Positions 1 through 64,000 of a stretch of DNA of 64,000 nucleotides are shown here, one piece after another. A program made the position numbers and the translations under genes. Position 1 is the first letter of the stretch. Every line of letters begins with the position of its first letter. The stretch is from NCBI RefSeq assembly GCF_013201035.1, contig NZ_CP053707.1, positions 186,001 through 250,000 on the forward strand, written 5' to 3'. Below the pieces are notes generated by a model. The model made no database searches. It was not told where the DNA came from and was given only the letters and a program-made list of their open reading frames with translations. The DNA is from Arthrobacter sp. NEB 688 (GTDB lineage Bacteria > Actinomycetota > Actinomycetes > Actinomycetales > Dermatophilaceae).

Positions 1-785
1 AGTGCGGGGTGCGGCACGGCGAGGGTGCGCCGGACGAACGCGGCGAGGACGACGAGGCCGCCGGCGAGGACGCCCAGCGTGGCCGGCGAGGCCCATCCCC
101 ACCGGTCGCTCTGGACGATGCCGAGGGCCAGCAGGGTGAGGCCGCCGGCGAGCAGGACGATGCCGAGCGGGTCGGGGAAGCGGGCCCGCGAGGCCTCGCG
201 CGACTCGGGCAGGAGGCGGGCGCCGAGGACGAGCGCGAGCAGCCCGACGGGCACGTTGACGAGGAAGGCCGCCCGCCAGTCCCAGGTCTGCACGAGGACC
301 GCGCCGAGGGCGGGGCCGGCGGCGGCCGCGAGCGCACCGGACGCACCCCAGACCGCGACGGCGACCGGGACGCGGGCGGGCGGGAAGACCGAGAGGACGA
401 GGGCGAGCGAGGCGGGGACGAGCGCGGCGGCGCCGAGCGCCTGGACCACGCGGAGCACGACGAGGAGGCCGGCCGACGGGGCCAGCGCGCAGAGGACGGA
501 GGCGAGCGTGAAGGCCACGAGCCCGACGAGGAAGACCCGCCGCCGCCCGAAGCGGTCGGCCATCCGGCCCGCCGGGACCAGCGCGGCCGCGAGCGCGATC
601 GTGTACGCCGAGAGGGTCCACGACATCGTCGCGAAGGACACCGTCGGGAAGCTGCGGCGCATGTCGTCGAAGGCGACGAACAGCACCTGCGCGTCGAGGA
701 AGACCATGAACACGGCGAGGCTGGCGACGGCGACGACCGCCCAGGGGTCGACCGGGCGGCGCGCTGCCGCGGCGTGAGCGTCCAT
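1..785 (-). CDS. MFS drug exporter, DHA2 (EmrB/QacA) type, C-terminus outside window
   Basis: Proton-driven multidrug-type exporter of the cytoplasmic membrane; the gene runs off the left edge, leaving the first 261 residues. The translation begins MDAHAAAARRPVDPWAVV, followed by hydrophobic helices. Motif A is visible as GRMADRFGRRRV after the second helix, and WDWRAAFLVNVPVG is the typical DHA2 signature after helix 5. Six to seven helices lie in the visible part; the family normally has 14. The ATG at 785 sits 8 nt downstream of a TANNNT -10 box. The gene is divergent from an HxlR regulator that probably represses it. The substrate cannot be predicted. Confidence 0.85.
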   Translation of the reverse strand, partial: MDAHAAAARRPVDPWAVVAVASLAVFMVFLDAQVLFVAFDDMRRSFPTVSFATMSWTLSAYTIALAAALVPAGRMADRFGRRRVFLVGLVAFTLASVLCALAPSAGLLVVLRVVQALGAAALVPASLALVLSVFPPARVPVAVAVWGASGALAAAAGPALGAVLVQTWDWRAAFLVNVPVGLLALVLGARLLPESREASRARFPDPLGIVLLAGGLTLLALGIVQSDRWGWASPATLGVLAGGLVVLAAFVRRTLAVPHPA

Positions 786-793
786 GGACGAGG

Positions 794-822
794 ACGCTAG
801 ACCCCGTGGTTGAGAAACTCAA
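794..822 (-). promoter_or_regulatory. Promoter of the MFS exporter gene
   Basis: On the minus strand TTGAGT (817-822), a 17-nt spacer and TAGCGT (794-799) form a good sigma70-type promoter. The -10 box lies 8 nt before the ATG, so the message would be leaderless or nearly so. The palindrome at 808-824 covers the -35 box. Confidence 0.55.
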
Positions 823-824
823 CC
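808..824. promoter_or_regulatory. Perfect inverted repeat, candidate HxlR operator
   Basis: GGTTGAG-AAA-CTCAACC is a perfect 7-bp dyad with a 3-bp centre, lying between the divergent exporter and regulator genes and overlapping the predicted exporter -35 box. HxlR proteins bind as dimers to such dyads, so repression of the exporter is the natural reading. This is inference from position and symmetry. Confidence 0.6.
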
Positions 825-826
825 GT

Positions 827-855
827 TTGATGGATGAAGTCAACCTGCCTACGAT
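827..855 (+). promoter_or_regulatory. Promoter of the HxlR regulator gene (leaderless)
   Basis: TTGATG (827-832), a 17-nt spacer and TACGAT (850-855) form a sigma70-type promoter. The GTG start at 862 is 6 nt beyond the -10 box, which implies a leaderless mRNA; there is no Shine-Dalgarno sequence. Confidence 0.6.
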
Positions 856-861
856 GGCGGT

Positions 862-1518
862 GTGCCCCACAAGAGCTACGACCAGTACTGCGGGATCGCG
901 GCCGCGCTCGACGTCGTCGGCGACCGCTGGACGCTGCTGGTCCTGCGCGAGCTCTCGTTCGGGCGGCGGCGCTTCACCGACCTGCGCACCGGCCTGCCGG
1001 GCATCGCGTCCAACCTGCTGACCGACCGGCTGCGCGACCTCGAGGACGCCGGGCTCGTCGAGCAGCAGGAGCTGCCCGCGCCGGCGGCCCGCACGGTCTA
1101 CGCGCTGACGGCCGACGGCCGGCGCATCGGCCCGGTGCTCGCGGCGCTGGCGAAGTTCGGGCTGCCGATGCTCGACGACCCCGTCGACGGCGGAGTCCGC
1201 CCGCGGACGGCGGTGCACGGGGTGCTGGCGCCCCTGCTCGACGGTGTCGCCGCGGCGGGGCGCGACCTGCTCGTGCGGTTCGAGCTGGACGGCGAGGAGC
1301 TCTGGCTCCAGGTCCGGGGCGGCCGGCTCGAGCGCGCCGACCGCACGGCCCGCCCCGACCTGGTCCTCACCGGTTCGGCCGCGGCCCTCGTCGAGCTCTG
1401 CCGTGGCACGGCCGACCTCGCGACGCTGTCACCGCGGATCACGGTGCGCGGGAGCCGAGCCGCGCAGAAGACGTTCCGCGAGCTCTTCCCCGTCGCGCAG
1501 GCTGTCCCGACCGCCTGA
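862..1518 (+). CDS. HxlR-family transcriptional regulator with C-terminal SCP2-like domain
   Basis: A 218-residue regulator. Residues 8-100 form the HxlR winged helix: an early Cys, the strand signature GDRWTLLVLRELSFG, the recognition-helix region GIASNLLTDRLRDLEDAGLV, then the wing. The remaining half, with DLLVRFELDGEELWLQVRGG, resembles the sterol-carrier (SCP2)-like ligand domain found on some actinobacterial HxlR proteins, so it may sense a hydrophobic ligand. The GTG at 862 is chosen because the family N-terminus (PHKSYDQYCG) begins there and a -10 box precedes it by 6 nt. It probably controls the divergent exporter through the dyad at 808-824. Confidence 0.88.
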   Translation: MPHKSYDQYCGIAAALDVVGDRWTLLVLRELSFGRRRFTDLRTGLPGIASNLLTDRLRDLEDAGLVEQQELPAPAARTVYALTADGRRIGPVLAALAKFGLPMLDDPVDGGVRPRTAVHGVLAPLLDGVAAAGRDLLVRFELDGEELWLQVRGGRLERADRTARPDLVLTGSAAALVELCRGTADLATLSPRITVRGSRAAQKTFRELFPVAQAVPTA

Positions 1519-1525
1519 CGACGCG

Positions 1526-1554
1526 CCTGCCGGGAGTCAGGGTCTCCCGGCAGG
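1526..1554. terminator. Bidirectional terminator hairpin
   Basis: CCTGCCGGGAG (1526-1536) pairs perfectly with CTCCCGGCAGG (1544-1554) around a 7-nt loop. It lies between the convergent regulator and SDR genes and can serve both. Confidence 0.75.
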
Positions 1555-1574
1555 TCCGCCCTCCACGACCGGCC

Positions 1575-2351
1575 TCAGCCGGCCGTGATGCCGCCGTCGA
1601 TGACGAGCTCGGAGCCGGTCACCCACGACGCCTCGTCCGAGGCCAGGTAGAGGACGCCCCAGGCGATGTCCATCGGCTCGCCCGGACGGCCGAGCGGGTG
1701 GACGGCGGAGAGCGCCTCGAAGAACGCCTGCCGGTCGCCGGTGTTGTCGCCGAGGAACTGGACCATCGGCGTCCACGTGTAGCTCGGGTGCACGGAGTTG
1801 ACCCGGATCTTGTAGCCGGCCTTCGCGACGTGCAGGGCCGCCGACTTGGTGAACAGCCGCACGGCGCCCTTCGAGGCGTTGTACGCAGCGAGGTTCTCGA
1901 TGCCGACGAGCCCGGCGATCGAGGAGATGTTGACGATGGAGCCGCCCTTCGGGTCCTGGTCCTTCATGACCCGGATGGCCTCGCGGGTGCCGAGGAAGAC
2001 CGCCTCGTTGTTGATCGCGTTGACCCGGCGGAAGTCCTCGAGGGTGGTGTCCTCGACGGTGGCGTCGACGACGATGCCCGCGTTGTTCACGACGATGTCG
2101 AGACGTCCGTGCTCCGCGACGATCCCGTCGACGACCTCCGTCCAGGCGGCCTCGTCGGTCGTGTCCTGGTGCAGGTAGGTGGCCTTGCCCCCGGCGGCCC
2201 GGATCTCCTCGGCGACCGTCGCGCCGTCGCCGTCGAGGACGTCCGTGAGGACGACGGTCGCACCCTCCTGGGCGAACAGGCGACCGGTGGCCTCGCCCAG
2301 CCCCCGGGCACCCCCCGTGATCAGTGCAACCTTGCCTTGGACTCGTTCCAT
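1575..2351 (-). CDS. Short-chain dehydrogenase/reductase (classical SDR, NAD-type)
   Basis: A 258-residue classical SDR oxidoreductase, cytoplasmic. The Rossmann glycine motif TGGARGLG is at 12-19; Asp37 at the end of strand 2 favours NAD(H) over NADP(H). NNAG is at 89-92, the catalytic Ser is in ISS near 142-144, and Tyr157 and Lys161 sit in YNASK. The C-terminal WVTGSELVIDGG is the usual cofactor-loop end. It resembles the group annotated as 3-alpha-(20-beta)-hydroxysteroid or glucose-1-dehydrogenase-like, but the substrate cannot be read from sequence. Single gene, convergent with the HxlR gene. Confidence 0.88.
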   Translation of the reverse strand: MERVQGKVALITGGARGLGEATGRLFAQEGATVVLTDVLDGDGATVAEEIRAAGGKATYLHQDTTDEAAWTEVVDGIVAEHGRLDIVVNNAGIVVDATVEDTTLEDFRRVNAINNEAVFLGTREAIRVMKDQDPKGGSIVNISSIAGLVGIENLAAYNASKGAVRLFTKSAALHVAKAGYKIRVNSVHPSYTWTPMVQFLGDNTGDRQAFFEALSAVHPLGRPGEPMDIAWGVLYLASDEASWVTGSELVIDGGITAG

Positions 2352-2528
2352 CGTGTCGCCTCTCTACGCTGAGATGGGTGTGGCGACGTCACGCTAGGTC
2401 CGGCCGCCGCACCGGTGGAGACGCACGCGGACCCGTCCGGCATGGTGCAGATGCACTACGCGCGACGGCCCCCCGCATCGCTATCGTCGAGGACCTCGAA
2501 CGGCACCGGCCGAGGGGCGGACCAGCGG

Positions 2529-2888
2529 ATGTACGTGTACGTCGTCGACGACGACGAGGTGACGCTCCAGATGATGGAGGTCGTCCTGGAGTCCGCCGGC
2601 CACCCCCACCGGACCTTCGCGCAGCCGCAGGAGGCGTTCCGCTGCCTCGGCCTGGAGCCGCTGCCCGACCTCGTCATCACCGACCTCGTCGCGGGGCCGC
2701 GGCGCGACGAGGGGTACCGGCTCATCTCACAGATCCGGGCGGACGCCCGCTTCGCCGCGGTGTCGGTCCTGGCCATCTCCGGGGTCACCGACGTGCGCGA
2801 CCTGGCCCGGGCGCGCGCCCTCGGCGCCGACCACTGCCTGCGCAAGCCCGTCGACATCGCCGAGCTGACCGAGCTGCTCGACCGGATG

Positions 2889-2900
<12 letters not shown>
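2529..2900 (+). CDS. Stand-alone response regulator receiver domain
   Basis: A 123-residue single-domain CheY-like receiver. The acidic triad start is VVDDDE near the N-terminus, the phospho-acceptor Asp is in LVITDL near residue 50, the Ser/Thr position is AISG and the conserved Lys is in RKPV near 107. There is no output domain. The ATG at 2529 is preferred over longer in-frame starts because the receiver fold begins there and GAGGGGCGG precedes it. Its last 12 nt overlap antisense the 3' end of the hybrid kinase gene, and the two probably act in one phosphorelay. The partner is inferred from neighbourhood only. Confidence 0.82.
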
Positions 2901-5891
<2,991 letters not shown>

Positions 5892-5972
5892 CGCTCTCCC
5901 GGAGTGAGGAAAGTCGGCAGCACGCTCCCGGCACCGTCGCCGGGGCATCAGTATCCACGCGTGGGGGGTCGG

Positions 5973-6629
5973 GTGTCACCGAGGCCGAAGGTGCTGCTGG
6001 TCGACGACCACCAGATGTTCGCCGAGCTGCTGGCCGAGAGCCTGACCGCGAGCGGCTTCGAGGTCGTGGGCATCTGCGCGACGCTCGACGCCGGGCTGAG
6101 CGCCGCGGCCGAGACCGGGCCCGACGTCGTCATCCTCGACCATCGGGTCCCGCCCGGGGCGGGCGCGAGCATGGTCACGACCTTCCGCCGGACGGCGCCG
6201 GCCGCGCGCATCCTCATGCTCACGGCGTCCGAGGAGCGCTCCGTGCTGTGGGAGGCGATGGACGCGGGCAGCGACGGGTTCGTCACCAAGCGCCAGTCGG
6301 TGGGGACCGTCATCGCCGCGGTCCACGCGGTCCTCGAGGGGCAGACGCCGGTCTCCCCCGACATGGTCGGCGCGCTCGTCGGGCGTCGGGCCGCGGTGCC
6401 GGGCGGGGACCTGTCCGGACGGGAGACGGAGATCCTCCAGCTGCTGGGGGCCGGATGGTCCAACCGCGACATCGCGACCCGCCTGCAGATCAGCCCCAAC
6501 ACGGTGCGCAACCACGTCCAGCACATCTTCGTGAAGCTCGACGCGCACTCGAAGCTCGAGGCCGTCGCCGTCGCCTCCCGGCTGGGGCTCCTGCACTCCG
6601 ACCGCAGCCGGACCGTCGACCCGTCCTGA
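5973..6629 (+). CDS. NarL/FixJ-family response regulator
   Basis: A 218-residue two-domain transcription factor. Receiver at 1-125: DDH near the start, phospho-acceptor Asp in VVILDH, the Thr of LMLTAS and Lys of VTKRQS. LuxR-type HTH at about 150-212: LSGRETEILQLLGAGWSNRDIA, then ISPNTVRNHVQHIFVKLDAHSKLEAV. The GTG at 5973 is chosen because the receiver starts just after it and GGGGGGTCGG precedes it; a longer in-frame start at 5886 would overlap the kinase start. It is separated from the divergent hybrid kinase by 81 nt and is its likely phosphorylation target. Confidence 0.87.
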   Translation: MSPRPKVLLVDDHQMFAELLAESLTASGFEVVGICATLDAGLSAAAETGPDVVILDHRVPPGAGASMVTTFRRTAPAARILMLTASEERSVLWEAMDAGSDGFVTKRQSVGTVIAAVHAVLEGQTPVSPDMVGALVGRRAAVPGGDLSGRETEILQLLGAGWSNRDIATRLQISPNTVRNHVQHIFVKLDAHSKLEAVAVASRLGLLHSDRSRTVDPS

Positions 6630-6767
6630 CGGCCGCGTCGGAGCGGTGCTCGGCCGCGTGCGTTGCTCGGGTCAGGACTACGTCGGCCACAGGCCCGCGA
6701 CAGGTGCCCGTCGGAACCTGAGGTGACGAGCGGCCACCCGGCCGCCGACCGACCCCAGGAGCACCCC

Positions 6768-7235
6768 ATGCGACCCAAGACCATCGGCCTGGCCGCCGCC
6801 TCTCTCGCGGCCGTCGGCGCCATCGCCCTCGGCGGCGCGAGCATCGCCTCGGCCGCCGAGGACTCGACCGCGTCCCCGAGCCCCTCCACCTCCGCCTCGG
6901 CGTCGTCGGGTGACCACGGGCGCGGGTCGCAGGACACCGCCGTCACCGGCAGCGAGTCCGACAAGGTCATCGCCGCCGTCAAGGCCGAGGACTCCGCCGC
7001 CACCATCGACACCGTCCGCAAGGACCCCGACGGCTCCTACGACGCCCTCGGCACCAAGGACGGCAGCCCCGTCTTCTACGAGGTGAGCGCCGACCTCAAG
7101 ACCGTCACCGCCAACACCCACGGACCCGGAGGAGGCCACGGCCCGGACGACTCGTCCGGCGGTGGCACGACGAGCACCGACCCCTCCGACGCCAACACGG
7201 CCACGACGAGCGCGACCACGACCGCCACCGTCTGA
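6768..7235 (+). CDS. Small secreted protein with PepSY-like core
   Basis: A 155-residue exported protein. An Arg-Lys N-terminus, a long Ala/Leu/Gly core and an ASA-AED cleavage site near residue 30 form a Sec signal peptide. Low-complexity Ser/Thr/Pro/Gly segments flank a central part (about 65-112) with DKVIAAVKAEDSAATIDTV and a second strand-rich half, which resembles a single PepSY-type domain; such domains often inhibit secreted peptidases. AGGAG lies 8 nt before the ATG. A strong hairpin at 7316 ends the unit. The function is not known and the PepSY assignment is tentative. Confidence 0.72.
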   Translation: MRPKTIGLAAASLAAVGAIALGGASIASAAEDSTASPSPSTSASASSGDHGRGSQDTAVTGSESDKVIAAVKAEDSAATIDTVRKDPDGSYDALGTKDGSPVFYEVSADLKTVTANTHGPGGGHGPDDSSGGGTTSTDPSDANTATTSATTTATV

Positions 7236-8041
7236 GCCGCAGCTCGCGAGGCGGCGCCGGCCGACTCCGCGCAGCCACCGGGCGCTGCCGTCGCGCAGAG
7301 GCCGTGGCACGCAGCACGGCGCCCCGCCCGACCTGGTGGTCGGACGGGGCGCCGTGGTGTCGGTCCGGCGGCTGTGGCGTCGGCTCCCCCTGCGGAGCCC
7401 GGCCAGGCCGCCCGGCCTGGAGTCCGTCCCACCGCGGGCCCCTGCGCCCTGGGTGGATGGCCTGCGCTCACGGTCCTCCGCCCTGCCGGAGTGGGTGAGC
7501 ATCGACCCGAACTGCTGGATTCACTTGTGTTCCCGAGGATCTCGGGTGGCTTCCCTGCCAAGCCCTGAGGGCTGTCGCAGAACGGTGTTCGTCGGGCCCC
7601 TGCAGACCCTCGGTCCTTCCTTCCTGCTGACGACGACTTTACCGGGCCTTTACTGTTCGCGCTCCGTTTCTGGATCTTCACGGCAAACATCGGCCGAACG
7701 GATGAGTCGAGGAACGCCACATCCGCCTACTGATTCCGAAGCAGTTCGGCGTCTTGAGCGCCGAAGCAGCAGACTTTCACATCGCGCCTCGGCCCGGATG
7801 GCCACGGCTACAGGGGGCGTGGGCCCTCGTGGGGCGATCGACCCGGCCCGCACGGATCCGCAGCGGTGCGAGAACCCCGGCCGGCGCGCAACGGCTGTTC
7901 AGCGGAGGGTTCGCGGCCTCACCACGGGAGGACCCCACATCGGCGGACCCGGGGCGGCGCGTCACCGATGACGGCCACCCTCGCCCTCGCCGGCGTGATG
8001 AGACGCAGCACCCTCTGGTCGAGGTGCCCGATGATGGGGCC
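7236..8041. other. Non-coding stretch with several hairpins
   Basis: About 800 bases without a convincing gene on either strand. Apart from the terminator at 7316 it holds CCCGAG-GAT-CTCGGG (7532-7546), AGCCCT-G-AGGGCT (7561-7573) and TTCGGCG-7nt-CGCCGAA (7745-7765). Bases 7600-7720 are noticeably less GC-rich than the surroundings. Open frames here have atypical, Arg/Pro/Ser-rich translations and are not believed. Confidence 0.5.
7316..7355 (+). terminator. Long GC hairpin after the secreted protein gene
   Basis: An 18-bp stem with one mismatch around the tetraloop TGGT: ACGGCGCCCCGCCCGACC pairs with the sequence ending GGGGCGCCGT. No U-tract follows, as is common in actinobacteria. Confidence 0.75.
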
Positions 8042-8530
8042 ATGGACCAGTGGCCGACAGTGGAAGAACTCATCCGAGCGGAGGACGAGATCGTCCTGCC
8101 CGGGCTCACCGAGCGGACGGCTTACGAGCTCGGCTGCCACGCGGTGGACGCCGGTCTGCAGCAGGGCCTGCCGATCGCGATCGGCGTCTGGCGTGGGGAG
8201 CGTCAGCTGTTCCACTGCGCGCTGCCGGGGTCGACGCAGGACAACAACGAGTGGCTGCGACGCAAGGGGCGAGTGGTGATGCGGTTCGAACGCTCGTCGC
8301 TGTACGTCGCCCGGCTGTGCAAGGACCAGGGAACCACTCTCGCCGAGAAGTTCGCGTTGCCCACGTCGCGGTTCGCCGCTGCCGGCGGGGCCGTCCCGCT
8401 GCGGGTCCGAGGGGCCGGTGTCGTGGGATGGATGGGGGTCTCCGGGTTGCCGCAGCTCGCCGACCACCAGTTCGTCATGGCGACGCTGCGGGACCACCTC
8501 GCCGCGGGGAGCCCGGGCCCGACGGGATGA
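8042..8530 (+). CDS. UPF0303 / heme-degrading-domain family protein
   Basis: A 162-residue cytoplasmic protein with the length and pattern of the UPF0303 (DUF336-related) family: an N-terminal helix LIRAEDEIVLPGL, then AYELG, GLPIAIGVWRGERQLFHCALPGST, DNNEWLRRKGRVVMRFERSS and a final GLPQLADHQFV. Members share the HbpS/GlcG-like fold, some of which bind heme, but no enzyme activity is firmly established. The ATG at 8042 gives the normal family length; longer in-frame starts add an Arg/Pro-rich stretch unlike the family. Monocistronic. Confidence 0.75.
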   Translation: MDQWPTVEELIRAEDEIVLPGLTERTAYELGCHAVDAGLQQGLPIAIGVWRGERQLFHCALPGSTQDNNEWLRRKGRVVMRFERSSLYVARLCKDQGTTLAEKFALPTSRFAAAGGAVPLRVRGAGVVGWMGVSGLPQLADHQFVMATLRDHLAAGSPGPTG

Positions 8531-8874
8531 CGCAGGTGGAAGTGCCCGCTCCTGGCCGATGAGCGTGTGTGCGGACGACCCCGCGACGGGCGGTCCCGTG
8601 GGGTTCGGGCCCTGCAGGAAGCCATGGACCACCACCTGGTGATCACCCGCGACGGCAGTCCAGCCGGGGGGCCTGCCGCACACTCGTGTGCCGCTGCACA
8701 GCGCCGAACTCCTGACGCCTGGATCAGCCGATGGTCCTGATGTGCGACACGGACCAATCCGGTCGCACCTCGGCTCCGAAGCACTGCGTGACCGGTCGCG
8801 TTCTGTAGCAGGGGCGTGACGCCGCCCGGCACCGGCGCCGGACGTCACCCGCAACCGATCAGCAGGGGTCTCCC
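8531..8874. other. Intergenic region upstream of the exopolysaccharide operon
   Basis: No gene is recognised. It holds a short dyad CACACTCGTGTG (8679-8690) and a TGACG...CGTCA pair near 8817-8847 just before the GT2 gene. A c-di-GMP riboswitch was looked for here and not seen. Confidence 0.4.
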
Positions 8875-10428
8875 GTGCGCTTTCGCATCGCTCTCGTCTG
8901 CCTGTCCTCCCTCGCTCTCCTCCTCCCGACCTCTGCGGCCCTGGCCGTCGAGTCGCCGCGCCCGGCGGTCTCCTCGGAGGCCACCCCGAGCCCGGTGCTC
9001 CCCGAGCAGGGCGGCTCGCTCGCCGACCCGCTGGGCGGCGGCATCCCCGCCGTCGGCGACCCGTCGACGGGCCCGGCACCGGTCGAGGTGACGGACCGGG
9101 TGCCGACCTCGGAGAACCCGTCGAGCGTGCTCGGCTGGGCCGGCGTGCTCCTGCTCGTCCTCGTGTCCCTCGTCCTGTCCGGGGTGGCCTTCACGACACT
9201 CGCGTGGATGCTGCACGCCTGGCGCACGCCGGAAGGCCTGCGCGCGACCCGGTTCGGCGGCCGCTCCAGCCGCGAGAAGCCGCTGCGCTTCAGCCTCCTG
9301 GTGCCGGCGCGGCACGAGGAGGCCGTGCTCGGCGACACCCTCGACACCCTGAGCGCGCTCGACTACGGCGACCTCGAGATCATCGCGATCGTCGGCGACG
9401 ACGACGAGGGCACGGCCGCCGTCGCGCACGCCGCCGCGAGGCGCCACCCCGGCCGCGTGCGGGTCGTCGTCGACTCCAGCGTCCCCAAGAACAAGCCGAA
9501 GGCCCTCAACACCGCACTGCGCGAGGTGACCGGCGACGTCGTCGGCGTCTTCGACGCGGAGGACGAGGTCCACAGCGACCTCCTCGCGCACATCGACGCG
9601 CGCTTCCACGAGACCAAGGCCGACATCGTCCAGGGCGGCGTGCAGCTGATGAACGTCCACACGACGTGGTGGTCGATGCGCAACTGCCTCGAGTACTACT
9701 TCTGGTTCCGCAGCCGCCTGCACTTCCACGCCGGTCAGCGGTTCATCCCGCTCGGCGGCAACACGGTCTTCATGCGCACCGACCTGCTGCGCGAGGTCGA
9801 CGGCTGGGACCCCGAGTGCCTCGCCGAGGACTGCGAGATCGGCGTGCGCGTCTCGACCCGCGGGGCCACCGTCGCCGTCGCCTACGACCCCGAGCTCGTC
9901 ACCCGCGAAGAGACCCCCGGCGCCCTCCCGTCGCTCATCAAGCAGCGCACCCGCTGGAACCAGGGCTTCCTCCAGGTGCTCGCCAAGGGCGTCTGGCGCG
10001 AGCTGCCGACCGCCCGCCAGCGGCTGCTGGCCCGCTACACGCTCTCGATGCCGTTCCTCCAGGCCTTCACCGGCCTGATGATCCCGGTCTCGCTCGGGCT
10101 CGTCCTCTTCGCGAAGGTCCCGACCTGGGTCAGCCTCGTCACCTTCCTCCCGCTCGTGCCGACCCTCGTCACGCTCGCCGTCGAGGCCGCCGGCCTCCAC
10201 GAGTTCGGCCGCGCCTACGACGTCAAGGTCCGGCTGCGCGACTACGCCGTCCTCGTCCTCGGGGCCTTCCCCTACCAGGTGCTCCTCGCGGGGGCCGCCG
10301 TGCGCGCGGTCTGGCGCGAGAAGCGCGGCCAGCGCGGCTGGGAGAAGACCGAGCACAGCAACCTCCACCGCACCCCGGCGCCGGCCCTCGCCCCGGTCGT
10401 CGAGCTCGCCGAGCGGAAGGCCTCCTGA
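8875..10428 (+). CDS. BcsA-like processive GT2 glycosyltransferase
   Basis: A 517-residue membrane glycosyltransferase, probably an exopolysaccharide synthase. A signal-like N-terminus (1-25) and a helix at 87-113 precede the GT-A domain. LLVPARHEEAV is at 141-151, GDDDE at 174-178, the DxD-type DAED at 227-230, the catalytic EDCE at 318-321 and the processivity motif QRTRW at 357-361, followed by four or so C-terminal helices. It lacks a PilZ domain, unlike proteobacterial BcsA. The GTG at 8875 has AGGGG 6 nt upstream. First gene of a five-gene operon with a GH8 glucanase, which suggests a cellulose- or beta-glucan-like product; the actual sugar is unknown. Confidence 0.85.
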   Translation: MRFRIALVCLSSLALLLPTSAALAVESPRPAVSSEATPSPVLPEQGGSLADPLGGGIPAVGDPSTGPAPVEVTDRVPTSENPSSVLGWAGVLLLVLVSLVLSGVAFTTLAWMLHAWRTPEGLRATRFGGRSSREKPLRFSLLVPARHEEAVLGDTLDTLSALDYGDLEIIAIVGDDDEGTAAVAHAAARRHPGRVRVVVDSSVPKNKPKALNTALREVTGDVVGVFDAEDEVHSDLLAHIDARFHETKADIVQGGVQLMNVHTTWWSMRNCLEYYFWFRSRLHFHAGQRFIPLGGNTVFMRTDLLREVDGWDPECLAEDCEIGVRVSTRGATVAVAYDPELVTREETPGALPSLIKQRTRWNQGFLQVLAKGVWRELPTARQRLLARYTLSMPFLQAFTGLMIPVSLGLVLFAKVPTWVSLVTFLPLVPTLVTLAVEAAGLHEFGRAYDVKVRLRDYAVLVLGAFPYQVLLAGAAVRAVWREKRGQRGWEKTEHSNLHRTPAPALAPVVELAERKAS

Positions 10429-12410
10429 TGACCGTCATCGACCGCCCCACCACGACCACCGGGGTCGCTCCCGACGACGCGACGCCCGCGACCTCGCGGC
10501 TGCGCCGGGCCTGGTCCCGCGCCACCGACCCGCGCGGCGACCTCGTCGTCCTCGCGCCGCTGCTCGTCCTCGCCGGCGTCGTCATGCGCATCGGGCTCTA
10601 CAGCGCGCCGCAGCGCATCGACGACGAGGGTACGTACGTCGCCCAGGCCTGGGCCGTCTTCCACCTCGGCGAGCTGACGCACTACACGTACTGGTACGAC
10701 CACCCGCCGCTGGGCTGGTTGCAGATCGCCCTGTACACCGAGCTGACGGGCGCCTTCGACCGCGCCCCGAACGCCGTCGGCGCCGGCCGCGAGCTCATGG
10801 TGCTGCTCGCGCTCGTCAGCGCCGCGCTCCTCTGGGTGCTCGCGCGCCGGCTGCGGATGCCCCGCTGGGGCGCCGGGCTGGCGGTGGCCCTCTTCACGCT
10901 GTCGCCGCTGGCCGTGCAGTTCCACCGCACCGTCTACCTCGACAACGTCGCGACGCCGTGGCTCCTCGGGGCGTTCGTCCTCGCGCTCAGCCCGCGGCGG
11001 CGTCTCGGCGCCTTCGCGGCGGCCGCGGTCTGCTTCGCCGTCGCCGTGCTGTCCAAGGAGACGACCTTCCTCCTCTTCCCGGTGCTCGCCTACCTCCTGT
11101 GGAGCCGCAGCCGGGGCGGCACCCGCCGCTACGCGGTCGCGGTCTCCGCGACGCTCTTCGTGCTCATCGGCACCTTCTACGTCCTCTTCGCCGCGCTCAA
11201 GGGCGAGGTCGTCCCCGGCCAGGGCCGCACCAGCCTCCTCGGCGGCGTGCTCTACCAGCTGTCCGGCCGCGAGAGCAGCGGCAGCATCTTCGACCCCGAG
11301 TCGCTCGGCCACCGCACGGTCTCCATCTGGCTGCAGCTCGACACCGTCCTGCCCGCCGTGGCCGTCGTCGCGACGCTGCTGGCCTTCGCCGTCCGACGGC
11401 TGCGGCCGTTCGCGGCGGCGATGGCCATCCTGCTGGCGATGCTCGTCCGCCCCGGGTACCTGCCCGTGCCGTTCGTCGTCGCGCTGCTGCCGCTCGGGGC
11501 GCTGCTCGTCGCGGGCGTCGCGACCACCCTCTGGGAGAACCGGCCGACCCGCCTCGCGGGACGCCGGGTCGGCCGCGTGGCGGCCGGCGCGCTCGTCGCC
11601 GTCGGGCTCGGCCTCGCCGCCGTCGCCACGCCCGCCTGGGCCGGCCAGCTGCGCGGCCTGATGATCGCGCCGCTCGACCAGCCGATGACCGACGCGACCG
11701 CGTGGATCGCGCAGAACGTGCCGACCGGCGAGCGCATCCTCACCGACGACGCGCTGTGGGTCGACCTCGTCGAGCAGGGCCGCGCCCGCGGCGACGTCGT
11801 CTGGTTCTACAAGCCCGACACCGACCCGGCCGTCCCGAAGGGCGCCGACGCCTACCAGTGGGTCGTCTCGACCGACTCCGTCCGCAGCGACCCCCGCTCG
11901 TTCCCGACCCTCGCCGAGGCGCTGGAGCGCAGCGTCCCGGTCGCGGCGTTCGGGACCGGGGAGCGCCGCGTCGAGGTCCTCCGGGTGCAGCGCGCCGGCA
12001 CCGACCCCGAGGTCCTCGAGCAGCAGCGCGCCGCGGCGGCCGCTGCGGGCCAGCAGCTCGTCGCCAACCCGGCCATCACGACCTCGACGGCCGCGCGCGA
12101 CGCACTCCTGTCCGGCCGGGTCGACCCGCGCCTGCTCACCGTGCTGGCCTCCCTCGGAGCGCAGCACACGCTGAGCCTCGAGGCGCTGCCGCAGCCCGCC
12201 CCGGAAGAGGCGGCCGGTGCCGCGCGCCGCACGGTGACCATCACGGAGGTGGACGGCGACGCCGCCGTCCGGGACTCGTCAGCGGCGGCCGAGGTCGCGC
12301 GCCTGTCCGCTGACCGCCCGGCCCCCTACCGCGCCGACGTGCGCTTCACCGAGGCCGGGAGCGACACCCCGCCGGCCCTCGTCCTGTCCTGGCCCCGGTC
12401 GACCCGATGA
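10428..12410 (+). CDS. GT-C glycosyltransferase, family 39/ArnT-like
   Basis: A 660-residue polytopic membrane protein with about ten to twelve helices. The first periplasm-facing loop carries the acidic motif DDEGTY (about 64-69) and YDHPPLGW, typical of polyprenyl-phosphate-sugar-dependent GT-C enzymes of the PMT/ArnT class. LDN and SKE follow at loops 3-4. It would transfer a lipid-linked sugar to an acceptor outside the membrane, fitting with the polyprenol-sugar synthase at the end of the operon. The start overlaps the upstream stop (TGATG), so translation is coupled. The C-terminal 150 residues are a soluble extracellular domain. Confidence 0.8.
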   Translation: MTVIDRPTTTTGVAPDDATPATSRLRRAWSRATDPRGDLVVLAPLLVLAGVVMRIGLYSAPQRIDDEGTYVAQAWAVFHLGELTHYTYWYDHPPLGWLQIALYTELTGAFDRAPNAVGAGRELMVLLALVSAALLWVLARRLRMPRWGAGLAVALFTLSPLAVQFHRTVYLDNVATPWLLGAFVLALSPRRRLGAFAAAAVCFAVAVLSKETTFLLFPVLAYLLWSRSRGGTRRYAVAVSATLFVLIGTFYVLFAALKGEVVPGQGRTSLLGGVLYQLSGRESSGSIFDPESLGHRTVSIWLQLDTVLPAVAVVATLLAFAVRRLRPFAAAMAILLAMLVRPGYLPVPFVVALLPLGALLVAGVATTLWENRPTRLAGRRVGRVAAGALVAVGLGLAAVATPAWAGQLRGLMIAPLDQPMTDATAWIAQNVPTGERILTDDALWVDLVEQGRARGDVVWFYKPDTDPAVPKGADAYQWVVSTDSVRSDPRSFPTLAEALERSVPVAAFGTGERRVEVLRVQRAGTDPEVLEQQRAAAAAAGQQLVANPAITTSTAARDALLSGRVDPRLLTVLASLGAQHTLSLEALPQPAPEEAAGAARRTVTITEVDGDAAVRDSSAAAEVARLSADRPAPYRADVRFTEAGSDTPPALVLSWPRSTR

Positions 12411-12487
12411 CCCGCCGCGCCACCACCCCGACCCGTTCCACCAGGGCCGCCACGCGCGTCCTGACCGCCCCCGGAGAGAGGAACACC

Positions 12488-13459
12488 ATGCACACCACCA
12501 CGCCACACCGGGCGCCCCGCGTCCTCGCGGTCCTCGCGGCCGCCGTGGCCGTCGCCCTCGGCGCCTTCGCGCCCTCGGCGTCCGCCGCCCCCGCCCCCGC
12601 CGCCGACGGGATGGCCACCGCCTGGGTCCGCGCCGCGCACCTCGTCCCGGGGATGGGGAAGATGACCATCAGCCTCGTGCCCTTCGCGGGCGCGGCGGCC
12701 GGGGACGTCACCAAGCCCGGTGTCCCCGAGGCCGAGCAGAAGGACGGCGCCCGCGTCGTCGAGCCCGCGGCCGGCTACGGCACGGCGGGGGACTACCGCC
12801 AGGTCCCGCAGGGTCTCTACACCGTCACCGTCCGCCCGGCGGGCGCCGCGGCGGACGCCCCGCCGGTCCTCACCGGCACCGTCGACGCCAAGGCGGACCA
12901 GGCGTACACGCTGGCTGCGCTGGGCACCAAGAGCTCGCCGCGCATCCAGGTCCTCTCCGACGACCTGCGCCCGCCGAAGGCGGGGACCGCGAGCGTGCGG
13001 CTGCTCCCGGCGGCCACGCGGGCGTCGGCCGTCACCGTCGCCGCGCAGAACGGCCCGACGGTCGCCGACGACGCGAAGTTCGGCACCCCCACCGGGTACG
13101 CCGCGGTGCCCGACGGGCCGTGGACGCTGAACGTCAGCACGACGACGACGAGCGCCGGCCGCGCGACGCAGGGCAGCAGCACGACCGGCAAGGTCGACCT
13201 CGCGAGCGGCGGCGTCTACACCCTCCTCGTCCTCGACTCCGCGAACGGCGAGGGCGTCGCCCTCAAGCCGGTCGTGGACGCACAGGGCGTCGCGACCGCC
13301 CCGAAGGACGGCGTGCAGACCGGGGGCGGCGGGATGGCCACGCGCCCGGCCGACACCACCCTGCTCGGCGGTCTCGGTCTCGCCGCGGCCGGTGCGTCGT
13401 TCCTCCTCGTCCTGGCCGTGCGTCGGCGCTCCTCCCTCCTGTCGACGCGCCGCGCCTGA
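12488..13459 (+). CDS. Secreted DUF4397 protein with C-terminal membrane anchor
   Basis: A 323-residue surface protein. A signal peptide of about 32 residues ends at ASA-AP. Two tandem beta-sandwich-like halves start AWVRAAHLVPGM and TASVRLLPAA, the pattern of DUF4397 domains. The C-terminus is a helix (GLGLAAAGASFLLVLAV) followed by RRR and a short basic tail, as in sortase substrates, but no LPxTG-type motif is evident (nearest is RPADTT). GGAGAGAGGAA precedes the ATG at 12488; an upstream in-frame ATG at 12407 overlaps the GT-C gene and would bury the signal. It may be a surface scaffold for the polymer. Confidence 0.75.
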   Translation: MHTTTPHRAPRVLAVLAAAVAVALGAFAPSASAAPAPAADGMATAWVRAAHLVPGMGKMTISLVPFAGAAAGDVTKPGVPEAEQKDGARVVEPAAGYGTAGDYRQVPQGLYTVTVRPAGAAADAPPVLTGTVDAKADQAYTLAALGTKSSPRIQVLSDDLRPPKAGTASVRLLPAATRASAVTVAAQNGPTVADDAKFGTPTGYAAVPDGPWTLNVSTTTTSAGRATQGSSTTGKVDLASGGVYTLLVLDSANGEGVALKPVVDAQGVATAPKDGVQTGGGGMATRPADTTLLGGLGLAAAGASFLLVLAVRRRSSLLSTRRA

Positions 13460-14613
13460 TGCGGTCCGTCCGGGGCCCGCTCGCGCTCGTCGCGGTCCTC
13501 TCCGTGGCGGTCGCCACGGTGCTGGCCCTCGTCGTGACCGGGTGGTCCCCCGACGGGGACACCCCGCGGTCCGCCGCCCCGACGGCCGCCCCGTCGGCCT
13601 CGGGGTCGGCGCTGCCCGCCGGCCCGGACCTCGCCGCCCGCTTCGTCGACGCCTACGTCGACGCGGACGGGAGGGTGGTCCGCCGCGACCAGGGTGGTGA
13701 CACCGTGAGCGAGGGCCAGGCGTACGCCATGCTCCTCGCCGCGGCGGACGACGACGAGCAGACCTTCGACCGGGTCTGGGGCTGGACCCGCGCGAACCTC
13801 CTGCGTCCCGACGGCCTGCTGTCGTGGACGTGGGCGGACGGCGCCGTCGTCGACGCCAACTCGGCGGCCGACGCCGACGTCGACGCGGCCCACGCCCTCG
13901 TCGTCGCCGGCGAGCGGTTCGGCCGGTCGGACCTCGCGTCCGCGGGGAGGGCGCTCGCCGCGGCGGTGCTCGACCACGAGACGGCGCAGACCTCGCTCGG
14001 CCGGGTCCTGCTCGCCGGGCAGTGGGCCGACACCGAGCCCTACCGGGTCAACCCCAGCTACTCGGCCCCCGCGGCGTACGCCGTGCTGGGCCGGGCCACC
14101 GGCGACGCCCGCTGGGCGGACCTCGCCGACGGCGACCGGGCCGTGCTCGGCGCCCTGCTCGACGAGGCGCCGCTCCCACCGGACTGGGCCCAGGTGCGGG
14201 CCGACGGGACGGTCGACGCGATGCCCCCGCCCGGCGGAGGCGAGGTCGCCCACGGTCTCGACGCCCAGCGCGTCGCCGTCCGGTACGCGGTGTCGTGCGA
14301 CACCGACGACCGCGCCCTGGTCGAGCGGCTCGGCGGTGCGGTGCCCACCGCGACCGCCGACGTCCGCGGCGTCTACGACCTCGGCGGCACCGCCACGGTC
14401 GAGTGGCAGCACCCCGTCGCGCTCGTGTCGGCGGCCGCCGTCAGCGACGCCGAGGGGAAGACCGGCCCGGCCGGCGAGCTGCTGCGTGCGGCCGCCGACC
14501 TCGACACCCGGGCGAGCACCTACTACGGCGCGGCCTGGGCCGCCCTCGGGGAGGACCTCCTCGAGGACCCGACGACGCTCGGCATCACCTGCCGGGACCA
14601 GGAGACCCGATGA
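13459..14613 (+). CDS. Membrane-anchored glycoside hydrolase family 8 (BcsZ-like endoglucanase)
   Basis: A 384-residue enzyme with an N-terminal signal anchor (about 7-29) and a Ser/Ala/Pro linker. GH8 signatures: SEGQAYAMLLAA with the candidate general acid Glu85, RVWGWTRANLL, LLSWTWADG, and ANSAADADVDAAHAL with the catalytic-type Asp residues at 138-142. Later NPSYSAP and the alpha6/alpha6 helix pattern also fit. In cellulose operons such an enzyme (BcsZ) trims the nascent glucan. The start overlaps the upstream stop (TGATG). It supports a beta-glucan-type product of this operon. Confidence 0.85.
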   Translation: MRSVRGPLALVAVLSVAVATVLALVVTGWSPDGDTPRSAAPTAAPSASGSALPAGPDLAARFVDAYVDADGRVVRRDQGGDTVSEGQAYAMLLAAADDDEQTFDRVWGWTRANLLRPDGLLSWTWADGAVVDANSAADADVDAAHALVVAGERFGRSDLASAGRALAAAVLDHETAQTSLGRVLLAGQWADTEPYRVNPSYSAPAAYAVLGRATGDARWADLADGDRAVLGALLDEAPLPPDWAQVRADGTVDAMPPPGGGEVAHGLDAQRVAVRYAVSCDTDDRALVERLGGAVPTATADVRGVYDLGGTATVEWQHPVALVSAAAVSDAEGKTGPAGELLRAAADLDTRASTYYGAAWAALGEDLLEDPTTLGITCRDQETR

Positions 14614-16091
14614 CCCCCGACACCACCCCCGTGACGTCCGCGCTCGTCGTCGTCCCCACCTACGACGAGCGGGAGTCCGTCGAGCGCGCGGTCACCCGGG
14701 TGCTCGCCGCCGACCCGCGTACCGAGGTGCTGGTCGTCGACGACGGCAGCCCGGACGGCACGGCCGACCTCGTCGCGGCGCTCGCCGCCGACGAGCCCCG
14801 GCTGCACCTGCTGCGCCGCAGCGGGAAGGGCGGGCTCGGCAGTGCCTACCGCGCCGGCTTCGCGTGGGCGCTCGAGCGCCGGTACGACGCCGTCGTCGAG
14901 ATGGACGCCGACCTGTCGCACCCCGCGACGCGGCTGCCCGCGCTGCTCGACGGCCTCGCCGACGCCGATCTCGTCATCGGCTCGCGGTGGGTGGACGGCG
15001 GCGCGACGCATGGCTGGCCACTGTCCAGGCAGCTGCTGTCCCGCGGCGGCAACCTCTACGTCCGGATCGCCCTCGGGCTCGGGGTGGGGGACGCGACCGC
15101 CGGCTTCCGGGCCTTCCGGCGCGCCGCCCTCGAGACGATCGACCCCACGAGCCTGGTCAGCGAGGGGTACGCGTTCCAGATCGAGTCGACGTACGTCGCC
15201 CGCCGGCTGGGGTTGCGCCTGCTCGAGGTCCCCATCACGTTCACCGAGCGCGCTGAAGGCACCTCGAAGATGAGCGGTCGCATCGTCCTCGAGGCGCTGC
15301 TGCGGGTCACCGGCTGGGCGGTCGGCATCGGTCGTCCCCCGGCGGCCCGACGACGTGCGGTGCTCGCCCGTGGCGGCTCGGTCCCCGCGGTGCGGCCGCT
15401 CGCGAAGGTCGCGGCGGTGCTCGCCGCGCTGGCGCTCGTCGGTGGCGTCGCGCTCGCGGCCCGGGCGGCGACGCACCCCGAGCCGGCGAGCCTGGCACCC
15501 CTCCCGGCGCGCAGCGCCGCCCCGGTCCCGGCCTCGCCGTCGCCGGACGCCACGCCGTCCGGGGCGGGCGACGCCGCCGGCGGTGACGAGGCCCGCGACG
15601 CGGGCTCGAACGACGCGTCCATCCCGGTGCCTGCGGCCGGCTCCGACACGCCCGCGGCGCAGCAGCCGGTGGCCATCCGGATCCCCGCCATCGGGGTCGA
15701 GTCGCGGCTCATCGACCTCGGGATCGCGAAGGACGGGACGATGCAGGTGCCGACCGACCCGGCGCTCGCGGGCTGGCTCACCGGTGCCCCGGCGCCCGGA
15801 GAACGCGGCCCCGCGGTCATCGCCGGCCACGTCGACACGCACGAGGGGCCGGCCGTGTTCTACCGCCTGCGCCAGCTCGAGCCCGGTGACGCCATCGAGG
15901 TCGAGCGGCGCGACGGCACGACCGTGACCTTCACCGTCCGCCGGCTGGAGACCTTCGCGAAGGACGACTTCCCGACCGACCGGGTCTACGGGCCCGCCCC
16001 CGGCCCGGTGCTGCGCCTCATCACGTGCAGCGGCGACATCGACCCCGTGACCGGGCACTACGTCGACAACACCGTGGTGTTCGCCTCCTGA
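14610..16091 (+). CDS. Fusion: polyprenol-phosphate mannose synthase-like GT2 plus class F-like sortase
   Basis: One uninterrupted 493-codon frame with two enzymes. Residues 12-240 are a DPM1/Ppm1-type GT2: VVPTYDERESV, VDDGSPDGTA (43-52), MDADLSH with the DxD-type site (98-104), GYAFQIE and EGTSKMSGR. A basic stretch (RRR 247-249) and a single helix at about 266-287 follow, then a Pro/Ala/Ser linker (288-350) and a sortase domain: RIPAIGVESRLIDLGI, GHVDTHEG with His407, and LRLITCSGD with Cys473. Predicted topology puts the GT2 inside and the sortase outside, which is consistent. The Arg expected near the end (GHYVDN, 482-487) is Val. ATGA overlap with the GH8 gene. A sequencing error joining two genes cannot be ruled out. 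Confidence 0.82.
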   Translation: MTPDTTPVTSALVVVPTYDERESVERAVTRVLAADPRTEVLVVDDGSPDGTADLVAALAADEPRLHLLRRSGKGGLGSAYRAGFAWALERRYDAVVEMDADLSHPATRLPALLDGLADADLVIGSRWVDGGATHGWPLSRQLLSRGGNLYVRIALGLGVGDATAGFRAFRRAALETIDPTSLVSEGYAFQIESTYVARRLGLRLLEVPITFTERAEGTSKMSGRIVLEALLRVTGWAVGIGRPPAARRRAVLARGGSVPAVRPLAKVAAVLAALALVGGVALAARAATHPEPASLAPLPARSAAPVPASPSPDATPSGAGDAAGGDEARDAGSNDASIPVPAAGSDTPAAQQPVAIRIPAIGVESRLIDLGIAKDGTMQVPTDPALAGWLTGAPAPGERGPAVIAGHVDTHEGPAVFYRLRQLEPGDAIEVERRDGTTVTFTVRRLETFAKDDFPTDRVYGPAPGPVLRLITCSGDIDPVTGHYVDNTVVFAS

Positions 16092-16403
16092 GTCAGCGCC
16101 GGCTCGAACAGCCAACGACTCTGAGCGCGTTGGCCCCCTGGCTCTCGAGAACCAGGGGCCAGTGCGGGATGGGGCCGTTGTTGAGGAGTGGCTACTACGT
16201 CTGAGGGGGGCCGGCCGCTGCCGCTGGCGGTCGACTGGCGGCGGAAAGACGCGGCTGACTCACCATGAAACTGACCGAGGACTTCGTCGCACCGGGGCGG
16301 CACTTGCCAGGGTGCTTCATCTAGGACGGTGCGGCGGCGAACTGCTCTTATCCCGAGCTGCGCCTGTCGTGCGGTACAGCCCGCATGCCCAAGTGGGTCA
16401 GAG
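16092..16403. other. Intergenic region after the exopolysaccharide operon
   Basis: Besides the terminator at 16131-16161 and an alternative stem that shares its left edge, no gene or known RNA is recognised between the sortase stop and the tRNA. Confidence 0.4.
16131..16161 (+). terminator. Terminator of the exopolysaccharide operon
   Basis: TGGCCCCCTGG pairs with CCAGGGGCCA with one bulged C, around a loop centred on TCTCGAGA. An upstream arm, GCCAACG (16111-16117), can instead pair with CGTTGGC (16128-16134), which would use part of the same stem. Confidence 0.7.
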
Positions 16404-16476
16404 AGCTGGCGGGGGGACTCGAACCCCCAACCCCCTGTTTACAAGACAGGTGCGCTACCAGTTGCGCCACGCCAGC
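16404..16476 (-). tRNA. tRNA-Thr (anticodon UGU)
   Basis: A 73-nt cloverleaf on the minus strand: acceptor GCTGGCG/CGCCAGC, D-stem GCGC/GCGC with AACTGGTA loop, anticodon stem CCTGT/ACAGG with loop CTTGTAA (anticodon TGT), five-base variable region, T-stem GGGGG/CCCCC with TTCGAGT loop, and discriminator T. CCA is not encoded. Confidence 0.93.
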
Positions 16477-16704
16477 GGGTCGGCCCGGGAGGCCGACGGC
16501 CCCACACTCTATCGGCCGCTCGACGGCCGCCTGCGTGGCTTCCGGTCGGGTCGTGACCGTCGTCGGCGCAGGTCATCCGGTCGAGGTGACAGTCGACCCT
16601 CGCGGGGTCGGACCTCACCTCGCACGCGGGGCGCCGGCTCGGGGCATCCGGGCTGGCACACGAGCTCGTCCGCGAGGCCCCGGCTCGGAGATCTTGTCTC
16701 GTCG

Positions 16705-16729
16705 ACATCTCGGGGTGATCCCGAGATGT
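16705..16729 (-). terminator. Terminator after the flhA unit
   Basis: ACATCTCGGG (16705-16714) pairs perfectly with CCCGAGATGT (16720-16729) around a 5-nt loop, 17 nt downstream of the last gene of the minus-strand flhA unit. Confidence 0.7.
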
Positions 16730-16745
16730 GGTGACGCGCAGGGCG

Positions 16746-17075
16746 TCAGGGGGTGCCGGGGGCGGGGTCGGCGGGTGCGGGCTCCGGCGCCATCTCGGCC
16801 ACGGGCGCCGCCACCGGGACGCGAGATGGTGCAGCGGCACGCGCCGGGGGGTTGTGGAGCGTCGAGGCGACGATGCCGACACCGACGACGGCGGCCAGCC
16901 ACGCGAGGCCGAAGCGGAGGACGGCCTGGTCGATCGAGAGGTTGCCGGCCTGGACGAGCATCGCGGCGGGGACGAACATCCCCACCCCGAACAGGGCGCC
17001 GAGGCCGAAGCGCTCGGGCGAGTGCGGCTTGGCCGCCTTGGCCTTGCCCTCTCCCCCATCCTTCTTGCGACCCAC
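16746..17075 (-). CDS. Small membrane protein downstream of flhA, function unknown
   Basis: A 109-residue protein I do not recognise. A Lys/Gly/Ala-rich basic N-terminus (1-22) is followed by two hydrophobic helices (about 26-44 and 53-71) and an Ala/Pro-rich tail of about 38 residues. It starts one nt after the flhA stop, so it is cotranscribed and probably translated by coupling; a terminator follows. Position alone suggests a role at the export gate or a generic envelope role. It might be specific to actinobacterial flagellar clusters. Confidence 0.6.
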   Translation of the reverse strand: MGRKKDGGEGKAKAAKPHSPERFGLGALFGVGMFVPAAMLVQAGNLSIDQAVLRFGLAWLAAVVGVGIVASTLHNPPARAAAPSRVPVAAPVAEMAPEPAPADPAPGTP

Positions 17076-17076
17076 G

Positions 17077-19149
17077 TCAGACCCCCGCCGTGCCGAGCGC
17101 GTCGGCCGGGGCGACGTCGACGACGCCCGCGGTGGTCAGGGTCAGGTGCCCGCCGAGCTCCTGGTACGCGAGCACCGGCAGCTGCGGGGCCGCGCCCTCG
17201 ACGAGCCGGCGCACCGCCCGCCGCAGCGGCTGCGCGCAGACCAGCACCGGCTGCACGCCGGCCTCCTCGACCGAGCGCGAGACGCGGGCGGCCTCGGTGG
17301 CCAGCCGGTCGGCGAAGTAGGGGTCGAGCAGCAGCTGGGCGCCGCCGTCGCCGGTGCGCAGCGACTCGAGCAGCCGCTGCTCCAGGCGCGGCTCGAAGGT
17401 GAGGACGTGCAGCTCGCCGTGGGAGGCGTGCGACGCGGCGATGGCCGGGCCGAGCGCCAGGCGGGCGGCCTCGACGAGCGCGTCGGGGTCGGTGGTGACG
17501 CGGGCCCGTAGCGAGATCGCCTCGAAGATGCGGACGAGGTCGCGGATGCCGACGCCCTCGACGAGCAGCCCCTTGAGCACGCGCTGGATCTCGCCGAGCG
17601 CGAGCGGGTTCGGGGTGAGCTCCTCGATGACCTGCGGGTGCGTGGAGCGCACCGCGTCGACGAGCAGCTTGACGTCCTCGCGGCCGAGCAGGTCGGCGGC
17701 GTGCCGGCGCACGGTCTCGGCGAGGTGGGTCGTGATGACCGACGAGCGGTCGACGACGGTGCCGTCGAGCGCCTCGGCGCGACCTCGCAGGTGCGCGGCG
17801 ACCCACTTGGCCTCGAGCCCGAAGACCGGCTCGCGGGTGGGGGTGCCCTCGAGGTGCGCGATGGCGTCGCCGATGACGAGCACGTGCCCGGCGGGTGCCT
17901 CGCCCCGCGCGACCTCGACGCCGTGGACGCGGATGCCGTACGTGTGCGAGGGCAGGTCGAGGTTGTCGCGGGTGCGCACGAGCGGGATGACGACGCCGAG
18001 CTCCATCGCGAGCTTGCGACGCAGCGCCTTGACCCGGCCGAGCAGGTCGCCGCCGTTGTCGGCGTCGACGAGGCCGATGAGGTCGAAGGCCAGCTCGAGC
18101 TCGAGCGGCTCGACGCGGATGTCGTGGGCGAGGACCTGCGGGCTGTCGGGCGACGGTGCGGCGTCGCGCTCGGCGGCGGCCTCCTCGGCGCGCCGGGCCT
18201 CCTCGCGCTCCTCGAGCTTGGGCATCGCGCGGGCCAGGAGGATCGCGCCGCCGCCGACGAGGATGAAGGGCAGCTTCGGCAAGGCGGGCACGAGGGCCAG
18301 CGCCATGATGACGACGCCGGCGATCTGGATGGCGCCGCGCTGCTGGCCGAACTGGTGGATGATGTCGCCGCCCATGTCGCGCTCGGTCGAGGCGCGGGTG
18401 ACGATGATGCCGGTCGACATCGACAGCAGCAGGGCGGGGATCTGCGAGACGAGGCCGTCGCCGACCGACAGGAGGCTGTAGGTCTGGATCGCGTCCCCGA
18501 CGGCCTGGCCGTTCTGGACGACGCCGATGACGAGCCCGCCGATGAGGTTGACGAGCGTGATGACGATGGCGGCGATCGCGTCGCCCTTGACGAACTTCGA
18601 GGCACCGTCCATCGCACCGTAGAAGTCGGCCTCCCCCGAGACCTCCTTGCGGCGGCGACGCGCCTCGTCCTCGTCGATGAGGCCCGAGTTGAGGTCGGCG
18701 TCGATGGCCATCTGCTTGCCGGGCATCGCGTCGAGCGTGAAGCGGGCGGCGACCTCCGCCACGCGCCCGGCACCGTTGGTGATGACGACGAACTGGATGA
18801 CGACGAGGATGAGGAAGATGACGAGGCCGACGACGAGCGAGCTGCCGACGACGAAGTGACCGAACGCCTCGATGACCTTGCCGGCGAACCCGTCGACGAG
18901 CACGAGGCGGGTCGCGCTGATGTTGAGCGCGAGACGGAAGAGCGTCGCGACGAGCAGCAGCGACGGGAAGACCGCGAAGTCCAGCGGCCGCGTCACGCGC
19001 AGCGCGACGAGCAGCACGAGCACCGAGATCGTGAGGTTCACGGCCAGCAGCAGGTCGAGCAGCATGCTCGGCACCGGCACGACCATCATGACGACGACCC
19101 CGACGACGGCGGCCGGGATGCCGATCTGGCTCAGCCGCGTGTTCTTCAT
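17077..19149 (-). CDS. flhA: Flagellar export gate protein FlhA
   Basis: A 690-residue core of the flagellar type III export apparatus, whose cytoplasmic ring docks chaperone-substrate complexes and uses the proton gradient. Eight helices occupy roughly 1-320 with the family signatures VPSMLLDLLLAVNLTISVLVLL and FPSLLLVATLFRLALNISATR; the FHIPEP-type segment appears as DAMPGKQMAIDADLNSGLIDEDEAR. The C-terminal domain (about 350-690) contains the RDNLDLPSHTYGIRVHGVEVA region. Length is normal. The start codon overlaps the stop of a 14-codon upstream frame. It has its own sigma-28-like promoter and lies downstream of flhB. Confidence 0.95.
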   Translation of the reverse strand: MKNTRLSQIGIPAAVVGVVVMMVVPVPSMLLDLLLAVNLTISVLVLLVALRVTRPLDFAVFPSLLLVATLFRLALNISATRLVLVDGFAGKVIEAFGHFVVGSSLVVGLVIFLILVVIQFVVITNGAGRVAEVAARFTLDAMPGKQMAIDADLNSGLIDEDEARRRRKEVSGEADFYGAMDGASKFVKGDAIAAIVITLVNLIGGLVIGVVQNGQAVGDAIQTYSLLSVGDGLVSQIPALLLSMSTGIIVTRASTERDMGGDIIHQFGQQRGAIQIAGVVIMALALVPALPKLPFILVGGGAILLARAMPKLEEREEARRAEEAAAERDAAPSPDSPQVLAHDIRVEPLELELAFDLIGLVDADNGGDLLGRVKALRRKLAMELGVVIPLVRTRDNLDLPSHTYGIRVHGVEVARGEAPAGHVLVIGDAIAHLEGTPTREPVFGLEAKWVAAHLRGRAEALDGTVVDRSSVITTHLAETVRRHAADLLGREDVKLLVDAVRSTHPQVIEELTPNPLALGEIQRVLKGLLVEGVGIRDLVRIFEAISLRARVTTDPDALVEAARLALGPAIAASHASHGELHVLTFEPRLEQRLLESLRTGDGGAQLLLDPYFADRLATEAARVSRSVEEAGVQPVLVCAQPLRRAVRRLVEGAAPQLPVLAYQELGGHLTLTTAGVVDVAPADALGTAGV

Positions 19150-19190
19150 CGGACCTCGCGCTGGCGACGGGAGCAGGGGGTGACGGACAT
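19146..19190 (-). CDS. Possible 14-codon leader peptide of flhA
   Basis: A short frame, MSVTPCSRRQREVR, begins at the ATG 10 nt after the -10 box of the flhA promoter and ends in a TGA that overlaps the flhA ATG (ATGA). No Shine-Dalgarno sequence stands before flhA other than within this frame (GCGAGG), so the short frame could couple translation to flhA. Coding is unproven; position is the only evidence. Confidence 0.35.
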   Translation of the reverse strand: MSVTPCSRRQREVR

Positions 19191-19200
19191 CTCGGGTCTC

Positions 19201-19227
19201 CCATCGGCAGGCACGGACGTGACCTGA
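19201..19227 (-). promoter_or_regulatory. Sigma-28-type promoter of flhA
   Basis: Minus strand TCAGGTCA (19220-19227), 11 nt, GCCGATGG (19201-19208). It shares the 8-11-8 layout and nearly all bases with the boxes before fliM, flbD, flgB and fliC. The same architecture, with GCCGAT at -10, is known for FliA/SigD/WhiG-type sigma factors. Confidence 0.8.
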
Positions 19228-19258
19228 GGGCTCGGGACGGTCGGGGTGGTCGGGATGC

Positions 19259-20368
19259 TCACGCGGCGACCCCCGCGCGGTCGGTGCCGGCGTGCGGGCT
19301 GCGGTGGAAGCCGCTCGTCACCCCGCGGCGCTTGAGGCCGAGGACGAAGACGAACACCCCGGCGACGGCGTCGAACAGCTCGGCCGGGATCTCGTCGCCG
19401 ACGTCGCACATCCGGTAGACGGTGCGCGCGAGGGGGACGTCCTCCACCATCGGCAGGCGCAGCTCGGCCGCCTCCTCGCGGATGCGGGCCGCCGCCGCCC
19501 CGGCGCCGCGCGCGACGACCTTCGGTGCGCCCAGGCCCATCTCGTACTTGAGCGCGACCGCGACGTGCGTCGGGTTGACGAGCACGACGTCGGCCGACGC
19601 GAGGTTGGAGAGCATCCGGTTGCGGCTCATCTCGCGCTGCTTGCCGCGGATCATGCCCTTGAGCATCGGGTCGCCCTCGGACTGCTTGTGCTCACGCTTG
19701 ATCTCGTCCTGGCTCATCTTCAGCTGGGAGCCGATGCGCCGCTTCTCCATGACGAAGTCGGCGCCGGCGAGGACGAGCCCGACGCCGGCGACGAGCCGCA
19801 GGACGTGCGTGACGGCGCCGACCGCGGCGGACGCGGCCGCCCCGAGTGACCACGAGCCGTGGGTCGTCATGAGGATCGCGACGTCGCGCAGCTCGGTGTA
19901 GCCGACCCACCCGAAGACGACGAACTTGGCGAGCGTCTTCGCGAGGGTCCACGCCGAGTGCGCCGAGACGAGCTGCTTGAGCCCCTTGCCCGCGTTGAGG
20001 ACACCGAAGTTGGGCTTGAACTTGCCGGGGTAGACCCGGATGCCGCCCTGGACCGCGCTGCTCACGAGCGCCGCGACGACCATGACGCCGAGGAAGGGCG
20101 CAAGCACCCACACGGCGTCGATGCCGGTCTGCCGGAGCACCGTCAGGCCCCGCTCGGGCTGCGGGTCGATGATGACCTCGCGCAGCCCCTGGAGCGTGCC
20201 GACGAACAGGTCCGACAGCCCGGAGACGAGCCGCGGCAGGAGGATCGATGCCAGCAGCACCGCGGCCCACGCGCTCAGCTCGGCGGTGCGGGCGACCTGC
20301 CCGTCGCGGCGCGCCTTCTTGAGCCGCTGCGGGGTGGGCTTCTCGGTCTTCTGCGACTTGTCGCTCAC
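19259..20368 (-). CDS. flhB: Flagellar export switch protein FlhB
   Basis: A 369-residue export-apparatus protein that switches substrate class from rod/hook to filament. Starts with the family leader SDKSQKTEKPTPQRLKKARRDGQ; four helices span about 30-210; the autocleavage motif NPTH is at 265-268 and is intact, followed by the usual VALKY. The C-terminal extension after residue 345 is basic and not conserved. It begins 4 nt after fliR and is the last gene of the fliM-flhB unit. Confidence 0.95.
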   Translation of the reverse strand: MSDKSQKTEKPTPQRLKKARRDGQVARTAELSAWAAVLLASILLPRLVSGLSDLFVGTLQGLREVIIDPQPERGLTVLRQTGIDAVWVLAPFLGVMVVAALVSSAVQGGIRVYPGKFKPNFGVLNAGKGLKQLVSAHSAWTLAKTLAKFVVFGWVGYTELRDVAILMTTHGSWSLGAAASAAVGAVTHVLRLVAGVGLVLAGADFVMEKRRIGSQLKMSQDEIKREHKQSEGDPMLKGMIRGKQREMSRNRMLSNLASADVVLVNPTHVAVALKYEMGLGAPKVVARGAGAAAARIREEAAELRLPMVEDVPLARTVYRMCDVGDEIPAELFDAVAGVFVFVLGLKRRGVTSGFHRSPHAGTDRAGVAA

Positions 20369-20372
20369 CGGG

Positions 20373-21152
20373 TCAGCCCCTCGCCCCGAGCATCCGCGCC
20401 ACCGACGTCATGTCGCGGCCGGTCTGGTCGACGAGCTCGCTGACGACCCCGGGCAGCAGCGCGAAGGCCATCCCCGCGAAGGAGATGACGAGGATGATCT
20501 TGACCGGGAAGCTGATCGCGAAGATGTTGAGCGTCGGCACGGCCCGGGAGACGAGGCCGAGCACGATCTCCGCGAGGAAGAGGACGACGAGCACCGGGCC
20601 CGCGACCTGGAGCGCGCCGCCGACGAACGCGCCGACGCCGTCGGTGACGAGCCGGCCGAGGTCGCCGAGCGACATCGGGTGCAGCGGCAGCACGGTGAAG
20701 GTCGAGATGAGCCCGCGCACGAGGAAGAGGTGGCCGCCGCTCGCGAAGAGCAGGGTGATGGCGAGCAGCTGGTGGATGCGCCCGAAGATGCTGCTCGACG
20801 CGTTCGACATCGGGTCGTAGAGGGTCGCGAGGGTGAAGCCGCTCGCGAGGTCGAGCAGCTCGCCGGCGGCCTGGACCACCGCGAAGGCGAGGAGGACGAC
20901 GAAGCCCATCGCCGCCCCGACGACCGCCTGGTACAGGGCCGCCCCGACGAGCGGGAAGAGCTCGAGCGCCGGCGCCGCCTGCCCGCGCAGGGCCGGCAGC
21001 ACCGCGAGCGAGAGCGCCACGGCCAGACCGGCCTTGACCCGCATCGGGATCGCCTTGCTGCTGAACGGCGGCGCGAGGATGAAGAACACCGACACCCGCA
21101 CCGTCGCGAGCAGCATCGTGACGAGCGAGTCGGCGGCGAAGGCGATCGTCAT
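20373..21152 (-). CDS. fliR: Flagellar export protein FliR
   Basis: A 259-residue polytopic component of the FliPQR export gate. Six or so helices; the family features are RVSVFFILAPPFSSKAIPMRVKAGLAVALSL-type spacing near 20-50 and the central PLVGAALYQAVVGAAMGF. The ATG overlaps the fliQ stop by one nt. Length is normal. Confidence 0.93.
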   Translation of the reverse strand: MTIAFAADSLVTMLLATVRVSVFFILAPPFSSKAIPMRVKAGLAVALSLAVLPALRGQAAPALELFPLVGAALYQAVVGAAMGFVVLLAFAVVQAAGELLDLASGFTLATLYDPMSNASSSIFGRIHQLLAITLLFASGGHLFLVRGLISTFTVLPLHPMSLGDLGRLVTDGVGAFVGGALQVAGPVLVVLFLAEIVLGLVSRAVPTLNIFAISFPVKIILVISFAGMAFALLPGVVSELVDQTGRDMTSVARMLGARG

Positions 21153-21421
21153 CAGCTGAGCAGCTGCGGGAGCATGTCGAACATCGCGCGGGTGAAGGAG
21201 ACCGCCTCCTGGAGCATCCAGTGGCCGGCGACGACGAGGACGACCGCGACCCCGATGAGCTTCGGCACGAAGCTGAGCGTCACCTCCTGGACCTGCGTGA
21301 CGGCCTGGAAGAGCGAGATGACGAAGCCGACCGCGAGCGCGGTCAGGAGCACGGGCATCGCCAGCTTCGCGCTGACGATCATCGCCTGCACCCCGATGTG
21401 GACGATGTCGGCGTCGGTCAC
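21152..21421 (-). CDS. fliQ: Flagellar export protein FliQ
   Basis: An 89-residue two-helix export-gate subunit: helix 1 about 15-38, helix 2 about 51-72, with the family motif GFVISLFQAVTQVQEVTLSFVPK between them. It lies 10 nt after fliP and overlaps fliR. Confidence 0.94.
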   Translation of the reverse strand: MTDADIVHIGVQAMIVSAKLAMPVLLTALAVGFVISLFQAVTQVQEVTLSFVPKLIGVAVVLVVAGHWMLQEAVSFTRAMFDMLPQLLS

Positions 21422-21431
21422 GGCGCGCCCC

Positions 21432-22226
21432 TCACCGGTAGCTCTGGACGAGGGCGGTGACGATGAGGCCCCACCCGTCGACCATGACGAAGAGGAGGAG
21501 CTTGAAGGGCAGCGAGATGAGCGCCGGCGGCAGCATCATCATGCCCATCGACATGAGCACGGAGCTGACGACGACGTCGATGACGAGGAACGGCACGAAG
21601 ATGACGAAGCCGATGATGAACGCCGACTTCAGCTCCGAGAGGACGAAGGCCGGCACGAGCGTCGTCAGCGGCACGTCCTCGATCGTCGCGGGCTTCTCCT
21701 CGCCGCTCAGCTTGACCATCGTCGCGAGCTCGGCGGGCCGGGTCTGCTCCCCCATGAACGTCCGCAGCGGCTTGACCGTCCGCTCGATGGCCTGCGACTG
21801 CGTGATGTCGCCCTTCATGTAGGGCTGGATGCCCTCGTCGTTCATCTGCGACAGGACCGGCGCCATGATGAAGAGGCTGAGGAAGAGCGCGAGGCCGACG
21901 AGGACCTGGTTCGGCGGGATGGTCTGCGTGCCGAGGGCGTTGCGGGTCAGCGACAGCACGACGATCACCTTGGTGAAGGCCGTCGTGAGGATGAGCAGCG
22001 CCGGCGCGAGCGACAGCACGGTGAGCAGGACGATGATCGTCACCGTCTGGCTCGGCTGCGTGCCGCCGCCGTCGAGCGTCACCGAGACCCCACCGGGGGT
22101 CGGCGACGGGCTCGGGGTCGGTGCGGCGGACGCGAGGGCGGCGCCGGGTCCGACGACCGTCACGAGCACGAGGCCGGTGACGAGCAGCAGCCGCAGCCGC
22201 CGCAGGAGCGCGAGGGGACTACGCAC
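21432..22226 (-). CDS. fliP: Flagellar export protein FliP
   Basis: A 264-residue export-gate subunit. An N-terminal cleavable-looking signal (to about residue 35, ASAAP) precedes the FliP core: VLLTVLSLAPALLIL, TAFTKVIVVLSLTRNALGTQTIPPNQVL, and at the end PFLVIDVVVSSVLMSMGMMMLPP. The GTG at 22226 is chosen from AAGGGGAG just upstream; it overlaps the end of fliO by 8 nt. Longer frames upstream run through fliO out of frame. Confidence 0.93.
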   Translation of the reverse strand: MRSPLALLRRLRLLLVTGLVLVTVVGPGAALASAAPTPSPSPTPGGVSVTLDGGGTQPSQTVTIIVLLTVLSLAPALLILTTAFTKVIVVLSLTRNALGTQTIPPNQVLVGLALFLSLFIMAPVLSQMNDEGIQPYMKGDITQSQAIERTVKPLRTFMGEQTRPAELATMVKLSGEEKPATIEDVPLTTLVPAFVLSELKSAFIIGFVIFVPFLVIDVVVSSVLMSMGMMMLPPALISLPFKLLLFVMVDGWGLIVTALVQSYR

Positions 22227-22824
22227 GACTCCCCTTGATCGCGCCGACGACGAGGGTCGCGGCGTTCCACGGCCAACCGGTCGGCACCGGGTTGCTCGCG
22301 GGCCGCGGCGCCGCGGCGGCCGGGCGGGGCCGCAGGTGGTGGCGGGAGCGCTCGAGCTCGCGGCGGCCGGCCCGCGTGGCGGGGAGGGCCGGCGACGTGG
22401 CGGGAGCGGGGACGGCGGCCGCCAGCGGCCCGAGGTCGAGGCCGGACTGGGCGGCCTGCATCCGCAGCGCGCTCGCGAAGTCGGGGACGGCGGCCACCGC
22501 GGGGACGGCCGCCGGGGAGGGCTCCGGCGCCGCGACGGGCTCCGGCTCGGCGAGGACGTCGGCGGAGAGCTCGCGCAGGAGGGAGACCTGCTGGTCGGTG
22601 ACGCCGAGGACGAGCACCTGCTCGCCGACGCGCACGACGTGGACGGCGGACCCGCGGCCCAGCGCGCGCCGCGACAGCACCTCGACCTGCACCCCGGCAC
22701 GCGTGCCGACCGCACCCCCGAGACCCCGCTTCCGCGCCCAGCGGGCGAGGAGCACGAGGAGGGTGAGGACGACGCCGAGGGAGACGAGGAGTCGCAGCAC
22801 GACGAGCACGACGGATCCGTCCAT
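22219..22824 (-). CDS. fliO: Flagellar biosynthesis protein FliO
   Basis: A 201-residue FliO-type assembly factor for the FliP ring. One N-terminal helix (about 4-27) is followed by the small conserved domain VQVEVLSRRALGRGSAVHVVRVGEQVLVLGVTDQQVSLL (about 46-84), then a long Ala/Pro-rich, poorly conserved tail. Order fliN-fliO-fliP is the standard one. The ATG overlaps the fliN stop by one nt. Confidence 0.87.
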   Translation of the reverse strand: MDGSVVLVVLRLLVSLGVVLTLLVLLARWARKRGLGGAVGTRAGVQVEVLSRRALGRGSAVHVVRVGEQVLVLGVTDQQVSLLRELSADVLAEPEPVAAPEPSPAAVPAVAAVPDFASALRMQAAQSGLDLGPLAAAVPAPATSPALPATRAGRRELERSRHHLRPRPAAAAPRPASNPVPTGWPWNAATLVVGAIKGSRA

Positions 22825-23216
22825 CAGGCGCCGAGCCCCAGGGCCGGGTCGGCGCTGACGATCTCGGTGACGCGGACGGCGTACTCGTCGTCGACGACGA
22901 CGACCTCGCCGCGCGCCATGAGCGTGCCGTTGACGAGGACGTCGACCGGGCTGCCGGCCGGGCGGTCGAGCTCGACGACCGCGCCCGGGGCCAGGCCGAG
23001 CACCTCGCGCACGGTCATCCGGCTGCGGCCGAGCTCGACGCTGATCCCCAGCTCGACCTCGCGCAGGAGGTGCAGGCGGCGCGGGTCGACGGCCGCGGCC
23101 GGGGCGGGCGCGCCACCCCCGAGCGGCGGCAGGGCGGGGGCGGCCTCGGGCTGCGCGAGCGGGGCGTCCCCACCGGTGGCGACGGCGAACGGGTCCTGGG
23201 TCTCGGGGAAGGTCAT
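22824..23216 (-). CDS. fliN: Flagellar switch protein FliN
   Basis: A 130-residue C-ring protein. A variable Ala/Pro-rich N-terminus (1-45) precedes the SpoA domain: VELGISVELGRSRMTVREVLGLAPGAVVELDRPAGSPVDVLVNGTLMARGEVVVVDDEYAVRV. The ATG at 23216 gives a standard FliN; the frame is open further upstream only as a shadow of fliM. It forms the switch with FliM and FliG. Confidence 0.93.
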   Translation of the reverse strand: MTFPETQDPFAVATGGDAPLAQPEAAPALPPLGGGAPAPAAAVDPRRLHLLREVELGISVELGRSRMTVREVLGLAPGAVVELDRPAGSPVDVLVNGTLMARGEVVVVDDEYAVRVTEIVSADPALGLGA

Positions 23217-23242
23217 GGCGGGTCTCCGGTCGGGTCGGGGGG

Positions 23243-24112
23243 TCAGGGGACGATCTGGACGGCGAGGCGGCGGCCGTGGCTGCCGGGCGTCGCCCGGGCG
23301 ACGCGCACGCCCCCCGCGGACACGACGAGGGGCTCCTCGGTGCGGTGGCGCAGGGGGACGACGTCGCCGACGGCCAGGGCGAAGACCTCGGCGGAGGTGA
23401 GCGTGACCTCGCGGAAGGAGATCTGGAGCTCGACGTCGACCTGGCCGAGGCGCTCGGTGACGACCCGGCGCACCTGCGCGGCCCGCTCCCCCGCGCCGTC
23501 GTCGTCGGCCATCTTGTCGAGGGAGGTGAGCAGCGGGGTGAGCGTGCTCAGGGTGATGCACGCCGTCAGCGGGACCGAGCGCTCGAAGACGAACAGCTCG
23601 AGCTCGACCGTGACGACGGGGTCGGTCGTGCGGGCGACCTGGTGGAAGCGCACCGTCGACTCGAGGCCGGTCAGCGCGACGGGCAGGTCGCCGATGACGG
23701 TGAAGGAGAAGGGCAGCTCGCCGACCATCTGGGCCAGGAGCAGCTCGGCCACCCCGGACTCGATCTCGGTGAGGGGCCGCTCGGGCTGAGCGCCGGTGCC
23801 GGAGCCGCCGAGCATCCGGTCGACGAACGCGAGCGCGTCGCCGAGCGAGAGCTGGGCGTGACCGCCGCCGGGGAGGTTCTCGACCGAGAGCGCGCCGAGG
23901 ACGCTGGGACGGGCCATCGACTCGAGGTACTCGCCGTAGGTGCACTGCCCGAGGGCGACCATCTTCGCGGGCACGATGGTGTGCAGGGCGGTCGAGAGCA
24001 CGGTGGAGACACGTCGGGCCCAGGTCTCGACGACGACCTGGAGCGCCTGCTCCCGCTGTCGCGAGAGCCGGTCCGGGCTCCGGAAGTCGTACGCCTGTGG
24101 CTCCACACTCAC
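23243..24112 (-). CDS. fliM: Flagellar motor switch protein FliM
   Basis: A 289-residue C-ring protein. The middle domain (about 25-215) starts EPQAYDFRSPDRLSRQ, with GALSVENLPG and LGDALAFVDRMLGG; a C-terminal SpoA domain covers about 218-289. The N-terminal CheY-P-binding helix (EIDALL type) of enteric and Bacillus FliM is absent. The GTG at 24112 is chosen because it lies 7 nt after the -10 box of the promoter, implying a leaderless message, and because actinobacterial FliM proteins begin close to QAYDFR; an in-frame GTG at 24163 lies upstream of that promoter. Confidence 0.9.
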   Translation of the reverse strand: MSVEPQAYDFRSPDRLSRQREQALQVVVETWARRVSTVLSTALHTIVPAKMVALGQCTYGEYLESMARPSVLGALSVENLPGGGHAQLSLGDALAFVDRMLGGSGTGAQPERPLTEIESGVAELLLAQMVGELPFSFTVIGDLPVALTGLESTVRFHQVARTTDPVVTVELELFVFERSVPLTACITLSTLTPLLTSLDKMADDDGAGERAAQVRRVVTERLGQVDVELQISFREVTLTSAEVFALAVGDVVPLRHRTEEPLVVSAGGVRVARATPGSHGRRLAVQIVP

Positions 24113-24119
24113 GGCCTGC

Positions 24120-24146
24120 CCATCGGCACCCGCCGGGGGGACCTGA
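24120..24146 (-). promoter_or_regulatory. Sigma-28-type promoter of fliM-N-O-P-Q-R-flhB
   Basis: Minus strand TCAGGTCC (24139-24146), 11 nt, GCCGATGG (24120-24127), 7 nt before the fliM GTG. Two terminator hairpins lie just upstream, so this unit has its own start. Confidence 0.82.
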
Positions 24147-24188
24147 GCGCTTCGTGGGTGCACGGGGACAGCAAGGGCCGTTCGGCCG

Positions 24189-24236
24189 ACCCGGTGGGGG
24201 ACGTCCGCCCGAGTGGGCGGGGTCCCCCGACCGGGT
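24189..24236 (-). terminator. Large terminator hairpin between fliL and fliM
   Basis: A compound stem: ACCCGGT/ACCGGGT, GGGGGAC/GTCCCCC and CCGCCC/GGGCGG around a GAGT loop, with one bulged G and a small internal loop. Confidence 0.8.
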
Positions 24237-24241
24237 GGCTG

Positions 24242-24270
24242 CGGGCCGGCTCCCTGTCCGTGCCGGCCCG
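24242..24270 (-). terminator. Terminator directly after fliL
   Basis: CGGGCCGGC (24242-24250) pairs with GCCGGCCCG (24262-24270) around an 11-nt loop, 23 nt downstream of the fliL stop. Confidence 0.75.
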
Positions 24271-24293
24271 AAGGCCGAGGGGTCAGTGCAGGG

Positions 24294-24764
24294 TCACTGC
24301 ATGACCAGCTCCGTCACGTAGACGTCCATGACGTCCCCGTCGTAGCGCTTCTTGATCTCCTTCTCGAGCGTCTTGATGGCCGCCTCCTTGGTCTTCGGCT
24401 GCAGCATCTGCTCGTAGGTGCGCTGGCCGAGGATGCTGATGGCGGCGTCGCGCGCCTTCGCGCCGTTGACGCCCTCCTTGCCGGCGGCGGTCTGGGCCTC
24501 CTCGGTCACCTCGAGCGAGAGGCCCATCTTGAGGTAGCGGCCGTCGGAGAGGTTGAGGGTCAGCGGGTCGAGGTCGACGACGACGCCGGGCGTCGGCTCG
24601 GGCTTCGGCTCCTCCGCGGAGTCCGACGAGGGCTTGAGGAAGAACCAGTACCCGCCGCCCGCCATGAGGAGCACCAGGACGATGGCGATGAGCATCATCG
24701 GCTTCTTCTTCTTCTCCGGCTCGGCGGCGGCGGCCGCTGCGGCGGGGACGGTGGCGGTGCTCAT
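24294..24764 (-). CDS. fliL: Flagellar basal-body-associated protein FliL
   Basis: A 156-residue stator-supporting protein. An Ala-rich cytoplasmic N-terminus with EKKKK is followed by one helix (about 24-43) and the periplasmic-side FliL domain: VVDLDPLTLNLSDGRYLKMGLSLEV, then ARDAAISILGQRTYEQM and the terminal VMDVYVTELVMQ. ATGA overlap with motB; last gene of the flbD-motA-motB-fliL unit. Confidence 0.93.
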   Translation of the reverse strand: MSTATVPAAAAAAAEPEKKKKPMMLIAIVLVLLMAGGGYWFFLKPSSDSAEEPKPEPTPGVVVDLDPLTLNLSDGRYLKMGLSLEVTEEAQTAAGKEGVNGAKARDAAISILGQRTYEQMLQPKTKEAAIKTLEKEIKKRYDGDVMDVYVTELVMQ

Positions 24765-25642
24765 CGGGACCCTCCTGAGGTGGCCGAGACGCTGGTGGTG
24801 GAGGACGTGTCGCCGGTCGTGGCGGCGTGGACGACGACGGCCACGCGGCGGTTGCGCGAGCGGCCGGCGTCGGTCGTGTTGCTGGCGAGCGGGCGCTGGT
24901 CGGCGTAGCCGGCGGCGGAGAGCTGCTTGCCGCGGACGCCGGAGGCGATGAGGTACTCGAGGACCGTCGTCGCCCGGGAGGTGGAGAGCTCCCAGTTGGA
25001 ACGGTAGAAGCTCGCCACCGGCACGTCGTCGGTGTGGCCCTCGATGGTCATCGTGTTCGACAGCCCGCGCAGGGTCGGGGCCATCGCGGTGAGGACCTTG
25101 CGGCCCCCGTCGCGCAGCGTCGCCTGGCCCGGGTCGAAGAGCACCCGGTCGGAGACGATGTCGACGACGAGCCCGTCGTCACGGACCTCGAAGTGCGCCG
25201 CGTTGGCCATCCCCTGGGCCGCGAGGGCCTTGGTGATCTTCTGGCGGACGCTCGTCAGCTGGTCGCGGGAGGCCTTCTTCGCCTTCTCGTCCACCGGCGC
25301 GCAGGTCTGCGACTTGCCGGGGGCCGAGGAGATGTCGCTCGTCACCTGGGGGGCGATGGGCGCGATGGCCTGGATGGCCGAGTCGACCGACGTGCCGTCG
25401 AGGACGCCGTTGGTGTGGTTGGTGATCTGCGGCGCCCCGAAGGACTCCTGCAGGCCCGAGGAGAGCTGGAGCAGCTTCTGCTGGTCGACCTGGCTGATCG
25501 CGAAGAGGACGATGAACAGGGCCATGAGCAGCGTGATCATGTCGGCGTAGCTGAGCAGCCAGCGCTCGGCGTTCTCGTGACCGCCCTCGTGCTCCTCCTC
25601 GTGCCCCTTGCGGCGCTTCCCGCCGGGCCCGGGGCCGCTCAC
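24761..25642 (-). CDS. motB: Stator protein MotB
   Basis: A 293-residue proton-channel subunit of the stator. A basic N-terminus precedes the single helix RWLLSYADMITLLMALFIVL with the proton-binding Asp34. The plug and linker follow, and the OmpA-like peptidoglycan-binding domain (about 150-275) has ILFDPGQATL-like VLFDPGQATL, IEGHTDDVPV, NWELSTSRATTVL and GYADQRP. GTG start with ATGA-type overlap to motA. Asp at the channel indicates a proton rather than a sodium motor is plausible, but this is not proof. Confidence 0.95.
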   Translation of the reverse strand: MSGPGPGGKRRKGHEEEHEGGHENAERWLLSYADMITLLMALFIVLFAISQVDQQKLLQLSSGLQESFGAPQITNHTNGVLDGTSVDSAIQAIAPIAPQVTSDISSAPGKSQTCAPVDEKAKKASRDQLTSVRQKITKALAAQGMANAAHFEVRDDGLVVDIVSDRVLFDPGQATLRDGGRKVLTAMAPTLRGLSNTMTIEGHTDDVPVASFYRSNWELSTSRATTVLEYLIASGVRGKQLSAAGYADQRPLASNTTDAGRSRNRRVAVVVHAATTGDTSSTTSVSATSGGSR

Positions 25643-26406
25643 GCCGCGTCCTCGAGCGGGGCGTCACCGGCGATGACGGCGCGCAGCCGCTTCTCGACGA
25701 CGCGCGGGCTCGTGCCGGCCTGGATCGACATGATGCCCTCGAGCACCATCTCGAGGTGCGCGGCCTCGGACTCGCTGATCCGCTTGAGCTTGCTCGAGAG
25801 GGGCAGCCACATGACGTTGGCGGTCATGACGCCCCAGAGGGTCGCGACGAACGCGCCGGCGATGAGGTGGCCGAGCTCCTCGGGGGCGTCGAGGTTGCTC
25901 AGGACGTGGATGAGGCCGATGACGGTGCCGATGATGCCGATCGTCGGCGCGTAGCCGCCCATGTCGGCGTAGAACTTGATGCCGAGGTGGTCGGCCTTCT
26001 TGCGGGTCTTGATCCGCGCGGCGAGGACGTCGTAGATCTCGTCGGCGTCGGTGCCGTCGACGGTCATCTCCAGGCCCTCGCGCAGGAACGGGTCCTCGGC
26101 GCTGCGGGCCTTCTCCTCGAGGGCGAGCAGGCCCTCGCGGCGGGCGATGTCGGCGAGCGCGATGAGCTCGGTGACGGCCTCGGAGCTCTTCGGCGCGGAG
26201 GTCGTGAAGGCCTTGACCGTCTGCTTGAGGATGAGGGAGACGTCCGAGAGGAAGCCACCGGCCACGGCCGCCCCGATGCTGCCGAGGAAGACGAGGATGA
26301 TCGGGGGGATGAGGATGATCGAGGTGGGCGAGGCGCCCTCCATGATCAGGGAGACGATGACCGCCACGAAGACGAGGATGATCCCGCCGATGGTCGCGAG
26401 CTCCAC
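25639..26406 (-). CDS. motA: Stator protein MotA
   Basis: A 255-residue, four-helix stator subunit. Helices 1-2 lie at about 4-50 and helices 3-4 at about 150-205, separated by the cytoplasmic loop with ARREGLLALEEKARS, which meets FliG. GGYAPTIGIIGTVIGLIHVLSNL carries the conserved Pro and Gly of helix 3, and FVATLWGVMTANVMWLPL is helix 4. Three nt separate it from flbD. Confidence 0.95.
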   Translation of the reverse strand: MELATIGGIILVFVAVIVSLIMEGASPTSIILIPPIILVFLGSIGAAVAGGFLSDVSLILKQTVKAFTTSAPKSSEAVTELIALADIARREGLLALEEKARSAEDPFLREGLEMTVDGTDADEIYDVLAARIKTRKKADHLGIKFYADMGGYAPTIGIIGTVIGLIHVLSNLDAPEELGHLIAGAFVATLWGVMTANVMWLPLSSKLKRISESEAAHLEMVLEGIMSIQAGTSPRVVEKRLRAVIAGDAPLEDAA

Positions 26407-26409
26407 GGC

Positions 26410-26679
26410 TCAGTCCTCCAGGCCCCGGACGGCGCGCAGGGCCACCCGGCCGGCGCTGGGGCGGGACCCGGGCTGACCGGTCCCGGACTCCTCGGCGGCG
26501 TGCAGGACCGACGCACGCGACGCGCGCATGATCCCGACCACCTCGTCGAGGGTCTCCTGCACGACGTACCGCGAGCCGGTGACGAGCAGGACGATGGTGT
26601 CCGGGGTCTCGTCGACGCGCTCGACGAGGTCGGGGTTGATCCCGAATCGCGTGCCGTTGCGGCGGGTGAGGATGATCAT
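26410..26679 (-). CDS. flbD: FlbD/SwrD family flagellar protein
   Basis: An 89-residue small protein; the core MIILTRRNGTRFGINPDLVE and TPDTIVLLVTGSRYVVQETLDEVV are diagnostic. In Bacillus the homologue SwrD supports stator power. The C-terminal 30 residues are basic and variable. It heads the flbD-motA-motB-fliL unit, with a sigma-28-type promoter 56 nt upstream, and its position before motA matches the stator link. The start at 26679 is supported by the conserved MIILTR. Confidence 0.88.
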   Translation of the reverse strand: MIILTRRNGTRFGINPDLVERVDETPDTIVLLVTGSRYVVQETLDEVVGIMRASRASVLHAAEESGTGQPGSRPSAGRVALRAVRGLED

Positions 26680-26735
26680 GGGGCCGGGTCCGTCCTGGGT
26701 GTTCTGGATGCGCCGTCCGTGGCGCGTCGGGGTTC

Positions 26736-26762
26736 CCATCGGCAGCCGGGCCCAGGACTTGA
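26736..26762 (-). promoter_or_regulatory. Sigma-28-type promoter of flbD-motA-motB-fliL
   Basis: Minus strand TCAAGTCC (26755-26762), 11 nt, GCCGATGG (26736-26743); identical in both boxes to the commonest version in this locus. Confidence 0.82.
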
Positions 26763-26817
26763 GGTCCTGGCGGGTACCGACGAGGGGGATCGCGGGGGCC
26801 ACCGGGCCGTCCGCGAC

Positions 26818-26853
26818 GTCGTGCGAGAGGTCGTGCGGGAGGTCGTGCGAGGG
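26818..26853. repeat. Three 12-bp tandem repeats
   Basis: GTCGTGCGAGAG, GTCGTGCGGGAG and GTCGTGCGAGGG follow one another directly in the gap between flgE and flbD, upstream of the flbD promoter. Confidence 0.7.
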
Positions 26854-26875
26854 GTGCTCCGACGGGCACCCCAGC

Positions 26876-26902
26876 GGGCCCGCCCCCGAGAGGGGCGGGC
26901 CC
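26876..26902 (-). terminator. Terminator of the flgB-flgE operon
   Basis: GGGCCCGCCCC (26876-26886) pairs perfectly with GGGGCGGGCCC (26892-26902), loop CGAGA, 34 nt downstream of the flgE stop. Confidence 0.82.
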
Positions 26903-26936
26903 ACCGCGGGACCGTCGGTCATCGGGCTGCCCCGGC

Positions 26937-28163
26937 TCAGCGCTTGAGGTTGACGAGGTCCTGGAGGATCTCGTCGGAGGCGCTGACGACGCGGGAGTTC
27001 GCCTGGAAGCCGCGCTGGATCATCACGAGGTTGGTGAACTCCTGGGCGAGGTCGACGTTGCTCATCTCGAGGCGGCCGGCCGCGATGGACCCGCGCCCGC
27101 CCGAGCCGGGGACGCCGATGGCCGGCTGGCCGGAGGCGGCGGAGACGCGGTAGGAGGTGTCGCCGGCCTTCTCGAGGCCCTCCGGGTTGCCGAAGTACGC
27201 GAGCGCGACCATGCCGAGCGACTGCGTGCGGCCGTTGGAGAACGAGCCCGTGATGACGCCGTCGGCGCCGACGCCCCAGCTCTGCAGCTGGCCGGCGGAG
27301 GAGCCGTCCTGGCCGCGCAGGGTCGCGGTGCTCGCGCCGGCGTACTGCGTGAGCGGCGTGCCGTCGCCCCCGAGGTTGACCGCGACGTCGCCGGGGAAGA
27401 CGAAGCCGGCCGAGGCGAGGGCGCCGTTGGTCATCGTCACCGCGCCGGGCGTGAAGGCCATCGTCGTGGAGTTCCACGCGAGGTTGGCCGAGCCGACCGT
27501 GGCCGTGTTGCCGGCCGAGTTGGTGACCGTGGCGGTGGCCGCCCAGGTGTCGGTGCCGGTCTTCGTGTAGGTGAGCGTGACCGGGATGCTGCGGCCGGTC
27601 TGGTCGAAGACGTCGATGCCGTTGACGACCGTCGCGCCGACCGCGGCGTCGGCGGAGAGGTTGCCGCCCGCGTCGACCGCCTTGGTCGGGGTCGGCGCCA
27701 TGATGAGGCCGGTCGGGACGCGCAGGCCGGTCATCGAGGTGCCGGTGTTGATCTGGCCGTCGACGGCCAGCCAGCCCTGCACCACACCGCCGTTCGGCGA
27801 GGTGAGGTTGCCCTGGTCGTCGAGCGAGAAGCCACCCGAGCGGGTGTACACCTGCGCACCCGCCTGCTGGACGACGAAGAAGCCGTCGCCGGAGATCATG
27901 AGGTCGCTCGGGCGGTTGGTCGTCTGGGCGCTGCCCTGGCTGAAGTTCGTCGCGACCCCCGCCACCTGGACGCCGAGGCCGACCTGCGCCGGGTTGACGC
28001 CGCCGCCGCCGGCGCGCAGCGCCTGGCTGAGGGTGTCCTGGAACTGGGTCTGGCTGGACTTGAAGCCCGCGGTGTTGACGTTGGCGATGTTGTTGCCGAT
28101 GACGTCCATCGCGGTCTGGTGGCTGCGCATGCCGGTGACGGCGGAGAAGAGCGAACGGAGCAT
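26937..28163 (-). CDS. flgE: Flagellar hook protein FlgE
   Basis: A 408-residue hook subunit exported by the flagellar apparatus. The N-terminal rod-type signature is MLRSLFSAVTGMRSHQTAMDVIGNNIANVNTAGFK-like (here with GNNIANVNTAGFK at about 23-35) and the C-terminal one is NVDLAQEFTNLVMIQRGFQANSRVV. The middle is Ala/Thr/Gly-rich. It is the only FlgE/FlgF/FlgG-class gene seen in the window, at the end of the flgB operon after flgD. Confidence 0.92.
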   Translation of the reverse strand: MLRSLFSAVTGMRSHQTAMDVIGNNIANVNTAGFKSSQTQFQDTLSQALRAGGGGVNPAQVGLGVQVAGVATNFSQGSAQTTNRPSDLMISGDGFFVVQQAGAQVYTRSGGFSLDDQGNLTSPNGGVVQGWLAVDGQINTGTSMTGLRVPTGLIMAPTPTKAVDAGGNLSADAAVGATVVNGIDVFDQTGRSIPVTLTYTKTGTDTWAATATVTNSAGNTATVGSANLAWNSTTMAFTPGAVTMTNGALASAGFVFPGDVAVNLGGDGTPLTQYAGASTATLRGQDGSSAGQLQSWGVGADGVITGSFSNGRTQSLGMVALAYFGNPEGLEKAGDTSYRVSAASGQPAIGVPGSGGRGSIAAGRLEMSNVDLAQEFTNLVMIQRGFQANSRVVSASDEILQDLVNLKR

Positions 28164-28214
28164 GGTGGGGAGTCCTTCGGGGTCGGGGAGGAGGGAGGTC
28201 GGGGGTGGCGCGGC

Positions 28215-28649
28215 TCAGGCCGTGCCGTGCTGGCTGACGCGGGAGACGATGGAGAGGGGGACCTCGGCGCCGCCGACGACGAGGAGGGGGCCGGTGGCGT
28301 CGAGCTTGACCGCCTGCACCGCACCGGACTTGGTGACACCGTCAGCGGTCCAGCTGACGTCCTTGCCCACGAGGGCGAGGGCGCTCAGGCTGTTCTGGCC
28401 ACCGATGATCGCGGCGTTCTGGGTCACCAGCTGGTTCATGCTCTCGACCATCTGCATCTGCGCGGTCTGGGCCATGAAGGCCGAGCTGTCGACCGGCTTG
28501 CTCGGGTCCTGGTACTTCAGCTGGGCCACGAGCAGCTTGAGGAAGGCGTCGGAGCCGATCTTGCCGGTGCCGGCGTTCTGGGTGGCGCCGGCGGCAGCCG
28601 CCTGCCCCGCGGCGGCAGCGCCGGTGGGAATGGTGGTCATCGGGTTCAC
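28215..28649 (-). CDS. flgD: Short hook-capping protein FlgD
   Basis: A 144-residue hook cap. The conserved N-terminal region is present: IGSDAFLKLLVAQLKYQDPSKPVDSSAFMAQTAQMQMVESMNQL. Enteric FlgD is about 230 residues with extra Ig-like and tudor-like domains; here only about 60 residues (SLSALALVGKDVSWTADGV...) follow, so it is a minimal form. ATGA overlap with fliK. Confidence 0.9.
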   Translation of the reverse strand: MNPMTTIPTGAAAAGQAAAAGATQNAGTGKIGSDAFLKLLVAQLKYQDPSKPVDSSAFMAQTAQMQMVESMNQLVTQNAAIIGGQNSLSALALVGKDVSWTADGVTKSGAVQAVKLDATGPLLVVGGAEVPLSIVSRVSQHGTA

Positions 28650-30136
28650 ATCCTCAGGTCGAGTCGGGAGTCGTTGCGGTGCAGGGGTTCCGGCGTGGTC
28701 GCCGCGAGCGGCGGGGCCGGTCCGTGCCGGACGGCCGCGTGGCCGGCGGAGCGGGGGCGACGCAGGTCCTGGGCGTCGGTGCCGCCCTGGCCGGGCGTGC
28801 TGCCGGAGCCGACGTCGAGGCTCGCCGCCCGCAGGCCCGAGTCCTCGAGCCGGGTGCGGAGCTCGGCGAGCCCGTCGCGCAGGGCCTCCCGCGTGCCGGT
28901 CTCGGCGGCGGTCAGGTGCATCCGCACCTCGTCACCGCTCACCGACAGCCGGACGTGCACGGCGCCGAGGCCGTCGGGGTCCAGGCGCAGGGTCAGCTCG
29001 TGGCTGCCGTCGGCGCCGCGCAGGAGCGGCGTCACCGCGGTGAGCACCTGCGCGTGGGCCGGCTGCGGCACGGGGGCCGGAGCGGGCGCGGCGGCCGCGA
29101 CGGTGGCGCCGGTGACGGGGGCCGGCGCGACCGGGGCCATCGCGGGGGCCGTCGGGACGGGAGCGTCGGCCGGGGCGGCCGGCACCGTCGGCGCAGGGGC
29201 GAGGCCCGCCGCGGCGTCGTGGGCCGATGCGTGGGCAGGGACGGGGAGCTCGGCGCCCGGCAGGGTCGCGCCGCCGTCGGCCGGGGTGCCGGTGGTCGCA
29301 GCGTCCGCGGCGTCGCCGGTGGCTCCGGTGGCGCCCTCGGCGTCGGGCGACGTCGGGGTGGCTCCCGCCGGGGTGGCCGGGGCCGGGGTGGCGCCGGACG
29401 CGGTGGCCGGCGCCGTGCCCGGGTCCGCGGAGGAGGTGGTCGCGGTGGTCGGGGCGGACGGGTCGGTGCTGACCGGGGTCGCGCCGGGAGCGGCGGCCGG
29501 GGTGTCCGCGCTCGCGCGGGTCACGTTCTCCCCCACCGTGGTCGGGGCGGCCGGGCCGGCGGGGGCCTCGGCGGGCGCTCCGACCGAGGCGGGGACGGCA
29601 GCCGTGGGGGTCGCGCCCGTGGAGGCCGCGGTGTCGACGGCGCCGACCGTGGTGTCGTCCGTGGTGGTGGTGGTGGGGCCCGCGGGGAGGGTGACGGGGG
29701 CGACGACGGCCGCGGCCGGGACGACAGCGGCGGCCGGCAGGGTCGAGGGGTCGACCGCCGCGACGACGGTGGGCGCGGCGGCCGGCGTCGCCGCGTCCGG
29801 CACCGGGGCGTCGGCGGGGACGGGGGCGGCCGGGGTGGCGTCGGCGTCGAGGGCGCGCGGGCGGTCGGCGCCCGGGGCGTCGGGGGTGGTCCCCGGCGCG
29901 GGGCGCTCGGCGGCGCGGTCGGCGCCCCGGCCGCGGGCCGGCTTGGCGTCGACGGTGCGCCGCTCGCGCGGGTCGGCGGGGTCGACCCGGCCGGCGTCGC
30001 GCGAGGAGCGGTCGGCACCGGAGCGGGCCGCGAGGACGGACGCGAAGTCGTCGTCGGGGCCGCTCGGGCGGCCCGGACGGGCCGCGTGGGCCGGGCCGGC
30101 CTGCGGCGCGACGGACGGGGTGACGGCGAGGGACAT
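28646..30136 (-). CDS. fliK: Flagellar hook-length control protein FliK
   Basis: A 496-residue, very Ala/Pro/Thr-rich secreted ruler. About 340 low-complexity residues lead to the conserved Flg_hook domain (about 355-450): SHELTLRLDPDGLGAVHVRL, VRMHLTAAETGTREALRDGL, LRTRLEDSGLRAASLDV. The C-terminal domain is what contacts FlhB to switch export. Adjacent to flgD and flgE, as is usual. The extreme composition makes the opposite strand open as well. Confidence 0.9.
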   Translation of the reverse strand: MSLAVTPSVAPQAGPAHAARPGRPSGPDDDFASVLAARSGADRSSRDAGRVDPADPRERRTVDAKPARGRGADRAAERPAPGTTPDAPGADRPRALDADATPAAPVPADAPVPDAATPAAAPTVVAAVDPSTLPAAAVVPAAAVVAPVTLPAGPTTTTTDDTTVGAVDTAASTGATPTAAVPASVGAPAEAPAGPAAPTTVGENVTRASADTPAAAPGATPVSTDPSAPTTATTSSADPGTAPATASGATPAPATPAGATPTSPDAEGATGATGDAADAATTGTPADGGATLPGAELPVPAHASAHDAAAGLAPAPTVPAAPADAPVPTAPAMAPVAPAPVTGATVAAAAPAPAPVPQPAHAQVLTAVTPLLRGADGSHELTLRLDPDGLGAVHVRLSVSGDEVRMHLTAAETGTREALRDGLAELRTRLEDSGLRAASLDVGSGSTPGQGGTDAQDLRRPRSAGHAAVRHGPAPPLAATTPEPLHRNDSRLDLRM

Positions 30137-31146
30137 CAGCTCACTCCCAGGGTGCCGAGGACGCGGCGGACGTACTGCTGGGTCTCCGCGTAGGGCGGGA
30201 TGCCGCCGTAGCGCTGCACGGCGCCGGCGCCCGCGTTGTAGGCCGCGACCGCGAGGTCGAGGCGGCCGAAGCGCGAGAGGTCGCGCGAGAGCATCCGGGC
30301 GGCGCCGTCGACGGCCTGCGCCGGGTTAAAGGGGTCGACGCCCAGGCCGCGCGCGGTGGCGGGCATCAGCTGCATGAGGCCCTGGGCCCCGGCGCCGCTG
30401 ACCGCCCGGGTGTCGTACCCGCTCTCGGCCTTGGCGACCGCGTTCAGCAGGCCGGCCGGCAGGTCGTAGCGCGCCGTCGCGGAGGCGAAGAGCTGCTGGA
30501 GGCCGGCGGGGGCGCCGCTGCCGGAGACGGCGGCCACTCCCCCGGCGGAGCCGGCCGCGCCGGTCGCGGCGGCGCCACCGACGCCCTCGGCGACGGTCGG
30601 GCCGATCCGGCGGATGGCCGACGGGGTCTTGTAGACGTCCTGGATCTTCACGACGTCGCCGCGCTTGGGGGCCGCGATCATCTTGCCGTCGCCGAGGTAG
30701 ATCGCGATGTGGGTGACGGGCGAGTTGAAGGCGAGCAGGTCGCCGGGCTGCGCGTGGGCCAGGTCGGGCACGGCGGTGCCCTGGCGCGCCTGGTCGGCCG
30801 CGACCCGCGGCAGGTCGACGCCGACCTCGCGGTAGGCGAGCTGGACCAGGCCGGAGCAGTCGAGCCCGGCGGGCGTCGTGCCGCCCCAGACGTACGGGAC
30901 GCCGAGGTACTTCTTGGCCGCGGTGACGGCCCGGGACCCGACGTCCGAGCCCCCGGTGGTCGAGCCACCGGTGAGGTCGCTGCCGCCGGCGCCCTCGAGC
31001 GCGGCGCCGTAGACGGAGTCGAAGGACGCCGTGCCGGTCGCGGCGGCGGTCGTCGTGCGGGCGCCGCCGGAGACGGACGCGATGGCGCCCTGGATGGCGG
31101 CCATCCGGGCGAAGACGGCGGCGGGGCCGGAGGTGTCGACGCTCAT
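30136..31146 (-). CDS. Flagellar-operon peptidoglycan hydrolase: NlpC/P60 plus SLT lytic transglycosylase
   Basis: A 336-residue bifunctional wall hydrolase. NlpC/P60 peptidase at about 72-180: PYVWGGT, the catalytic Cys97 in LDCSGL and His146 in VTHIAIYLG. SLT lytic transglycosylase at about 215-336: catalytic Glu241 in AKAESGYD, GAQGLMQLMPATA, and AVAAYNAGAGAV. No classical signal peptide is visible, so export through the flagellar apparatus is possible. It sits between fliJ and fliK and would clear wall for the rod, the task of FlgJ elsewhere. Overlaps fliK by one nt. Confidence 0.88.
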   Translation of the reverse strand: MSVDTSGPAAVFARMAAIQGAIASVSGGARTTTAAATGTASFDSVYGAALEGAGGSDLTGGSTTGGSDVGSRAVTAAKKYLGVPYVWGGTTPAGLDCSGLVQLAYREVGVDLPRVAADQARQGTAVPDLAHAQPGDLLAFNSPVTHIAIYLGDGKMIAAPKRGDVVKIQDVYKTPSAIRRIGPTVAEGVGGAAATGAAGSAGGVAAVSGSGAPAGLQQLFASATARYDLPAGLLNAVAKAESGYDTRAVSGAGAQGLMQLMPATARGLGVDPFNPAQAVDGAARMLSRDLSRFGRLDLAVAAYNAGAGAVQRYGGIPPYAETQQYVRRVLGTLGVS

Positions 31147-31580
31147 GCCTGCTCCTCCGTCCGGCGGCCACGGACCGACTCCTCGGCCGTCTGCTCGTCG
31201 GCCGCGAGCACCTCGAGGCGCTGCAGCTCGGCGGCGCGCTCGACCAGGCGCTCCAGCCCGGAGGTCCGGGTGCGGGCCTCGGTGAGCAGCGCGCGGGCCC
31301 GGTCGCTCTCGCCCTCGGCGAGCGCCTGCTCGCGCACGGCGAGGGCCACGCCGTCGGCGCGCCGGGTCTCGGCCTGGCGCGTCCCGAGGAAGGTCGCGAG
31401 GTCGACGGGGACGCCGACGCCGCAGACGTCCCGCTCGCCGTAGCGGACGGCGGCCTCGGCGGCGGCCTCCGCGGCGCGGGCCTGGGCGGCGGCGGCGCGG
31501 GCGAGATCGCCGCGGCGCTGCTCCTCCTGGATGGTCCGGACGCGCAGCACGGTCTTGAGGCGCTTCGTGCGGGTGCTCAC
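31143..31580 (-). CDS. fliJ: FliJ-like flagellar export protein
   Basis: A 145-residue, almost entirely helical and charged protein, starting with a basic MSTRTKRLKTVLRVRTIQEE and continuing as a coiled coil to GLERLVERAAELQRLEVLAADEQ. Its location straight after fliI (GTGA overlap) and its coiled-coil nature identify it as FliJ, the stalk that fits in the FliI hexamer and activates FlhA. Sequence similarity between FliJ proteins is low, so this rests largely on context. Confidence 0.8.
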   Translation of the reverse strand: MSTRTKRLKTVLRVRTIQEEQRRGDLARAAAAQARAAEAAAEAAVRYGERDVCGVGVPVDLATFLGTRQAETRRADGVALAVREQALAEGESDRARALLTEARTRTSGLERLVERAAELQRLEVLAADEQTAEESVRGRRTEEQA

Positions 31581-32878
31581 AGCGCACCCGCCAGGCTCGA
31601 GAGGGCGGCCCAGCTGTCGCGGGCGTCGGTCACGTCGTCGAGGTCCTGGCGCAGGAAGGCGTCGATGGCGCCGCTCTGCGCGAGGGCGCGGTCGACGAGC
31701 GGGTTGGTGCCGGCGACGTAGGCGCCGATCTCGACGAGGTCCTTGGCGTCGCGGCGCGCCGCGAGCAGGCTGCGCAGGGTGCCGGCGTCGGCGCGCTGCT
31801 GCGGGTCGGTCAGGGCGCGGTTGGCGCGCGAGACCGACTCGAGGACGTCGATGCACGGGTAGTGGCCGGCCGTCGCGAGGCGGCGGTCGAGGACGACGTG
31901 GCCGTCGAGGATGGAGCGCACCGCGTCGGCGACCGGGTCGTTCATGTCGTCGCCCTCGACGAGGACGGTGTAGAGACCGGTGATGCTGCCGCGCTCGGCG
32001 GTGCCGGCACGCTCGAGCAGCCGCGGCAGGATGCCGAAGACCGACGGCGGGTAGCCGCGGGTGGTCGGGGGCTCGCCGGCGGCGAGGCCGACCTCGCGCT
32101 GGGCCATCGCGACGCGCGTGACGCTGTCCATCGCGAGGAGGACGTCGCGGCCCTGGTCGCGGAACCACTCGGCGATGCGGGTCGCGGTGAACGCGGCGTG
32201 CAGGCGCACGAGGGCGGGCTCGTCGGAGGTGGCGACGACGACGACGGCGCGGGCCAGGCCCTCGGGGCCGAGGTCGTGCTCGACGAACTCGCGCACCTCG
32301 CGGCCGCGCTCGCCGACGAGGGCGAGGACGGTGACCGGGGCGTCGGTGCCGCGGACGATCATCGACAGCAGGCTGGACTTGCCGACGCCCGAGCCGGCGA
32401 AGATGCCCATGCGCTGCCCGCGCCCGCAGGGGATGAGGGTGTCGAAGGCGCGGATGCCGAGCCCGAGCTGGGTCGAGATGCGCTCGCGCGTCATCGCCGG
32501 CGGCGGGGTGCCGTCGGTGCCGACCCACTGGACGTCGCTCAGCGCGGGGCCGCCGTCGATCGGGTGGCCGAGGGCGTTGACGACGCGGCCGACGAGGCCG
32601 TCGCCGACGGGCACGCGCAGGGGGCCGCCGGTGGCCTCGACGCGGTCACCGACGCGCACGCCGCGCAGCTCGCCGACCGGCATGCAGCGGGCGGTGCCGT
32701 CGTCGAGCGCGACGACCTCGGCGAGGATCGAGCCGCGGCCGCCGACGACCCGCACGGCCTCGCCGACGGCGACGTCGAGGCCGCTGACCTCGAGGCCGAC
32801 GCCGATGGCGCGGGTGACCCGGCCGGTGGCGCGGGGGCGGGCGGCGGCGACGAGCTCGTCGTGGAGAGTGGCGCTCAT
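31577..32878 (-). CDS. fliI: Flagellum-specific ATPase FliI
   Basis: A 433-residue F1-beta-like ATPase of the export apparatus. Walker A AGSGVGKS at 161-168; LVGERGREVREFVE, DVLLAMDSVTRVAMAQREVGLAAGEPPTTRGYPPSVF and the GSITGLYTVLVEGDD segment are all diagnostic. Full length. ATGA overlap with fliH upstream and GTGA overlap with fliJ downstream. Confidence 0.96.
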   Translation of the reverse strand: MSATLHDELVAAARPRATGRVTRAIGVGLEVSGLDVAVGEAVRVVGGRGSILAEVVALDDGTARCMPVGELRGVRVGDRVEATGGPLRVPVGDGLVGRVVNALGHPIDGGPALSDVQWVGTDGTPPPAMTRERISTQLGLGIRAFDTLIPCGRGQRMGIFAGSGVGKSSLLSMIVRGTDAPVTVLALVGERGREVREFVEHDLGPEGLARAVVVVATSDEPALVRLHAAFTATRIAEWFRDQGRDVLLAMDSVTRVAMAQREVGLAAGEPPTTRGYPPSVFGILPRLLERAGTAERGSITGLYTVLVEGDDMNDPVADAVRSILDGHVVLDRRLATAGHYPCIDVLESVSRANRALTDPQQRADAGTLRSLLAARRDAKDLVEIGAYVAGTNPLVDRALAQSGAIDAFLRQDLDDVTDARDSWAALSSLAGAL

Positions 32879-33534
32879 CGGGCGAGCACCTCGCGGACGC
32901 GGGTGAGCGCCGAGGAGAGCTGGGCGTCGACCGTGCGGTCGCCGACGTCGGCGAGGCAGCCGCCACGCTCGACGGCGGGGTCGGCGACGAGCTCGAGGAC
33001 CGACGTGGGCGCGAGGGCGCCGAGGTCCTCCCCCGAGGCGGTGAGCAGCTCGGCGTCCTCCGGGTTGAGGCGCACCAGCACGGTGCCGCCGCGCGGCACC
33101 TCGGTCAGGGCGCGCAGGACGGCGTCGCGGGCCGCGCAGCCGTCGACCTCGAGGTGGTGCCCGACGAGGGCCTCGGCGATGTCGACGGCGAGGGTCGCGG
33201 CGGTCGTCATCACATCGCGGACGGTCAGCCCGGCGACGGCGTCCTCGGCGGCGCGGCCGATGCCGGTGAGGGCCGAGGTGGCCCGGTGCGCACGCTCGGC
33301 GCGCTCGGCGGCGGCGGCGGCCTCCGCGCGCTCGAGCCAGGCGAGCTGCTCGGCGGCGGCCTCGCGGCGGCCGGCGGCCAGCCCGGCCTCGCGGCCCTCG
33401 AGCCACTCGGCGGGGATGCCGAGGCCGGCGGGGTCGCCGACCGGGGCCAGCTGGCGCCCGAAGCTCGCCGGGCGCAGCTCGTCCGTGCCGCGCAGGAGCA
33501 TCGTCGGGCGGCCGGTGTCAGTGGACGAGGTCAT
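32875..33534 (-). CDS. fliH: Flagellar export regulator FliH
   Basis: A 219-residue FliI-binding protein. A helical Ala/Glu/Arg-rich middle (about 50-100) precedes a V-ATPase E-subunit-like C-terminal domain with TLAVDIAEALVGHHLEV, VLVRLNPEDAELL and VDAQLSSALTRVREVL. It overlaps the end of fliG by 17 nt and is followed by fliI, the standard order. Confidence 0.87.
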   Translation of the reverse strand: MTSSTDTGRPTMLLRGTDELRPASFGRQLAPVGDPAGLGIPAEWLEGREAGLAAGRREAAAEQLAWLERAEAAAAAERAERAHRATSALTGIGRAAEDAVAGLTVRDVMTTAATLAVDIAEALVGHHLEVDGCAARDAVLRALTEVPRGGTVLVRLNPEDAELLTASGEDLGALAPTSVLELVADPAVERGGCLADVGDRTVDAQLSSALTRVREVLAR

Positions 33535-34534
33535 CGCTGCCCCCCGCCCGGGACATGACGATCTCGCCTGCCTCCTCGAGGGCGCGGATGCCCTTGACGA
33601 CGGCCGAGCGGGCCTCCTCGACCTGCGCCGTGCGGACCGGGCCGAGCACCTCGACCTCTTCCTGGAGGGCGGCCGCGGAGCGCTCGGACATGTTGCGGAA
33701 CACCTTGTCCCGCACCGCCGGCGTGGCGCCCTTGAGGGCGAGCGCGAGCTCCTTGGCGTCGACCTGGCGCAGGACGAGCTGGATGGTCCGGTCGTCGAGG
33801 TCGACGATGTCGGTGAAGGCGAACATCTTCGAGCGCAGGTCCTCGGCGAGGGTGGGGTCGCGCTCCTCGATGCCCTGGAGGATCGAGCGCTCGGTCTCGC
33901 GCTGCGAGCGGTTCATGATGCCGACGAGCGGGTCGAGGCCCCCGACGGTCACGTGGTCGCGGGCGTCGCCGAGGGTCGCGAGGCTGCGCACGAGGTGCGA
34001 CTCGACGATCCGCACGACCTCGGGGCTCGTCTTGTCCATCGTCGCGAGGCGGTGCGCCACGTCGGCGCGGACGGCGTCGGCGAGGCCGGAGAGGACGAGG
34101 GCGGCCTGCTCGCTCGAGAGGTGGCCGAGCACGAGCGCGATCGTCTGCGGGTGCTCGTCCTCGAGGAAGGGGCGCAGGAGGGCGCCGTCGACCGTGCGCA
34201 GCGACGCGAACGGGGCGTGCGTGATGGCCGTCGAGAGGCGCCCGAGGATCTCGCGCGACTGCTCGTGCTCGGCCTTGACGAGCATCTCCTCGGCGACGTC
34301 GAAGCCACCGCGCGAGCGCTGCTTGCTGATGCGCACCAGGTCGGCGAACTCGGCGAGGACGGCCTCGCGCGACTCCTCGTCGGCGACGTCCATCGCGGCG
34401 ACCTCGGACATGAGCGCCTCGATCTCCTCGGGGCGCAGCGAGCGCAGCACGGGCGCGGACTGGTCCGGGCCGAGCTGGATGAGGAGCAGCGCCGCCTTGC
34501 GCAGGCCGCTCATCGGGAGGGCGGCGACGCTCAC
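33518..34534 (-). CDS. fliG: Flagellar motor switch protein FliG
   Basis: A 338-residue C-ring rotor protein. LRKAALLLIQLGPDQSAPVLRSL opens the N-domain; EHPQTIALVLGHLSSEQAALVLSGL is the middle-domain signature with the EHPQ motif; the C-domain has FTDIVDLDDRTIQLVLRQVDAKELALALKG, with the charged residues that face the stator, and VRDKVFRNMSERSAAALQEE. Length is typical. Confidence 0.95.
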   Translation of the reverse strand: MSVAALPMSGLRKAALLLIQLGPDQSAPVLRSLRPEEIEALMSEVAAMDVADEESREAVLAEFADLVRISKQRSRGGFDVAEEMLVKAEHEQSREILGRLSTAITHAPFASLRTVDGALLRPFLEDEHPQTIALVLGHLSSEQAALVLSGLADAVRADVAHRLATMDKTSPEVVRIVESHLVRSLATLGDARDHVTVGGLDPLVGIMNRSQRETERSILQGIEERDPTLAEDLRSKMFAFTDIVDLDDRTIQLVLRQVDAKELALALKGATPAVRDKVFRNMSERSAAALQEEVEVLGPVRTAQVEEARSAVVKGIRALEEAGEIVMSRAGGSDDLVH

Positions 34535-36117
34535 TTCGCCCCCTCGGAGATCCAGCCGCGCAGCAGGCGGGCCACGTCGTCGGGGTTCTCGCGGGCCATC
34601 GACTCCACGGCGCCCGAGCCCGCGGTGACGAGCTGGGTCTCGGCCGGCTCGCGCATCGGCAGTGCGGCGCGGGCCTCGGCCATCTCGAGGACGGCGTCGG
34701 CGGGGGCCGGGCCCTCGGGCACGCGGTAGTACTCGACCTCCTCGGCCTCGGCGTCGCCGCGGCGACGACGGCTGCGGAGGAACCCGAAGACGAGGGCCAG
34801 GAGGACGAGGAGCGCGAGCCCGCCGGTCTTGGCGAGGTCGATCATGTTCTGCTGCTTGGCGTCCGCGGCGGCGGCGGCCAGCTCCTTCTGCGCCGCGGCG
34901 GCGGCCGAGGTGTCGAAGGGCAGGGAGGTGACCTCGACGAGGTCGCCGCGCTTGGGGTCCAGGCCGGCGGCCGCGGTGACGAGGCGGGTGATGTCGTTGG
35001 AGCTGACCGACGCGGCGGCGGCCGAGTCGAGGAGGACCGCGACCGACATCCGCTCGACCTTGCCGGGCGTGCTCTTGACCGACTCCTTGAGGGTGCCGAG
35101 CGCGTTGGTCTGGCTCGTCTCCGTCTTCGAGTAGGAGCCGTTGCCACTCGTGCCCGTGGTCGTCGCGCCGCCGAGGACGCCGCCGGCCGGGCCACCGGTG
35201 CCGGTGTAGGTCTCCTTGGACGTCTGGAGCTGGGTCGTCGTCTGCGGCTTGGTCGGGATGTAGGTCTCGCGGTCGGTCTGCTGGGCGTCGAAGTTGAGGG
35301 TGGCGTCGACCCGCACGACCGCCTTGCCGGGGCCGACGACCTTGTCGAGCATCGACTGGAGGTTGGCGGCGGCGGCGTCCGAGACGGCGCGCTGCTGGGT
35401 CTGGCGCGCGTCCGTGCCCCCGACGCCGGTGCCGTTGCCGCCGGCGCTGAGGACCTGGCCGGTCGCGTCCGAGACGGTGACGTCGGCGGCGGCCAGCTTC
35501 GGGACCGAGCCCGAGACGAGGTTGACGATCGAGTCGACCGCACCGGACGAGAGCGACTGTCCCGGAGCCGTCTTGACGAGGACCGACGCGGTCGGCTTCG
35601 TCGCGTCGGAGGTGAAGACGTCCTCCTGCGGGACCGCGAGGTGGACGACCGCGGACTGCACGCCGTCGAGCGCCTGGACGGTCTTGGACAGCTCGCCCTC
35701 GAGCGCGCGCTGGTAGGTGACCTTCTGCTGGAAGTCGCTGCTCGTCATGCTCTGCTGGTCGAGGAGCGAGTAGCCGGTGGCGCCCTCGCCGCCGCCCGCC
35801 GGCAGGCCCTGGCCCGCGAGCGAGATGCGCTCCTGGTAGACCTGCGCCTGCGGCACGAGGACGGTCTGCCCGCCGTCGGCCAGCTGGTAGGGGGTGCCGG
35901 CGTCGGTGAGCGCCGAGGTGACGGCGCCCGCGTCGGAGGCGCTGAGGCCGGTGAACAGCGGCGCGTAGGCCGGCGTCGAGACCCAGCGGACGAAGAAGAA
36001 CCCACCGATGGCGACCCCGAGGACGGCGACGAGCGCGACCATCTTCTGGCCGGGGGCGAGGTCGGAGAAGATCTTGCCGCCCCGGGCGAGGAGGGCCTTG
36101 GGGTCCGGGCCGGTCAT
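34531..36117 (-). CDS. fliF: Flagellar MS-ring protein FliF
   Basis: A 528-residue MS-ring protein. Helix 1 at about 26-46 and helix 2 at about 425-447 flank ring-building motifs; YAPLFTGLSASDAGAVTSALTDAGTPY is RBM1-like, followed by YQRALEGELSKTVQALDGVQSAVVHLA. The C-terminal cytoplasmic tail ends MARENPDDVARLLRGWISEG, the FliG-binding segment. ATGA overlap with fliG. Confidence 0.95.
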   Translation of the reverse strand: MTGPDPKALLARGGKIFSDLAPGQKMVALVAVLGVAIGGFFFVRWVSTPAYAPLFTGLSASDAGAVTSALTDAGTPYQLADGGQTVLVPQAQVYQERISLAGQGLPAGGGEGATGYSLLDQQSMTSSDFQQKVTYQRALEGELSKTVQALDGVQSAVVHLAVPQEDVFTSDATKPTASVLVKTAPGQSLSSGAVDSIVNLVSGSVPKLAAADVTVSDATGQVLSAGGNGTGVGGTDARQTQQRAVSDAAAANLQSMLDKVVGPGKAVVRVDATLNFDAQQTDRETYIPTKPQTTTQLQTSKETYTGTGGPAGGVLGGATTTGTSGNGSYSKTETSQTNALGTLKESVKSTPGKVERMSVAVLLDSAAAASVSSNDITRLVTAAAGLDPKRGDLVEVTSLPFDTSAAAAAQKELAAAAADAKQQNMIDLAKTGGLALLVLLALVFGFLRSRRRRGDAEAEEVEYYRVPEGPAPADAVLEMAEARAALPMREPAETQLVTAGSGAVESMARENPDDVARLLRGWISEGAK

Positions 36118-36410
36118 ACGGGCATCCTCATGATCTCGGTGAAGGCCTCGACGGCCTTGTTGCGGACGGCGACCGTCAGCTGGGTGGCGACGGCGGCCTG
36201 GTTGGCGGCGATCGTGTAGTCGTGGACGTCGCTCAGCTGGCCGGTGACGGCCTCGACGGCCTTGGTGTCACTGACCTTCTGGAGCTGGTCGAGCCGGTCG
36301 AGGCCCTGGGTGACGGCCTCGCCGAAGCCGGCGCCCTGGGTGCCGGCGGCCCGCTGCGTCTGCCCGACGGGGGGCAGCGCACCGAGCGAGGAGATGGGGT
36401 TGATGCTCAT
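36114..36410 (-). CDS. fliE: Flagellar hook-basal body protein FliE
   Basis: A 98-residue adaptor between the MS ring and the rod. FGEAVTQGLDRLDQLQKVSD, the central ANQAAVATQLTVAVRNKAVEAFTEIMRM and the length are typical. It overlaps fliF by 4 nt and flgC by one nt. Confidence 0.94.
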   Translation of the reverse strand: MSINPISSLGALPPVGQTQRAAGTQGAGFGEAVTQGLDRLDQLQKVSDTKAVEAVTGQLSDVHDYTIAANQAAVATQLTVAVRNKAVEAFTEIMRMPV

Positions 36411-36802
36411 CAGCGGCCCAGCCCGATCGCCTGCTGGTAGGCCGCCTGGGCGCGCTCGACGGTCGCGAGGTTCGCCTGGTAGCCGCGCTGCGACATGATC
36501 AGCTGGGTCATCTGCTCGCCGAGGTCGACGTCGGGGGCGCGGACGAAGCCCTGCGCGTCGGCCATCGGGTTGGTCGGGTCGTGGATCAGCCGGCCCTGGG
36601 CGGAGCCGAGCTGGATGCCGGCGACGTCGACCCCGGTGCCGTTGCCGCGTGCCTGGGCGACGACGTAGCGCGCCTGGAACGCGTTCTCGCTCGTCGGGCG
36701 GACGGTGTTGACGTTGGCGATGTTGTCGGAGATCGCGTCGAGCCAGGTGCGGTGCAGCAGGAGGCCGCTGCCCGCGGTGTTCATCGCACCGAAGAGGGCC
36801 AT
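36410..36802 (-). CDS. flgC: Flagellar proximal rod protein FlgC
   Basis: A 130-residue rod protein: LDAISDNIANVNTVRPTSENAFQARYV and the C-terminal EQMTQLIMSQRGYQANLATVERAQAAYQQAI. The Thr-Val-Arg-Pro run in place of the usual TRT/T-PGGGPY region is normal variation. One-nt overlaps on both sides. Confidence 0.94.
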   Translation of the reverse strand: MALFGAMNTAGSGLLLHRTWLDAISDNIANVNTVRPTSENAFQARYVVAQARGNGTGVDVAGIQLGSAQGRLIHDPTNPMADAQGFVRAPDVDLGEQMTQLIMSQRGYQANLATVERAQAAYQQAIGLGR

Positions 36803-37158
36803 CACGCACCGCCGATGGCGCTGCGCAGGCGCTGGAAGCGGTCGGTCATCGCCTGGACGCCGAGCTGGTAGGACAGGCCGGTCTCGGTCGCGGCGAGGGT
36901 CTCCTCGTCGAGGTTGACGTTGTTGCCGTTGAGGCCGGCCGCCTCGGTCGAGGCCATCGTGCGGATGGAGGCCGAGCCGGTGTCGCCGCCGGCGGCCCAC
37001 GCGGAGGCGAGGCTGCTCTCGAAGTCGACGCGCTGTGCGGTGTACCCGGGGGTCTGGAGGTTCGCGATGTTGTCGGCGATCGTGCGCTGGCGCACCGACA
37101 GACCGGTGAGGGCCCGGCCCAGAGCACTGAACGTGCTGTCGCCGACGGGGTCGATCAT
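36802..37158 (-). CDS. flgB: Flagellar proximal rod protein FlgB
   Basis: A 118-residue rod protein that heads the 12-gene basal-body and hook operon. RQRTIADNIANLQTPGYTAQRVDFE is the family signature; the C-terminal half has NLDEETLAATETGLSYQ. AGGAG lies 6 nt before the ATG at 37158. The leader from the promoter is about 90 nt and contains a 22-codon open frame. Confidence 0.93.
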   Translation of the reverse strand: MIDPVGDSTFSALGRALTGLSVRQRTIADNIANLQTPGYTAQRVDFESSLASAWAAGGDTGSASIRTMASTEAAGLNGNNVNLDEETLAATETGLSYQLGVQAMTDRFQRLRSAIGGA

Positions 37159-37174
37159 GGTTCTCCTGGAGGCC

Positions 37175-37243
37175 TCACGCGACCTCCGCTGACGGAGGTG
37201 CGTCGGGTGCGCCGCACGTCCGTGGCGGCTGCCGGCCATCCAT
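37175..37243 (-). CDS. Possible 22-codon leader peptide of the flgB operon
   Basis: An ATG lies 11 nt after the -10 box of the flgB promoter and opens a 22-codon frame (MDGRQPPRTCGAPDAPPSAE...) that ends 16 nt before the flgB ATG. Its 3' part contains the stem ACCTCCG-4nt-CGGAGGT (37182-37199). No Shine-Dalgarno is seen, so initiation would be leaderless-like. Speculative. Confidence 0.28.
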   Translation of the reverse strand: MDGRQPPRTCGAPDAPPSAEVA

Positions 37244-37254
37244 GACCGCCTGCC

Positions 37255-37281
37255 CCATCGGCCCCGGTGGAGGCGACTTGA
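37255..37281 (-). promoter_or_regulatory. Sigma-28-type promoter of the flgB-flgE operon
   Basis: Minus strand TCAAGTCG (37274-37281), 11 nt, GCCGATGG (37255-37262). Confidence 0.82.
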
Positions 37282-37343
37282 GGCCCCTGTCGCGGTGTGG
37301 CCGAACGGCCGAGGCGGTCTCCGACGCTCGGCCGGACCTCCCC

Positions 37344-37361
37344 CGTCCGCTCCCCCGGACG
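37344..37361 (-). terminator. Weak hairpin after flgL
   Basis: CGTCCG (37344-37349) pairs with CGGACG (37356-37361). Short, but well placed 28 nt after the flgL stop and before the flgB promoter. Confidence 0.4.
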
Positions 37362-37388
37362 CCCCTCCGGGTGCCTACCGAGGTGGGG

Positions 37389-38288
37389 TCAGCGCAGGAA
37401 GTCGAGGATCGAGGGCTGGACGACCTTCGCCGTCGCCTGGAGCGCCGCCTGGTAGGCGGTCTGCTGCACGCTGAGGTCGGTCAGCGCCTTCGCGAGGTCG
37501 ATGCCCTCGACGGTCGAGAGCTGCACGGAGGCCCGCGTCGCCGCGGTCTCGCTGACGCTGCGCACCGACTCCAGCCGGGTCGTGCGCGCGCCGATGATGC
37601 TCTGGCTCGTGCGCAGGGTCGAGCTCGCGGCGTCGAGGTCGCGCAGGCCCTGCTCCATCCCGGCCTTGTCGCCGCTGCGCAGGGCGTCGGACAGCCGCTG
37701 GAGGATGCCGGCCCCGGCCGGGTCGCTCGGGTCGGCGAAGAGGGTGGAGTAGGCCTGCGGTCCCACGATGCTGACCTCCAGCCGGTCCGGCCCCGTCGTG
37801 ATGCGGCGCTCGACCGCGGTCGTGTTGCCGAGGTAGGCCCCGCTGCTCGCGTAGGCGTTCTCGGTGTCCTGCGTGCCGGCGAAGACCGCGCGGCCGAGGT
37901 AGCGGGTGTTGGCGACGTCGAGCAGGCTCGAGCGCAGCTGGTCGACCTCGGCGGCCATCGCGGCGCGCTCGTCGGTGCTGTTGGTGTCGTTGGTCCCGGC
38001 GAGCGCGAGCTGGCGCGCGCGCTGCAGCAGCGGGCCGCTCTGCATGAGCGCCGAGTCGGCGCTGGCCAGCCAGCCGGCGCCGTCGTCCATCGCCCGCTGG
38101 AGCTGCTCGTTGCGCAGGCTCTCGGACCGCAGCGACATCGCGGTCGCGGTGTCGGTCGGCGAGTCGGACGGCTTGCCGAGGCGCTTGCCCGAGCTGATCT
38201 GGTCCTGGGTCGCCTGCAGGCGCGCGAGGCTGGCCTGCAGCGACGAGACGACCTGCTGGCGGGTGGCGCTGGGCGTGACGCGGTTCAT
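37389..38288 (-). CDS. flgL: Flagellar hook-filament junction protein FlgL
   Basis: A 299-residue flagellin-like junction protein. N-terminal D0/D1: SSLQASLARLQATQDQISSGKRLGKPSDSP; C-terminal end QQTAYQAALQATAKVVQPSILDFLR. NTRYLGRAVFAGTQD is the usual middle block. It follows flgK by 37 nt. Length matches the family. Confidence 0.94.
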   Translation of the reverse strand: MNRVTPSATRQQVVSSLQASLARLQATQDQISSGKRLGKPSDSPTDTATAMSLRSESLRNEQLQRAMDDGAGWLASADSALMQSGPLLQRARQLALAGTNDTNSTDERAAMAAEVDQLRSSLLDVANTRYLGRAVFAGTQDTENAYASSGAYLGNTTAVERRITTGPDRLEVSIVGPQAYSTLFADPSDPAGAGILQRLSDALRSGDKAGMEQGLRDLDAASSTLRTSQSIIGARTTRLESVRSVSETAATRASVQLSTVEGIDLAKALTDLSVQQTAYQAALQATAKVVQPSILDFLR

Positions 38289-38325
38289 CACGGTCCTCCG
38301 GTGACGGGCGAGGCGTCGGACGACA

Positions 38326-39696
38326 TCATCGTGCCATCTGCATGAGCGTGTTGAGCGTCTCGTCGACCGCGCTGATGAAGCGCGCGGCCGCCTCGTAGGC
38401 GTGCTGGAAGCCCATGAGCGAGACCATCTCCTCGTCGACGCTGACGCTCGAGACCCCGAGCCGGGCCGACTCGGCCTGCCCGGCGAGCGCCGTCTGGACG
38501 TCGGCGCGGCGCGAGGCGCCCTGCACCTGGACGCCGATGGAGACGACGAGGTCGCGGTAGGTGGCGTCGGGACCGGACGGCAGCTCCGAGAGCGCGGACA
38601 TCCCGTCGGCGTTCTTCCCGTCGCTGGCGGGCGGCGGCGCCGAGGACGCGGCCACCCCGGACGCGGTGAGCGGCGCGAGGCGCAGCGAGGCCGCGCTCGT
38701 GCCGGCGAAGAACGGCGCCCCGGGGGCACCCGTCGCGTCGTAGCCGGCGGCCTGCCGGGCGTTGACCGTGCTCGCGAGGGACGCGGCCACGGTGTCGAGG
38801 CGCGACATGACGGTCGGGATGGTGCTGTCGAGCGTGGTGAGCATCCCGCCGATCTCGCCGGCGCCGACCGTGGCGGGCGTGCCGCTGGCCGCCCAGACGA
38901 CCGACACCGGGCTCGCACCGCCCGGGCCCGTCGAGGGGCCGGACACGGCGAGGCTGCTCACGTGCGCGCCGGAGACGAGCACCGACCCGCCGACGGTCAG
39001 GGTCATCGTGCCGTCCTCCATCGGCTGGGCGATGGCGCCGACGACGTCGCCGAGCTGGCCGATGAGCTGGCCGCGGCGGTCCTCGAGCTCGGAGGTGTTG
39101 ACGCCCGCGACCTTGGAGGCGCGGATCGCGTCGTTGAGGTCGCCGACGTCCTGGGCCAGCCGGTTGACGCGGTCGACCGAGGAGTTGAGCGCCTCGCGGG
39201 TGCCGCCCCACTGGGTCGAGAGCCGGCCGGCGAGCTCGCGGAACTGGGAGGCCAGCCGGCCGCCCTCCTCGAGGACGCTCGTGCGGGCCGCGCTGCTCGT
39301 CGGGTCGGTCGCGAGGTCGCCCCAGGTGCTCCAGAACTCGGCCATGCCGGCCTGCAGCCCGGTGTCGCCCGGCTCGCCGAAGGCCGACTCGACCATCGAG
39401 TAGCCGTTGGCGACCTGGGTGGCGGCGGTCGCGGCCCCGCGGGTCTGCTGGGCGCGGACCTCGAGGAGCTGGTCCTGGATGCGGGTCGTGCCGAGGACGA
39501 CGACGCCCTCGCCGATGGCGGGGATGCGTCCGAACATCGACGGCACGTCGGTGCTCGAGGCGGCCGCCTGGTCGATGCGCTGGCGCGTGTAGCCCGGCGT
39601 GTTGACGTTGCTGATGTTCTGGCCGGCGATCTCGAGACCGCGCTGGGCGGCCTGGAGGGCGCTCAGGCCCATCCCGAGGGAGGAGGCGCTGGACAT
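38326..39696 (-). CDS. flgK: Flagellar hook-associated protein FlgK
   Basis: A 456-residue first hook-filament junction protein. LGMGLSALQAAQRGLEIAGQNISNVNTPGYTRQR at the N-terminus and EEMVSLMGFQHAYEAAARFISAVDETLNTLMQM at the C-terminus are diagnostic. The stretch DLNDAIRASKVAGVNTSELEDRRGQLIGQL is also conserved. Order flgK-flgL is standard. Confidence 0.95.
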   Translation of the reverse strand: MSSASSLGMGLSALQAAQRGLEIAGQNISNVNTPGYTRQRIDQAAASSTDVPSMFGRIPAIGEGVVVLGTTRIQDQLLEVRAQQTRGAATAATQVANGYSMVESAFGEPGDTGLQAGMAEFWSTWGDLATDPTSSAARTSVLEEGGRLASQFRELAGRLSTQWGGTREALNSSVDRVNRLAQDVGDLNDAIRASKVAGVNTSELEDRRGQLIGQLGDVVGAIAQPMEDGTMTLTVGGSVLVSGAHVSSLAVSGPSTGPGGASPVSVVWAASGTPATVGAGEIGGMLTTLDSTIPTVMSRLDTVAASLASTVNARQAAGYDATGAPGAPFFAGTSAASLRLAPLTASGVAASSAPPPASDGKNADGMSALSELPSGPDATYRDLVVSIGVQVQGASRRADVQTALAGQAESARLGVSSVSVDEEMVSLMGFQHAYEAAARFISAVDETLNTLMQMAR

Positions 39697-39697
39697 C

Positions 39698-40012
39698 TCA
39701 GGCCCTCGCGTCGACGTAGGCCGGCGTCTGCCGGGTGGGGGCGGTGTGCGGGCGGCGCTGGTCGGCCCCGAGGGCGCGGACCGTCGCGGCGAGCCGCTCG
39801 GTGACCTCGGCCTCGAGGGCTCGGGTGCGCTCGAGCGCGGAGGCCGCGCGGGGGCCGAGCCGCTCGGGCAGCCGGCCGGCGGGGCGCGGCGAGCGGCCGA
39901 GCACGTCGGTCAGGTCGTCGAGCTGCCCCGCACGCAGGGCGAGCTCGGCGCGCTCGAGGTCGCCCTCGACCGCGTCGAGCGCGTCGTCCCAGGAGAGGTC
40001 GGCCACGGTCAC
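39698..40012 (-). CDS. Small flagellar protein, FliT/FlgN-type chaperone candidate
   Basis: A 104-residue, helical, acidic-then-basic protein placed fliD-fliS-this-flgK. Position matches FliT (chaperone of FliD) or FlgN (chaperone of FlgK/FlgL), and the pattern LSWDDALDAVEGDLERAELALRAG then ALERTRALEAEVTERLAATV suits a helical hairpin chaperone, but no firm family signature is visible. GTG start overlaps the fliS stop. A second FlgN-like gene lies at 44462, so the division of labour is open. Confidence 0.55.
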   Translation of the reverse strand: MTVADLSWDDALDAVEGDLERAELALRAGQLDDLTDVLGRSPRPAGRLPERLGPRAASALERTRALEAEVTERLAATVRALGADQRRPHTAPTRQTPAYVDARA

Positions 40013-40392
40013 GACGCCTCCGCGGTGGCCGAGACGGCAGTGAACGCCTCGCGCACCGGCTCGACGAGCTCGAGCACCTCGGTGACGATCTCGGCCGACT
40101 TCGTCGCGTTCGCCTGCACGAGGCGCTCCTCGACGTAGGTGTACAGGGCGGCCAGGCCGCGGCCCTCGGGCCACATCCGCAGGTCGAGCGAGGACGAGAG
40201 CTCGCTGACGACGTCCTGCGCGTGGCGCAGGGCGTGGTGCGAGCGCTGGACGTCGCGCGCCTCGATGCCGACGAGCGCGAGGTGCAGGTCCTTGACGAGC
40301 CGGTCGAAGAGGAGCACGACGAGGCGGCTCGGCGAGGCCGTCGTCACGGAGTCGCTCTGGTAGAGGCGGCGCAGGGTGGCGGTGGTGGTCAC
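40009..40392 (-). CDS. fliS: Flagellin chaperone FliS
   Basis: A 127-residue flagellin export chaperone. YQSDSVTTASPSRLVVLLFDRLVKDLHLAL and VVSELSSSLDLRMWPEGRGLAALYTYVEERLVQANATKSAEIVTEVLELVEPVREAF are typical of the four-helix FliS fold. GTG start. It follows fliD by 13 nt. Confidence 0.94.
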   Translation of the reverse strand: MTTTATLRRLYQSDSVTTASPSRLVVLLFDRLVKDLHLALVGIEARDVQRSHHALRHAQDVVSELSSSLDLRMWPEGRGLAALYTYVEERLVQANATKSAEIVTEVLELVEPVREAFTAVSATAEAS

Positions 40393-40405
40393 GTCGGCTC
40401 CTGGC

Positions 40406-42271
40406 TCAGTTCGAGCTCGAGTTGGTGGGAAGGGTCTTGAGCTGGCCGGTCAGCCACTCACCCTGGGACTTGACGGTGCCGAGGAGGGACTCCAGGGCGG
40501 CGTACTGCCGCTTGAGGGTGTCCTCGCGCAGCGACATCCGCGTCTCGAAGGACGCGATCTGGTTCGTGTAGTCGCGGATGCGGCCCTGCTCGGACTTCAC
40601 CGCGCTGGTGAGCGAGCCCTTGAGGGGGTCGGCGGCCTGCTGGGCGACGTCGACGATGGTCGAGGCCATCGTCGTGAGGTTGGCCGTCACCTTGGCGGGG
40701 TCCTTGGCGTACGCCGCGAGGAAGGCGGTCCGGTCGAGGGCGATCTTGCCGTCGCGCCCGACGGTGATGCCGGCGGCGGAGGGCTGCGAGGCGGAGCCGC
40801 CGACGGCGGCGTCGGTGACCCGGCGCACGATGTTCTGGGTCATCGAGTTGCCCAGCAGCACACCGGCGGTCTTGGTGTCACCGTTGAACCCCGAGCGCGC
40901 CCCGATGAACGAGATGGCGGAGTTCGCCGCGTCGACGAGGGCCTGCATCTTGTCCGCGATGCCGGAGGAGTCGCCGGTGACGGTGACGGTGACCGGCGTC
41001 GTCGGGTCGGCCTTGGTCGCGGTGATCGTCGCGCCGGGCAGCAGGCCCGTGACGTCCTTGCTCGCCGAGCGGACGTCGAACGCGCCCGGGCCGGTGCCGA
41101 CGCGCAGGACGGTGTCGCTCGGAGTCTGCAGCTCGACGAGGTCGCCGAGCCCGCTGGTCCCGAACGCGCCGCCGGAGACCATGACGTCGGACGCGGCGCC
41201 CGTCGTGGACGAGCTCAGCTGGAGCTTGTAGGCGGCGTCGCCGACCTTGACGGTGGTGCCGCTCAGCCCGAGGGCGGAGCCGGTCGCGGCCGCGGCCACC
41301 TGGCCGAGGGTCGCACCGGCTGCGACGCCGAGGTCGGCGACGGTGGCCGTGCCCGTGCGCAGCCCGCCGGCGAGGGACATCCGCAGCTCGTCCGTGCCGG
41401 TCCCCGTGAGGGTGACCGTCGAGCCCGGGGCGACGTCGCTGAGCGTCGTGGCGACGCCGTCGAGCTCGACGACGCCGTCGGTGCCGTGGGCGGTGGTCGT
41501 CGTGTCGGTGAGGCCGAGGGCGGGGTCCGCCGAGACGACCTGGAGCGAGGCCGCGCTGCCCTCGCGGGTCGTGGCCAGGCGCAGGGCCCCGTCGTCGCCC
41601 GCGGTCGCGGTGAGGGTCCCGCCGGCCGCCCTCGTCACCTCGGACGCGAGCTGCGAGGGCGTGTAGACGCCGGCGGCGAGGCTGATGCTCTGGGGCCCGG
41701 AGCCGAGGTCGACGACGATCTGGGCGCCCGAGCCGATGGTCACGGTCGACCCGAGGGGGACGCCGGAGAGCGTCGCGGCGCCGGAGGCCTGGGTCACCTT
41801 GACGGTGTGGGACCCGGCGGAGAGGGTCGTGCCGGCGAGGAGGGCGGAAGCGCCGAGGGCGCCGAGGCCCTTGGCGGCGACGACCGGGCCGGCGGCCACC
41901 GCTGTCGAGGTCGAGGCGACCGTGCCCTTCGAGACCGCGGACCCGGCGGAGGCGACGCTCGACACCGTGAAGGTCGTGGTCCCGGGCAGGGCCGTCCCGT
42001 CGGTGACGACGGAGACGGCGGTCGGCGCGGAGGAGGTGGAGGTGGTCGTCGTCCAGCCCGAGGTCTTGAGGAGCGGGTCGGGGACGAAGAACTTCGCGGC
42101 GTCGCGGAGCGACAGCATCTGCGTGTTGAGGTTCTGCAGCACGCCGACCATCGTCTGGCTGGCGTTCTTGCCCTTGGTGAGGCCGGCCCCGGACTGCCGC
42201 TCGACGGTCATCAGCTGGCTGATGATCTGCGTCGTGTTGAGGCCGGAGATCAGCCCGTCGACTCCCGCCAT
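40406..42271 (-). CDS. fliD: Flagellar filament cap protein FliD
   Basis: A 621-residue filament cap (HAP2). N-terminal GVDGLISGLNTTQIISQLMTVER and C-terminal FLAAYAKDPAKVTANL, IRDYTNQIASFETRMSLREDTLKRQYAALESLLGTVKSQGEWLTGQL are the FliD_N and FliD_C signatures. The middle is Ala/Thr/Val-rich with several Ig-like repeats, making it longer than the Bacillus protein (about 500). Starts 38 nt beyond the fliC terminator. Confidence 0.94.
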   Translation of the reverse strand: MAGVDGLISGLNTTQIISQLMTVERQSGAGLTKGKNASQTMVGVLQNLNTQMLSLRDAAKFFVPDPLLKTSGWTTTTSTSSAPTAVSVVTDGTALPGTTTFTVSSVASAGSAVSKGTVASTSTAVAAGPVVAAKGLGALGASALLAGTTLSAGSHTVKVTQASGAATLSGVPLGSTVTIGSGAQIVVDLGSGPQSISLAAGVYTPSQLASEVTRAAGGTLTATAGDDGALRLATTREGSAASLQVVSADPALGLTDTTTTAHGTDGVVELDGVATTLSDVAPGSTVTLTGTGTDELRMSLAGGLRTGTATVADLGVAAGATLGQVAAAATGSALGLSGTTVKVGDAAYKLQLSSSTTGAASDVMVSGGAFGTSGLGDLVELQTPSDTVLRVGTGPGAFDVRSASKDVTGLLPGATITATKADPTTPVTVTVTGDSSGIADKMQALVDAANSAISFIGARSGFNGDTKTAGVLLGNSMTQNIVRRVTDAAVGGSASQPSAAGITVGRDGKIALDRTAFLAAYAKDPAKVTANLTTMASTIVDVAQQAADPLKGSLTSAVKSEQGRIRDYTNQIASFETRMSLREDTLKRQYAALESLLGTVKSQGEWLTGQLKTLPTNSSSN

Positions 42272-42308
42272 GGTCCTGTTCCTTCCTCGCTGCTGGGGCT
42301 GACCGTGC

Positions 42309-42339
42309 GCCCGGGTCCGTGCGAGAGCCGGACCCGGGC
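42309..42339 (-). terminator. Terminator of fliC
   Basis: GCCCGGGTCCG (42309-42319) pairs perfectly with CGGACCCGGGC (42329-42339) around a 9-nt loop, 24 nt after the flagellin stop and before fliD. Confidence 0.85.
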
Positions 42340-42363
42340 GACGGTGTCAGTCAGTGCTCAGGC

Positions 42364-43191
42364 TCAGCCGAGGAGCTTGAGGACGGACTGCGGGGCGCTG
42401 TTCGCCTGGGCGAGCATCGAGACACCGGCCTGCGAGAGGATCTGGCTCCGGCTGAAGGAGCTCATCTCCTTCGCCATGTCGGTGTCACGGATGCGCGACT
42501 CGGCGGCGGCCGCGTTCTCCGACGCGACGCTCAGGCTGTTGATGGTGTGCTGCAGACGGTTCTGCACCGCACCGAGGTCGGCCCGGTTGCCCGAGACGGT
42601 CTTGATGGCGGCGTCGATCGCGGTCAGGGCGGTCGCCGCGCCGGCCGAGGTCGACACGTCCAGGGCGTCGGTGCCGAGGGTCGTCGTGTCGGCCTGCGCG
42701 AACGCGACGTCGACGGTCTGGCCGCTGTTGGCGCCGATCTGGAACGTGAAGGTGCCGGCGGTGCCGCCGGTGCCGTCGAGGAGGTTCTGCCCGTTGAACT
42801 GGGTGGTGCTGGCGATGCGGTCGAGCTCGTCGTTGAGGGCGGTCACCTCGCTCTGGATCGCGGTGCGGTCGTCCGCGGTGTTCGTGTCGTTGCCCGACTG
42901 GACCGCCAGCTGACGCATGCGCTGGAGGATCGAGTGCGTCTCGTTGAGCGCACCCTCAGCCGTCTGGACGAGGGAGATCGCGTCCTGGGCGTTGGACGTG
43001 GCCTGGGAGAGGCCGTTGGTCTGGGCGCGCAGCTTCTCGCTGATCGCCAGGCCGGCGGCGTCGTCCGCGGCGCGGTTGATGCGCAGACCCGAGGACAGGC
43101 GCTCGAGGCTGGTGTTCATCGAGCTCTGGGTGGAGTTGAGGTGCCGGTAGGCGTTCAGAGCGGCGACGTTGGTGTTGACCTGCAGACCCAT
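42364..43191 (-). CDS. fliC: Flagellin
   Basis: A 275-residue filament subunit. N-terminal D0/D1 (about 1-140): VNTNVAALNAYRHLNSTQSSM, LERLSSGLRINRAADDAAGLAISEKLR and QNLLDGTGG; C-terminal D1/D0 (about 190-275): AESRIRDTDMAKEMSSFSRSQILSQAGVSMLAQANSAPQSVLKLLG. Only about 50 residues separate the halves, so the outer D2/D3 domains are essentially missing. AAGGAGGAAACATC precedes the ATG. Single copy in the window, with its own sigma-28-type promoter and terminator. Confidence 0.97.
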   Translation of the reverse strand: MGLQVNTNVAALNAYRHLNSTQSSMNTSLERLSSGLRINRAADDAAGLAISEKLRAQTNGLSQATSNAQDAISLVQTAEGALNETHSILQRMRQLAVQSGNDTNTADDRTAIQSEVTALNDELDRIASTTQFNGQNLLDGTGGTAGTFTFQIGANSGQTVDVAFAQADTTTLGTDALDVSTSAGAATALTAIDAAIKTVSGNRADLGAVQNRLQHTINSLSVASENAAAAESRIRDTDMAKEMSSFSRSQILSQAGVSMLAQANSAPQSVLKLLG

Positions 43192-43197
43192 GATGTT

Positions 43198-43263
43198 TCC
43201 TCCTTGGATGGGGTCTCGGACCGCCGTCCGTGGCGATCCGTGCCGCTCCCAGTCGGGGCGGCA
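43198..43263 (-). promoter_or_regulatory. fliC leader with GGA motifs, candidate CsrA sites
   Basis: The predicted 5' leader of the flagellin mRNA contains two ACGGA motifs (bases 43225-43242 on the minus strand read ACGGATCGCCACGGAC) and an AAGGAGGA Shine-Dalgarno. CsrA binds (A/C)NGGA motifs, and flagellin leaders are its classic target where FliW is present. Candidate only. Confidence 0.45.
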
Positions 43264-43269
43264 CTCCCC

Positions 43270-43296
43270 TCATCGGCGGGGCCGTGAGGGACTTGA
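43270..43296 (-). promoter_or_regulatory. Sigma-28-type promoter of fliC
   Basis: Minus strand TCAAGTCC (43289-43296), 11 nt, GCCGATGA (43270-43277). The flagellin gene is the classic target of sigma-28, so this copy anchors the assignment of the others. Confidence 0.87.
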
Positions 43297-43341
43297 GGCC
43301 CCGGTCGGACTTTTTCCGCCGGGGACGTTCGGGGGGTGGTG

Positions 43342-43358
43342 CGCGGGCTCAGCCCGCG
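43342..43358 (-). terminator. Hairpin across the fliA stop codon
   Basis: CGCGGGC (43342-43348) pairs with GCCCGCG (43352-43358) with the stop codon in the loop. Possible fliA terminator; short stem. Confidence 0.4.
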
Positions 43359-44212
43359 TGCCGGACGCCGGCCGAGCGGCCGGCCAGGGTGCCCCGCTGC
43401 GCCAGGGTGGCGCGCTGGGCGATGTCGGCGTAGTAGCCGGCGCGGCGGCGGGCGGCAGCGGTCGTCGCGGCGGCCGCGGCGGCCGGGCGCTCCTCGCCGA
43501 GGGTGGCGCGCATCCCGTCACGGAGCATCCCGAGCGCCTCGGCCCGCAGCTGCGAGACCCGGGACTCGGTGACGCCCAGCTCCTCGGCGACGTCCTTGAG
43601 CAGGCGGTCGTCGAAGAAGGTGGCGCGCACGACGATGCGCAGCCGCTCGGGCAGCGCGGCGACGGCGGCGGTGAGGTAGTTCTCGCGCTCGCGCTCGACG
43701 ACGACGTCCTCGGGGGTGCGCTCGTCGCGGGGCAGGGCCGCGTCGGCGATCCCGGCGTCGACGAGCGCGTCGAGGCGCACGACGACCGAGCGGTGCACGG
43801 CCTCGGAGACCTGGCGGATGTCCTCGACCCCGACGCCGAGCCGCTCCGCGACCTCGTGCGTGCCCGGCTCGCGGCCGAGCTCGGAGGTGAGGGCCCCCCG
43901 GGCGGCGTCGTGGTGGCGGGCCCGGGTGCGGACCGAGCGCGTCGCCCAGTCCATCGAGCGCAGCTCGTCGAGGAGCGCGCCCTTGATGCGGGTCGCGGCG
44001 TAGCGACCGAAGGGGACGCCCCGGCTCGCGTCGAACGACTCGGCGGCCGACGCGAGGGCGAAGAGGCCGGCCGACGTCAGGTCGTCGGTCGCCACGTGGG
44101 AGGGGAGGCGGGCGCTGAGGGAGCGCACCTCGTAGGTGACGATCGGGAGGTGCTCTCGGCAGAGAGCGTCCACGTCGTGCCGGGAGGCCGCAGGGGAGGC
44201 CGTGGTGGTCAT
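43349..44212 (-). CDS. fliA: Flagellar sigma factor FliA (sigma-28)
   Basis: A 287-residue sigma factor of the FliA/SigD/WhiG class. Region 2 contains DDLTSAGLFALASAAESFDASRGVPFGRYAATRIKGALLDELRSMDW; region 3 GREPGTHEVAERLGVGVEDI; region 4 LPERLRIVVRATFFDDRLLKDVAEELGVTESRVSQLRAEAL, ending about residue 235. About 45 Ala/Arg-rich residues follow and are unusual. The ATG at 44212 fits; the frame is open further upstream only by chance. It should recognise the TCAAGTCC/GCCGATGG boxes found before six units here. No flgM anti-sigma gene is visible. Confidence 0.93.
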   Translation of the reverse strand: MTTTASPAASRHDVDALCREHLPIVTYEVRSLSARLPSHVATDDLTSAGLFALASAAESFDASRGVPFGRYAATRIKGALLDELRSMDWATRSVRTRARHHDAARGALTSELGREPGTHEVAERLGVGVEDIRQVSEAVHRSVVVRLDALVDAGIADAALPRDERTPEDVVVERERENYLTAAVAALPERLRIVVRATFFDDRLLKDVAEELGVTESRVSQLRAEALGMLRDGMRATLGEERPAAAAAATTAAARRRAGYYADIAQRATLAQRGTLAGRSAGVRHAG

Positions 44213-44427
44213 GGACCCACTGTCGAGGGAGTCCCGGGCATGTCGCCAGCCGTAGAAGGACTCGGGGCCGACTTCGGGACCTTCGGCCACCACGGGGGTC
44301 TCCGACCGGTCGGTGGGGGTCGTCCGAACGGCCGGTTGTCGTGCCGATCCGCGCCTGCGCCACGCGTACGCGCGCGCGTGGCAGACTGGCTGGGAGGACC
44401 TGCCCCGGATCCGTGCCGCGGAGCCGC

Positions 44428-44454
44428 TCAAGTCCGCTCCCCCCGACCCGATGA
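44428..44454 (+). promoter_or_regulatory. Sigma-28-type promoter of flgN-like-fliW-csrA
   Basis: TCAAGTCC (44428-44435), 11 nt, CCCGATGA (44447-44454), 7 nt before the GTG at 44462. The only copy on the plus strand; first base of the -10 box is C instead of G. Confidence 0.75.
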
Positions 44455-44461
44455 GGACACC

Positions 44462-44974
44462 GTGCCCGACAGCCAGACCGACATCGCCGCCGCCTGCGCG
44501 GACCTGTCCGAGTCGCTGTGGCGCACCCGCGAGCTCCTCGACGTGCTCGCCTACCGCATCGAGGTCCAGCGGGCCCTCGTCGAGACCGCCCGCTCCGGGT
44601 GGCTCGCCCGCTCGACCCGCGAGGTCGACGACGTCATCGCGACGATCCGCTCCTCCGAGCTCGCCCGCTCGGTCGACCTCGTCCCCCTGACCACCGCGCT
44701 GGGGCTCTCCCCCGACGCCAGCCTGCGCGAGCTGACCGAGGCCGTGCCGGCCCCCTGGGACCAGGTGCTCGCCGAGCACCGGAACGCGCTCGGCGAGGCG
44801 ACGGCCGCCCTCCTGCAGGCCGCCCTGTCCAACCGCGAGCTGCTCGCCTCGAGCGCGCAGGCCATCGAGGAGGCGCTCTCCCGCTTCCACGGCAGCGGCG
44901 CCGGCTCCACCTACACCGCCAGCGGCACCCGCGACCGCGACACCGCCGGGCGCCTGTTCGACGAGACCACGTGA
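44462..44974 (+). CDS. FlgN-like flagellar chaperone
   Basis: A 170-residue helical protein: ADLSESLWRTRELLDVLAYRIEVQRALVETARSGWLARSTREVDDV, then VPLTTALGL and PWDQVLAEHRNALGEATAALLQAALSNRELLASSAQAIEEAL. This is the pattern of FlgN proteins, the export chaperones of FlgK and FlgL. The GTG at 44462 lies 7 nt after the -10 box, implying leaderless translation. Next gene is fliW. In many Gram-positive clusters flgN sits beside flgK; here it has moved next to fliW and csrA and is on the other strand. Confidence 0.7.
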   Translation: MPDSQTDIAAACADLSESLWRTRELLDVLAYRIEVQRALVETARSGWLARSTREVDDVIATIRSSELARSVDLVPLTTALGLSPDASLRELTEAVPAPWDQVLAEHRNALGEATAALLQAALSNRELLASSAQAIEEALSRFHGSGAGSTYTASGTRDRDTAGRLFDETT

Positions 44975-44982
44975 GGGACGCG

Positions 44983-45387
44983 ATGACCCAGCAGACCCAG
45001 GAGGCGGACCTCGACGTGCGCCGCATCCACCTGCCCGAGGGGCTGGTCGGCTTCCCCGCCACCGAGTACGAGGTGCGGGCGGTCGCGACCGGCCTGTTCG
45101 ACCTCGCGCCCGTCGGCGACAGCGGGCCGAGCTTCGTCACGGCCGACGCCGCGGCGTTCTTCCCGGACTACCACCCCGAGATCGACGACGCGACGGCCGG
45201 GCGGCTGCACCTGAGCACCGCCGAGGACGCGCTCGTCCTCGTCGTCGTGACCATCGCCGAGGACATCACCCGCTCGACGGCCAACCTCCTCGCGCCGCTC
45301 GTCGTCAACACCCGCACCTCCGACGCCGAGCAGGTCGTCCTCACCGGTCAGGACCACCCGCTGCGCGCGCCGCTGGTGGCCGCATGA
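44983..45387 (+). CDS. fliW: Flagellar assembly factor FliW
   Basis: A 134-residue FliW: the signature LPEGLVGFPATEYEV near the N-terminus, ALVLVVVTIAEDITRSTANLLAPLVVNTRT and the terminal VVLTGQDHPLRAPL. FliW binds either flagellin or CsrA; when flagellin is secreted, FliW releases it and captures CsrA, lifting repression of flagellin translation. GAGGG precedes the ATG. Followed by csrA after 34 nt. Confidence 0.93.
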   Translation: MTQQTQEADLDVRRIHLPEGLVGFPATEYEVRAVATGLFDLAPVGDSGPSFVTADAAAFFPDYHPEIDDATAGRLHLSTAEDALVLVVVTIAEDITRSTANLLAPLVVNTRTSDAEQVVLTGQDHPLRAPLVAA

Positions 45388-45421
45388 CCCTCTCCGCGTC
45401 GCGTCCCTCGGGGGTGTCGTC

Positions 45422-45739
45422 GTGCTCGTCCTGAGCCGTCGGCCGCACGAGGCCATCCGCATCCGGCACGACATCGTCGTGACCGTCCTCGAGATCAGTG
45501 GCGACAAGGTGCGCCTGGGCATCGAGGCGCCGTCCGACGTCCAGATCCACCGCGAGGAGATCTACCTCGCGGTGCGCGCCGCGAACGAGGAGGCCTCGGC
45601 CCGCCCCGGCGCGGCCGGCGACCTCGCCCGCGCGCTCGGCAACGTCACCCCGCCGGCGCGACCCGCCGCGGCGCCCGCCCCGACGACCCCGCCGGCGCCC
45701 GCCCGCCCCGCGGCCCCGCGGCCGCCCCGCGACGCCTGA
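45422..45739 (+). CDS. csrA: Translational regulator CsrA with long C-terminal tail
   Basis: A 105-residue CsrA. The core MLVLSRRPHEAIRIRHDIVVTVLEI, GDKVRLGIEAPSDVQIHREEIY is intact to about residue 55. The usual protein is 60-75 residues; here about 45 extra residues, mainly Ala/Pro, follow. Such extended tails contain the FliW contact region in other bacteria. GTG start. It ends 11 nt from a convergent gene. Confidence 0.93.
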   Translation: MLVLSRRPHEAIRIRHDIVVTVLEISGDKVRLGIEAPSDVQIHREEIYLAVRAANEEASARPGAAGDLARALGNVTPPARPAAAPAPTTPPAPARPAAPRPPRDA

Positions 45740-45750
45740 CGCCGGGTCGG

Positions 45751-46893
45751 TCAGAGGCGGCCGTCGGCCAGCCGGCGGAAGGGCGTGCGCGTCGAGGACG
45801 TGACCTTGACGATGGACTGCCCGTCGGCGCTCGTGCCGATCGCGCCGTCGACGACGGTGTGCCCGATCTTCCTCGGGTCGACGCGGTAGAAGGTCGCGAG
45901 GAAGGTCAGCGCCTCCTCGGCGCCGAGGTCGGTCTCGGAGTGCCGTGAGGTGATGGTCATCGCCCGCGCGAGCGAGCCGACGCCCTGGCTCTTCGCGGCG
46001 GCGGCCGCCGCGAGGATGATCTCCTGCTGGTGGCGCGAGCGGCCGAAGTCGCCGTCGGGCAGCGACTTGCGCTCGCGCGCGTACGCCAGCACGGTGTTGC
46101 CGTCGGCGGTCTGGCGACCCTTCTTCACGTCGAGCAGGCCGAGGAAGGTGAAGCTGCGGGCGATGGTCAGCGGCAGGCCCCCGGCGTCGTCGACGATCTT
46201 GCGGAAGCCGGAGAACCCGGTGACGACGTAGCCCTCGAGGGGCAGGCCGCTCAGCGACTCGACCGTCCGCACCTGCGCCCGGCCGCCGCCGTAGGCGAAC
46301 GCGGCGTTGATCTTCGAGGAGCCGCCGGTCGACAGCGGCACGTAGAGGTCGCGCGGGATGCCGACGACGCCGGCGCCCCCCTTGCCGTCGACGCCGACGA
46401 CCTGGAGGGTGTCGGCCCGGCTCCCCTCGAGGTTCGTCGAGCGGGAGTCGCTGCCCATGACGAGCACGAACCGCGGCCCCTTGCCGAGCGAGGGGCCCTT
46501 GTCGAGCGAGGGCCACCAGCCGCCGACGACCTTCCAGCGCGGCCCGACGGCCAGCGTCACGTCGTCACCGGAGGTGACGACCGCGACCTTCTCCTTGCCC
46601 CAGGTGCCGAGCGAGGCCTTCGCCTCGACCCCGGTGCGTCCCTCGTAGACGGCGGCGACGGCCTTGGTCAGGGCCGCGTCGGCCCCCTCGACCGTGAGGG
46701 CGGCCGGCGTCGGGCTCGGCGAGGGCGTGGCGCTCGTCGTCGCCGTGGTGGGGGCCGCCGACGACGCCGTCGGCGCCGGGTCGCCGGTGCATCCCGCGAG
46801 GAGCAGGGCGGCGGTGGCGACGGAGGCCACGGCGACGGGTCGCCGGCGGGCGGCCGGGGGGCGCGGGGACGCGAGCGGGAACGCGGAGGGCAT
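45751..46893 (-). CDS. LytR-CpsA-Psr (LCP) family lipoprotein
   Basis: A 380-residue LCP phosphotransferase, which would attach anionic glycopolymers to peptidoglycan from lipid carriers. The N-terminus has a lipobox, LLLAGC, instead of the transmembrane anchor normal for LCP proteins. The LCP domain (about 140-330) shows VLVMGSDSRSTNLEGSRADTLQVVGVDGKGGAGVVGIPRDLYVPL, KINAAFAYGG and a later GRSRHQQEII with the Arg residues that bind the pyrophosphate. Ser/Thr-rich linker after the lipobox. Convergent with csrA, single gene. Confidence 0.87.
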   Translation of the reverse strand: MPSAFPLASPRPPAARRRPVAVASVATAALLLAGCTGDPAPTASSAAPTTATTSATPSPSPTPAALTVEGADAALTKAVAAVYEGRTGVEAKASLGTWGKEKVAVVTSGDDVTLAVGPRWKVVGGWWPSLDKGPSLGKGPRFVLVMGSDSRSTNLEGSRADTLQVVGVDGKGGAGVVGIPRDLYVPLSTGGSSKINAAFAYGGGRAQVRTVESLSGLPLEGYVVTGFSGFRKIVDDAGGLPLTIARSFTFLGLLDVKKGRQTADGNTVLAYARERKSLPDGDFGRSRHQQEIILAAAAAAKSQGVGSLARAMTITSRHSETDLGAEEALTFLATFYRVDPRKIGHTVVDGAIGTSADGQSIVKVTSSTRTPFRRLADGRL

Positions 46894-46910
46894 GGGCAGG
46901 AGGGTAGGCC

Positions 46911-46935
46911 CCGGTCCCGGACGCCCCGGGACCGG
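46911..46935 (-). terminator. Terminator of the kinase-thrE unit
   Basis: CCGGTCCCGG (46911-46920) pairs perfectly with CCGGGACCGG (46926-46935), loop ACGCC, 13 nt after the thrE stop. Confidence 0.78.
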
Positions 46936-46948
46936 CCTCAGGCGTGTC

Positions 46949-48409
46949 TCAGCGCGGCACCTGGTCGGTGCGCGGGCGGCGCGACCCACGCACGTGGCGG
47001 TCCCACGGCGCGGCGAGGTACTCGCCGAGGACGGTGCCGGTCGCGATGGCCAGCAGCACGCCACCGGCCGACAGCAGGGTCGAGAGACCGGACTGGAAGG
47101 TGAGCAGCCCCGAGTCCTCACCCTGGGCGACGAGCTCGTAGAGGCCGCGGAAGATCGTCAGGCCGGGCAGCAGGCCGAAGCTCGCGGGCACGACGAGGAC
47201 GAGGGAGGGAGCGTCCATCCGTTGGGCCAGCAGCCGGCCGAGCACCCCGACCACGACGGCCGCGATGCCGGTGGCCGTGACGGACCCGACCCCCGGGCCG
47301 CGGGTGAGCACCGCCGAGACCGCGACCCCGACGATGGTGAGCAGCCCCATCGGGAGGATGAGCTCCCGGCGGCTCTGCACGGTGACACCGGCGGCCAGCC
47401 CGACGACGAGCGAGGCGAGCAGGGCCGGGAGGATCGGCGCCTGCGTGACCCGCAGGTCCAGCACGTCCGGTGAGACGAAGCTGCTGCTGGTCCAGCGGGT
47501 GAGCGTGAGCATCGCGCCGAGCCCGGACGCGATGCCGATGATCAGCCCGGTGAGCGACAGCAGGACGGCGAGCAGCCGCCCGGCGCCGGTCAGCGGGTAG
47601 CCGAAGATGACGTCCTCGATCGCCGAGGCCATCGTGCGCCCCGGCAGCATCGCGACGATGCCGCCGGCCACGACGAAGGCGAAGTCGCTCTCGTCGAAGG
47701 GGATGCCCCCCGTCGCGCCGATCGCGTAGAGGCCACCGGCGAGGAGCGTGGCGGCGAAGGCGTTGATCGCGTTGCCGTAGAACTCGGGCAGGTCGACGCG
47801 CGCGTGCAGCCGGGCGATCCCGGCGACCGCGAGGACGACCCCGATGGTCGCGAGCGCCGCGAGCGCGCTGGCGCCGATGACGACCGCGACGGCGGAGGCG
47901 AGGACGGCGTTGGCGAGCGAGATGGCCCACTTCGGGTAGGTGCGCGGGGTCCGCTTGAGCTGCCGGAGCCGGTCGGAGGCCTCCTCGGGGGTCACCTCGC
48001 CGGCGACGAGCGACTCGACGAGGCGGTGCACGGCGACGAGGCGCGCGTAGTCGAAGCGGGTGTGCCGCACGACCTTGAGCATCGTGTGCTGGCGGCCCTC
48101 GGCGCTGCGCGCCTGGACGAGGATCGACTGGAGGGTGATGTCGAGCTCGACCTGGTCGACCCCGGCGGCGGCGGCCGTGGCGGCGATCGCGCCCTCGACC
48201 TGGGGCGCGCCGGCGCCGCAGCGCAGCATCAGCGCGCCGACGCGCAGCGCGAGGTCGAGCCCGCGCTCGATCGTCGGGTCGGGCGCGGAGGCACCGGGGA
48301 TGCGGGCGTGCCGGTAGGGCGTGCGGCGCAGCAGGTCGGCCATCGGCATCGGCTCGGTGGGCAGGTCGCCGCGCAGGATGCGGGCGCGCCGGGTGCGGGG
48401 GTCGCTCAC
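46949..48409 (-). CDS. thrE: Threonine/serine exporter family protein (ThrE)
   Basis: A 486-residue membrane protein of the ThrE family, which exports small hydrophilic amino acids in corynebacteria. Residues about 35-150 are the soluble DUF1212-type domain (ERGLDLALRVGALMLRCGAGAPQVE, HRLVESLVAGEVTPEEA), then about ten helices: the first bundle (DUF1212) from about 155 to 300 and the second (DUF3815) from about 320 to 470. GTG start with GTGA overlap to the upstream kinase gene, an arrangement that may link export to phosphorylation. Confidence 0.88.
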   Translation of the reverse strand: MSDPRTRRARILRGDLPTEPMPMADLLRRTPYRHARIPGASAPDPTIERGLDLALRVGALMLRCGAGAPQVEGAIAATAAAAGVDQVELDITLQSILVQARSAEGRQHTMLKVVRHTRFDYARLVAVHRLVESLVAGEVTPEEASDRLRQLKRTPRTYPKWAISLANAVLASAVAVVIGASALAALATIGVVLAVAGIARLHARVDLPEFYGNAINAFAATLLAGGLYAIGATGGIPFDESDFAFVVAGGIVAMLPGRTMASAIEDVIFGYPLTGAGRLLAVLLSLTGLIIGIASGLGAMLTLTRWTSSSFVSPDVLDLRVTQAPILPALLASLVVGLAAGVTVQSRRELILPMGLLTIVGVAVSAVLTRGPGVGSVTATGIAAVVVGVLGRLLAQRMDAPSLVLVVPASFGLLPGLTIFRGLYELVAQGEDSGLLTFQSGLSTLLSAGGVLLAIATGTVLGEYLAAPWDRHVRGSRRPRTDQVPR

Positions 48410-50139
48410 AGCTGCGGCACCACCTGGTCGACCCAGCCCGGGGCCTCCTGGAGCGGCCACCACGACGGCCCGCCGCGGCTGACGGTCAGCGCGGTGAGGA
48501 GGGCCCCGCCGAGCAGGAGCGCGACGACGAGGACCTGCCGGACGCCGGGGTGCGCCGTGCCTCCGCGCACGAGGCTGCGGCTGCCGCGGCGCAGGCTCGC
48601 GCCGCCGGGCCCCCACCACGCGGTGAGGGCGGTGAAGACCCCGCCGGCGAGGAGGGGCACGACGCCGTCGGCGCGGGTCGACCCGCCGGTCAGCCCCCCG
48701 ACGACGAGGGCGCCGGCGAACATCGCCGAGACCCCGACGAGCAGCGGGAGGGCGAGCGTCACGAGGGTGCCGACGGCCCCGACGACCGCGTGCCACGGGC
48801 TGCTGACGACGGCGACCGCGACGTCGCTGCCGCGCGCGCCCCGTTCGTGGCGGCGCACGACGAGGGAGGTGACCGACCGGTCGGCGGTGCGGGCGAGGAC
48901 CATCCACACCGCGAGGGCGCCGAGGGCGACGAGCGGCGCCGCGGCGGCCAGCCCGGCGAGGAGGGCGAGCAGCGCCAGCAGCACGCCGGAGCGGGTCGGC
49001 AGGCCGATGCGCGGGTCGGTGCGCGCCTCGAGGACGTCGTCGTCGCGCTCGCCGGTATAGGGGGCGGGCGGGAGGGCGTGGGGCGGCGGGCCCGGGCGGC
49101 CGGCGCCGGTGGGGGGCGGCGGGAGGGGCTGGACCTGCGGCTGGCGCTGGACCCGGGGGGCCACCGGCGGCAGCGCGGCGGAGGCCGCCGGGGTGGTGGG
49201 GCCCACCGGGGCGGGGAGGACCGCGGTGCCGGCGGCCGGGAGGGCCTGGGTCGCGGGCCGGGCCCGGCGCACCTCGATCGCCGAGGTCGCGAGCTCGCCG
49301 CGGGCGTAGCGCTCGAGGGCGCGCACGACCTCGTGCTGGTGCGGCCGCTCGTCCGGGTAGGGCGAGAGCGCCGCATAGAGCAGGGGCTCGATGCGGGGGT
49401 CGACCGCGACGAGGTCGGGCTCGCCGGCCGCGACCCGGGCCAGGACGGCGTTCATCCCGCCGCTGCCGAAGGGCGGGGTGCCGCTCGCCGCGAAGGCGGT
49501 CGTGGCCGCCCATCCCCACCAGTCGGTCGCGTCGGTCACGTCGTCGCCGTGGACGACCTCGGGCGCGAGGTAGCCCGGCGTGCCCATGACGAGGCCGACG
49601 CTCGTGAGGCGCACGTCGTCGACGACGTGGGCGATGCCGAAGTCGATGAGCACGGGGTCGCCGTCGACGAGGAGGACGTTGCCCGGCTTGACGTCGCGGT
49701 GCACGACGTCGGCGGCGTGGATGGCCTCGAGCGCCTGGGCCAGGCCGTCGGCGAGGCGGTGCAGCTCGGGCGGGGGCAGCGGGCCGCGCGCCGCGACGTG
49801 GTGGTCGAGCGCGGGCCCGTCGATGAAGCGGGTCACGACGTAGGGGGTGTCGCCGTCGACGTCGGCGTCGACGACCGGCGCGACGAAGGGGCTGCGGATG
49901 CGTCCGAGCGTGTCGACCTCGCGGGCCAGGCGGCGGCGGGCGTCGGGGTCGTGGGCGACGTGGGCGCGCAGGACCTTGACGGCGACCGCCCGGCCGTGGC
50001 GGTCGAGCCCGAGGTGGACGACGCCCATCCCGCCCTCGCCGAGGCGCTGGACCAGCCGGTACGGCCCGAGCCGGGCATGCGTCCCCGGGTCGTCGGGGTC
50101 CGGGGACGGATGTCCGTCCACGGGGGCGTCGGCGGTCAT
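48406..50139 (-). CDS. Membrane-bound Ser/Thr protein kinase (PknB type)
   Basis: A 577-residue eukaryotic-type kinase. Gly loop LGEGGMGVVHLG, VAVKVL with the ATP-binding Lys, catalytic loop HRDVKPGN, DFG in LIDFGIAHV, and GTPGYLAPE. The kinase domain covers about 25-290; a Pro/Ala-rich linker follows, then about five hydrophobic helices from about 400 to the end. There are no PASTA repeats. GTGGAG precedes the ATG at 50139. It heads a two-gene unit with thrE. Confidence 0.9.
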   Translation of the reverse strand: MTADAPVDGHPSPDPDDPGTHARLGPYRLVQRLGEGGMGVVHLGLDRHGRAVAVKVLRAHVAHDPDARRRLAREVDTLGRIRSPFVAPVVDADVDGDTPYVVTRFIDGPALDHHVAARGPLPPPELHRLADGLAQALEAIHAADVVHRDVKPGNVLLVDGDPVLIDFGIAHVVDDVRLTSVGLVMGTPGYLAPEVVHGDDVTDATDWWGWAATTAFAASGTPPFGSGGMNAVLARVAAGEPDLVAVDPRIEPLLYAALSPYPDERPHQHEVVRALERYARGELATSAIEVRRARPATQALPAAGTAVLPAPVGPTTPAASAALPPVAPRVQRQPQVQPLPPPPTGAGRPGPPPHALPPAPYTGERDDDVLEARTDPRIGLPTRSGVLLALLALLAGLAAAAPLVALGALAVWMVLARTADRSVTSLVVRRHERGARGSDVAVAVVSSPWHAVVGAVGTLVTLALPLLVGVSAMFAGALVVGGLTGGSTRADGVVPLLAGGVFTALTAWWGPGGASLRRGSRSLVRGGTAHPGVRQVLVVALLLGGALLTALTVSRGGPSWWPLQEAPGWVDQVVPQL

Positions 50140-50205
50140 GGCTCCACGGTAGGCGCTGGGGCTGGGTGCGCGCTGGACGGGTGCAGCCCCCATCACCCCT
50201 CCCCC

Positions 50206-50503
50206 GTGCACCGATCGTCGAAAGCGACGATTTCTGCACGCCTCACGCGAGCGGACCGTGCACCGATCGTCGAAAGTGTCGATTTATGCACGCCTCACGC
50301 GAGCGGACCGTGCATCAATCGTCGAAAGTGTCGATCTGTGCACACCTCACGCAAGCGGACCGTGCACCGATCGTCGAAAGTGTCGATTTCTGCACGCCTC
50401 ACGCGACGGGACCGTGCACCGATCGTCGAAAGTGTCGATTTCTGCACACCTCACGCGAGCGGACCGTGCACCGATCGTCGAAAGCGTCGATCTGTGCACA
50501 CCG
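50206..50503. repeat. Tandem array of six 52-bp units
   Basis: Units start at 50206, 50258, 50310, 50362, 50414 and 50466, exactly 52 bp apart, and differ by only a few substitutions (for example GCACCGATC versus GCATCAATC, and ATTTCTG versus ATCTGTG). Each starts GTGCACCGATCGTCGAAAG and holds an imperfect dyad from GTGCA to TGCAC; the tail is CTCACGCGAGCGGACC. The last unit is cut after the dyad. It lies between the divergently placed kinase and the CBS gene. All three frames are open across the array, which is a result of the period, not of coding. Confidence 0.93.
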
Positions 50504-50511
50504 GGGCGACG

Positions 50512-50557
50512 CCGGCCGGCTACTGCTGGATGTACCGGCCGGCTACTGCTGGATGTA
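50512..50557. repeat. 23-bp direct duplication at the 3' end of the CBS gene
   Basis: CCGGCCGGCTACTGCTGGAT followed by GTA occurs twice back to back (50512-50534 and 50535-50557). The inner copy carries the last codons and stop of the CBS gene; the outer copy is a non-coding echo. Confidence 0.9.
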
Positions 50558-50971
50558 GTCGCGCAGCTGGTCGCGCTCGGCCTGCAGCGTGTCGATCCGG
50601 AACTTGACGATGTCGCCGATGCTGACGATCGCGCCAAGTGCGCCGTCGACGACGACCGGGACGTGCCGGATGCGCCGCTCGGTCATCCGCGAGGCGAGGT
50701 CCTCGAGGGAGTCCTCGGGGGTACAGGTGTGCACGTCGGCGGTCATGATCCGCTCCACCGGGGCGTCGAGGAGGCCGGCGCCGTCGGAGTGCAGGTGCCG
50801 CACGACGTCGCGCTCGCTGACGATGCCGTGCACCGTCGAGCCGTCACCGCTGACGACGACCGCGCCGATCCGGTGCTCGGCCAGGAGGGCCAGCAGCTCG
50901 GTGACGGTGGCGTCGGGCCGCACCGTGACGACCACATCACCCTTGCGCTTGACGACGTCCGCGATCCTCAT
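50543..50971 (-). CDS. CBS-pair domain protein
   Basis: A 142-residue protein made of two CBS motifs: DVVKRKGDVVVTVRPDATVTELLALLAEHRIGAVVV with IVSERDVVRHL, and IMTADVHTCTPEDSLEDLASRMTERRIRHVPVV with GIVSIGDIVK-like AIVSIGDIVKFRI. Such small pairs bind adenine nucleotides and act as regulators of partner proteins; the partner is unknown. The end DYIQQ is duplicated at DNA level just downstream. It is divergent from the MsiK-like ATPase gene. Confidence 0.87.
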   Translation of the reverse strand: MRIADVVKRKGDVVVTVRPDATVTELLALLAEHRIGAVVVSGDGSTVHGIVSERDVVRHLHSDGAGLLDAPVERIMTADVHTCTPEDSLEDLASRMTERRIRHVPVVVDGALGAIVSIGDIVKFRIDTLQAERDQLRDYIQQ

Positions 50972-51170
50972 GGCCCAACCGTAGGGACTCCCGGCGGGAC
51001 GCGCCAGAGGAAGGAGGGGCGCCCCGCCACCCCGTGGGACGGTCCTCGCGGTGCGGGCGGGTCGTCCGGCATACTGGCGAAACCGTTTGCACCGACGCAG
51101 GCGGGAGCTCCACCCCTTTACAACGGATCGTCCGGCACGTTCCTGCCGGTGAAGGAAAGGCAACGACGCC

Positions 51171-52271
<1,101 letters not shown>

Positions 52272-52300
52272 GGCCCACCCGCCGACTCGCCCGCACGCGA

Positions 52301-52335
52301 CGACGCCCCGGACGAGACACTCGTCCGGGGCGTCG
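52301..52335 (+). terminator. Terminator after msiK
   Basis: A perfect 16-bp stem (52301-52316 with 52320-52335) closed by the loop ACA: CGACGCCCCGGACGAG and its complement. Confidence 0.9.
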
Positions 52336-52386
52336 CCCGTCCCCGGCCCGCCCGCCGCCCGTGCCCACCGACCCCGGAAGCCCGTC

Positions 52387-53628
52387 ATGGCCCTCGAGCT
52401 CACCGCCGCCCGCCCCGACCCCGCGCTCCTCGACCTGCCCTGGCGCATCCCGCTCGAGGAGTGGCCCGAGGAGATCCTCGCCGCCCTCCCCCGCGGCATC
52501 TCGCGCCACGTCGTGCGCTTCGTCCGCCTCTCCGGGCGCGTCCTGGCCATCAAGGAGATCAAGGACGACATCGCCCGCCGCGAGTACGAGATGCTGCGCA
52601 ACCTGCGACGGCTGCACATGCCCTCGGTCGAGCCGTTCGCGGTCGTCAGCGGGCGCATCGGCCTGGACGGCGAGCCGCTCGACGCCTGCCTCGTCACCCG
52701 GCACCTCCAGTACTCGCTGCCCTACCGCGCGCTCTACAGCCAGTCGCTGCGCAAGGGGACGGCGACCCGGCTCATCGACGCCCTCGCGGTGCTCCTCGTC
52801 CGGCTGCACCTCACGGGGTTCTGGTGGGGTGACGTCTCGTTGTCCAACACCCTCTTCCGCCGGGATGCCGGGGCGTTCGCCGCGTACCTCGTCGACGCCG
52901 AGACCGGCGAGCTGCGCAACCGCCTGAGCGACGGGCAGCGCGAGCACGACCTCGAGATCGCACGGGTCAACATCGCCGGCGAGCTGATGGACCTCGATGC
53001 CGGCGGCCTGCTCCAGGAGGAGCGCGACCCCGTCGACGTCAGCGAGCGCATCGTCACCCGCTACCGCGAGCTGTGGGCCGAGCTGACGAACGCCGAGACC
53101 ATCGACGACACCGAGCGCTGGCGGGTCGACGACCGCATCCGACGGCTCAACAAGCTGGGCTTCGACGTCGACGAGCTCGAGATCACCACCGACATCGACG
53201 GCACCTCGATCCGGCTGCAGCCCAAGGTGGTCGACTCCGGTCACCACTCGCGCCGGCTGCTGCGCCTCACCGGGCTGGACGTCCGCGAGAACCAGGCGCG
53301 CCGCCTGCTCAACGACCTCGAGGTGTACTCGGCGGCCACGGGGCGGCAGGGCGAGGACGAGGAGATCATCGCGCACGACTGGCTCGCGCAGGTCTACGAG
53401 CCGGTGACGCGGGGCGTGCCGCGCGACCTCGTCGCGAAGCTCGAGCCGGCCGAGGTCTTCCACGAGGTGCTCGAGCACCGCTGGTACATGGCCGAGCGCG
53501 CGCAGCACGACGTCCCCATCCGGGACGTCCTCGAGGACTACGTCGCGAAGGTGCTGCCGGGCAAGCCGGACGAGCGCGCGGTCCTCGGCGTCGACACCGA
53601 GGAGCTGCCGGTCATCGCCGACCAGTGA
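52387..53628 (+). CDS. DUF4032 / LPS-kinase-like protein
   Basis: A 413-residue actinobacterial protein with a kinase-like N-terminal half: VLAIKEIKDDIARREYEMLRNL gives a Lys and Glu as in the N-lobe, and LLVRLHLTGFWWGDVSLSNTLF has a catalytic-loop-like Asp and Asn (WGDVSLSN), as in the RIO/WaaP superfamily, followed by LVDAETGE in the DFG place. Residues about 225-390 are the DUF4032 domain. The substrate is not known. The ATG at 52387 suits the family start. Monocistronic, between a terminator and a following RDD gene. Confidence 0.78.
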   Translation: MALELTAARPDPALLDLPWRIPLEEWPEEILAALPRGISRHVVRFVRLSGRVLAIKEIKDDIARREYEMLRNLRRLHMPSVEPFAVVSGRIGLDGEPLDACLVTRHLQYSLPYRALYSQSLRKGTATRLIDALAVLLVRLHLTGFWWGDVSLSNTLFRRDAGAFAAYLVDAETGELRNRLSDGQREHDLEIARVNIAGELMDLDAGGLLQEERDPVDVSERIVTRYRELWAELTNAETIDDTERWRVDDRIRRLNKLGFDVDELEITTDIDGTSIRLQPKVVDSGHHSRRLLRLTGLDVRENQARRLLNDLEVYSAATGRQGEDEEIIAHDWLAQVYEPVTRGVPRDLVAKLEPAEVFHEVLEHRWYMAERAQHDVPIRDVLEDYVAKVLPGKPDERAVLGVDTEELPVIADQ

Positions 53629-53734
53629 CCCCGCTGACCCCGCCGAGGCGCTGCGGCGCGCGCCCCGGGATCGACGGGACGGCGCCGCCCCACCGCGGAC
53701 CAGCCACCACGCCACGCACCGACGAAGGACCCCG

Positions 53735-54451
53735 ATGAGCGACCAGCACCCCCCGGAGCCGACCTCCCCCCAGACCCCGCCGACCCCGGGAGCGCCGGCG
53801 TCGGCCCCGCAGCCGTACCCCGCTCCCGCTGCGGGACAGGGGTACCCGCCGCAGCAGCCGCCGCCCGGAGCACAGCAGAACCCGTACGGCGGGTGGACCA
53901 CGGCGCCGGCCTTCTCCGGCGGGCAGGCACCCCCCGAGTCGGTGCCCTACGTCGAGGCCCACTTCGGGCCGGTCGCGTCCTTCGGCGACCGCGTCCTCGC
54001 GCTGCTCATCGACACGGCCGCGAGCTTCCTGCCGCTACTCCTCATGCTCGCCGGCATCCCCTTCATCGTCGCCGGGGCGCCCGACCGCACGGGGGTCGAC
54101 GAGTACGGGATGACGACGTACGGCGACACCAACGGGGCGCTCATCGCCGTCGGCATCGCCGTCATCGTCCTGTTCTGGCTCGTGGGCGTCGGCTTCCAGC
54201 TCTGGAACCGGGTCTTCCGGATGGGCCGGCGCGGGCAGAGCATCGGCAAGTCCGTCGTCGGGCTGAAGCTCGTCGACGCCCGGACCGGCGCCCCGATCGG
54301 CGCGGGGAGCTGCTTCGTGCGCGAGCTGGTCAGCGGTGTCGTCAACAGCGCCGTCTACCTCTCCTACCTCTGGATGCTCTGGGACGACAACCGCCAGACC
54401 GTCGCCGACAAGGCGGTCCACTCGACGGTCATCAAGGTGCCGAAGGCCTGA
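53735..54451 (+). CDS. RDD-domain membrane protein with Pro-rich N-terminus
   Basis: A 238-residue protein. Residues 1-70 are Pro/Gln/Ala-rich; the RDD domain follows (about 80-235): FGDRVLALLIDTAASFLPLLLML with the Arg-Asp of helix 1, a second helix near 130-150, RMGRRGQSIGKSVVGLKLVD with the conserved Gly-Lys, and DKAVHSTVI at the end. The RDD fold's role is unclear; some act as antiporters. First of three plus-strand membrane-protein genes. Confidence 0.85.
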   Translation: MSDQHPPEPTSPQTPPTPGAPASAPQPYPAPAAGQGYPPQQPPPGAQQNPYGGWTTAPAFSGGQAPPESVPYVEAHFGPVASFGDRVLALLIDTAASFLPLLLMLAGIPFIVAGAPDRTGVDEYGMTTYGDTNGALIAVGIAVIVLFWLVGVGFQLWNRVFRMGRRGQSIGKSVVGLKLVDARTGAPIGAGSCFVRELVSGVVNSAVYLSYLWMLWDDNRQTVADKAVHSTVIKVPKA

Positions 54452-54559
54452 CGCGCCCGACCCGCGCCCCACGACCGCGCGGATGCCGTGGCGGCGCCGC
54501 CCGTGGCCGCTAGGGTGATCGCGAGCCGGCGGTCGCCGGCCCCAGACGACGGAGGACCC

Positions 54560-55021
54560 ATGAGCAGCAGCACGCCCCCGCCCCCGCCGCCCCCGCCCGG
54601 TGGGAGCTACCCGCCCCCGCCGGAGCCCGAGGAGACGGGCGACTCGTCCGCGGCCGGTGGCTACCCGCCGCCCCCGCCGCCGCCCGGTGGCGCCGGTGGC
54701 TACACCGCCCCGCCGAGCATGCCCGTCCCCGGCGGCACCCCCGGTGGTGGCCTCGGTGGCAACAACACCAAGGCGGTCATCGCCCTCGTCCTCGGCATCC
54801 TCGGCCTGGTCTTCGCCATCTGCTGCTCGATCCTCGGGCTGCTGCTGGGCATCGGCGGCGCCGTGCTCGGCTACATGGCCAAGCAGGAGATCGGCCGCAC
54901 CGGCCAGGCGGGCCGCGGTCTGGCCCAGGGCGGCTTCGTCACCGGCATCATCGCCGTCGTCCTCGCGATCATCATGATGGCGCTGGGCGCGGCCAACTTC
55001 GCCGCGAACTACACCAACTGA
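54560..55021 (+). CDS. DUF4190-type membrane protein with Pro-rich N-terminus
   Basis: A 153-residue protein: a run of eight Pro residues and further PPPPP tracts in the first 75, then two helices (about 76-98 and 128-146) around GIGGAVLGYMAKQEIGRTGQAGRGLAQGGFVTGIIAV, the DUF4190 signature. GGAGGA precedes the ATG. It is one nt from the next gene and 108 nt from the RDD gene. Confidence 0.8.
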   Translation: MSSSTPPPPPPPPGGSYPPPPEPEETGDSSAAGGYPPPPPPPGGAGGYTAPPSMPVPGGTPGGGLGGNNTKAVIALVLGILGLVFAICCSILGLLLGIGGAVLGYMAKQEIGRTGQAGRGLAQGGFVTGIIAVVLAIIMMALGAANFAANYTN

Positions 55022-55022
55022 G

Positions 55023-55445
55023 ATGACGACCCACGTCGGCGGCCTCGGCTCCCTCTCACCACGCGTGTGGTGGGGGGCGGCCGGGGTCGCCGTCGCCGGT
55101 GGGGCCGCCTGGCTGGCGACCCACTCGCCGTACGAGGCCGGTCACTACCCCGGCTGCTTCCTCTACTCGACCACCGGGCTGTACTGCCCCGCGTGCGGCG
55201 GCACCCGGGCCACCTACGACCTCCTCCACGGGGACGTCGGCGCCGCCTTCGCGCGCCACCCCCTCGTCCCGCCGCTCTACCTCGCCGTCGCGCTCTACCT
55301 GGCCTACCGCCTCGTGCGGGCGCGGCAGGGACGGCCCGTGCGCGTCGTCATCCCCAACTGGCTGCCCGTCGCGATCGGGGTGGGCGTGCTCGTCTTCGGC
55401 GTGCTGCGCAACCTCCCCGGCGCGGAGTTCCTCTCCCCCGCCTGA
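55023..55445 (+). CDS. DUF2752 membrane protein
   Basis: A 140-residue protein with three helices and the DUF2752 hallmark YCPACGGTRATYDLLHGD (about 54-71) plus an earlier Cys in PGCFLYSTTG. ATG begins one nt after the upstream stop, so the pair is cotranscribed. Function is unknown; the paired Cys motif may bind metal. Confidence 0.85.
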   Translation: MTTHVGGLGSLSPRVWWGAAGVAVAGGAAWLATHSPYEAGHYPGCFLYSTTGLYCPACGGTRATYDLLHGDVGAAFARHPLVPPLYLAVALYLAYRLVRARQGRPVRVVIPNWLPVAIGVGVLVFGVLRNLPGAEFLSPA

Positions 55446-55500
55446 CGCGCGCCCACCACTCACCGGCCTGATCGTCGAGCCCGCACGACGACGCCCCCGC

Positions 55501-55545
55501 ACGTCGATGCCCCCGCGCCGGCGAGCGGTGCGGGGGCATCGACGT
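55501..55545. terminator. Bidirectional terminator
   Basis: A perfect 16-bp stem: ACGTCGATGCCCCCGC (55501-55516) with GCGGGGGCATCGACGT (55530-55545), 13-nt loop, between convergent genes. Confidence 0.88.
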
Positions 55546-55556
55546 TGCCGCGTCGG

Positions 55557-56204
55557 TCAGTAGCGGGGGGCGTTGCTCGCCGCGTAGAACGCCGAGGACT
55601 CCTTGCGCCACAGCAGGTACACGATGTACCCGCCGAGCGCGATGCTCACGATGCTCAGGACCCGCGAGAGGGCCGCGGCCGGCTGCGTCAGCCCGACGAG
55701 GAACGAGACGAGCGAGAGCCCGAAGAGGACGGAGGCGGTGATCCGCGCCCACGACTTCCCCCGGCCGTTGGCCCAGGCCATGAACAGCCAGAGGCCGGCA
55801 CCCAGCAGGCCGAAGACGACCGCGACGGCGATGCCGATGGTCACGGCGCCGTCGACGAGCGCCGGGTCGACCGTCTGGCCGGAGTCCTCCAGCGCCTGCG
55901 TGGCCTGCTCACGGATGTCGCCGGCGAACACGAAGCTCAGCACGAGCGAGACGAGGGACAGCGCGGCGCCGACGCGCATGAGCAGCACGGCGGTGTCCAT
56001 CGTTTTCGGGCGCGTCACCGGGCCGGCCTGCGGCGCAGCGGCGTAGCCGTAGGCGGGTGCCGGCGGCGGTGCGCCGTAAGGGTTCTCGGCCGGTGCGGGC
56101 GCGCCGTACTGAGGAGCCGGGGGCATCGAGCCACCCGGCGGCGGGGGCGTCCCGGGGCCGGTGGGCTCACCGGGGGGCGGGGGCGGCGGGTACTGGTCGG
56201 ACAT
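55557..56204 (-). CDS. Integral membrane protein with Pro-rich N-terminus, unknown function
   Basis: A 215-residue protein. The first 65 residues are Pro/Gly/Ala/Tyr-rich (starting MSDQYPPPPPPGEP, very like the RDD protein's MSDQHPPEP). Four helices follow at about 70-90, 118-140, 150-170 and 178-197. I recognise no family. The shared N-terminal style with the two neighbours on the other strand suggests a common localisation or interaction. Confidence 0.7.
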   Translation of the reverse strand: MSDQYPPPPPPGEPTGPGTPPPPGGSMPPAPQYGAPAPAENPYGAPPPAPAYGYAAAPQAGPVTRPKTMDTAVLLMRVGAALSLVSLVLSFVFAGDIREQATQALEDSGQTVDPALVDGAVTIGIAVAVVFGLLGAGLWLFMAWANGRGKSWARITASVLFGLSLVSFLVGLTQPAAALSRVLSIVSIALGGYIVYLLWRKESSAFYAASNAPRY

Positions 56205-56290
56205 CGTCGGTCATCCCTCCTCGCGAGCGGCGACGGAGGTCGTCGGTGGACCGCTCGCCCACCGATCGTGGCACACCCGACGTCGCCGCC

Positions 56291-56327
56291 GGTAGCGCGA
56301 CAAGCCGGACCGGCCTGTCGCGCAACC
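56291..56327 (-). terminator. Terminator of the cysS-rlmB unit
   Basis: GCGCGACA (56295-56302) pairs with TGTCGCGC (56316-56323), extended outward by GGT/ACC and inward by GCCGG/CCGGC, 7 nt after the rlmB stop. Confidence 0.78.
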
Positions 56328-56333
56328 GAAGGC

Positions 56334-57287
56334 TCAGCGGCGACGGCGGCGCGCGACCTCGTAGAGCGTGACGCCGGTGGCGATGCCGGCGTTGAGCGAC
56401 TCGACGGCCGAGCTCATCGGCACCGACACGATCTGGTCGCACGTCTCGCGCACGAGCCGCGAGAGCCCCTTGCCCTCGGAGCCGACGACGATGACGAGCG
56501 GCTCGGACGCCAGCTCGAGGTCGGGCAGCTCGACGTCACCCTCCATGTCGAGACCGATGACGAAGAAGCCGGCCTTGCGGTAGTCCTCGAGCGCCCGGGT
56601 CAGGTTGGTGGCCTGGGCGACCGGGATGCGCGCGGCGGCACCGGCGGAGGTCTTCCACGCGCTGGCGGTCATCCCGGCGGAGCGGCGGCTCGGGACGACG
56701 ACGCCGTGCCCGCCGAAGGCCGCCACGGAGCGGACGATCGCACCGAGGTTGCGCGGGTCGGTGATGCCGTCGAGCGCGACGACGAGCGGGATGCCCGGCT
56801 GCTCGGGGTCGACGAGGTCGCGCGGGTCGGCGTAGGAGTACGGCGGCACCTGGAGCGCGAGCCCCTGGTGCACGGCGCCGTCGGTCAGCCGGTCGAGCTC
56901 GCCGCGCGGCGTCTCGAGGATGGGGATCGAGCGCTCGGTGGCGGTCTTGATCGCCTCGCGGACGCGGTCGTCGGAGTCGATGCGGCCCGCGACGTACATC
57001 GTCGTCACCGGCACGTGTGCGCGCAGCGCCTCGAGGACGGAGTTGCGCCCGGCGACGACCTCGCTCGAGGCGGCCGCCTTCTTCGGCGAGCGCTGCGGCG
57101 GACGACCGCCGGCGCGCTTCTCGCCCGCCTTGGCCATCTTGTGCGCCTTGTGGTTCGGGCGGTCACCGGCCTTGGGGGTCGGGCCCTTGCCCTCGAGGCC
57201 GCGGCGGCGCTGGCCACCAGAGCCGACGGTGGAGCCCTTCTTGTTGCTCTTGCGCACGGCGCCACGGCGCTGGGAGTTGCCGGCCAC
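56334..57287 (-). CDS. rlmB: 23S rRNA (guanosine-2251-2'-O)-methyltransferase RlmB
   Basis: A 317-residue SpoU-family methyltransferase. A basic Lys/Gly/Arg-rich extension (1-75) precedes [17 protein letters not shown], the start of the substrate-binding domain. SpoU motifs: [25 protein letters not shown] (motif 1), [20 protein letters not shown] (motif 2) and [24 protein letters not shown] (motif 3), forming the trefoil knot. The gene follows cysS by one nt, the typical actinobacterial pair. Confidence 0.93.
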
Positions 57288-57288
57288 G

Positions 57289-58722
57289 TCAGTCGCCCTT
57301 TCCTCGGATGATGGTCCACCGGGCTCCGGCGGCGGTGTCCTCCACGGCGATCCCCGCGGCGGTCAGCGCGTCGCGGATGGCGTCGGCGGTCTCGTAGTCG
57401 CGCGCGGCGCGGGCCTGGGCCCGGGCGGCGACGCGGTCGGCGACGAGCGCGTCGAGCGCCGCCGTCATGTCGTCGGACTCGGACCCGCCCGAGGCCCAGT
57501 GCGGGTCGAGCGGGTTGACCCCGAGGACGTCGGCCATCGCGACGACCTGACGCGCGATGGTCGCGGCGTCGTCCTGGTCGCCGTCGTCGAGCGCGACGTT
57601 GCCCGCGCGCACCGCCTGGTGGAGCGCGGCGAGGGCGTCGGACACGCCCAGGTCGTCGTCCATCGCCTCGCGGAAGTCGGCGGGCAGCTCGGCGCTGCCG
57701 TCGGGGACGAGGGTGTCGACCCCGGGCAGCGCACGACGCAGGAAGCCCTCGATGCGCTCGACGGTGGCGGTCGCCTCCTCGATCGAGCCCTCGTGGTACT
57801 CGATCGTCGAGCGGTAGTGCGCGGCGGTCAGGTAGTAGCGCACGGCCAGCGGACGGTGCTCGCGCACGACCTCGGAGACGCGCAGCGAGTTGCCGAGCGA
57901 CTTGCTCATCTTCTCGCCGCCCATCGTCACCCAGGCGTTGTGCAGCCAGTAGTTGGCGAACCCGAGGCCCGCGGCGCGCGACTGCGCGACCTCGTTCTCG
58001 TGGTGCGGGAAGCGCAGGTCGACCCCACCGCCGTGGATGTCGAAGGTGTCGCCGAGGTACTTGCGGGCCATCGCGGAGCACTCGAGGTGCCAGCCGGGGC
58101 GGCCGGCGCCGAACGGGGTCGGCCACGACGCGGTCTCGGGCTCGTCGGCCTTGCGGCCCTTCCAGAGGGCGAAGTCGCGCGGGTCGCGCTTGCCGCGGGG
58201 GTCGGCGTCCTCGGCGTCGGACATGTCCTCGACGCTCTGCCGGGTCAGCTCGCCGTAGCTCGGCCAGCTGCGGACGTCGAAGTAGACGTCCGCCGAGTCG
58301 TCCGCGGCGGCGTAGGCGTGGCCGGAGTCGACGAGGGTCTGCATCAGCTCGACCATCTCGGGGACGTGGCCGGTGGCGCGCGGCTCGTACGTGGGCGGGA
58401 GCACCCCGAGCGCGGCGAGCGACTCGGCGGTCTCCATCTCGTTGCGGTAGCTGAGGGCGAACCAGGGCTCGCCGGCCTCCGCCGACTTGGCGAGGATCTT
58501 GTCGTCGATGTCGGTGACGTTGCGGATGAGCGTGACGTCGTAGCCGTGCCCGGTCGCCAGCCAGCGGCGCAGGACGTCGAACGCCACGGCGAAGCGGACG
58601 TGCCCGATGTGCGGCGGCGCCTGCGTCGTGAGCCCACAGATGTAGATCCCCGCCTTGCCGGGCACGACGGGGACGAAGTCACGCAGCTCGCGCGTGAGGG
58701 AGTCGAACAGCCTGAGGGTCAC
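57289..58722 (-). CDS. cysS: Cysteinyl-tRNA synthetase
   Basis: A 477-residue class I synthetase. [20 protein letters not shown] has the HIGH motif; [11 protein letters not shown], the zinc-site residues in YICG, ECSAMA and HHEN, and KMSKSLGN are present. The GTG at 58722 begins [19 protein letters not shown], the usual actinobacterial N-terminus; earlier in-frame ATGs would extend into the large hairpin. It is the discrete full-length enzyme, not the mycothiol ligase MshC. Confidence 0.95.
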
Positions 58723-58793
58723 CCGCGACAGGCTACCGGCCGGGCCGCGAGGGCCTCGCATCCGCGAGCCCGCCCCCGCTCGGTCGGCCCCCT

Positions 58794-58847
58794 CGCGAAC
58801 GTGTGTGAACTCGCCGGAGATCCCCGGCGAGTTCACACACGTTCGCG
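58794..58847. terminator. Perfect 24-bp inverted repeat, terminator
   Basis: The left arm 58794-58817 and right arm 58824-58847 match without a mismatch around the 6-nt loop AGATCC; the arm includes GTGTGTGAACTCGCCGG. It lies 12 nt after the metallo-hydrolase stop (minus strand) and before cysS. Confidence 0.88.
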
Positions 58848-58858
58848 GATACGACGGG

Positions 58859-59527
58859 TCAGTGGCCGCGGTCGAGCCACTCCTGGAGGTGCGGCGCCTC
58901 GTCCCCGATGGTCGTGGGATCGCCGTGGCCGGTGAGCACGACGGTCTCCGGCGGCAGGGACAGCAGGCGGGTACTGATCGACTCGACGATCGTCGGGAAG
59001 TCGCTGTGCGAGCGCCCGGTCGCGCCGGGGCCGCCCTGGAAGAGCGTGTCGCCGCTGAACAGCACCCCGAGTGCGGGCGCGTGGAGGCAGCAGGCCCCCG
59101 GTGCGTGGCCCGGCGTGTGCAGCGTGACGACGCCGACGTCGCCGACGGTGAAGGTCCTGCCGTCGGCGAGGTCCTCGTCCGGCGCCTCGTCCTGGCTCAT
59201 GTCCCACAGCACCCGGTCGTCCGGGTGCAGCCACACGGCGGCCCCGGTCTCGGCGACGAGGTCGGGCACCGCGTTGACGTGGTCGTTGTGGCCGTGGGTG
59301 CAGACGATGCCGACGACCCGCCGGCCGCCGATCGCGTCCAGGATGGCGCGCGCGTCGTGCGCGGCGTCGACGACGAGCACCTCGTCGTCGTCACCGAGCA
59401 GCCACACGTTGTTGTCGACCTCCCACGAGCCGCCGTCCAGCTCGAAGACGCCGGAGGTCACGAGCCGCTCGACCCGCACGCCGCCCGGCGAGGTCGCGAC
59501 CCCGTCGACGCCCGTCGCGCCGCTCAC
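58859..59527 (-). CDS. Metallo-beta-lactamase-fold hydrolase linked to mscR
   Basis: A 222-residue glyoxalase II-like hydrolase. The metal motif THGHNDH gives His78, His80, Asp82 and His83; [30 protein letters not shown] and [11 protein letters not shown] complete it. GTG start with GTGA overlap to mscR. The same neighbour pair exists in mycobacteria (Rv2259-Rv2260 order), so hydrolysis of S-formylmycothiol made by MscR is a fair guess, not shown by sequence. Confidence 0.85.
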
Positions 59528-60618
59528 GCGGACCCGCCCATGACGACGACCGAGCGCAGGACGTCGCCGTCGTGCATCTTCGTGAAGGCCGCCTCGACGT
59601 CCTCGATGCCGATCCGCTCGGAGACGAAGGCATCGAGGGGGAAGCGGCCCTGCCGGAAGAGCTCGACGAGCATCGGGAAGTCGCGCGAGGGCAGGCAGTC
59701 GCCGTACCAGCTGGACTTCAGCGCCCCACCGCGCCCGAAGATCTCGATCATCGGCAGGGTCACCTCCTTCTCCGGGGTCGGCACCCCGACGAGGACGACG
59801 GTGCCGGCCAGGTCGCGCATGTAGAACGCCTGCTCGTAGGTCTCCGGCCGCCCGACCGCCTCGACGACGACGTCCGCGCCGTGACCGCCGGTCAGCGCGC
59901 GCACCGCCTCGACGGCGTCCTCGGACGAGGCGTCGACGGTGTGCGTCGCGCCGAGGTCCTCGGCCCACCGGAGCTTCCGGGCGTCGACGTCGACGGCGAT
60001 GATCGTCGTCGCCCCCGCCACCTTCGCCCCGGCGATCGCGGCGTCCCCCACGCCGCCGCAGCCGATGACGGCGATCGAGTCGCCCCGCCCGACCCTGCCG
60101 GTGTTGACCGCGGCGCCGAAGCCCGCCATCACGCCGCAGCCGAGCAGGCCGACGGCGGCGGCATCCGCCTCGTCGACCTTCGTGCACTGGCCGGCGGCGA
60201 CGAGCGTCTTCTCGATGAACGCCCCGATGCCGAGCGCCGGCGAGAGCTCCGTGCCGTCGGTCAGCGTCATCTTCTGGGTCGCGTTGTGCGTCGCGAAGCA
60301 GTACCAGGGCTTGCCCTTGCGGCAGGCGCGGCACTCGCCGCAGACGGCGCGCCAGTTGAGGATGACGAAGTCGCCGGGGGCCACCTCGGTCACGCCCTCG
60401 CCGACGGCCTCGACGCGCCCCGCGGCCTCGTGGCCGAGGAGGAACGGGAACTCGTCGTTGATGCCGCCCTCGCGGTAGTGCAGGTCGGTGTGGCAGACGC
60501 CGCACGCCTCGACGACGACGACGGCCTCACCGGGCCCGGGGTCGGGGACGACGACGTCGACGAGCTCGACGGGGGCGCCCTTGGCGCGGGCGACGACGCC
60601 CTTGACGGTCTGCGGCAC
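59524..60618 (-). CDS. mscR: S-(hydroxymethyl)mycothiol dehydrogenase / S-nitrosomycothiol reductase
   Basis: A 364-residue class III-type zinc alcohol dehydrogenase that oxidises the mycothiol-formaldehyde adduct and can reduce nitrosomycothiol. Catalytic zinc: Cys42 and the GHEAAG His; structural zinc: Cys93, Cys96, Cys99 and Cys107. [16 protein letters not shown] is the NAD motif. [35 protein letters not shown] and [10 protein letters not shown] agree closely with the mycobacterial enzyme as I recall it. AGGAGGAA precedes the GTG at 60618. Divergent from a small winged-helix regulator. Confidence 0.92.
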
Positions 60619-60759
60619 GGTTCCTCCTGGATGGGCGGTGCTGGGGTCTCGCCACGCTAGCGAACCCGGGGCGCGCGACGGCAGTGGCGGGCGGGCCCGG
60701 GCTCGACGGGGTCGCCACCGGCGGGGCCCGACGCCGCTTTCCCGACGGGCAAGCCGACG

Positions 60760-60765
60760 TATCCT
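60760..60765 (+). promoter_or_regulatory. -10 box of the regulator gene
   Basis: TATCCT lies 6 nt before the ATG at 60772, the usual spacing for a leaderless actinobacterial message. The -35 region is not distinct. Confidence 0.45.
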
Positions 60766-60771
60766 GCGGGC

Positions 60772-61101
60772 ATGCCGTACCCGGTGTTCGACGACGTCAT
60801 CCACGAACCGCACCGCCTGCGGATCTGCGCCTTCCTCGTGCCCGCCTCCGGTCGCGAGTTCGGCGAGGTCCGCGACGCCATCGGCCTGTCGGACTCCGCG
60901 CTGTCCAAGCACCTCAAGGCGCTCTCGGGCAAGGGCTACACCCGCCTCGAGCGCGGCGCCCGCGAGGGCCGCCAGGTGACGACGGTCGTCCTCACCGGCG
61001 CCGGCCGCGACGCCCTGTGCGGGCACGTGGCGGAGCTGCAGCGGATGGCCCGCATCGTCGGTGCCGACCGTCGTGTCCAGGGCGGCCCGCGCACCCGCTG
61101 A
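60772..61101 (+). CDS. Small winged-helix transcriptional regulator
   Basis: A 109-residue MarR/ArsR-like DNA-binding protein of the single winged-helix group (HTH_34-like): [72 protein letters not shown]. No metal-binding Cys pair is seen. It is divergent from mscR and may regulate it, although no operator is recognised. ATG start, probably leaderless. Confidence 0.83.
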
Positions 61102-61234
61102 CCATGCGTCGCACGGCCATCCACCGTTCGTTGCAGGTTCTCGCAGAACCCCTGTTCGGCGTCGGTGCGCGTCCTTACACTCTCGGCATCCGGGCCGAAC
61201 GACAGCGCCCGTCGCCCCTCTCGAGGACCACCGC

Positions 61235-63946
61235 GTGCGCACGACCCGCCGACTCGGCCTACTGCTGACGACCCTGCTCGTCGTCCTCCTCGCGGGGGCC
61301 CCGACGGGCGCCCTCGCCGCGCCGACCGTCGACGCACCGCCCGGCCCCGTCACCGCCCTCTTCCTCAGCCCGGAGAGCGACCGCGTCACCCTCGCGTGGC
61401 TCCTCCCCCCCGACGCCGACCTCGCCGACGTCGTCGTGCGGCGCCTGCCCGGCACCACGGCGCCGGCGACCCCGACGGACGGCACGGAGATCGCGAGCGG
61501 CCTGATCACCCGCTGGCAGGACACCGGCCTGGACTTCGTCGACACCTGGTCCTACTCGGTCTTCGCCCGCGACACGGGCGGCCAGTGGTCCACCCCCGCG
61601 TCGGTGACCGGCGGCGCCCTCGACCTGCCCGGCGCCTCGGTCGTCTCCAGCACCACCGCCTCGCAGATCTCCCTGAGCTGGACCCTCCCGGCCGACCCGC
61701 GGGTCGCGGGCATGCGGGTCGCCCGGATCGGGTGCTCCAGCCCGTGGACCGAGGTCAGCAGCGTCGACGTGCCCCGCGGCACCGGCTCCTGGACCGACAC
61801 CGGGGTCCCGGCCGGGACCCAGCGCTGCTACGACACCCGCACCTACGACCAGGACGGCCGCGCGCAGCGCACCCCGCAGCGCCGCGCGTTCACGACCCTC
61901 TGGATCGACCCCGTCACCGACCTGACGGCCACGGTGTCGGGCACCACGGTCACCGTCCGCTGGACCCGACCGACGAACCCGGCCCCGGCCGAGGTCGTCG
62001 TGATGCGCCAGGCACCGAACACCTCGGCGGTCGAGGTCTATCGGGGCAGCGGCACGAGCATCACCAACCGCAACCTCCTGCCGGAGCAGCAGTATCTCTA
62101 CACGGTCAACGCCAAGACCGCGGACGGCAAGGCCTCCCCCCTCGCATCGGTCGACGCGACGACGGTCCACACGTGGACGCACGCCACGGTCGCGCCGATG
62201 ACCGGCTCCCCCCAGCACGTCCAGTGCCCGCGCACGTCGTGGTGCCTGTCCACCGACGCCGCGAACCGCTACCAGGTGCTCGGCAGCACGGGCTGGTCGA
62301 GCCCGGTCGCCATCGACCCGGCGGTGTCGACCGGGCCGAGCCACCTCTCCTGTCCCGTCGTGGGCTGGTGCCTCGCGGTCTCGGCGGACGGCGTGCGGCA
62401 GTACACGCGCAGCGCCTGGCAGCCGGTGTCGTCGGTGCCCCAGCCGCCGGCCGGCACCACGGTGACCGCCCTGACCTGCACCTCGCCCACGTGGTGCGTC
62501 GCGATGACGAGCGGGACCCGGGCCACCGTCTTCGACGGCACCGGCTGGTCCGCGCAGCAGCCCCTGTCGACCCTGCGCGGCGTCGACTTCTACGACGTCT
62601 CGTGCCAGGCTGCCGGCCGCTGCTTCGCCGTCGGGTACTCGCCCACCAGCTTCTCGGCGTGGCGGGCCACCCTCGTCTCCGGCCGGTGGAGCACCGCCTC
62701 CCTCGACAAGGTCGGCCAGCCGGTCTCCGAGGTCGACTGCCCCACCAGCAGCTGGTGCATCGCCTCCAGCCAGTGGGGCACCTGGACGGTGTCGGGCACG
62801 ACGTGGAGCGCCCGGCGCGCGCCGTCGTCCGTCAACGCGGGCCACGTCATGACCTGCGCCTCGGCATCGACCTGCATCGGGCTCGACCGGAACGGGCGCG
62901 GGGTGCGGTGGAACGGGTCCTCGTGGGGGTCGGTCACGACCGTCGTCCCGGCCGGCGTGATCCTCACCGCGGCCTCCTGCGCCAAGGGAGCGACCCCGTG
63001 CACGGCGGTGGACGACCGCGGGAGCGACTACCGCTGGAGCACCTCCGCCGGCTGGCGGCGGATCAGCACCTTCGACCCCACCTCCGGCGGGCTGACCCGC
63101 GTGGCGTGCCCGTCGGCGACGAGCTGCCTGGCGATGGACGCGCGCGGCTGGTTCTACCGCTTCGACGGCACGAGCTGGCGCTCGCCGAGCAAGCCGCTGA
63201 CCGGCCCCGCCGAGCTCGACTGCGCCGCCTCCGGCTTCTGCCTCGCCGTCGAGTCCGTCGCGCCGGCCCGCTACCGCACGCTGTCGAGCGCCGGCGCCTG
63301 GTCCTCGGTGCGCAGCGTCTCCGGGGCGTCGCAGCTCGGCACCCCCGGCTGCTACTCGTCGACGCTGTGCATGGTCATCGACACCCAGGGCGTGGCGTGG
63401 CAGTGGAACGGCACGTCGCTCGTGAAGTCCGGCAGCCCCTTCACCGGGACCGTGGACGCCGGGGTTGACGCGCAGGTGCGCTGCGCGAGCGAGACCCTCT
63501 GCGTGGCGGTCTCGGCCGGCGGATGGTGGTCGCGGTGGACCGGCTCGACGTGGCGGACCCGCGCCCCCCTCCCCGGAGCCCTCTTCGGCGCAGGGCCCGT
63601 CGTCATGGACTGCGCCAGCCCCTCGATGTGCCTCGCCGTCGTGGCGTCGGGAGCCACCGCGCGCTACGACGGCCGCGAGTGGACCGAGCTGGCGCTCACC
63701 AACGGACGGACCCTCGGGAGTCGGCTGGCTGACCTGTCGTGCTCAGGTGCCACCACCTGTCTGGGGGTCTACCCCTGGACGAACACCACGGCGCCGGTCC
63801 GCTGGTCCGGGGACGGGTGGCAGGACGCCGGCCCCTACGGCCGGGAGACCTACGGCGACTCCGTCGACTGCCCCACCGCACGGCAGTGCGTCGTGGTCGG
63901 TCCGGTCGAGGCCACCTGGACCGTGGACCCGGCCGCCGTCGGCTGA
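61235..63946 (+). CDS. Large secreted protein: FnIII domains plus 14 Cys-pair repeats
   Basis: A 903-residue exported protein. Signal peptide 1-29 (ends ALAA). Three fibronectin type III-like domains follow (about 35-310), with segments such as [20 protein letters not shown] and [20 protein letters not shown]. From about 320 to the end the chain repeats a unit with C-x5-C (for example CPRTSWC, CTSPTWC, CPTSSWC), then A-V and a G-x-x-W strand; I count 14 pairs, one of them with x6. Fourteen beta-sheet units would fit two seven-bladed propellers, each braced by disulfides. GTG at 61235 has GAGGA upstream. No anchor is present. Function unknown. Confidence 0.85.
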
Positions 63947-64000
63947 TCGCCACCTCCGGTCCTCGAGAGGAGGGAACACGCCGAGCCGCACGACCCGCGG

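Follow-up and report, generated by a model that had tools for sequence, protein, structure and literature searches.

In the genome of Arthrobacter sp. NEB 688, a 64-kb stretch of DNA (64,000 nucleotides; hereafter, the window) carries five overlapping genes on the + strand, the last of which joins a glycosyltransferase to a sortase in a single reading frame. The first gene encodes a BcsA-like processive GT2 (8875..10428; PF13641, 158.3 bits) with DDDEG, DAED, AEDCE, and QRTRW motifs; it is followed by genes for a 660-residue PMT_2-type glycosyltransferase (10428..12410; PF13231, 44.7 bits), a secreted DUF4397 protein that is a probable sortase substrate, judged by its gene neighborhood and its C-terminal tail (12407..13459; PF14344, 86.4 bits in two stretches), a GH8 (BcsZ-related) glycoside hydrolase (13459..14613; PF01270, 122.3 bits), and the GT2::class F sortase fusion itself (14610..16091). 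No GtrA gene was found in the 64-kb window. Directly downstream of this cassette, the - strand carries genes (16746-26922) that we take to be of the flagellar type.

The fusion gene begins at an ATG that overlaps the GH8 stop codon and is preceded by AGGAG. Translated from 14610 to 16091, it gives 493 residues (predicted mass 51.2 kDa) in which Pfam finds Glycos_transf_2 (PF00535) at residues 13-177, at 104.1 bits vs. a cut-off of 23.3, and Sortase (PF04203) at residues 356-492, at 83.2 bits vs. a cut-off of 26.6; an earlier note on this DNA, which had described one stop-free frame with both domains, was thus correct on this point. The N-terminal part (residues 1-238; 14610..15323), a cytoplasmic GT2 domain supported by Pfam, AlphaFold2, and comparison with 5mlz, contains VDDGS at residue 43 and DAD at residues 99-101; D45 and D101 are invariant in a 23-row alignment, one row of which (L035) spans the sortase only. 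Its closest solved relative is the dolichol monophosphate mannose synthase 5mlz (E 1.1e-31). By domain and motifs the GT2 part is classed as DPM1/Ppm1-type, with no match to the equivalog of a named synthase: it scores below the NCBIfam cut-offs for AglJ (57.7 vs. 325), ArnC-type (53.1 vs. 529), and PpgS (49.9 vs. 370) proteins.

An Arg-rich junction linker with poorly adapted codons (residues 239-260; 15324..15389) leads into a single membrane helix (residues 263-288; 15396..15473) that resembles, by eye, the N-terminal helix of four stand-alone sortases (L115, L116, L118, and L120). AlphaFold2 models the GT2 part with high confidence and predicts the helix; about 60 residues that follow (289-348) have low model confidence, and the sortase part is poorly modeled, with just one sortase relative in its alignment. 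The extracellular sortase domain (residues 349-493; 15654..16088) belongs to class F (NF033748, 187 bits vs. a cut-off of 166) and has His407 (codon at 15828) and Cys473 (codon at 16026), both conserved in all ten aligned sortases. In class A sortases, the third catalytic residue is Arg; no Arg follows the Cys of the fusion, and an Asn is conserved in ten of ten aligned sortases. The domains, their order, and their topology, as well as the class F-like sortase with His and Cys in place, had all been claimed in the earlier note, and these assignments hold.

How unusual is this arrangement? Searches with the fusion protein covered 58 genomes of relatives, 186 genomes of the family, and 149 genomes of the order, sets that overlap and in which only some candidates per genome were scored; among the matches listed, only the one in its own genome runs across residues 1-493. 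Likewise, in a scan of species contigs, none of the best 80 of at least 154 confirmed relatives spans both domains. The earlier note had named homologues always split into two genes as a finding that would speak against its reading, and what was found comes close to that: the relatives inspected either encode GT2 and sortase separately or lack the GT2, and a join of the two was seen in the source genome alone.

The fusion belongs to a set of genes that recurs in relatives. Searches for GH8 gave matches in 18 of 396 genomes of the order and 11 of 394 genomes of the class, the source genome being present in both, and 20 loci were inspected: the window, L115 from the congener G005, and 18 regions fetched around GH8 matches. 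Genes for the BcsA-like, PMT, DUF4397, GH8, and sortase proteins occur together in ten of them (the window, L115, L168, L169, L171, L172, L174, L175, L186, and L187). Eight of these ten full cassettes also have a DPM1-type GT2, fused in the window and separate in the other seven, where it follows the sortase (L168, L169, L172, L174, and L175) or comes first in the operon (L186 and L187); it is absent from L115 and L171. The L115 operon is the same except at its end, where a stand-alone sortase gene comes straight after GH8 and a GT2 is lacking; over 200 residues, this sortase and that of the window share 67% identity. GtrA is present in at least seven of the ten full cassettes; all eight neighboring ORFs that were scanned with Pfam proved to be GtrA, seven from full cassettes and the eighth from L170. 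Four other sites in the genus (L116, L117, L118, and L120, the latter a paralogue in the source genome) have a shorter set, PMT-DUF4397-sortase. The remaining loci are less complete: in L189, BcsA-PMT-DUF4397-GH8 are present, and neither a sortase nor a GT2 was found; L192 has BcsA-PMT-GH8 alone, L170 GtrA-GH8-GT2 alone, and L178 a looser set; and L173, L176, L177, L188, L190, and L191 have little besides GH8, L176 and L177 stopping near contig ends. The cassette genes of L175 are partly broken.

The sortase has been joined to a cassette neighbor more than once. In L169 (7015-8517; genome G310), the GH8 and class F sortase frames run together without a stop, and a like junction is open in L175 (13654-14610) from G432, a member of the same genus. 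This is a second, separate in-frame join of a cassette sortase, a case that concerns the junction itself because L175 has a broken GH8 frame and the GH8 start in L169 is doubtful. By eye, the GH8-joined sortases (L169 and L175) have no helix of their own. An isolated, frame-broken piece in G003 (L119:9729-10300) is 88.9% identical in DNA to window positions 15528-16091; it begins inside the spacer of the fusion and is thus uninformative on the join.

DUF4397 and class F-type sortase genes are steadily paired. A Pfam search found DUF4397 in 46 of 99 genomes of the order, and 65 places, one per gene by position, were read, with sortases called by an HMM made from ten class F relatives. In 55 of the 65, a class F-type sortase in the same orientation lies no more than 700 bases from the stop of DUF4397, and such a sortase is downstream on the same strand for 58 of the 59 DUF4397 genes that have at least 1 kb of downstream sequence; L250 is the sole gene with room and no sortase. 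Pairs outside the 700-base set are those of the window (2.2 kb apart, with GH8 and GT2 between), L240 (GH8 between), and L252, which has an unknown base in frame; an apparent DUF4397::sortase fusion in L252 was discounted because its frame runs through that base. When eight class F-type sortases were scanned against NCBIfam, six scored over 166, with L169 (148) and the fragment L004 (114) below; a ninth scanned sortase, L001, is class E.

DUF4397 C-termini share a layout: a [VA]-x-[TSA]-G motif, then a helix, then a basic tail, with the motif positioned where LPXTG would lie. In the window protein, GVQTG (residues 302-306; 13310..13324, + strand) is the candidate non-LPXTG sorting motif; a hydrophobic stretch starts at residue 319 (base 13361) and an RRR tail follows. 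There is no LPXTG in this tail, and no match to Gram_pos_anchor over the cut-off in the whole genome. A strict version, P-x-[GAS]-[VA]-x-[TSA]-G, is present within the last 85 residues of 49 of 62 proteins (three of the 65 rows were left out, two cut by a contig end and one with an unknown base), against a mean of 5.9 and a maximum of 14 in 1000 shuffles, a control that ignores shared ancestry; in 47 of these 49, the strongest hydrophobic stretch comes 6-18 residues after the motif. The strict pattern misses 13 of the 62 C-termini, among them PKDGVQTGGGG of the window; a looser pattern catches 59 of 63, the window included, and the loose motif, helix, and basic tail occur together in 56 of 63 complete C-termini. 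By eye, the cassette DUF4397 proteins of L172, L174, and L186 have the motif, but neither a helix nor a basic tail can be clearly made out after it. The conservation and placement of [VA]-x-[TSA]-G make it a candidate non-LPXTG sorting signal for class F sortases.

A literature search that covered few subscription journals returned a paper on Streptomyces Ppm1 but no report of a polyprenol-sugar synthase joined to a sortase, none in which the cassette parts appear together, no paper linking "DUF4397" with "sortase," and no non-canonical sorting signals in actinobacteria. The earlier claim that the fusion is undescribed can therefore be upheld within the genomes and literature searched, no second two-domain protein being found among the matches listed. 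The wider cassette, which pairs a class F sortase with its probable substrate, also appears undescribed: the new elements are the identification of the partner as DUF4397, its motif, and the cassette, while the idea of pairing sortases with substrates is not wholly new.

Where did the GT2 domain come from? In a 41-row tree, its nearest relatives (65% identity, support 99/97) are GT2 genes of G226 and G306, each immediately after a GtrA-like gene; this placement depends on three rows. These GtrA-GT2 pairs adjoin genes that we take to be purK/purE-like, and the source genome has a GtrA in a like position (L274:4911-5387), beside presumed purE/purK-like genes and with no GT2. The L274 protein resembles the cassette GtrAs by up to 55% and may be the flippase partner of the fusion GT2. 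Another close GT2 copy in the source genome (L121) adjoins an Lnt-like gene. Origin from the Lnt-adjacent housekeeping Ppm1 of the genus was rejected when all eight genus rows were held with the window (p-AU 6.7e-4) and more weakly when the window and the two GtrA-paired relatives were held with all eight (p-AU 0.011). The 41-row tree did not recover a grouping of the window GT2 with the cassette GT2s and the GtrA-paired relatives, nor was such a grouping rejected (p-AU 0.2); without those two relatives, the window and cassette GT2s gave p-AU 0.0615 with 39 rows and 0.005 with 41 rows, which is not a clean test. The first GT2 tree excluded duplicates and rows outside 230-330 aa, and every fifth of the remaining Lnt-adjacent rows was taken for the 39- and 41-row trees; a quick 133-row tree left the window unplaced. 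The window grouped with distant rows at 93/96 in the 39-row tree, a position that changed once the GtrA-paired GT2s were added and was abandoned.

Is the join genuine? The available data suggest that it is: the fusion is probably a real, probably young, lineage-specific in-frame join of two cassette members. A singleton invites the suspicion that two genes were joined by an assembly or sequencing error, but here this is very improbable: the source genome is one contig of 4,077,299 bases, 100% complete, and between 15274 and 15583 the two other + frames are free of stops. A single indel would therefore not yield two sensible genes, and a split gene with a frameshift was rejected. Codon usage points to the age of the junction. 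GC3 is 0.97 for the GT2 part and 0.96-0.97 for the three parts after the linker (helix, spacer, and sortase); the linker itself (15324-15389) falls to 0.73, and no other run of 22 codons in the fusion ORF has more A/T endings (6 of 22 codons vs. 16 of 471 elsewhere; Fisher p = 1.8e-4). This suggests that the stretch has been coding in its present frame for a short time and that the junction is young. The same poor codons, together with the singleton status, would also fit an accidental, functionless read-through, in which the stop codon of the GT2 was lost and most sortase comes from initiation at an internal GTG (15360 or 15390); GTG 15390 (VRPLA) lines up with the native starts VKPLA of L120 and VRPVL of L118. 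This reading is nevertheless unlikely, since no stop separates the domains and the long form is expected whenever the GT2 is made. Neither GTG is preceded by a clear ribosome-binding site, in contrast to AGGAG at 14610, a weak argument because the stand-alone genes L116, L118, and L120 also show none. Given the position of the start in L118 and L120, a separate sortase could be produced from GTG 15390 alongside the fusion.

If the fusion is genuine, what does it do? The explanation that we lean toward as a whole is a young cassette fusion that anchors the GT2 and needs no catalytic coupling. By family, the N-terminal GT2 would make a polyprenyl-phosphate hexose on the cytoplasmic face; the lipid-sugar would be flipped, possibly by the unlinked GtrA, and used outside by the PMT-type enzyme of the operon, while the BcsA-like synthase and GH8 would make and trim a β-glycan. 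The gene pairing and the conserved tail suggest that the class F sortase would cleave the operon's DUF4397 protein at V-x-T-G instead of LPXTG and anchor it to the wall. The join would give the GT2 a membrane helix and a fixed stoichiometry; most likely, the PMT-type enzyme receives polyprenyl-P-sugar from the GT2, which the join tethers to the membrane. The earlier note had instead proposed a protein that couples the making of a lipid-linked sugar inside with protein anchoring outside. True coupling, in which the two active sites form a unit, with synthesis and hand-over of the lipid-sugar at the site of DUF4397 glycosylation and anchoring, draws on the key residues kept in both halves, on the PMT and DUF4397 genes that share the operon of the fusion, and on the second join of this kind, that of GH8 and sortase in G310, whose junction is also open in G432. 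It is quite unlikely, however: the parts are separate genes in relatives, two of ten cassettes have no GT2, and some 60 low-confidence residues (289-348) intervene between the helix and the sortase. The cheaper reading is that a cassette member was joined to its neighbor and gained a membrane anchor. The observation of the fusion thus stands, and the interpretation first placed on it is supported in part. The boldest proposal, a bifunctional protein with lipid-sugar synthesis on one face of the membrane and anchoring of glycosylated DUF4397 protein on the opposite face, with class F enzymes as dedicated DUF4397 sortases acting via [GAS]-[VA]-x-[TSA]-G instead of LPXTG, is a long shot.

Some known systems resemble parts of the cassette. 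Actinobacterial Ppm1/DPM1-type synthases share the GT2 domain, its conserved motifs, and the solved relative 5mlz; the other close copy in the source genome (L121) is located beside an Lnt-like gene, whereas the tail of the fusion is a sortase. GtrA, GtrB, and GT-C proteins form three-part systems, and seven of ten cassettes likewise combine GtrA, a GT2, and a PMT-type enzyme; the cassette adds a β-glycan synthase, GH8, DUF4397, and a sortase, and in the source genome GtrA is unlinked and the GT2 fused. BcsA-BcsZ cellulose systems similarly combine a processive GT2 with QxxRW and a BcsZ-related GH8, but the synthase and GH8 of the window are far under the NCBIfam cut-offs for CelA (34.9 vs. 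699.1) and BcsZ (133.3 vs. 299).

The nearest parallels to the sortase pairing come from Actinoplanes and Streptomyces. According to one report, SrtF1 of Actinoplanes missouriensis (AMIS_11000) adjoins AMIS_11010 and SrtF4 adjoins AMIS_36440; both neighbors have a signal peptide, a C-terminal helix, and a basic stretch, and the authors thought that they may be sortase substrates, setting them aside with no known pentapeptide in either (PMC13251363). As in the cassette, a sortase is found beside a secreted protein with a C-terminal helix and basic stretch. In Streptomyces coelicolor, the sortase gene sco3737 adjoins sco3738, which encodes a membrane protein; in one paper, sco3737 is assigned to the SrtE family (cd05829), loss of Ppm1 raises sco3737 37-fold and sco3738 32-fold, and a proposal is cited that sortases of one divergent group share transcripts with their substrates (PMC5882110). 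The rise of sco3737 and sco3738 upon Ppm1 loss is a loose parallel to the tie between sortase and lipid-sugar in the cassette.

The physiological roles of class F sortases were reported as unknown in the Actinoplanes study, in which a quadruple deletion left sporangia normal (PMC13251363). The steady pairing with DUF4397 and the conserved, well-placed motif make the question of class F substrates directly testable. The cassette ties class F-type sortases to lipid-linked sugars and a β-glycan synthase, and in the fusion there is a hint from nature that these steps go together.
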